25,165 nucleotides of DNA from a virus. Location: IMG/VR virus record IMGVR_UViG_3300000929_000083, positions 1-25,165 of that record, one strand, 5' to 3'. Below are positions 1 through 25,165 of the stretch, one piece after another. A program made the translations under genes and the position numbers. The first letter of the stretch is position 1, and every line of letters begins with the position of its first letter. The notes under the pieces are model-generated. The model made no database searches and was not told the DNA's origin. It saw only the letters and a list, made by a program, of their open reading frames with translations.

Positions 1-330
1 CTTGAACCTGAAGATCTTGAAAGAACATTATACGTATGGAAATTCAATCCATATTATGAAGAAGAGTACGAACTAACCACATCTAAATCTTCTTCTTATG
101 AAAGATACTTAATACCTGTGTCTGAACTGATTAAAGTTGAAATAATTAAAAATGATATTACTGATGAGTTAGATTCTGATTTTCCAGATTTCGATAATAA
201 CATGATGGATCCTGATAATGATGAGCCATTAGCTCGTATGACCATAAAAGATCTTGCTGCCATTTTGTTGAAAAAACCTGTTAGTGATAAAAAGTGGTTA
301 AATAAAATAATAGAAAAATTTTATGAATGA
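1..330 (+). CDS. C-terminal part of an unknown phage protein (5' end outside window)
   Basis: The reading frame is open from base 1 to the TGA at 328-330, giving at least 109 residues, so the gene starts before the window. A GTG at 118 lies in frame but is very unlikely to be the start, because clearly coding sequence precedes it (LEPEDLERTLYVWKFNPYYE). The C-terminal 35 residues (DEPLARMTIKDLAAILLKKP..SDKKWLNKIIEK) resemble a short 'MTIRDYAAIKL..P..WLDEMI' tail that I recall from many Bacteroidota phage proteins of unknown role. The middle is acidic (DSDFPDFDNN). It overlaps the next gene by 8 nt (ATGAATGA), so the two are probably translationally coupled and the protein belongs to the replication/recombination operon. 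Function unknown. Confidence 0.8.
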   Translation, partial: LEPEDLERTLYVWKFNPYYEEEYELTTSKSSSYERYLIPVSELIKVEIIKNDITDELDSDFPDFDNNMMDPDNDEPLARMTIKDLAAILLKKPVSDKKWLNKIIEKFYE

Positions 331-1072
331 AATCGTACTACCTACTAAAAAAGTAGAAGCTCAGGTAAGAAACCCTGAGAATTTGATTATATTTTCAAAA
401 CCTAAAGTTGGAAAAACAAGTTTACTAGCTCAATTACCTGATTGCTTAATTCTAGATTTAGAAAGAGGTACCAAGTATATTGACGCTGTAAAATTAGAAG
501 CCAACTCTATTGATGATATAAAAGCTATAGGAGAGAAAATAAAGGAACAAGGGAATCCTTATAAATTTGTTGCTATTGATACAATAACCAAATTGGATGA
601 GATGGTTATACCATATGCTGAACAATTGTACTCCAAAAGTCCTATGGGTAAAAATTGGTTTGCTCCTGATGGTGGTAAATCAAAATATGGAACAATAATA
701 GGAATGCCCGATGGTGCTGGATACTATTGGACCAGATTAGCTTTTACAAAAGTAACTGATTATATTTCAACTTGGGCCCCTTATACTATATTTGTAGGCC
801 ACGTTAAAGATACTATGTTAGAAAAAGAAGGTACTAACTTCTCATCTTTAGAATTAGATCTTACCGGAAAGTTAAAAAGAATGGCTGCTGCTCATGCTGA
901 TGGGCTTGGTTATTTGTATAGAAAAGGAAATAAAAATATTTTGAGTTTTAAGACTACCAATGATATTTCATGTGGTGCAAGACCAGAACATTTAATGAAT
1001 AAAGAAATAGTTTTATCTGAAATGGTTGATGGAAAACTCATCACACATTGGGATGAAATCTATGTAGACTAA
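323..1072 (+). CDS. Sak4/AAA_24-type RecA-fold recombination ATPase
   Basis: 249 aa. A P-loop ATPase core is visible: Walker A SKPKVGKTS at residues 25-33, followed by a strand and DLERG at 45-49, and Walker B KFVAIDTITKL at 81-91 (D86). This arrangement (NLIIFSKPKVGKTSL, then LDLERGT, then AIDTITKL) is characteristic of the phage AAA_24 family, which includes Sak4-like RecA-fold single-strand annealing proteins. Known for the family: ATP-dependent ssDNA binding and stimulation of annealing, usually in partnership with a phage SSB. The SSB gene follows directly, 34 nt downstream, which supports that role. The protein would act in the cytoplasm in replication-coupled recombination. It has no extra domain and the length is normal for the family. 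Family placement is fairly firm; the annealing function is inferred. Confidence 0.8.
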   Translation: MNEIVLPTKKVEAQVRNPENLIIFSKPKVGKTSLLAQLPDCLILDLERGTKYIDAVKLEANSIDDIKAIGEKIKEQGNPYKFVAIDTITKLDEMVIPYAEQLYSKSPMGKNWFAPDGGKSKYGTIIGMPDGAGYYWTRLAFTKVTDYISTWAPYTIFVGHVKDTMLEKEGTNFSSLELDLTGKLKRMAAAHADGLGYLYRKGNKNILSFKTTNDISCGARPEHLMNKEIVLSEMVDGKLITHWDEIYVD

Positions 1073-1106
1073 TAGTAATCAATAATAACAAATAAATAAA
1101 AAACAA

Positions 1107-1790
1107 ATGGGATTAAGTACATCAAATTTACCAACAGGAGGAGGAATGGCAAAAACAATTTCTCCAGGAAATCACACTTTAAAGATTAATAATATCTATT
1201 TAGAAGATTTTAAATTTATTGCAGGAGCTAAACATTTAATGATGAATGTTGAAACAGAACCTATCGATGGATTTGAAGGTTTTATGAAAGATAAAGATGA
1301 TCCTTCTTTGGGAAATTACGAAGGTCAGATTGGAAGAATTAAAGCAGGACAATATGCTTTTGCTGATGGTAAAACTAAATCAGGAGTAGAAATTTTCAGA
1401 GATAAATCTGTATTAATGTTTATGAATACATTATGTAGAAATCTTGGACTTAGTGACTGGTTTAATGCACAAGATGATAAACACAACACTATTGAAGAAT
1501 TCATTGATGCTTTTAACGAAACAGCTCCATATCAAGATATTTACATGGACTTTTGTGTTGCAGGTAAAGAGTATGAAAGCAAATCAGGTTATACTAACTA
1601 TGATATGTGGTTACCAAAAGGTAGTAAAAATGGTTATGCTATGACTGTAGTTGAAAGCCCTACACTACTTAAATATAATGAAGCCATTCATCTTAAAAAG
1701 ATTGTAGTTCAAAACTTAGACGATGGTTTTGAAAATACACCAACTTCAGAAGGTGCTGGAAAAACAGCATCTGATTTTACATTAGATTAA
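1107..1790 (+). CDS. ssb: phage single-stranded DNA-binding protein
   Basis: 227 aa. It matches the SSB type I know from crAss-like and other Bacteroidota phages: start MGLSTSNLPTGGG, then an SPGNHTLKINNIYLE strand pair, 'VETEPIDGFEGF', 'NYEGQIGRIK', 'FCVAGKEYESKSGYTNYDMWLP' and a flexible C-terminal segment. It ends in ASDFTLD, a D/F-containing acidic tip analogous to the partner-binding tip of bacterial SSB. Role: coats ssDNA during replication and recombination and recruits partners such as the Sak4-like ATPase encoded just upstream. The first ATG at 1107 is preferred although an internal ATG at 1146 has an AGGAGG before it, because the conserved N-terminal segment would be lost. A terminator-like hairpin follows the stop. 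Confidence 0.82.
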   Translation: MGLSTSNLPTGGGMAKTISPGNHTLKINNIYLEDFKFIAGAKHLMMNVETEPIDGFEGFMKDKDDPSLGNYEGQIGRIKAGQYAFADGKTKSGVEIFRDKSVLMFMNTLCRNLGLSDWFNAQDDKHNTIEEFIDAFNETAPYQDIYMDFCVAGKEYESKSGYTNYDMWLPKGSKNGYAMTVVESPTLLKYNEAIHLKKIVVQNLDDGFENTPTSEGAGKTASDFTLD

Positions 1791-1805
1791 TTTACATACC
1801 ACAGC

Positions 1806-1836
1806 AAAGGGGAGTTAATAATAGCTCCCCTTTCTT
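1806..1836 (+). terminator. intrinsic terminator-like hairpin after ssb
   Basis: A perfect 9-bp stem AAAGGGGAG (1806-1814) pairs with CTCCCCTTT (1825-1833) around a 10-nt A/T-rich loop. The T run is short (TTTC), so termination may be partial. The primase gene starts 20-50 nt downstream, so this looks like an intra-operon attenuator that reduces readthrough from ssb (needed in high amounts) into primase. Confidence 0.75.
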
Positions 1837-1855
1837 GGCTTTAAACTGTAAGTAT

Positions 1856-2845
1856 ATGATTTCAACTAAAAATATTGTATCCAGTCTTTCGGAGGTTCCT
1901 CATGAATGGGTGTTTGAACACTATTTAAATTTAAGCGAACAGCTTACAGGACAAGATGTAAAAATGAATTCAATTTTTAGTTCTAAAGATAAGTTTCCAT
2001 CAATGTTCGTTTACTATGATGTAAATTCTATGAGCTATAAGTACAAAGATTTTTCATCCGGATATCAAGGAGATGCCATTGACTTAGTTCAAAAATTACT
2101 ATCTCTTCCCAACAGAGGTTTTACTTCTGTAAAAATATTAGAGGACTACACAGACTATCTTACTCACAACAATTACAAACCTATAAAAGCATACAAACCA
2201 CATGGTAAATACAAAGTAGTTGATTACTTGATGAGGCATTGGACTAATTTAGATAAAAAATACTGGACAGCTTTTGGAATAGATTCTAAAATGTTAGAAG
2301 CATACAATGTAGTTCCATTAACTCATTATAAAATGACTAAAGAAAATCAAGATGGTTCACTTACGTCAATTGTCATAAAAAGCAATCATTTATATGGTTA
2401 CTTCATGAAAGATGGTTCATTGTATAAAATTTATCAACCTAAAGTTGAAGGAAAGAAATTCATTAAGGTCAGAGACTATATTCAAGGATCCGAACAATTG
2501 ACTTTTGAAACTAAATATCTGATTATAAATTCATCACTGAAAGATCTACTGGGATTTAATGCTTTAAATATTAAAAATATAGAAAGTGTTGCTCCGGATA
2601 GTGAAAACACCATGATTAATAAAGCAACTATTGAAAAATACAAAAAAAAGTATACAAAAGTTCTTGTTCTTTTTGACAATGATGAACCCGGTAAAAAGGC
2701 AATGGAAAAATACAAAGATTTACATAGTATAACACCTGTAATATTTGAATTAGAAAAGGATTTATCTGATTCTATTAAAAAGTACGGCATTGAAGTTACC
2801 AGAGATGCTTTGATACCTATATTAGTTAAATCAATTAAAAGATGA
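1856..2845 (+). CDS. DnaG-like primase with TOPRIM domain, zinc ligands lost
   Basis: 329 aa from ATG 1856; an in-frame TTG at 1835 lies in the tail of the preceding hairpin and is rejected. Residues about 35-80 follow the outline of the CHC2 zinc domain of DnaG (SIFSSKDKFPSMF .. YKYKDFSSGYQGDAIDLV, compare CPFHxEKTPSF .. CFxCGxGGDxIxF), but all four Cys/His ligands are replaced. The TOPRIM part has LIINSSLKDLLGF at 222-234, where the usual Glu is Asn225, then VLVLFDNDEPGKKA (D274, D276) and ELEKDLSDSI (D302, D305). Known role of the family: primer RNA synthesis for lagging-strand or initiation priming. The SLKD signature is common in phage primase-like proteins. Its stop overlaps the next small gene by 4 nt (ATGA). 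Classification is good; catalytic competence is uncertain. Confidence 0.75.
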   Translation: MISTKNIVSSLSEVPHEWVFEHYLNLSEQLTGQDVKMNSIFSSKDKFPSMFVYYDVNSMSYKYKDFSSGYQGDAIDLVQKLLSLPNRGFTSVKILEDYTDYLTHNNYKPIKAYKPHGKYKVVDYLMRHWTNLDKKYWTAFGIDSKMLEAYNVVPLTHYKMTKENQDGSLTSIVIKSNHLYGYFMKDGSLYKIYQPKVEGKKFIKVRDYIQGSEQLTFETKYLIINSSLKDLLGFNALNIKNIESVAPDSENTMINKATIEKYKKKYTKVLVLFDNDEPGKKAMEKYKDLHSITPVIFELEKDLSDSIKKYGIEVTRDALIPILVKSIKR

Positions 2846-2961
2846 GTAAAAAATTAAGAGAATGGGAAATACCTATGAATCTTTCTGATAAAGAAAAGAA
2901 AATATATGGTATGGCAACAGCACACAAATTAAATAATACTGCTAAACCAAAACAAAGATGA
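2842..2961 (+). CDS. 39-residue small protein
   Basis: An ATG at 2842 overlapping the primase stop (ATGA) opens a 39-codon frame ending in TGA at 2959-2961, which in turn overlaps the next start (ATGA). Perfect stop-start coupling on both sides supports real translation. The peptide is basic (starts MSKKLREWEIPMNLSDKEKK, ends AKPKQR). Its last five codons and stop are made from the recurring leader sequence TAAACCAAAACAAAGATG. No homology recognised; it could be a coupling peptide that keeps ribosomes on the transcript as much as a functional protein. Confidence 0.55.
   Translation: MSKKLREWEIPMNLSDKEKKIYGMATAHKLNNTAKPKQR
2943..2960 (+). repeat. recurrent gene-start leader, copy 1 (TAAACCAAAACAAAGATG)
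   Basis: An 18-nt sequence that ends in the ATG of the gene at 2958. Identical or near-identical copies precede three further genes at 3198, 4074 and 4301. It replaces a Shine-Dalgarno sequence and may be a translation-initiation element or a recombination seam. Confidence 0.8.
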
Positions 2962-3185
2962 GTAAAGCAACAATAAAATATGATTTAAGTAACGCTGATG
3001 ATGTAATGGAGATGAAACAGTCCATGCAGGCGAGCGCCATGGCTATGTTTATATGGGAACTAAAACATAATTTTTGGAGGAAATGGAAACACGACGATTC
3101 AGATTTTAATTTAGAAACATATAGAAAAGCATTGGGTGAGATGTTAGATGAATATAATATAAACCCAGACGAACTAACAAATTAA
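2958..3185 (+). CDS. small conserved phage protein of unknown function
   Basis: 75 aa. The pattern ATIKYDLSNADDVMEMKQSMQ, AMAMFIWELKHNFWRKWK and a C-terminal helix ending 'LGEMLDEYNINPDELTN' matches a small protein I recall from very diverse phages (general form 'ATIxFDLxDxdDxxExxxAxxAxxmxxxLWExxxxLRxxxK', ending 'IxxExGIxxDEL'). No catalytic motif is visible; it is probably a short beta strand plus two or three helices. The function of that family is unknown to me. The start is fixed by ATGA overlap with the preceding 39-aa frame and by the repeated leader. The stop TAA at 3183-3185 forms the first bases of the next leader copy. Confidence 0.75.
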   Translation: MSKATIKYDLSNADDVMEMKQSMQASAMAMFIWELKHNFWRKWKHDDSDFNLETYRKALGEMLDEYNINPDELTN

Positions 3186-3200
3186 ACCAAAACAAAGATG
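3183..3200 (+). repeat. recurrent gene-start leader, copy 2 (TAAACCAAAACAAAGATG)
   Basis: Identical over 18 nt to the copy at 2943-2960. Its TAA is the stop codon of the upstream gene and its ATG the start of the radical SAM gene at 3198, so it constitutes the whole intergenic junction. Confidence 0.85.
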
Positions 3201-4058
3201 AATAAAGTAAAATCTGTAGTAAGAAAGAGTATGAAAATTAGAGAGTCTGGAAGAAGTTCTGATTATATCACACCTTCTTTTGGCTACGGTTGTTTATTTA
3301 ATTGTACATACTGTTATATGAAGAGGCATTTGTCTGAGGGATTATCTATAGCTAGCAACACTGGTGATATATTAAGTGCTATTAATAATCATGCATTTTT
3401 CACTGTTGTAGATAAACCTAATCAGACACATGTAACTTACACTACATATGACATAAGTTGTAATGAAGACTTTGCATTGCATTCTAAACATCATGACTGG
3501 GAATATATATTTGAGTTCTTTAGAGATCATCCAAAAGCTATGGGCACATTTGCTACTAAAACTGTTCCTGTAAAATTCTTAGAGTTTGATCCAGAGAAGA
3601 AAATAAGAATAAGATTTAGTCTTATGCCTCAGAATATAGCAGATAAGCTAGAGCCTAACACTGCTAAAATTATAGATAGAATAAAGGCTGTTGATGCTTT
3701 CATAGAAGCAGGATATGATGTTCATTTGAATTTCTCACCTGTTGTAGTTTATGATGGATGGTTAGAAGATTATGATTTACTGTTTAAGATGTGTGATGAT
3801 TATATAGAAAACAAGGAAGAAGTTTTATCTGAAGTTATCTTTCTTACACATAATGCAGGTAAGCATCACTATAATTTAGATAACAATCTAGATGGTGAAG
3901 AACTATTATGGACACCGGAAAATCAGCAAACAAAAACTTCACAGTATGGTGGCATAAACATAAGGTATAAATATAATCTCAAAAGACAGTACATAAAAGA
4001 ATGGACTGAACTGCATGATAAGGTTATACCTTGGAATACAATTAGATATATATTTTAA
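3198..4058 (+). CDS. radical SAM enzyme, spore photoproduct lyase-like
   Basis: 286 aa. The cluster motif GCLFNCTYCYM gives C32, C36 and C39 (CxxxCxxC), the signature binding a [4Fe-4S] cluster and S-adenosylmethionine. The sequence context (ITPSFGYGCLFNCTYCYMKRH, then TYTTYDISCNEDF, TFATKTVPVKFLEFDP, RFSLMPQ) fits the SPL/splB-like branch of radical SAM proteins. Known for SPL: reversal of the spore photoproduct thymine dimer by a 5'-deoxyadenosyl radical. In a phage infecting non-sporulating hosts it more likely acts in repair or modification of thymine-type lesions or of another substrate; that is inference. It is preceded by the repeated leader and sits in a run of small accessory genes between primase and ligase. 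No separate maturase or partner gene is seen. Confidence 0.8.
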   Translation: MNKVKSVVRKSMKIRESGRSSDYITPSFGYGCLFNCTYCYMKRHLSEGLSIASNTGDILSAINNHAFFTVVDKPNQTHVTYTTYDISCNEDFALHSKHHDWEYIFEFFRDHPKAMGTFATKTVPVKFLEFDPEKKIRIRFSLMPQNIADKLEPNTAKIIDRIKAVDAFIEAGYDVHLNFSPVVVYDGWLEDYDLLFKMCDDYIENKEEVLSEVIFLTHNAGKHHYNLDNNLDGEELLWTPENQQTKTSQYGGINIRYKYNLKRQYIKEWTELHDKVIPWNTIRYIF

Positions 4059-4076
4059 ACCAAAACAAAAAAGATG
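4056..4076 (+). repeat. recurrent gene-start leader, copy 3 (with three extra A)
   Basis: TAAACCAAAACAAA is followed by three additional A residues and then AGATG, ending in the start codon at 4074. Its TAA is the stop of the radical SAM gene. Confidence 0.75.
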
Positions 4077-4304
4077 AAAGAAGAATTAAATGTTGGTGAT
4101 GATGTAAATTTTACATCTAAAAGATTTAATTATAGGGACAAGGATAAAGTATGGTCTGTGATTGAAAAAGATGATAAGATGATGAGGTTACAGGCAGATG
4201 ATAGTCATTTAATTAAACTCTTTCCACCTAGAAGAAAACACACCGTACTTATAAGCTCTAAGTACTGGAACGATTGTACAATAAATAAACTAAAACAAAG
4301 ATGA
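4074..4304 (+). CDS. small basic protein of unknown function
   Basis: 76 aa, start fixed by the repeated leader. The first half (ELNVGDDVNFTSKRFNYRDKDKVWSVIEKDDKMMRLQAD) has the alternating pattern of a small beta-barrel with a 'VGDDV' turn, as in SH3/KOW-like or DUF-type phage proteins, but I do not recognise a family. The C-terminus is basic (FPPRRKHT .. INKLKQR). Its last codons are formed by leader copy 4 and its TGA overlaps the next ATG (ATGA). Possibly a nucleic-acid-binding accessory protein; this is only a guess from charge and predicted fold. Confidence 0.65.
   Translation: MKEELNVGDDVNFTSKRFNYRDKDKVWSVIEKDDKMMRLQADDSHLIKLFPPRRKHTVLISSKYWNDCTINKLKQR
4286..4303 (+). repeat. recurrent gene-start leader, copy 4 (TAAACTAAAACAAAGATG)
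   Basis: Differs from copies 1 and 2 by a single C to T change. It encodes the last codons of the upstream gene and ends with the start codon at 4301. Confidence 0.75.
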
Positions 4305-4471
4305 GAAGCATTGAAAAGGAAGGAGCGTGCCCTAATTGCGGAGAAGAAGGTCTAGAGTATGGTGTTCTTGAACAACAAGATGGCATGATATTCTACCCGG
4401 TAGAATGTAATAAATGTCACTGGGATGGAAATGAATGGTACACAATGAAATTTAACGGATTTAATACTTAA
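4301..4471 (+). CDS. 56-residue zinc-ribbon protein
   Basis: An ATG at 4301, overlapping the previous stop (ATGA), opens a 56-codon frame ending TAA at 4469-4471. It has two CxxC knuckles, CPNC at residues 10-13 and CNKC at 36-39, spaced by 22 residues, then an aromatic C-terminal tail (WDGNEWYTMKFNGF). This is the layout of a small zinc ribbon, a common type of early phage protein that can bind nucleic acid or RNA polymerase. The gene lies 4 nt before the ligase start and fills what would otherwise be a 170-nt gap. Fold is well supported; role unknown. Confidence 0.75.
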   Translation: MRSIEKEGACPNCGEEGLEYGVLEQQDGMIFYPVECNKCHWDGNEWYTMKFNGFNT

Positions 4472-4475
4472 AATT

Positions 4476-5609
4476 ATGGAAATAATTAAAAATTATTCAA
4501 AAAAAATTTATAAAAAAGATTCTAAAGGTAAAATACGTGTGTTACATGTATTTACTGAAGGATCAACACTTGTACAAGAATCAGGTATTGTTGATGGAAA
4601 ATTAGTTCAACATTCAAGTGAATGTGCAGGAAAGAATATTGGAAAATCTAATGAAACTACTCCTGAAGAACAAGCTCTATCAGAAGCTATGAGTAAAATA
4701 GAAACAAAGATGACTGAAGGTTATTTTAATTCTGTTGAAGATGCTGAAGAAAAAGGAGGAGAAAAAGTAATTCTTCCAATGCTAGCTAAATCTTATGAAA
4801 AAGAAATAGAAAAAGTTGATTGGAAGAAAGCTGTATTTATTCAGCCTAAGTTAGATGGTATGAGATGTCTTGCTATTCTTAAGGATGGTGAAGTAACACT
4901 TATATCTAGAAAAGGTAAGATAATAGACACTGTTCCACACATTAACAATGCTCTTGCTGAGTTATCAAAAACTACAAATGTTATTTTAGATGGTGAATTA
5001 TATGCGCATGGAAAAACATTTCAAGAAAACATGAGACTTCTTAAGAAAAACAGAGGTTTGGAAACTGAAGAGGTGCTATATCATATTTACGACACTGTAT
5101 CTGATCAATCATACATTAATAGGTATGACATTATTAAAAATGTTGTGGAGCAGATAGAAGTAAATGCATTTGAAACTTTAAAAGTTGAATTAGTTTCAAC
5201 AGCTTTTATTGATAACGTAAATAAAGTAAAAGATTTTCATTCGTTATTTTTAGGCCAGGGTTATGAAGGTAGCATTATCAGACACGGATCAAGTGGCTAT
5301 GATATTAATAAAAGAAGTAGTAGTTTATTAAAAGTCAAAGACTTTATAGACAAAGCATACTCTATTATTGATGTAGTACCTTCAGAAAGAAGACCTGAGC
5401 AAGGTGTTATAGTATGTGAAATGCCTATGGGAAATATTCACAATAAAACATTCCATGCTAATTTAAAGTTTTCTCATGCTGAAAGAGAAGAAATATTAAA
5501 TAACAAAGACAAGTACATTGGACAAACTGCAGAAATTAGATTTTTTGAATTTACTGAAGATGGTATTCCAAGATTTCCAGTGTGTGTTGGATTTAGATTA
5601 GATAAATAA
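4476..5609 (+). CDS. ATP-dependent DNA ligase
   Basis: 377 aa. Nucleotidyltransferase motifs are all visible: motif I QPKLDGMR with the adenylated Lys at 125, motif III VILDGELY, motif IV GYEGSIIRH and motif V SLLKVKDF, followed by an OB-fold-like C-terminal part (KTFHANLKF, IGQTAEIRFFEFTEDGIPRFPV). The N-terminal 95 residues (GKIRVLHVF, QESGIVDGK, KNIGKSNETTPEEQALSEA) are an additional domain known from several phage ligases and resembling a WGR module. Reaction: ATP-dependent sealing of nicks in duplex DNA, needed for lagging-strand joining, repair and recombination. It stands between zinc-ribbon and resolvase genes in the replication operon. Assignment is firm. Confidence 0.93.
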   Translation: MEIIKNYSKKIYKKDSKGKIRVLHVFTEGSTLVQESGIVDGKLVQHSSECAGKNIGKSNETTPEEQALSEAMSKIETKMTEGYFNSVEDAEEKGGEKVILPMLAKSYEKEIEKVDWKKAVFIQPKLDGMRCLAILKDGEVTLISRKGKIIDTVPHINNALAELSKTTNVILDGELYAHGKTFQENMRLLKKNRGLETEEVLYHIYDTVSDQSYINRYDIIKNVVEQIEVNAFETLKVELVSTAFIDNVNKVKDFHSLFLGQGYEGSIIRHGSSGYDINKRSSSLLKVKDFIDKAYSIIDVVPSERRPEQGVIVCEMPMGNIHNKTFHANLKFSHAEREEILNNKDKYIGQTAEIRFFEFTEDGIPRFPVCVGFRLDK

Positions 5610-5610
5610 T

Positions 5611-5760
5611 ATGGCTAGTAAAATTGTAAAAATAGAAGAATTAAATCTTATAATAAAAGATCTAAAAAAATACATTATTGATACATATGAATATGGTATT
5701 GATAAGGATACTATTAAAGATAGAGCATTGAAATATAAAAAAGAACTTAAAGATGGCTAA
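5611..5760 (+). CDS. 49-residue helical small protein
   Basis: An ATG at 5611, one base after the ligase stop, opens 49 codons ending with TAA at 5758-5760. The stop overlaps the resolvase start by 8 nt (ATGGCTAA), so the frame fills the ligase-resolvase gap exactly. The peptide is Lys/Glu/Asp-rich and predicted helical (KIEELNLIIKDLKKYIIDTY, then KDTIKDRALKYKKELKDG). No family recognised. Confidence 0.6.
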   Translation: MASKIVKIEELNLIIKDLKKYIIDTYEYGIDKDTIKDRALKYKKELKDG

Positions 5761-6244
5761 AATTTATATGGGAATAGACATAGGTCTAAGTGGTGCAATA
5801 GCAATAATTGAAGATGGCGAGATTACCGGAAGTAAAATGCCTGTATTAGGTAAAGGAATTGATCCACAAACTATTATTGCTGCTATGCAACATGAAAAAC
5901 CAGATCACGTGATATTTGAAAAACTTGGTGTAATATTCGGAACAAGCAAAGCTACTGCTTTTTCAATGGGTTACCAAAGTGGTGTAATTGAAGCTGCATG
6001 TATCAGTCTTAAAATTCCTTATACAATCGTTCCTGCCAAACAATGGCAAAAAGATATGTATGTTGGAGTACAGGAAGCTAAAAAATCTAATGGAAAAAGA
6101 GATACAAAAGCAATGGCTCTTATCGCATGTAAAAGAATATTCCCGGATATAGATCTTACATTAACTAGTAGAGCAAATAAACCTCATGATGGTTATATAG
6201 ATGCAATTCTCATGGCCGAATGGGGAAAAAGAAATAACTTATGA
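5753..6244 (+). CDS. RuvC-like Holliday junction resolvase
   Basis: 163 aa with the RNase H-like fold acidic set: D9 in MGIDIGLSGAIAII, E56 in HVIFEKL, and H145-D146 with D150 in KPHDGYIDAILMAEW. These correspond to the catalytic residues of RuvC; the length also matches RuvC (about 160-175 aa). Known reaction: Mg2+-dependent symmetric cleavage of four-way DNA junctions. In a phage it would resolve recombination and replication branches before packaging. Next to ligase, SSB, Sak4-like ATPase and the exonuclease it completes a recombination set. The start overlaps the upstream small gene by 8 nt and its TGA overlaps the next ATG (ATGA). Confidence 0.88.
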   Translation: MAKIYMGIDIGLSGAIAIIEDGEITGSKMPVLGKGIDPQTIIAAMQHEKPDHVIFEKLGVIFGTSKATAFSMGYQSGVIEAACISLKIPYTIVPAKQWQKDMYVGVQEAKKSNGKRDTKAMALIACKRIFPDIDLTLTSRANKPHDGYIDAILMAEWGKRNNL

Positions 6245-6672
6245 CAAACAAAGTAACATTAACAACAGAAAGCACTACTAAACTAATAGAAATGATATCG
6301 TCCACTGATAAGGATAATACATTTTTAGCACTTAGTGCAATTAATGAATCAAACCTTGAAGATTCTTTGGGTTTTATAATAGTGATTTATAAGTTTTCAA
6401 AAATTCATCCAAAAGAATGGTCTAATTATCCTAACATATATAAAGTGTTTCAAGAGATTGATTTAATTGACTCAGAGTCAAGTTATAAAATTGATACATC
6501 TAAAGTATTAGGAACAATGCTTTCACAACAATGTAACATGGAGTCCATAGTTATGTTTTTAAAATTCCATAATAAGAATCTTCTTAACAGTTTAACAGCA
6601 TGGGGATATGATGTAAAAGATTTAATGATTGATATAAATTTAAAAGAAAAAGAACATGCAGAAGAGAGTTGA
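6241..6672 (+). CDS. unknown helical protein sharing a domain with the protein at 9218-10390
   Basis: 143 aa. Residues about 14-60 (LIEMISSTDKDNTFLALSAI, NLEDSLGFIIVIYKF) resemble residues about 220-256 of the 390-aa protein encoded at 9218-10390 (LSSMFMSTDQDNHILAMEIM, NYKKSLLYIELLF). The shared pattern is (M/S)STDxDNxxLAxxxxxxxNxxxSLxxIxxxY, an alpha-helical, Leu-repeat-like segment. The pair brackets the zincin-VWA and MoxR genes, suggesting that both may be binding partners of that machinery. No catalytic motif. Start ATG overlaps the resolvase stop (ATGA), and the end overlaps the next gene by 17 nt. Function unknown. Confidence 0.7.
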   Translation: MTNKVTLTTESTTKLIEMISSTDKDNTFLALSAINESNLEDSLGFIIVIYKFSKIHPKEWSNYPNIYKVFQEIDLIDSESSYKIDTSKVLGTMLSQQCNMESIVMFLKFHNKNLLNSLTAWGYDVKDLMIDINLKEKEHAEES

Positions 6673-7975
6673 CGAACTGGCCAAAACCAGTAGAAGTTTA
6701 ATGTTAAAAGAGCCCTTTTATGGGTTCTTTCTTATTATGCTTAACAAAGTGTGGAATAATAAAAAAGTTCCTACAGCTTGTGTAAGTAAAAATGGTATAA
6801 ATTACCAGTTAACAATAAATGAAACTTTTTGGGATTCATTGTCTGAAGATCACAGACTTGGTATATTAAAACATGAATTGCTTCATATTGCAATGTTTCA
6901 TTTAACAACACACCATACTTATCCTGACCATCAATTAGCAAATATTGCTATGGATATGGAAATAAATCAGTACATAGATGAAGCATGGTTACCAAGTGGT
7001 GAATTAAGTAAAGAAGAGTATGAAAGTCAAACTCAAACAACTCTTCAAAATTTAAAATCTCAATTAGATTCTGGATCAATTAGTGAAGAAGAATACATGA
7101 AAGGTCTGAAGGAAATACCTTCAAGAGGAATAATGATTAAAGATTATGATGAGTTAAATCTTGATTTAAGAGCAGGAACCCGATACTACTATGATAAATT
7201 AAGTCAAGCAAAAGAAGAGAAAGAAAAGAATGGTTCTTCTGGTTGTGAATCTTTTGATAAGCTGTGTGATCAAATGGATAAAGAGGGTGATCCTTGTAAT
7301 CATGATTCATGGGATGAGTTTAATGATTTATCAGAAGCTGAAGGTAAACTTATTAATAAGCAGTTAGATAGACTTTTAAAAGAGTCAGCCTCACAAACAT
7401 TGAAAAAAAGAGGAACCGTCCCAGGTGAATTTTCAGAGTATATTAATAATATTGACAAAAAAGAGCCTCCTAAATTTGATTGGAAAGGTTACATAAGACG
7501 ATTCACGGGAATATCCACAAGAGTATTTACAAAAAAAATTAAAAGAAAACCTAACAAAAGATATGATGGTAATCCTGGACTTAAAATAAAAATGAAACAA
7601 CATATGTTGTTGGCAATTGATACATCAGGTTCTGTATCTAATGAAGAATTAAAAGAGTTCATGCAAGAAATAAATCATATTTACAATACAGGTGTTGCAG
7701 TAACAATTATACAATGTGATACTGCAATAAAAAGCATCAAAGAGTATAAAGGTAAATTAAATGAAATGACCGTTCATGGTCGAGGAGGGACAGAATTTGA
7801 TCCAGTCCTAGAATATTACAATGTAAATCTTAAAAAGTATACAAGTTTAGTATACTTTACAGATGGAGAGTGTCATGCTTCAGTAAGGCCAAAAGCACCT
7901 GTGTTATGGGTTTTATCTGAAAGATCAAGTATGAATGAAAATTTACCAGGAAAAACAATCAAATTAGAACTTTAA
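6656..7975 (+). CDS. zincin plus VWA-domain protein (DUF2201-like), MoxR partner
   Basis: 439 aa. N-terminal DUF2201_N-like part has HELLH (H73, E74, H77) in LGILKHELLHIAMFHL and the follow-up N96-IAM-D100-x-E-x-N104 region expected to supply further ligands, giving a metallopeptidase-like site. The C-terminal VWA-like domain (about 315-439) carries a complete MIDAS: D322-T-S324-G-S326, T379 in GRGGTEFD and D403 in YFTDGE. A charged linker (about 180-300) contains three Cys and a basic patch (KKIKRKPNKRYDG). Known for such proteins: they pair with MoxR-family AAA+ ATPases as substrate adaptors, and the MoxR gene follows by 10 nt. The phage role is unknown. An ATG at 6701 is an alternative start; two stem-loops lie at the 5' end. 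Confidence 0.85.
   Translation: MQKRVDELAKTSRSLMLKEPFYGFFLIMLNKVWNNKKVPTACVSKNGINYQLTINETFWDSLSEDHRLGILKHELLHIAMFHLTTHHTYPDHQLANIAMDMEINQYIDEAWLPSGELSKEEYESQTQTTLQNLKSQLDSGSISEEEYMKGLKEIPSRGIMIKDYDELNLDLRAGTRYYYDKLSQAKEEKEKNGSSGCESFDKLCDQMDKEGDPCNHDSWDEFNDLSEAEGKLINKQLDRLLKESASQTLKKRGTVPGEFSEYINNIDKKEPPKFDWKGYIRRFTGISTRVFTKKIKRKPNKRYDGNPGLKIKMKQHMLLAIDTSGSVSNEELKEFMQEINHIYNTGVAVTIIQCDTAIKSIKEYKGKLNEMTVHGRGGTEFDPVLEYYNVNLKKYTSLVYFTDGECHASVRPKAPVLWVLSERSSMNENLPGKTIKLEL
6676..6730 (+). promoter_or_regulatory. tandem stem-loops at the 5' end of the zincin-VWA gene
   Basis: Two successive hairpins: ACTGG/CCAGT (6676-6680 with 6687-6691, 6-nt loop) and AAAGAGCCC/GGGTTCTTT (6707-6715 with 6722-6730, one G-T pair, 6-nt loop). 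The second has the A-rich 5' arm and T-rich 3' arm seen in the operon's terminators but lies within the coding frame. They flank the alternative start at 6701. This may be an attenuator or translational control point; it could also be chance from the codons for KEPFYGFF. Confidence 0.35.
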
Positions 7976-7985
7976 ATTAATAAAA

Positions 7986-9161
7986 ATGAGTCAAATAGAA
8001 TTAAACGTAGAAGAATTAAAAGGGTTTTTAAAACACATTGTAAAAAACAATCAACATATACAAGCAGAAGGTAAAATGCCTGTTGCTGTAAATATAGAAG
8101 GTGATGCTGGATTAGGTAAGACATCCGCTATTGTTCAGTTAGCAGAAGAATTAAAAATGGATATTGTAAAATTAAACTTATCTCAAATTGAAGAATTAGG
8201 AGATTTAGTAGGATTTCCTTATAAAGAATTCTTAATGCAAAGAGAAGATGGGAAACAACAATGGGTTCAAGAATCTCTTATGCCTACTTATATTAGAAAT
8301 AAGTATAGACCGATGAACCAAAGTAGAATGAGTCACGCTGCTCCTGAATGGATTCAAGGAAAATCGGAAGGTGGTTTCTTAGTATTAGATGATTATACAA
8401 GAGCAGATCATAGATTTATGCAAGCAACCATGGAATTGATTGATAGACAACAGTATATTTCATGGTCTTTACCTAAAGATTGGCATATTATATTAACTAC
8501 AAATCCGGATAATGGGAACTACAATGTTACAGCATTAGATACTGCTCAAAAAACTAGATTTATTAGTACTAAAGTTAAATTTAATGACAAAGTATGGGCT
8601 AAATGGGCTGAAAGTGTAAAAATTGATGGTAGATGTATTAACTTTTTATTAATGCACCCAGAGTTGGTTACTGAAAACGTGAATCCTAGAGCAATAACTA
8701 CATTCTTTAATTCAATTAGTTCAATTAAAAACTTTGAAACAGAGCTTCCTTTAATTCAAATGATTGGTGAGGGATCTGTGGGTAATGAATTTTCAAGTTT
8801 ATTTACAATGTTTATCAATAACAAACTTGATCAAATCATTACTCCACATGTAGCCATGACAATGGTTGATGAAAAGAATGTTCTAGCTCAGTTAGAAAAT
8901 GCAATTGGAACAGGTCCTGATTATAGAGCTGACATTGCAAGTATGATGACAACTCGAATAATAAATTACTGTTTGCTACACGCGGAAAGTAATCCAATTT
9001 CTGATTTAATGGTAGAAAGGTTGGTAAAGTTCAGTACTGATTGTACATCATTTACAGATGATTTAAAGTATTATCTTATAAAAGAAATCATCAATGGTAA
9101 CAAAGTTAAGTTTGCTAAATTAATGATGCATTCTTCTGTCATACAAATGGCTATTAAATAA
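7986..9161 (+). CDS. MoxR-type AAA+ ATPase
   Basis: 391 aa. Walker A GDAGLGKTS at 39-47, Walker B GFLVLDDYTRAD with D135-D136 (Asp in place of the usual second Glu), sensor 1 ILTTNPDNG at 169-176, and an Arg-rich segment after it (TAQKTRFISTKV). The 'ALDTAQKTRF' stretch corresponds to 'alDxAfxxRF' of the AAA_5/MoxR/CbbQ families. Known for the family: chaperone-like remodelling of a partner complex together with a VWA protein, as in RavA-ViaA or MoxR systems. The DUF2201/VWA partner is encoded immediately upstream. It is followed by a strong terminator, so the pair ends a transcription subunit. Family firm; target unknown. Confidence 0.87.
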   Translation: MSQIELNVEELKGFLKHIVKNNQHIQAEGKMPVAVNIEGDAGLGKTSAIVQLAEELKMDIVKLNLSQIEELGDLVGFPYKEFLMQREDGKQQWVQESLMPTYIRNKYRPMNQSRMSHAAPEWIQGKSEGGFLVLDDYTRADHRFMQATMELIDRQQYISWSLPKDWHIILTTNPDNGNYNVTALDTAQKTRFISTKVKFNDKVWAKWAESVKIDGRCINFLLMHPELVTENVNPRAITTFFNSISSIKNFETELPLIQMIGEGSVGNEFSSLFTMFINNKLDQIITPHVAMTMVDEKNVLAQLENAIGTGPDYRADIASMMTTRIINYCLLHAESNPISDLMVERLVKFSTDCTSFTDDLKYYLIKEIINGNKVKFAKLMMHSSVIQMAIK

Positions 9162-9176
9162 ATTATTTATTAACAC

Positions 9177-9206
9177 AAAGGGACTGGAAAATCTAGTCCC
9201 TTTTTT
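9177..9206 (+). terminator. intrinsic terminator after the MoxR gene
   Basis: AAAGGGACT (9177-9185) pairs with AGTCCCTTT (9195-9203); the stem can extend by GGA/TCT (one G-T pair) to 12 bp with an AAA loop, followed by six T in total. It lies 15 nt after the MoxR stop and just before the next gene. Confidence 0.85.
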
Positions 9207-9217
9207 AAACATTAATT

Positions 9218-10390
9218 ATGAAAAAACTTTTAATAATCAAATTAGAAACAGCTTATGGTGTTCAGACTGAAATAACTGGAAATGCAGGCCTTGCTTTTAT
9301 ATCTAATCAGAAAGACTTTAGGAAAATAAATTTTACAGAAGATTCTTATAAGCCACAGAAAGGTGATAAATTATACTTTTTACCTGCTGTAAGTGTACCA
9401 AGAATAAAATTAAAAGATTTAACTACAACGTTAGGTATAAAAACTACAAGAAGCATAGAAGATGCAAATGCTATATTTGGTTCAGAACGTACTTTTAATC
9501 ATATAACAGAAAGCTCTTGGTTTTCATATTGCAGTACATCTAGATTTAAACAATATTTAGAAGAAGCTTCATCAATATTGACTTTAGATTTTATTACAAT
9601 GATTAACGATTATTTAGAATCTTATAATGAAGAAATTGTTCTTTTGAAAAACTATGCAACAACTCGCATAATGCAAGATGAAGACAATTCATTTTCATTA
9701 ACGCATGAAGAAATAGATAATGATCATTTTACAAGTTTTAAGGATGATTATGACTATTTACGCGAATTACTATTTTTAGATGAAGTCAAGTGTAAATTAT
9801 ATAGTGAAGATGAGATAATAAAACATGTGAATGGTGAGAATGCTATTATAATTGACGAAGAAGTTTTTAAGAATTTATCGTCCATGTTTATGAGTACGGA
9901 TCAGGACAATCATATTTTAGCTATGGAAATTATGTCTAATTGTAATTACAAAAAAAGCTTGCTATATATAGAATTGTTATTTATGGATCATAGTCAAACT
10001 ATGGTAAACACGGGTAAGAAGAATCATGTAAACTTTAAAAGTCTATGTTCTTATTTATCTAAAGATTCAACTTATTTATCAACATCACTTGATAATGTAA
10101 TGGAATCATTAGAAGGAAAAGGACAATTAACTAAAGAAAATATTGAAAAACTTCTAAAACACAAAAGCCAAACAATTAGTTTATCCGGTTCTTATAAGTA
10201 TTTTACTATAAAAGCTATTTCTTTAAAGGAAGAAGTTTTGGAAAAAATGAATTCAAATTTTAATTACACTCTACAAAATGATTACGTTCCAGTAGTTAAT
10301 GTAGAAAAGATGATTGCAAGTGAAGAGGAGAATCCTGTTGATGAAATAATAATTGAAGAATCTTTAACAAAACCACAATATGATCTTTAA
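9218..10390 (+). CDS. large unknown conserved phage protein with the STDxDN helical domain
   Basis: 390 aa. The N-terminal part (KGDKLYFLPAVSVPRIKLKDL, KTTRSIEDANAIFGS, SSWFSYC) follows a pattern I recall from large Bacteroidota phages, where it is unannotated. Residues about 215-280 contain the helical domain shared with the 143-aa protein at 6241-6672 (STDQDNHILAMEIM). The C-terminal 40 residues are acidic and end in KPQYDL. No enzymatic motif is apparent. It is separated from the MoxR gene by a terminator and overlaps the exonuclease gene by 11 nt, so it is coupled to recombination functions as well. Possibly a scaffold or adaptor; this rests only on the shared domain and context. Confidence 0.7.
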   Translation: MKKLLIIKLETAYGVQTEITGNAGLAFISNQKDFRKINFTEDSYKPQKGDKLYFLPAVSVPRIKLKDLTTTLGIKTTRSIEDANAIFGSERTFNHITESSWFSYCSTSRFKQYLEEASSILTLDFITMINDYLESYNEEIVLLKNYATTRIMQDEDNSFSLTHEEIDNDHFTSFKDDYDYLRELLFLDEVKCKLYSEDEIIKHVNGENAIIIDEEVFKNLSSMFMSTDQDNHILAMEIMSNCNYKKSLLYIELLFMDHSQTMVNTGKKNHVNFKSLCSYLSKDSTYLSTSLDNVMESLEGKGQLTKENIEKLLKHKSQTISLSGSYKYFTIKAISLKEEVLEKMNSNFNYTLQNDYVPVVNVEKMIASEEENPVDEIIIEESLTKPQYDL

Positions 10391-11381
10391 CGAAGAGTTA
10401 GAAAAATTTTATGAAACTAAAAGCTATTTTAGTTACTCTGCTATAAATAAGCTTCTGTATTCACCAAAAGTATTTTATAACCATTATATATTAAAAGAAA
10501 GAGAAGATAGCACAGATGCTCACTTAGTAGCAGGTAAAGCTATTCATTGTCTGTTATTAGAAGAGAATACTTTTGAAAAACAATTTTTAATCATTCCAGG
10601 AAAATTACCAACAGGTAATAATAAGACTGTGGTTGACAAGTGTTTTCAAGAATATGAAAATCAACCGGATGATACTTTGAAATTAGATGATTTTGAAGGA
10701 ACTATTCTTGAGACTTTGGTTTCTATAAACGTGCATCAGACTTTGAAAACTGATGCACAAAGAGTAGAGAAAATACTGATTGATAATAATCAAGAATATT
10801 TTGAATTCTTAAAGTCTAGAAATGGCAAAGCTCTCATCAGTCAAGAAATGTATGATGAATGTTTAGCAACAGTTGCATATGTAAAAGAAGATAAAAATGT
10901 TATGGCATTGCTACAACTAAACACCCCTAGTTCAGAAACCTTTAAAGTATTTAATGAAGAGTTTTTAGAAATGGATCTTGAAGGTTATAGTTTCGGTCTT
11001 AAAGGAGTATTAGATAATGTAGTAGTTGATTACAATACTAAGTCATTATTCATTAATGATATCAAAACTACAGGAAAACCAATTCAAGAATTTGGTAAAA
11101 CAGTTGATTATTATAACTATTGGATACAAGCTACCATATATGAGAAGCTTGCTGTTCATAAATATTTAAATGATTTAGAAGATAAAAATGATTGGAAAGT
11201 ATATTTAACGTTTATTGTTATTGATAAGTTTAATTCAGTTTATCCTTTTCAAGTTTCAAAAGAAACGTTAGTTGAATGGAAAAATAAATTTGAAGAGATC
11301 GTTAAAAGAATCGTATATCATTATGACTCTAAAGATTATACTCTTCCTTACGAATTAGCTTTAGGACACTTTAAACTTTAA
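10380..11381 (+). CDS. PD-(D/E)XK exonuclease, RecE/Cas4-like
   Basis: 333 aa. The N-terminal segment YFSYSAINKLLYSPKVFYNHYI and AGKAIHCLLLE (H56) is typical for RecB/RecE-like nucleases. The PD-(D/E)XK core follows: GLKGVLDNVVVD with D212, then FINDIKTT with D227-x-K229, and a downstream helix with Q250 and Y254 (YYNYWIQATIYEKL), matching the 'QxxxY' motif of exonucleases. Expected reaction: 5'-3' degradation of duplex ends giving 3' single strands for annealing by SSB and the Sak4-like ATPase. The usual length of the phage family is 250-350 aa. It starts inside the upstream gene (11-nt overlap). Nuclease assignment is strong, polarity is inferred. Confidence 0.85.
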   Translation: MIFNEELEKFYETKSYFSYSAINKLLYSPKVFYNHYILKEREDSTDAHLVAGKAIHCLLLEENTFEKQFLIIPGKLPTGNNKTVVDKCFQEYENQPDDTLKLDDFEGTILETLVSINVHQTLKTDAQRVEKILIDNNQEYFEFLKSRNGKALISQEMYDECLATVAYVKEDKNVMALLQLNTPSSETFKVFNEEFLEMDLEGYSFGLKGVLDNVVVDYNTKSLFINDIKTTGKPIQEFGKTVDYYNYWIQATIYEKLAVHKYLNDLEDKNDWKVYLTFIVIDKFNSVYPFQVSKETLVEWKNKFEEIVKRIVYHYDSKDYTLPYELALGHFKL

Positions 11382-11384
11382 ATT

Positions 11385-11951
11385 ATGAAACCGACATCTT
11401 TGTATAATAAATACTTTCAAAAATCTAAGATATTTTTATATCCGCTCTTAGATATTAAAAGAGGTAGCAGTGTTACACCAATCCAAACTTATTTAGGTTG
11501 GAATGAACATTATACCTCTGAGGATATGAAACTGATTGCTACATACCATAAAAGAGAAGATGAGGAATTTTTACAATTTGAAAAAGAAGTTTTGCTTAAG
11601 CATACAAGATTAGCTGATTATGTTCATCTTGATAATGACACTATACTTCTTAGTTTTGATTTTTCTGATATAGAAGAAGACTGGAGCCTTTTGCTCGCTG
11701 GTAAATATAGCCGCATGAATAATAAGACTAAATTTAAGATAAGAAACTTTTTTGAGAAAGATAGTGGTAACTACATGTATGTAGATAGCTATTTGTTTCC
11801 GGAAAGATACTTTGAAGTTTATTCTGAACTATTAAATGTAACTACAGAGTCCTTGAAAAAAGTTGGAGAACTATGTGCATTACCAGATCTGGAAAAAGAA
11901 ATGTTGATGCTAACTGTTGAAAATTTGGAAAATAGAAAAATTCTAGATTAA
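11385..11951 (+). CDS. conserved phage protein of unknown function
   Basis: 188 aa. Distinctive segments include LYNKYFQKSKIFLYPLLDIKRGSSVTPIQTYLGW, MKLIATYHKREDEEFLQFEK, FDFSDIEEDWSLLLAGKYSRMN and a C-terminal ELCALPDLEKEML. I recall this pattern from many large phages, always unannotated. It is a mixed alpha/beta, soluble protein with no clear catalytic motif; conserved aromatic and acidic residues dominate. The ATG is 3 nt after the exonuclease stop, so the two are co-translated. It probably belongs to the replication module, but nothing in the sequence shows its activity. Confidence 0.7.
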   Translation: MKPTSLYNKYFQKSKIFLYPLLDIKRGSSVTPIQTYLGWNEHYTSEDMKLIATYHKREDEEFLQFEKEVLLKHTRLADYVHLDNDTILLSFDFSDIEEDWSLLLAGKYSRMNNKTKFKIRNFFEKDSGNYMYVDSYLFPERYFEVYSELLNVTTESLKKVGELCALPDLEKEMLMLTVENLENRKILD

Positions 11952-11979
11952 TTTGTACTAATTAAAAAATCAAAAAAAT

Positions 11980-12405
11980 ATGTCTAAAACAAGTCAAGAA
12001 GCTTCAATGCTTCTTATTAATTCAACATGGCAAGACAAGCCATCATTCAAAATGATTCCAATAACTGAAAATTGTCCTTATACAGAATGTCTGTATGATC
12101 CAATGTCTAAAGTATTTGTAGTGATTTCAAAGATAACAAAAACATCTTTGCATATGTTACCTAAACTTGATGAACAAGGTGATCCAATGGTACTTAAAAC
12201 AGGTAAAAGACCTAATGGAAAAGTTATTAAAGAGTCTAGGACGACTTTAGAAACTTTTCTTGAATACTATGTTGAGGATAGAGAAGATACAGTAGCTATA
12301 ATTAATATGTTTGCAATAAACGCAGATACATTTAAATATATAGATGTACTTGATTCAAAACAAGAAGAGGTGCCGCAAGCACCACCCAGTAAAATAATTT
12401 TATAA
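11980..12405 (+). CDS. unknown protein upstream of DNA polymerase
   Basis: 141 aa. The N-terminal half looks like a beta-rich domain (SFKMIPITENCPYTECLYDPMSKVFVVISKITK), followed by a turn with KTGKRPNGK and a helical segment (TTLETFLEYYVEDREDTVAIINMFAIN). It has a proline-rich, acidic tail (EEVPQAPPSKIIL). No recognised family. It precedes the terminator that separates it from the DNA polymerase gene. The A-rich leader (ATCAAAAAAATATG) lacks a Shine-Dalgarno sequence. Confidence 0.65.
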   Translation: MSKTSQEASMLLINSTWQDKPSFKMIPITENCPYTECLYDPMSKVFVVISKITKTSLHMLPKLDEQGDPMVLKTGKRPNGKVIKESRTTLETFLEYYVEDREDTVAIINMFAINADTFKYIDVLDSKQEEVPQAPPSKIIL

Positions 12406-12409
12406 TTAT

Positions 12410-12437
12410 AAAGGGGAGCTAACAACTCCCCTTTTTT
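12410..12437 (+). terminator. intrinsic terminator before the DNA polymerase gene
   Basis: AAAGGGGAG (12410-12418) pairs perfectly with CTCCCCTTT (12426-12434) around loop CTAACAA, then the T run continues to 12437. The stem is identical to that of the hairpin at 1806-1833. It lies 4 nt after the upstream stop and 12 nt before the polymerase start. Confidence 0.85.
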
Positions 12438-12449
12438 AGCTTAAAAAAT

Positions 12450-14444
12450 ATGAAAACACATTGGGTGCATGATTATGAAACCTTGGCAAATTGTTTTGTC
12501 GGAGTATTTAGAAGTATAAATTCAGAAGAGATTAAGATATTTGTAATTCATGATCTTAGAAATGACTTACCGGATTTTATAGAATTCTTAAAAAGAAATA
12601 TAAAACAAAAAGAATGGCATGTATCTTATAATGGTCTCGCTTTTGATGGACAAATAACGCATTATATTATCAAGAACAGTGAGGCATTACTTGATATGTC
12701 CGGATGTGAAGTTGGAGAATGGATTTATGAGAAGGCCCAATTTGTTATTTCAGCAAGAAGTCAAGGTCATTTTTTAGAATTTAGTGAAAGAGACATGCAA
12801 ATATATCAAGTTGATGTGTTCAAACTCAATCATTGGGATAATCCTGCTAAAAGATCCAGTTTGAAATGGATACAATATTCAATGGATTGGCATAATATAC
12901 AAGACATGCCTATTCATCACACTAAAATGATTACTACACTAGATGAAATAGAGGAAATTATTAGTTACTGTATTAATGATGTTGACTCTACTAAAGAAAT
13001 AATGATTAGAAGTAAATCTCAGATTGCTTTGCGGAAGACTCTTACTGATGAGTATAACATTCCATTGTTCAGTGCTTCTGAACCAAGAATTTCAAAAGAA
13101 TTGTTTTTACACTTCTTGAGTGAAAAGACTGGTATAAATAAATGGGACCTTAAAAAGTCAGGAACAAAAAGAGATAGTATTGTTGTTAAAGACATAATAC
13201 TTGATTACATAAATTTTAAAACAGCTACTTTCCAAAAATTGTTGGATAGATTCAAAGAAGTAATTGTATATCCTGATCAGACAAAAGGAGGTTTTAAATA
13301 CTCCATACAATATAATGGTGTAAAGACTGATTTTGGTCTTGGAGGAATTCACGGAGCTAGAGAAAAGGGTATTTATGTATCTGATAAAGAAAACGTTATA
13401 CTATCTTCAGATGTTGTAAGTTATTACCCTAGATTAGCCATGGTTAATCAATGGTCACCAGCACATATCCCTAAAGAAGCTTTTTGTGAACAATACCAAT
13501 GGTTTTTTGATGAACGGAGAAAGATATCTAAAAAAGATATTAAAAACTACGTGTACAAGATTATATTAAATTCAACTTATGGGTTGAGTAATGATAAGCA
13601 TAGCTTTCTTTACGATCCTGAATTTACCATGAGAATAACTATTAATGGTCAGTTAAGTCTTTGTATGTTATATGAGATGATTATGGAAAGAATTCCAGGT
13701 GCTGTTCCATTACTTCAAAATACAGATGGTCTTGAGACTATAATTCCAAGAAAGTATGTTGATGAGTACATGAAAATATGTGAAGAATGGCAAGAAATAA
13801 CTAAGCTTGAATTAGAACATGATAAGTATAAAAAAATTGTGTTAGCTGATGTAAATAATTATATAGCTGTATCATCTTACAAAGAAGTTACAGAAGAAGT
13901 TTATAATGAACTTAAAATTAGTAACCCGGATGATGTATTTGCTCAAAATAAAGGTAAATTCTATTATGCAGGTGTAAAGACTAAAGGAATGAGGTTTGAG
14001 TATGCAAATCTGGCTTTACATAAAAATAAAAGTTTTCTGATTACTCGTAAAGCACTGTTTAATTACTTTGTGCACGGAATAAATCCTGAAGAATTCATTA
14101 AATCTCAAACTAATATTTTTGATTTTTGTGGAGGAGTAAAAATAAAAGGAGATTGGAAATTTCAAAAAGAACAAATATCAAATGGTGATTATTCTATAGA
14201 ACCCTTGCAAGAAACAATTAGATACTATATTTCTAATACTGGAGGTAAAATAATTAAGGTTAATAAATCTGATGGTAGAAGATCACAGGTTGAAGCAGGA
14301 AGATGGCTCCAAACTCCATTCATTAAATTTGAAGAAAAAGAGTTTAATGAATACGATATAAATTATAAGTATTATTTAGATAAGGTTAATAAAATTATAC
14401 AATCTATTGAACCTGTTAATAATCAACTTAAATTAGAATTTTAA
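12450..14444 (+). CDS. family B DNA polymerase with 3'-5' exonuclease
   Basis: 664 aa. Exonuclease motifs: Exo I HDYET (D8, E10), Exo II VSYNGLAFDGQ (N61, D66), Exo III SYCINDVDST (Y173, D177). Polymerase motifs: motif A SSDVVSYYPRL (D321), motif B KIILNSTYG (K370, N374, Y377), motif C LLQNTDGLE (N424-T-D426), where the first Asp of the usual DTD is Asn while the second, metal-binding Asp is kept. GGIHGA (299-303 region) fits the YxGG-like linker between exo and pol domains. Only about 50 residues separate motifs A and B, so there is no room for the TPR1 insertion of protein-primed enzymes; a primase is encoded in the same block. It replicates the phage genome. The stop is directly followed by the next ATG. 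Confidence 0.9.
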   Translation: MKTHWVHDYETLANCFVGVFRSINSEEIKIFVIHDLRNDLPDFIEFLKRNIKQKEWHVSYNGLAFDGQITHYIIKNSEALLDMSGCEVGEWIYEKAQFVISARSQGHFLEFSERDMQIYQVDVFKLNHWDNPAKRSSLKWIQYSMDWHNIQDMPIHHTKMITTLDEIEEIISYCINDVDSTKEIMIRSKSQIALRKTLTDEYNIPLFSASEPRISKELFLHFLSEKTGINKWDLKKSGTKRDSIVVKDIILDYINFKTATFQKLLDRFKEVIVYPDQTKGGFKYSIQYNGVKTDFGLGGIHGAREKGIYVSDKENVILSSDVVSYYPRLAMVNQWSPAHIPKEAFCEQYQWFFDERRKISKKDIKNYVYKIILNSTYGLSNDKHSFLYDPEFTMRITINGQLSLCMLYEMIMERIPGAVPLLQNTDGLETIIPRKYVDEYMKICEEWQEITKLELEHDKYKKIVLADVNNYIAVSSYKEVTEEVYNELKISNPDDVFAQNKGKFYYAGVKTKGMRFEYANLALHKNKSFLITRKALFNYFVHGINPEEFIKSQTNIFDFCGGVKIKGDWKFQKEQISNGDYSIEPLQETIRYYISNTGGKIIKVNKSDGRRSQVEAGRWLQTPFIKFEEKEFNEYDINYKYYLDKVNKIIQSIEPVNNQLKLEF

Positions 14445-15995
14445 ATGGCAGTAAGAATTAAAGACACGACAAGAGTAGAACTTTGTAATATACCTGTACC
14501 AGCAAGTACAACCTCTAATAGAGGATACACTGCAATATCACATAAATCCATAATGGATTTTGCATCAGCAGAGCTAGAGAAAGCAGGTTTTAATATTCAG
14601 AGTGAATCGTACAGATGTACAGGAGATGGTAATATAGCACAAGGTATATATCATTTAACATATAATAATGATCCCGAAATAGGGATGATGTTTGCTTGGT
14701 CAAACAGTTACAATAAACAAATGCGTTTTAAATGTGGGATTGGTGGCTATGTCATGGTTTGCATGAATGGAATGTTAACCGGAGATATGGGTAGTTGGAG
14801 TAGAAAACATACAGGAACAGCTGATGAAGACACAGAAAATACCATATTGGATCAAATAACAAATGCTCACAAATATTACAATCAACTTATTACTGATAAA
14901 AATAAGATGAAAGAAATAATAGTGACAACAAAGGAACAAGCTGCTTTATTAGGTGTTCTGTTTGCTGAATATGAGATCCTTACTACAGAACAAATGTCTA
15001 TAGTTAAGGAGCAAATGAACAAACCTAGTTTTGCATACAACGCTCATAGAAATAGTTTATGGGCTTTTTATAATCATGTTACACTATCTTTGAAAAAGTC
15101 TCACCCAAGAACATGGATGGATGATCAAAGAAAATTACACATGTTTATAGGACTTGAATATGATTTATATAATTTCGACCCAAGTACTGTAGAAGATACT
15201 ATTGTAGAAGATGCAGTTATAGAAGATCCTTTATTAAAAGACCCTGCCCAAACAAATATTCTAGCTCAAATTGAGGAAGCTGAAGCAAACTCTTTTAATA
15301 GCACATTTTATACAGGGCCAAATAAAGAAACAATAATTGCTATCACTCCTGAAGACGATCTTTCATATGGGCCTGTTCCAGATGTAGCAGAAATTGAAGA
15401 ACCTCCATGTTTATCTTACACAGGAACAATTGCTGAAGAACATTCTGAAATAAAAGCAGTTGATGTATTAAAATCATTAGCTGATACAATGGTAGCTCCA
15501 CTTAAGTCAGACGATCCTTTACCATTATCAACATTGTCAGATGACCTTCCTCAAAAAGAAGAAGAAGAATTTGATTGGAAGATAAATGGGGGCAAGCCAA
15601 GCATTACAATGGGTGAGGAAATAACAGGTGTAACAGCCGAGATGATTGAAGATGCACGACCTAAGATTTACATTGAATCTGATGATGAGTACTACCAAAG
15701 AGTAGCTTCTATTGAAGGTGAACCTGAAGAAGTTAATGCTACAGAAGAAGCTGACAATATTCAATCAAGACTTGGAGCTATAAACTTTGAGGAAGATGTT
15801 GTATATGACCGTTCTACTTCAGATGTTACTGAAATTGAAGGTCCAACAATATTTGAGATGGAATCAGAAACTGCTGAATCAGCTATAGTTTATCCAAAAG
15901 CTATTCAAGATAATATCATAGAAGATGATGAATTAGAATTTAGTTTTTCTGAAAGTGATGACGATGATGATGAACCTTTGGATTTTGATTTATAA
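14445..15995 (+). CDS. DUF932-like protein with long acidic tail
   Basis: 516 aa. Residues 1-245 match the DUF932 outline found in phages and plasmids: YTAISHKSIMDFASAELEKAG, MMFAWSNSYNKQMRFKCGIGGYVMVCMNGMLTGDM, later NSLWAFYNHVTLSLKKSHPRTWMDDQRKLHMFIG. Residues about 246-516 are a low-complexity, very acidic, Pro/Thr/Ser-containing extension that is likely disordered and includes EDTIVEDAVIEDPLLKDP-like imperfect repeats. The end, DDDDDEPLDFDL, imitates an SSB-type acidic tip. The gene abuts the polymerase stop with no gap, indicating matched expression. DUF932 function is not established; the context suggests a DNA replication or recombination accessory protein that may bind SSB partners or mimic DNA. 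Confidence 0.72.
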   Translation: MAVRIKDTTRVELCNIPVPASTTSNRGYTAISHKSIMDFASAELEKAGFNIQSESYRCTGDGNIAQGIYHLTYNNDPEIGMMFAWSNSYNKQMRFKCGIGGYVMVCMNGMLTGDMGSWSRKHTGTADEDTENTILDQITNAHKYYNQLITDKNKMKEIIVTTKEQAALLGVLFAEYEILTTEQMSIVKEQMNKPSFAYNAHRNSLWAFYNHVTLSLKKSHPRTWMDDQRKLHMFIGLEYDLYNFDPSTVEDTIVEDAVIEDPLLKDPAQTNILAQIEEAEANSFNSTFYTGPNKETIIAITPEDDLSYGPVPDVAEIEEPPCLSYTGTIAEEHSEIKAVDVLKSLADTMVAPLKSDDPLPLSTLSDDLPQKEEEEFDWKINGGKPSITMGEEITGVTAEMIEDARPKIYIESDDEYYQRVASIEGEPEEVNATEEADNIQSRLGAINFEEDVVYDRSTSDVTEIEGPTIFEMESETAESAIVYPKAIQDNIIEDDELEFSFSESDDDDDEPLDFDL

Positions 15996-16106
15996 TTAGT
16001 AATTGCGGATTAACTCAAGCATTTTTAGATGTCACATCCGTGTTTAGGTGAGTGAAAGGGAGGGCTTAGGCTCTTTCTTTCACTTTTATAAAATAATTTA
16101 ATTATT
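15996..16106 (+). other. 111-nt intergenic region with inverted repeats
   Basis: The longest gap in the plus-strand block. The first half has CGGAT (about 16006) complementary to ATCCG (ending 16040) and a GATGT/ACATC inverted repeat at 16028-16038, so it could fold into a leader or small RNA. The second half holds the hairpin with the GGCTTAGGCT loop. No tRNA-like T-loop or ORF was found. Confidence 0.5.
16051..16088 (+). terminator. stem-loop with GGCTTAGGCT loop (copy 1)
   Basis: AGTGAAAGGGAG (16051-16062) pairs with CTTTCTTTCACT (16073-16084), including three wobble or weak pairs, closing a 10-nt loop GGCTTAGGCT (16063-16072), followed by TTTATA. The identical loop tops the terminator at 17680-17711. 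It separates polymerase/DUF932 genes from the co-chaperonin/MazG genes. Confidence 0.7.
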
Positions 16107-16322
16107 ATGGATGATCTTTTTTTCAAAAATCCAATTGACCAAGAATTTTTTGATTTAACTAAAAATTTTGATATACAGGATTGGAGAGATCTTAGAGATG
16201 ACAACTATTGGTATGAGGAATGTCCTTTTACTAATGTCATGAAACCTAGAGAAAAGGCAAGTAAGTTAGAATTAATTAGATACTACGTTAAACATGGTAT
16301 TAGAAAAAATAAAAATGGCTGA
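16107..16322 (+). CDS. small acidic-aromatic protein of unknown function
   Basis: 71 aa. N-terminal two thirds rich in Asp, Phe and Trp (MDDLFFKNPIDQEFFDLTKN, DWRDLRDDNYWYEECPF), then a basic helix (REKASKLELIRYYVKHGIRKN). No family recognised. It is the first gene after the 111-nt intergenic region, and its TGA overlaps the next start by 8 nt (ATGGCTGA). Confidence 0.6.
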   Translation: MDDLFFKNPIDQEFFDLTKNFDIQDWRDLRDDNYWYEECPFTNVMKPREKASKLELIRYYVKHGIRKNKNG

Positions 16323-16536
16323 CTGGATTAGTAAAGAAAAATTTAATAAAATAAAAATTGGTGATGGACTTAAATTAAGATTCATGAAAGGTGACAATAT
16401 TGTTACTGATGTATTACATGAGCCAAAGAAAGATGAAAGAATTAAACCTTATGTATTAGTAAAATTCTTAACAGGACCTTGGGCCATAAAAAATGAAATT
16501 CAAATAATACGTGAACAAATTAAATCTATAAAATAA
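16315..16536 (+). CDS. small unknown protein
   Basis: 73 aa from ATG 16315 (MADWISKEKF); an in-frame ATG at 16294 would extend it by 7 residues but needs a 29-nt overlap, whereas 16315 gives the 8-nt overlap seen at two other junctions. The protein is basic and probably beta-rich (KIKIGDGLKLRFMKGD, RIKPYVLVKFLTGPWAIKNEIQIIREQI). No family recognised. It precedes the co-chaperonin gene by 1 nt. Confidence 0.62.
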   Translation: MADWISKEKFNKIKIGDGLKLRFMKGDNIVTDVLHEPKKDERIKPYVLVKFLTGPWAIKNEIQIIREQIKSIK

Positions 16537-16537
16537 T

Positions 16538-16846
16538 ATGAAAACAATTGAATTTAAACCAATGGGTGATAACTTAATATTAGAATTAGTTGCACCTGCT
16601 GAAACAACAGAACAAGGTCTTATAATTCCAGAACAATATAGAGTACAGCTTCCTATGGCCTATGTATTAGCTGCGGGCCCTAATGCTGAATGTAAACCTG
16701 GAGATAAAGTTAGTATTAATATGGCCATGCCTAAACCTGTAGTTCTTACTGAAGGTGAGTTTTTAATGGTTAGTGAAGACAAAGGAGTTTTCGGAATTCT
16801 CATAACTACGGATCCTAAATTTAAAACGCATTTGACTGAAGATTAA
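16538..16846 (+). CDS. GroES-like co-chaperonin
   Basis: 102 aa, the usual Cpn10 length. It has the typical start (FKPMGDNLILELVAPAETTEQGLIIPEQ), a mobile-loop region around residues 20-33 with the hydrophobic IIP triad that contacts GroEL, a 'VLAAGPNAECKPGDKVSI' turn and a terminal 'GVFGILI' strand. Known role: seven-subunit lid on the host GroEL; phage versions such as T4 gp31 allow folding of large capsid proteins. Here it probably helps fold phage structural proteins. It is the only clearly morphogenesis-related gene in the plus-strand block, near the end of the operon. Confidence 0.85.
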   Translation: MKTIEFKPMGDNLILELVAPAETTEQGLIIPEQYRVQLPMAYVLAAGPNAECKPGDKVSINMAMPKPVVLTEGEFLMVSEDKGVFGILITTDPKFKTHLTED

Positions 16847-16865
16847 ATTATTAAATATATTAAAT

Positions 16866-17246
16866 ATGAAGAAACAATTAAAACATGTAAAAGACTTCCA
16901 TGAAGTTTTTGGAATAAAGAATAATACTGAGCCAACTTTACTAGATAGAGAAGCTTGGTTTCTTAGAGGAAGTTTATTAGCTGAAGAATTAGAGGAATAT
17001 GCTGAAGCCTGTGAAAAAGGTGATTTGGTAGAAATAGCAGATGCTTTAGCTGATCAGTTGTATATTTTATTAGGTACAATACATACACATGGAATGGCCG
17101 ATAAAATTGAAGAGATATTTGATGAAGTTCAAAGATCTAATATGAGCAAGTTAGGAGAAGATGGTAAACCAATTTATCGTGAAGACGGTAAAATATTAAA
17201 AGGTCCTAATTTTTCAAAACCTGATATTAAATCAATCATATTGTAA
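16866..17246 (+). CDS. MazG-like nucleoside triphosphate pyrophosphohydrolase
   Basis: 126 aa. The all-alpha NTP pyrophosphatase metal-binding signature is complete: E40-E41-x-x-E44 in LLAEELEEYAEA and E56-x-x-D59 in DLVEIADALADQLYILLGT. The phage-type C-terminus (SNMSKLGEDGKPIYREDGKILKGPNF) is characteristic of phosphoribosyl-ATP pyrophosphohydrolase-like/MazG-like proteins. Reaction: hydrolysis of (d)NTPs, and in some systems alarmones, to monophosphate and pyrophosphate. In a phage it may adjust nucleotide pools or counter starvation signalling. The stop and the next start share a base (TAATG). Confidence 0.85.
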   Translation: MKKQLKHVKDFHEVFGIKNNTEPTLLDREAWFLRGSLLAEELEEYAEACEKGDLVEIADALADQLYILLGTIHTHGMADKIEEIFDEVQRSNMSKLGEDGKPIYREDGKILKGPNFSKPDIKSIIL

Positions 17247-17395
17247 TGAAAGAAAAAATTGATAAAAAAGCTTTTAAGTATGAAGGTAAAAAGGTTCATA
17301 TAGAGCAAGAAGGAGATAAAATTTATTTAAAACCTACAATTGAAAGTGAACTTAAAAAAAACAGTTGTAAAAAAGAAAACAATGGTAAAATTTAA
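17246..17395 (+). CDS. 49-residue basic small protein
   Basis: ATG at 17246 shares its A with the MazG-like stop (TAATG); 49 codons end with TAA at 17393-17395, overlapping the next gene by 14 nt. The peptide is very Lys-rich (MKEKIDKKAFKYEGKKVHIE) with one strand-like stretch (DKIYLKPTIE). It fills the otherwise empty gap. No family recognised. Confidence 0.58.
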   Translation: MKEKIDKKAFKYEGKKVHIEQEGDKIYLKPTIESELKKNSCKKENNGKI

Positions 17396-17657
17396 TTATA
17401 AGTTCATAATGGAATCTGGTTTTAAAAGAATAGAATCTGAAGATGAAGTCTTTTTTAATGAACATGGATTCAATTACTTTATAGTAAGTAAACCAATAAC
17501 GTCTAATGCAATATTAGACTGGTCTATACATACAAAAGAAGTAACTTTATCTATTTTTGATGATAATTATATAGAAATTAAAAAAAGAAAAATTCAAACA
17601 TTAGATGAATTAACGCTTTTGTTGATGGTAAACTCTGAAAGTTTAGAAGAAAAATAA
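17382..17657 (+). CDS. small unknown protein, last gene of the plus-strand operon
   Basis: 91 aa from ATG 17382; an in-frame TTG at 17340 would add 14 Lys-rich residues but overlaps the upstream small gene by 56 nt and is less likely. The protein looks like a small alpha/beta fold (MVKFNYKFIMESGFKRIESEDEVFFNEHGFNYFIVSK, then LDWSIHTKEVTLSIFDDNYIEIKKRKIQTLDELTLLLM). The general layout 'short strand - residue F/Y pairs - final helix' recurs in small phage proteins of unknown role. It is followed by the convergent terminator. Confidence 0.62.
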   Translation: MVKFNYKFIMESGFKRIESEDEVFFNEHGFNYFIVSKPITSNAILDWSIHTKEVTLSIFDDNYIEIKKRKIQTLDELTLLLMVNSESLEEK

Positions 17658-17679
17658 ACTTTAGAAGTTTAAACTAGAA

Positions 17680-17720
17680 AAAGGGAGAATGGCTTAGGCT
17701 GTTCTCCCTTTCTTTTTTTT
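17680..17720. terminator. convergent terminator with GGCTTAGGCT loop (copy 2)
   Basis: AAAGGGAGAA (17680-17689) pairs perfectly with TTCTCCCTTT (17702-17711); a T-G pair then closes the loop GGCTTAGGCT (17691-17700). On the plus strand it is followed by CTTTTTTTTC; on the minus strand the 5' arm reads as T-rich (TTTTTC), so it can serve both converging transcripts. An inverted repeat AAACTT-TAG-AAGTTT (17656-17670) lies just before. Confidence 0.9.
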
Positions 17721-17721
17721 C

Positions 17722-20700
17722 TTATTGTAACTTAGAATTCTCAAATATTTCAGCTTTCTTAATTGCTGTAATAGGATCGTAGTTTTTACCTTTGACACCA
17801 AGTAGTGCAAATAAGTGATTCCATAATTTATATCTACCTTCTTCCTGCCATGGGTAAGGACCAGCATCTTGAGAGTATACTGCTTTTGAGTCACCAAATG
17901 TCATTCGTGTTAAGTCACCAATTATTTTTCCCCAGACACCAATGGTGGGTCCTGTTGCAATTGTTGAATTGTTTGTAAATTCTAACCAATCACCTAATCC
18001 TACCATAGGTAATGGTATAAATGCCTGATTTTCAGTTTTTACCATCATTACTTGATACAACATATGATTGGCCATCCATCCTGCAGTACCGTATTCTCTT
18101 TCTCTTTCACGCATTTTTTCAAATCTATCTTCATCTCCCGGATCATAACCAAATAATAAACCAGCCATTAAACCTAAAACAGCTAAGAAAACTCCTTCAG
18201 ATATCATTTTCTTAACAGCTACCTTTTCTTCAGCTGTCATTAAAGGCCAATATTTTTCTGCATCGAATAATACTTTCTGCATTGCTTGCAAACCTGTTAT
18301 ATAGTAACCTTTAGTTGGTTCTCCTAAACTCCAGTCATAAACATCTTCAAGTGCACTTAGTCCTTTACCTTTTTTTAATTTAAGACCACCTTCTGGAATT
18401 TTTGCTTGGAATCTGTTAAGGAACATTGGAACAGCGTATCTTTTATAGAAAGTAAACAATCTGTACATTAAAAATTTATTAGCTTGAGGATTGTCTAATT
18501 CATCTAACTGACCATTAAGTTTAGCACCTATTCCTTGTATCTTAAGTTTAAATGTTTTAAATTTTTCACTTTTTGAAATAACAATCTCATCACCAACAGC
18601 AAGTTCTGTTATATTAACGTTATTGTTTCTTTTTTGTAATTCTTCAACAGTAACATTATACTTTTTAGCTAAACTTTCCCATGTGTCCTCTTTTTCAAAA
18701 GCATGCTTGACATGTTCAGTTCCATATGAAGGATCTATACCTTCTTTAAGAACCATTTGTTTTTCAGCATTCAATTCAAAAGCATTCATGTATGGAATTA
18801 ATTTTTGAGAACCGTCTTTTTGTATTTGACTTACATGTTTTCTATACATCATACCTCCAAATACTTGTAAACCAGCTTCTAAATCTGTAAGTCTTCTGAA
18901 ATCATACATCCATGTACCATCCATAAAATCTTTCATGAAAGTTCTTGAACTAGATTTACCAAAATCCTTTTTAGTTTTACCAGTGATTGGATCAAAATTT
19001 TCCATTATTTGTAAATCTAAACTTTTAGGACCCCTTGAATATATACCAGTAGTCATTAATGTACCCACAGCTTTAGTTGACCAACCTCTTCCTTGAGCTA
19101 AACTTCTAGCATTAATATACTTACCACCGCTTGCTTCAATCATAGATTGCAGAATCATTCCATATCTATTTTTTAAAGCAGATGTAACATCTAACATTAT
19201 AAAAGATCTAGAGGCCGCACCCATCATAACATTAGCTGCTTTCATAGCTGTTGCGTTATCTCCTTCATGATTAGCTTTACCATAAAGAGCTTTGTCAATT
19301 AAATAATCGATTGCTTTAGCTCTGTTATTTGTATCTTTAGACAAGAATGCCATAAGCCCTGTACTTTTAGCAATTTGTTTACTTGCTCTTGACAAATCTT
19401 TTATTTGAGCTTCCGGACTTAATAATACTTGTCTTACTGCTTCTAGAGGAGCTTGCATTTCTAAAGTACCTTCTTGCTCATTCAATGACTGCATGTATCT
19501 ATAAATAGACAATGTAACATCAGACGATACTTCTCCTGCTTTCAATTTATATAGACCACCAATTGGAACTTTATCTATTAAATTACCTTCTTGATCTGTT
19601 GATACAAGCAATGCATTAGGATCAAAATTAAAGTTATCTTCAGCATCATCAGCTGATTTAGAAAATAAAGATTTAACACCTCCTTTAATACCTTCTACTT
19701 TTCTTTTAAGATCTCCTTTAGCTTCTCCAGACTGGACATACTCCATATTGCTGTTTACTCTATATCTAGGAAAATCTAAATACAGTTTAGATGCTTTAGG
19801 TTTATTTTTTTGAATATTAATAAACTCTTTTTTAGTTGCTTCTAATAATTTAAATTGTGCATTGTTAGATGCCTCTAACTGTTCATACTTTTTATTAATG
19901 TACTTATCAGTTGCAGCACTTTTATATTCTCCTTTTTGATAAGGTCTTGGAAGATAATTCCCCCTGTTATCAATAATAAGGCCTACATAATCATCAGAAT
20001 CAGCATCTGTAGGGATTGTAAGGTACTCATCTTTAACTACTTTTTCTGTAAAAGAACTATTTGGAACACCAGGTAATCTCATTTTTTTACCTGTAATTGG
20101 ATTAACCAACTCAGTTACTCTATAATACTTATTATCTGCAGGAGTTGTTATTGACCAAACATCTGTACTAACATACGTTAATTCATATGATGTACCATTC
20201 CATAAATTTTTCTGGTAGTGATTTCTTTCAAACCATTCTTTAAATGAAGTACTGTTTTCCAAAGAATATTTTAAGTTATTGGACTTTAACCATTCACTAA
20301 TAGTACCCATTTTTATTTCATCTACACCATCTAAATCACGAAGAGCATTATTAAATGCATCGACATATTCTTGAGTATGTTTTTTATCTGTTAATTCAGT
20401 ACGATCGGCTATTAATGCATTGAATTTTGTTATATCAGAAGGACTCATCCCAACATTTGAAGACTTATTAAAAAGTGCATTGTAATCTTCTTTTTCTTCT
20501 TCAGTTAATGCTTGTTTCTTTTTTATAGAATACGTATAACTTCTCAATCTTGCAGCTTCTTCTTTAGTAAGACCTGTCTTTTGATCGAATTTATCTTGAA
20601 GAGTAACTATTTGTTCTTCAATATCTTTAAGCAATGCTTGTTGACCTGCACTCATCACTTGTCCATCAGGAATACCTTTCTCATTTCTAGAACCGGAAAC

Positions 20701-23583
20701 AAGAGCAGAACGTTGTATATACAAACTAGCTAGTTGTGATGCTACCGGGTTTGAATCTTTATATTTAGCTGAGATTTCTTTTAACCCTTGAGATACACGA
20801 TTTAATTCTTTAAAATATTCTTCAGTGAAGGCAGTTTTAAAGTTTTTCTCCATGTATTCTTCAATTTTTTTAATGAATGATTCTTTACCTTTTTCATCTG
20901 CTAAAGATATACCTACACCAGTTACATTATTTTTAATGTAAGTATCAAAGTCATCTTGAAGTTTTTTAGTATTTGTTTGATAATCATAAAAGTTTTTAGT
21001 CATATCTCTATGCTTCAATCTTAACAAAACTCTTTTTAATTCTTCTTCTGACTTTAAAGCGCCTTCTACTGTATAATAATTATAAAGAGCTTTATAATCT
21101 TTTTGAGCTTCTAAGTATGGATCAGTAGTATAACCATCCTCATCTTCTCTCTTATAAGTAGTTTTGCTATAAGTAGTCATCTCACTTATCTTGTCTCTTC
21201 TTTCTTTAGCGGCCAAAAATGATTGCTCTTCAGAGATTACTAATCTTTCTTTAGTAATCGGGTGAATTAAAACGTTTTCTTGTTCCCAAAGTTTTTCTGC
21301 TTCATAATACTTATCTGTATAATGTCTAAACATGTAGTCTTCATTAAACTTAGCAAGCTTTTTTACAGCTACGTGTACCGCATCTTGATCACCATCTGTT
21401 TTAGCTTTCTCTATATCGTACTTTAATTTATCTAAGTCTGATCTCCAACCATTTGAAAATCTGTTCATGAATGTGTACACTTCAAAACTTTCAAAATTTC
21501 CATCTTTATCTTGGGTCCCTACAGTATCTAATTGGAGCAAGGCATCTGCTAATTGTTTAGTATTATTAGGATTATATCCAAAATCTTTAAGTAAAGGTTC
21601 TAATTTAGTTCTGATAGCATTTTCTTCTCTATTAGTTTTTGTTTGTATATCTGTAAGCTTATTTCTTAAAAACTTAATAAGACTACCAGTTAGTGGATCA
21701 TTGATATTAGAGTATGGTACTATCATTGATTGTATCATACCAATATCACCTTTTTCACCACTAAGGAATTTATCAATAACTTGTTTATTAAGTCGTTGAT
21801 TGAAGTAAGTGTTAATGGTTTTAACAAATATTTTTGAATTGCTTAAGGATTCAGGTAAACCTAAGTCTTTAGGAGTTATTGTTTTATTTTCACTCTTTAT
21901 TATTTTTTCAATAGCTTCTTCAATTTGAGCTTCCGGGATTTTATTTAATGTAAGAATTCTAGTAATGCGTTCTTTCATGTTCTCTTCTACAGCCTCATTC
22001 ATTTCTGAAACACCATCTACGAAAAACTCACCAACAAATTCTTTAATTAAATTACCTGTTTTATCAGAAGCATCTGCAACTACTGCATTAATAGATAGTA
22101 TTTTACTAGATAATGGATTATTTGGATTTTGCTCAATTGTCTGTCTAATACTTTTTAAAAATCTTTTTTGACTAGCTAAAAATTGTTGGTAATACATGAT
22201 CTTTGCTATTCCCTCATGAGTAAAATGTTGTTTCTTTTTTTTCATTTGGTCAAGCAGCCCATCAATTTTATGGACCCAAACAGAAATCTCATTGATTGAA
22301 TTTACAAAAGCTATAGAACGTACTCTAAATTCTTCTTGTTGAAGCCTCATAGCATCAGCAATTTCTTTATCACCAATTTGATCAATTGTTTGATAACCTC
22401 TCAGTTCTCTTTTTACATTCTTTAAAATATCGATACCCTCTTTCAATTCACCTTTTAATCTATTTGGTGTTCTTTCTAGTGAACTGATCTCATTATTGAT
22501 TTCCCCGTATACTTTATTGATTAAATCAACAAGTTTTTGATTATCTCTATTATAAACTAAATCTTTATGTAACTCATCAAACTCGGCCTTAAATTCTGCA
22601 AAGTCAGATACTTTTAAATCTAATTCATTTATGATGAAGTCTTCATTGATCATCATGTTTGCTAATTCTTCAAGAGTAGTATTAGCACTTAAGTTTTTTA
22701 AGTTAACTTGTTTAGTAAGTTTCCTAAGTACTTGTTTAATAGCAAACAAAAGATTATTAATGAATTCTTTAAATCCAGATTCAGTCTCTGTTTTTTTTTC
22801 TACTTCATCAGCAGATATTTTTTCTAGTGCACGAACAAGAACCTCTTCTTTAAATCGATCAGTACCAACCTCAAGATTTGGGTACTTGGCTGTTACTGTA
22901 TTAATAATAGTTTGACCTGCTGCAGTTGATTGTAACTGATTGTATAGTTTGTTGAATAAAACGTTATTAGTCTGTGCAATTCCTTTTATTAAAGGGTGAG
23001 CGTACTCATGTAATACATTATTTACATTAAAGTTACCCTCTACAAAAAATATAGTATTATTAAAAAAGAAAGCTCCTTGATTATCATAAGGTGTATTACT
23101 GTTTTGAAGAACTATTTCAGCTTCTCTTGCTGATACTACTCTATACTCCATGTTAAAAGCTGCCGCAAACTTATTACCTAATGCTGTAGCTATTGCACTT
23201 GCCTTAGTTGCATCAAGATCAGCTTGGTCCAAACTCATCATTTGGTAATTTTCTTTTGCTATATCATCAAATAAATAATCATCGGTGTATCTAACACCAG
23301 CTCTTTCTGCATCTTCTCTTTGAACAGAAGTTGCTTCCCTTTCTTCAATAATTAATTCTTTAAGGTAATACTTATCAATCAACGATTGAGGAATTGTAAT
23401 AGAAGCTTCTACTAAATCTCTTGTTCCACTAAAATATCCATATTTTATTACAGGGACTTGAAATCGTTCATTTATCTCTGCTGCAACTTCATTCGCATCT
23501 TTAATAGACAACCCAATACCTTTTTTTGCAAGTTCTTCAATCTTGTTATAGAGGTTTTCTTTTATTTCAATTACACAAGGCAT
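17722..23583 (-). CDS. giant polyvalent protein: zincin, coiled coils, LysM, hydrophobic C-terminus
   Basis: 1953 aa. The start MPCVIEIKENL resembles the start of polyvalent proteins of Bacteroidota phages. Residues about 130-260 form a zincin-type metallopeptidase: HEYAH (H192, E193, H196; bases 22996-23010) followed by FKEEVLVRALEK (E246/E247) as likely third ligand. The middle (about 300-1350) is charged, heptad-like and probably a long coiled coil. The region about 1420-1620 (MMGAASRSFIMLDVTSALKNR .. MYDFRRLTDLEAGLQVFGG) is a globular virion-type domain interrupted or followed by a LysM motif (DTWESLAKKYNVTVEELQKRN .. GDEIVI) at about 1630-1675. A hydrophobic segment (GVFLAVLGLMAGLLFGY) is at about 1792-1810. 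Likely packaged in the virion and injected; protease plus glycan-binding parts could help entry or protect the incoming genome. Role is inferred. Confidence 0.82.
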   Translation of the reverse strand: MPCVIEIKENLYNKIEELAKKGIGLSIKDANEVAAEINERFQVPVIKYGYFSGTRDLVEASITIPQSLIDKYYLKELIIEEREATSVQREDAERAGVRYTDDYLFDDIAKENYQMMSLDQADLDATKASAIATALGNKFAAAFNMEYRVVSAREAEIVLQNSNTPYDNQGAFFFNNTIFFVEGNFNVNNVLHEYAHPLIKGIAQTNNVLFNKLYNQLQSTAAGQTIINTVTAKYPNLEVGTDRFKEEVLVRALEKISADEVEKKTETESGFKEFINNLLFAIKQVLRKLTKQVNLKNLSANTTLEELANMMINEDFIINELDLKVSDFAEFKAEFDELHKDLVYNRDNQKLVDLINKVYGEINNEISSLERTPNRLKGELKEGIDILKNVKRELRGYQTIDQIGDKEIADAMRLQQEEFRVRSIAFVNSINEISVWVHKIDGLLDQMKKKKQHFTHEGIAKIMYYQQFLASQKRFLKSIRQTIEQNPNNPLSSKILSINAVVADASDKTGNLIKEFVGEFFVDGVSEMNEAVEENMKERITRILTLNKIPEAQIEEAIEKIIKSENKTITPKDLGLPESLSNSKIFVKTINTYFNQRLNKQVIDKFLSGEKGDIGMIQSMIVPYSNINDPLTGSLIKFLRNKLTDIQTKTNREENAIRTKLEPLLKDFGYNPNNTKQLADALLQLDTVGTQDKDGNFESFEVYTFMNRFSNGWRSDLDKLKYDIEKAKTDGDQDAVHVAVKKLAKFNEDYMFRHYTDKYYEAEKLWEQENVLIHPITKERLVISEEQSFLAAKERRDKISEMTTYSKTTYKREDEDGYTTDPYLEAQKDYKALYNYYTVEGALKSEEELKRVLLRLKHRDMTKNFYDYQTNTKKLQDDFDTYIKNNVTGVGISLADEKGKESFIKKIEEYMEKNFKTAFTEEYFKELNRVSQGLKEISAKYKDSNPVASQLASLYIQRSALVSGSRNEKGIPDGQVMSAGQQALLKDIEEQIVTLQDKFDQKTGLTKEEAARLRSYTYSIKKKQALTEEEKEDYNALFNKSSNVGMSPSDITKFNALIADRTELTDKKHTQEYVDAFNNALRDLDGVDEIKMGTISEWLKSNNLKYSLENSTSFKEWFERNHYQKNLWNGTSYELTYVSTDVWSITTPADNKYYRVTELVNPITGKKMRLPGVPNSSFTEKVVKDEYLTIPTDADSDDYVGLIIDNRGNYLPRPYQKGEYKSAATDKYINKKYEQLEASNNAQFKLLEATKKEFINIQKNKPKASKLYLDFPRYRVNSNMEYVQSGEAKGDLKRKVEGIKGGVKSLFSKSADDAEDNFNFDPNALLVSTDQEGNLIDKVPIGGLYKLKAGEVSSDVTLSIYRYMQSLNEQEGTLEMQAPLEAVRQVLLSPEAQIKDLSRASKQIAKSTGLMAFLSKDTNNRAKAIDYLIDKALYGKANHEGDNATAMKAANVMMGAASRSFIMLDVTSALKNRYGMILQSMIEASGGKYINARSLAQGRGWSTKAVGTLMTTGIYSRGPKSLDLQIMENFDPITGKTKKDFGKSSSRTFMKDFMDGTWMYDFRRLTDLEAGLQVFGGMMYRKHVSQIQKDGSQKLIPYMNAFELNAEKQMVLKEGIDPSYGTEHVKHAFEKEDTWESLAKKYNVTVEELQKRNNNVNITELAVGDEIVISKSEKFKTFKLKIQGIGAKLNGQLDELDNPQANKFLMYRLFTFYKRYAVPMFLNRFQAKIPEGGLKLKKGKGLSALEDVYDWSLGEPTKGYYITGLQAMQKVLFDAEKYWPLMTAEEKVAVKKMISEGVFLAVLGLMAGLLFGYDPGDEDRFEKMREREREYGTAGWMANHMLYQVMMVKTENQAFIPLPMVGLGDWLEFTNNSTIATGPTIGVWGKIIGDLTRMTFGDSKAVYSQDAGPYPWQEEGRYKLWNHLFALLGVKGKNYDPITAIKKAEIFENSKLQ

Positions 23584-23615
23584 ACTAATTATTTTTATAT
23601 TGTAAATATAATAAT

Positions 23616-25165
23616 TTATCCATTACATCCTTCAGATGTTCTATCAATTGGTGGCAATCCTTCAGGTGCATATTGAGTACTATCTCCACCTTTAACAAAC
23701 TTTTCAAATCCTTCTACATCTTGTTTACCTCCTAATATGTGAATTTGTTCTGGTTCAAACGTTACATATGTATAATCATCAGTTTTGTAACCTTGATAAT
23801 CTTTTTGAAACTTGTCTATACCTATTATACCATCATTATTTTTAAATTTATCAGCAGTTTTGGCCCATCTCGGAGTCAACATTTCTCCTTCATTATATAA
23901 GTATTCTGCATGTTCCTGTGGACCATCTGCTAATCCTATGTTTGTTTCAAAAAGAGGATTTTTTAAATTTATTAAATTAGCATATATTTTAGTTCTCTTT
24001 CTTGTTTTGAATCCTACAGAAGAAGCATACTCTTTACTATTTGTAAAGTAATTAATAAATCCATGATAAGGACTATCAATGTCAAGTTTAGTGTCAGATC
24101 CGTGATAAACAATATCTTTAACTTTACTATCAGGAAATATAGTATCTAAATATTGAGAGTATTGTTCAGGTGTTCCTATATTAGCTAATTCAGGATTAGA
24201 TTCAAATAGTTCTGACACACCTTTTTTAACACTAGTAGATGGTTGAGTAGGTTCAGATAAGCTATCAGTAGATTGTTTAGGAACAGAAATTTCTTCTTCT
24301 ATTTGTCCAGCAATAGAATTGCCTGATGTTGGGTCTAATAATTCATATCTTATTTGAATACCTTTATTTTTAGTATTCATTCTACTCCTTCCTTTTGCTT
24401 GTTCAAAAGACCATCCTTCAGCTTTACTCCACGCTTCAAGCTCTACATCAGTCATTTTAGACATGTCAATTTTATTGACTCCTGTAACTTTTACTAAAAC
24501 AGATTGGCCGGAACCAACTGTATTATCTGACCAAAATTTAATAGTGTCCCCCACTTTAGTATCTGTCCAATAAGAGTATCCTTTATTATCTGACCATTGT
24601 GATGTAGAAGTTCTTTCTCCATTAAGTATAGCTTCAAATGTTGTTTTACTTGATATATCTGATCTACCATTATTAAGGTACGCAAAACTCATTGTGCCTT
24701 CCTTGTCTGCTTTTATATTTGCATTATTTAAAGTTTTTGATACAACGTAATCTTTATATCTTTTACTACTATCAAGCAATCTATCTTTAATAGTATTAAG
24801 TACACTTTCATTTAATTGATTATCAATAAATGTAGTTGATGCATCTTTTATTATACTTGTGAATGCATCAAAAGGAAGAGCTGCATTGATACCATTTAAA
24901 GAGTATCCTACACCATGTTGGTAAATAGATACTAGAGGAAACATTTTAAATATTCCACTGATCCATGCGTTATCTTCTGCATTCTGAACTTTTCTAATAT
25001 CTGGATTAGCAAGTTCTTTTAAATTATGGTAATAGGTTGTTGCAAGATCTCCTTCTACATCATCTTTATCTGCAAGAGTAAGAACTTTATCTCCTGTCAT
25101 ACTTTCAGCCATTACTAATTTATCCAAGACCGGATACTTAAGTTTTAGTGACGGAAAGTCTGTAA
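23616..25165 (-). CDS. polyvalent protein fragment with ASCH-like and ADP-ribosyltransferase-like domains (5' end outside window)
   Basis: The frame is open to the window edge, at least 515 residues; the TTG at 25127 is not the start because coding sequence (DFPSLKLKYPV) precedes it. From N to C: a helical segment (QNAEDNAWISGIFKMFPLVSIYQHG); an ASCH/PUA-like region at about bases 24340-24690 (TTFEAILNGERTSTSQW, KVGDTIKFW, VLVKVTGV, KAEGWSFEQA, IQIRYELL); a Ser/Pro linker; and an ADP-ribosyltransferase-like fold at about 23750-24120 with DIVYHGSD, NYFTNSKEYASS and YVTFEPEQIHILGG, equal to the YHG / FT / E signature of ART domains in polyvalent proteins. Known for phage ARTs: modification of host proteins soon after DNA entry. 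It ends 32 nt upstream of the 1953-aa gene and is probably co-transcribed with it. Confidence 0.8.
   Translation of the reverse strand, partial: TDFPSLKLKYPVLDKLVMAESMTGDKVLTLADKDDVEGDLATTYYHNLKELANPDIRKVQNAEDNAWISGIFKMFPLVSIYQHGVGYSLNGINAALPFDAFTSIIKDASTTFIDNQLNESVLNTIKDRLLDSSKRYKDYVVSKTLNNANIKADKEGTMSFAYLNNGRSDISSKTTFEAILNGERTSTSQWSDNKGYSYWTDTKVGDTIKFWSDNTVGSGQSVLVKVTGVNKIDMSKMTDVELEAWSKAEGWSFEQAKGRSRMNTKNKGIQIRYELLDPTSGNSIAGQIEEEISVPKQSTDSLSEPTQPSTSVKKGVSELFESNPELANIGTPEQYSQYLDTIFPDSKVKDIVYHGSDTKLDIDSPYHGFINYFTNSKEYASSVGFKTRKRTKIYANLINLKNPLFETNIGLADGPQEHAEYLYNEGEMLTPRWAKTADKFKNNDGIIGIDKFQKDYQGYKTDDYTYVTFEPEQIHILGGKQDVEGFEKFVKGGDSTQYAPEGLPPIDRTSEGCNG

Follow-up and report, generated by a model that had tools for sequence, protein, structure and literature searches.

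MoxR-like ATPase, zincin-VWA protein and a constant third partner with a recurrent helical hairpin in the replication block of a crAss-like phage lineage

We analysed a window of viral DNA (the whole stretch of 25,165 nucleotides, positions 1 to 25,165 of IMG/VR record IMGVR_UViG_3300000929_000083) in which four genes, A, B, C and D, follow one another in this order on the plus strand; their open reading frames lie where an earlier sequence-only reading had placed them. Tentatively, we favour the interpretation that B and C form a MoxR-VWA remodelling machine in the replication-recombination module of an environmental lineage of crAss-like phages, that D is its obligate third component, and that a short helical hairpin common to A and D is a candidate docking tag.

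Protein B (6656..7975, plus strand, 439 aa, N4 gp25-like) matched the Pfam families DUF2201_N (64.7 bits, 1.4e-17; gathering score 23.2) and DUF2201 (70.1 bits, 2.3e-19; gathering score 26.4) above their cut-offs, as well as PHROG_1314 (1.9e-63). Since Pfam identifies B as a zincin-VWA protein, the 'HNH endonuclease' label of this PHROG was discarded. As proposed from the sequence, the HExxH and DxSxS-T-D elements are all intact: the zinc motif HELLH (residues 73-77, 6872..6886) has H73, E74, L75, L76 and H77 invariant, the MIDAS element DxSxS is a conserved DTSGS (residues 322-326, 7619..7633), the MIDAS threonine loop reads RGGTEF (residues 376-381, 7781..7798), and the third MIDAS element is TDGE (residues 402-405). 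Judged by these motifs, B is a zincin-VWA protein with putative peptidase activity.

The adjacent gene encodes protein C (7986..9161, plus strand, 391 aa, N4 gp24-like), recognized as an AAA+ ATPase by its motifs and by its match to PHROG ATPase family 1297 (2.8e-29); with curated Pfam cut-offs it stayed below the limit for AAA_5 (17.5 bits, cut-off 22) and AAA_3 (15.6, cut-off 27). Walker A (GDAGLGKTS, from residue 39, 8100..8126), the sensor-1-type TTNPD, AQKTRF and NPR are invariant or nearly so. The Walker B region is not of the hhhhDE type but reads LVLDDYTRA (from residue 132, 8379..8405), where Asp-Asp replaces the usual Asp-Glu and both Asp residues are invariant in 25 sequences. Because the canonical Walker B glutamate is missing, we refer to C as MoxR-like. 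The relatives are 58-71% (B) and 67-73% (C) identical to the window proteins and have conserved zinc, MIDAS and Walker A residues, and in contig L135 the stop codon and spacer are gone and B and C are fused in frame.

About 150 IMG/VR loci of the crAss-like lineage carry the fixed set A-B-C-D-exonuclease between primase and DNA polymerase, in one order and on one strand, whether the loci were found through C or through D. Each of the 77 new D loci also contained C, and no D turned up without the latter, so that the proposed tie of the domain proteins to the MoxR-VWA pair holds for D. The pair does lie between A and D, and the suggested replication context was supported by the neighbouring genes, which include a primase, a Sak4-like protein, an exonuclease and a DNA polymerase. 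In the window, the Toprim primase (1835..2845), which adjoins the cassette on its upstream side in relatives, the exonuclease VIII-like PD-(D/E)XK exonuclease (10380..11381), which always adjoins and overlaps D and belongs to the syntenic block, and the family B DNA polymerase (12450..14444), which marks the downstream end of the block and carries a QLxLF-type clamp-binding motif at its C-terminus, are all on the plus strand. The A gene overlaps B by 17 nt and a RuvC-like gene by 4 nt. Upstream of D, relatives have a conserved, covarying stem-loop with the loop mostly GTAAxA; its counterpart in the window (9177..9203, plus strand) ends 14 nt before the start codon of D. Since this element separates D from A-B-C, the four genes need not be one transcription unit. 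The linkage of the four genes across the lineage supports the view of them as one machine, but A is not obligate: one subclade has kept B-C-D and lacks A.

The lineage is abundant, mostly freshwater and crAss-like. Terminase and portal matches in tblastn were mostly to crAss-like or related phages (cr272_1, cr118_1, Bacteroides phages, Cellulophaga phage phi17:2, an Azobacteroides phage and Flavobacterium phage Fpv20). The nearest portals were those of Leptolyngbya phage Lbo-JY46 (33.6%) and csAssE-Sib, whose records carry no order placement. A search of nine named crAss-like or related phages, run without a positive control in the same batch, found no B, C or D.

In relatives, intervening sequences with homing-endonuclease ORFs are located at catalytic codons: they split the HELLH codon run of B, occupy a second site in B at RGG/TEF and, in ten relatives, follow directly past Walker B of C (RAD/HRF). 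Mobile introns in crAss-like core genes likewise occur at conserved sites (PMC7886860). The intervening sequence of contig L123 matches a group I intron family in Rfam, whereas those of L102, L104, L111 and L144 were not detected there. Because only L123 matches, it alone is assigned to group I directly; the others presumably belong to the same type.

Proteins A and D have diverged far more rapidly than B and C, their relatives being 22-35% (A) and 29-39% (D) identical to the window proteins; A relatives are about 30% identical to each other. Protein A (6241..6672, plus strand, 143 aa), a variable third partner, was modelled as an all-helical protein with seven helices (pLDDT 89), and no significant match was found among solved structures in the PDB. 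Protein D (9218..10390, plus strand, 390 aa; model pLDDT 80), called an obligate partner on the grounds of its linkage, is predicted to consist of an alpha/beta N-terminal domain, a helical domain and a disordered acidic tail. The N-terminal domain is possibly BRCT-like: several BRCT structures were among the top Foldseek matches of its model, with E values no better than 0.24 and probabilities of at most 0.60. The tail was compared with the acidic C-terminal tip of SSB type, which ends in hydrophobic residues: in most relatives, it ends in [DE]xWF or similar; the D protein of the window ends in QYDL and has no such aromatic tip. Homologues of D were found neither in bacterial and archaeal genomes nor, by tblastn, in named phages. 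A match of D to the PDB sequence 'NrN' (E 0.006) was judged to be due to chance, as the alignment covers the variable end of D.

The sequence-only reading had proposed that A and D share one domain, and homology was indeed detected by BLASTP (2e-4) and by profile-profile comparison (probability 96%, E about 3e-9, score 65.8). The best score in 100 shuffles was 20.2, and comparison of A or D with other cassette profiles gave probabilities of 0.1-0.8%. The A profile matched 145 of 145 D proteins at E<1e-3, and the D profile 61 of 141 A proteins. A follows exactly the STDxDN-type pattern given for both proteins, whereas D departs from it at the final position, with F for Y. The matching region comprises residues 6-37 of A (TLTTESTTKLIEMISSTDKDNTFLALSAINES; 6256..6351, plus strand) and residues 211-242 of D (IIDEEVFKNLSSMFMSTDQDNHILAMEIMSNC; 9848..9943, plus strand). 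Beyond it, similarity between A 38-143 and D 243-350 was undetectable (probability 0.4%, score 12; shuffled maximum 19.6). Since sequence similarity stops there, the common element is one helical hairpin of 32-35 residues rather than a proven whole domain, even though in both models what follows is an all-helical bundle with similar helix order. An EF-hand reading of the SxDxDN loop was discarded because the spacing does not fit.

Nor is the hairpin confined to A and D, the two proteins in which the earlier reading had noted it. Three or more additional protein families that are not otherwise related (X, Y and Z, encoded elsewhere in the genome) also carry it, and it was found in 20 of 20 genomes, with 2-5 copies in each except for two genomes lacking A. 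No hairpin was found in six MoxR-VWA phages, and none that was convincing in 13 further phages. The hairpin could be a mere structural element of the lineage that was spread by duplication and fusion, in which case A, D, X, Y and Z would have unrelated jobs and no special tie to B and C. The dissimilarity of A and D outside the hairpin and the scatter of its copies across the genome agree with this, helix-capping residues could account for the conservation of SxDxDN, and the loop of Y is a different variant, SxDEAS, which also weakens the case for a single docking rule based on acidic residues. However, the loop residues are invariant or nearly so in A and D, and X does not vary at S, D, D and N of SxDxDN either; the C-terminal position of the hairpin in Y is constant; all contigs of more than 82 kb found via X or Y carry the MoxR gene; and D does not occur without C. 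We therefore consider this explanation possible but somewhat unlikely.

In the interpretation that we favour, a hexamer of C would be the motor, and B, with its MIDAS and added zincin domain, would be seated on the C ring in the manner of NorD on NorQ and serve as the substrate-engaging cofactor. Through its N-terminal alpha/beta domain and the acidic tail with its aromatic tip, D may tether this assembly to proteins of replication or recombination, the replisome being the putative target. Proteins with the SxDxDN hairpin (A, D, X, Y, Z) would dock through it, an acidic loop residue possibly completing the MIDAS metal site, and ATP hydrolysis would then remodel the docked complex, or the zincin domain would trim it. 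Against this interpretation speak the missing Walker B glutamate and sub-threshold Pfam scores of C, the lack of the tail tip in the window's D, the absence of A from one subclade, the stem-loop between C and D, the loop variant of Y, and the occurrence of the pair near virion genes in other phages. Because the hairpin is found on A, D and other unrelated proteins of the same phages, it may mark the proteins handled by the motor. A bolder version is that the portable 32-residue hairpin is an address tag on proteins of differing function and genome position, and that a MoxR-VWA-peptidase machine with D as obligate adaptor recognizes, remodels or processes its bearers, timing replication, recombination and packaging complexes; we regard this version as doubtful.

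Alternatively, B and C could act as chaperone and cochaperone in virion assembly or maturation, assembling structural proteins or processing them. Such a role was proposed for the pair of jumbo phages (PMC7824862), and p618/p892 of ATV suggest tail development (PMC4124505); virion proteins are encoded near the pair in the N4-like phage RPP1 (PMC4193335), the pair of S-TIM5 adjoins a structural gene and Hsp20, and Y, one of the hairpin proteins, is encoded where the structural block begins, close to IHF-like, exonuclease and terminase genes. In the lineage studied here, however, the cassette is part of the replication block and the structural genes are on the other strand, A and D match no structural family (Pfam, PHROG), and N4 gp24 and gp25 are middle genes (PMC4193335), so we consider a role in virion assembly unlikely. 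The remaining explanation is host takeover or counter-defence: A and D would recognize the target, a host complex that the machine would remodel or cleave. This would fit the fast change of A and D, as expected of host-facing parts, and the existence of MoxR-vWA ternary conflict systems in bacteria (Kaur et al. 2020, PMC7159879), but it is improbable given that the cassette is placed amid replication genes and not in an accessory region, and given the strict conservation across the lineage and defence-family matches that are only weak (PADLOC: PtuA and PDC-M47B, E 1e-3 to 5e-3).

The sequence-only reading knew of no described phage function for this gene set. This is true of N4 gp24 and gp25, core genes of unknown function (PMC4193335), but not of the pairs of jumbo phages and ATV. 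The combination of MoxR and metallopeptidase-VWA protein as such is already known in phages. Like B, N4 gp25 is a VWA protein, recovered as a tblastn relative with HELWH and DTSGS, with the gp24 ATPase adjacent, and the C and B profiles also pick up the N4-type ATPase and VWA proteins of PEV2 and nACB1. As in the window, the pair of N4-type phages lies upstream of helicase and polymerase genes, and that of a Moorella phage upstream of a helicase gene. Unlike the window, N4 has the order ATPase-VWA instead of VWA-ATPase and belongs to another phage lineage (Schitoviridae), and N4-type phages have neither an A or D homologue nor the hairpin. Other MoxR-VWA phages yielded no homologue of A or D in profile or hairpin searches, although PEV2 gp34 and nACB1_060 occupy a comparable place beside the VWA gene.

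Group 2.2 jumbo phages have the same two-protein architecture, with a metallopeptidase N-terminal to the VWA domain (Iyer et al. 2021, PMC7824862), but a D or A partner has not been described. ATV p618/p892, an experimentally studied viral pair (reviewed in PMC4124505), also combines a MoxR ATPase with a VWA cofactor; it differs in having no peptidase domain, and p618 is a virion component tied to tail development (PMC4124505, PMC7824862). The bacterial ternary conflict systems resemble the window in having MoxR, vWA and an obligate third component, but there this component is VMAP, iSTAND or FtsH, none of which was matched by A or D (Pfam, PHROG, PADLOC). In NorQ-NorD, CbbQ-CbbO and RavA-ViaA a MoxR hexamer works with a VWA cofactor, as C and B would, whereas their targets are cellular and D or A is missing. 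To our knowledge, the zincin fusion is absent from these bacterial pairs. The MIDAS of NorD binds acidic residues of the target, not NorQ (PMC9976466). Should the hairpin prove to be a recognition tag, these phages would encode an addressing system of their own for an AAA+ remodeller; no precedent for this was found in the literature searched. Since N4 gp24 and gp25 are core to a whole phage family and so far without function, the obligate partner D and the hairpin recurring on defined phage proteins provide a list of candidate substrates and adaptors for this pair.

The sequence-only reading had placed four genes in a row, and its ORFs were found where it put them: a 143-aa helical protein (A, 6241-6672), a DUF2201 zincin-VWA protein (B, 6656-7975), a MoxR-like AAA+ ATPase (C, 7986-9161) and a 390-aa protein (D, 9218-10390). 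The HELLH, MIDAS and AAA+ motifs were confirmed as well. A and D had been proposed to share one helical domain, and they are indeed homologous: BLASTP gave 2e-4, and profile-profile comparison gave a probability of 96% (E about 3e-9), with a score of 66 versus at most 20 in 100 column shuffles. Furthermore, the A profile matched 145 of 145 D proteins at E<1e-3. However, the homology covers a 32-residue two-helix hairpin (residues 6-37 of A and 211-242 of D; loop pattern SxDxDN) and not a whole domain, since profile-profile comparison of A and D without the hairpin found no homology (0.4% probability). In structure models, the hairpin starts an all-helical bundle in both proteins. The D model (mean pLDDT 80; 95-98 in the hairpin region) consists of an alpha/beta N-terminal part, a helical domain (about 197-323) and a disordered acidic tail. 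In most relatives D finishes with acidic sequence capped by a [DE]xWF-type tip, which is absent from the window's own D. Matches of the model to the PDB were not significant, several being BRCT domains. Among predicted viral structures, it matched proteins of the crAss-like virus ctYsL76 (one), Podoviridae ctz6O13 (two) and an uncultured phage (one) with E-values of 6e-13 to 3e-7, so D-type folds extend beyond the lineage carrying the A-B-C-D cassette.

IMG/VR searches with C and D gave 336 and 228 related stretches, respectively; 80 of each were taken, and 3 of the D set were already in the C set. Wherever the contig was long enough, B, C and D had constant order and strand and were followed by the exonuclease gene. 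D without MoxR, looked for as the case that would speak against the set, was not seen: C was present in 77 of the 77 new D loci. The A gene overlaps the B gene in most loci, and in nearly every locus the D and exonuclease genes overlap. A is absent upstream of B in one subclade (L115, L132, L139, L143 and L149); in L115 and L135, the two loci read in detail, the primase gene adjoins B directly. Therefore, the obligate third component is D and not A. Conservation, measured as identity to the window proteins, is strong in B (58-71%) and C (67-73%) and weak in D (29-39%) and A (22-35%). In L135 (2593-4953), a single in-frame ORF runs through B and C: the end of B is fused precisely to the start of C, with no stop or spacer. 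This is what a physical partnership would predict, although the fusion is known from one contig and may be a sequencing error or a local accident.

Among about 160 loci each, 12 interruptions were found in B and 11 in C (L102 4039-5080, L104 1508-3758, L111 3487-4393, also L144, L123 and others), and those checked contain LAGLIDADG or GIY-YIG homing-endonuclease ORFs; a group I intron RNA was confirmed by Rfam in L123 only. The sites lie in or beside catalytic motifs: mostly HEL/LH and RGG/TEF in B (zinc and MIDAS elements), and RAD/HRF in 10 of the 11 cases in C (Walker B element). As some crAss-like phages habitually carry introns in core genes (PMC7886860), this suggests that B and C are core genes. 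Of 89 distinct C-D gaps, 88 contain a stem-loop (9177-9203 in the window, just upstream of the D start codon), which ends at least 10 nt before the D start (10-19 nt in 81 of the 88). Its loop is mostly GTAAxA, 7 of its 8 pairs show two-sided, pairing-preserving changes, and a T-run follows in part of the gaps. Similar stem-loops lie just upstream of the window's primase (1835), polymerase (12450) and 16107 ORF. The element may be a terminator or control D expression, and its presence speaks for a control of D separate from that of A-B-C.

The A profile alone revealed more hairpin copies within the same genomes (E 1e-9 to 1e-4). Protein X (134-199 aa; L165-L170, L174, L176-L181) is encoded about 8-10 kb away from the cassette, close to a uracil-DNA glycosylase gene. 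In this protein, a conserved segment with YLWYMYxxGT and FRPFxxxAE precedes the hairpin; a search for its family gave no convincing match. In protein Y (about 100-125 aa; L171-L173, L175, L182, L183, L285-L364), the hairpin is the extreme C-terminus, with 0-2 residues beyond it in 36 proteins scored, a count that takes in at least one protein Z. The latter (about 90 aa) adjoins Y and likewise ends in the hairpin; both lie near IHF-like, exonuclease and terminase genes. A hairpin profile found 1-5 copies per genome in 20 of 20 genomes, and at least two except in the two A-less ones; as this profile includes some of the copies it finds, its E-values are inflated, while the discovery itself was independent of those copies. 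We propose that the hairpin may be a docking tag. The main rival is that it is a lineage-specific fold element with no relation to B-C. The hairpin profile had no match in 6 other MoxR-VWA phages; 13 further phages, searched in one run with a positive control, gave no convincing match either. Of the contigs reached via X or Y, all six above 82 kb carry a MoxR gene (one of them, G007, belonged to the first set as well); four of 41-80 kb do not and may be fragments.

The window, an IMG/VR virus record of 25,165 bases, carries a phage replication module with a Sak4-like protein, Toprim primase, ligase, RuvC-like resolvase, PD-(D/E)XK exonuclease and family B DNA polymerase. The module also includes a spore-photoproduct-lyase-like radical SAM protein (3198-4058; Pfam SPL 1.9e-25), and a GroES-like co-chaperonin gene lies nearby (16538-16846). 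The polymerase (12450-14444) ends in QLxLF (QLSLF or QLKLF) in the window and relatives, which we take to be a sliding-clamp-binding type motif. The DUF932 protein (14445-15995) has a very acidic C-terminus; in relatives its last residues are often PDFF, which resembles the D tail tip in type. On the opposite strand, a 1953-aa protein (17722-23583; HEYAH motif near its start, LysM domain) and a 503-aa protein follow the module. The source lineage, which lies in or beside Crassvirales, is crAss-like, because the terminase and portal of a 115-kb relative match, among named phages, mostly crAss-like or related phages; our impression from metagenome sources is that it is mostly freshwater. B-C may be a replication-linked MoxR-VWA remodeller, for which D would serve as tether or adaptor and the replisome would be the target. 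The partnership of B and C draws on family knowledge and the one fusion.

The pair of MoxR and zincin-VWA proteins is itself already known from N4-like and jumbo phages. We found no published description, in the open-access literature, of the A-B-C-D cassette in crAss-like phages, or of the fixed set with D, the hairpin family and the way it recurs on other proteins. In PHROG_1314 and in RefSeq phage records, 'HNH endonuclease' is the label given to DUF2201 zincin-VWA proteins, N4 gp25 among them; this appears to be a misannotation that has been propagated. N4 gp24/gp25 are middle genes and core genes of N4-like phages with no assigned function (PMC4193335, PMC7650795). The main functional rival to a replication-linked remodeller is virion assembly, as proposed by Iyer et al. 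for metallopeptidase-vWA proteins with MoxR in jumbo phages (PMC7824862); an experimental viral MoxR-VWA example, ATV p618/p892, is linked to tail development (PMC4124505). NorQD serves as our working model for the B-C pair: there, a finger of the VWA protein is inserted into the pore of the ring, and target binding falls to the MIDAS (PMC9976466, PMC13036017).
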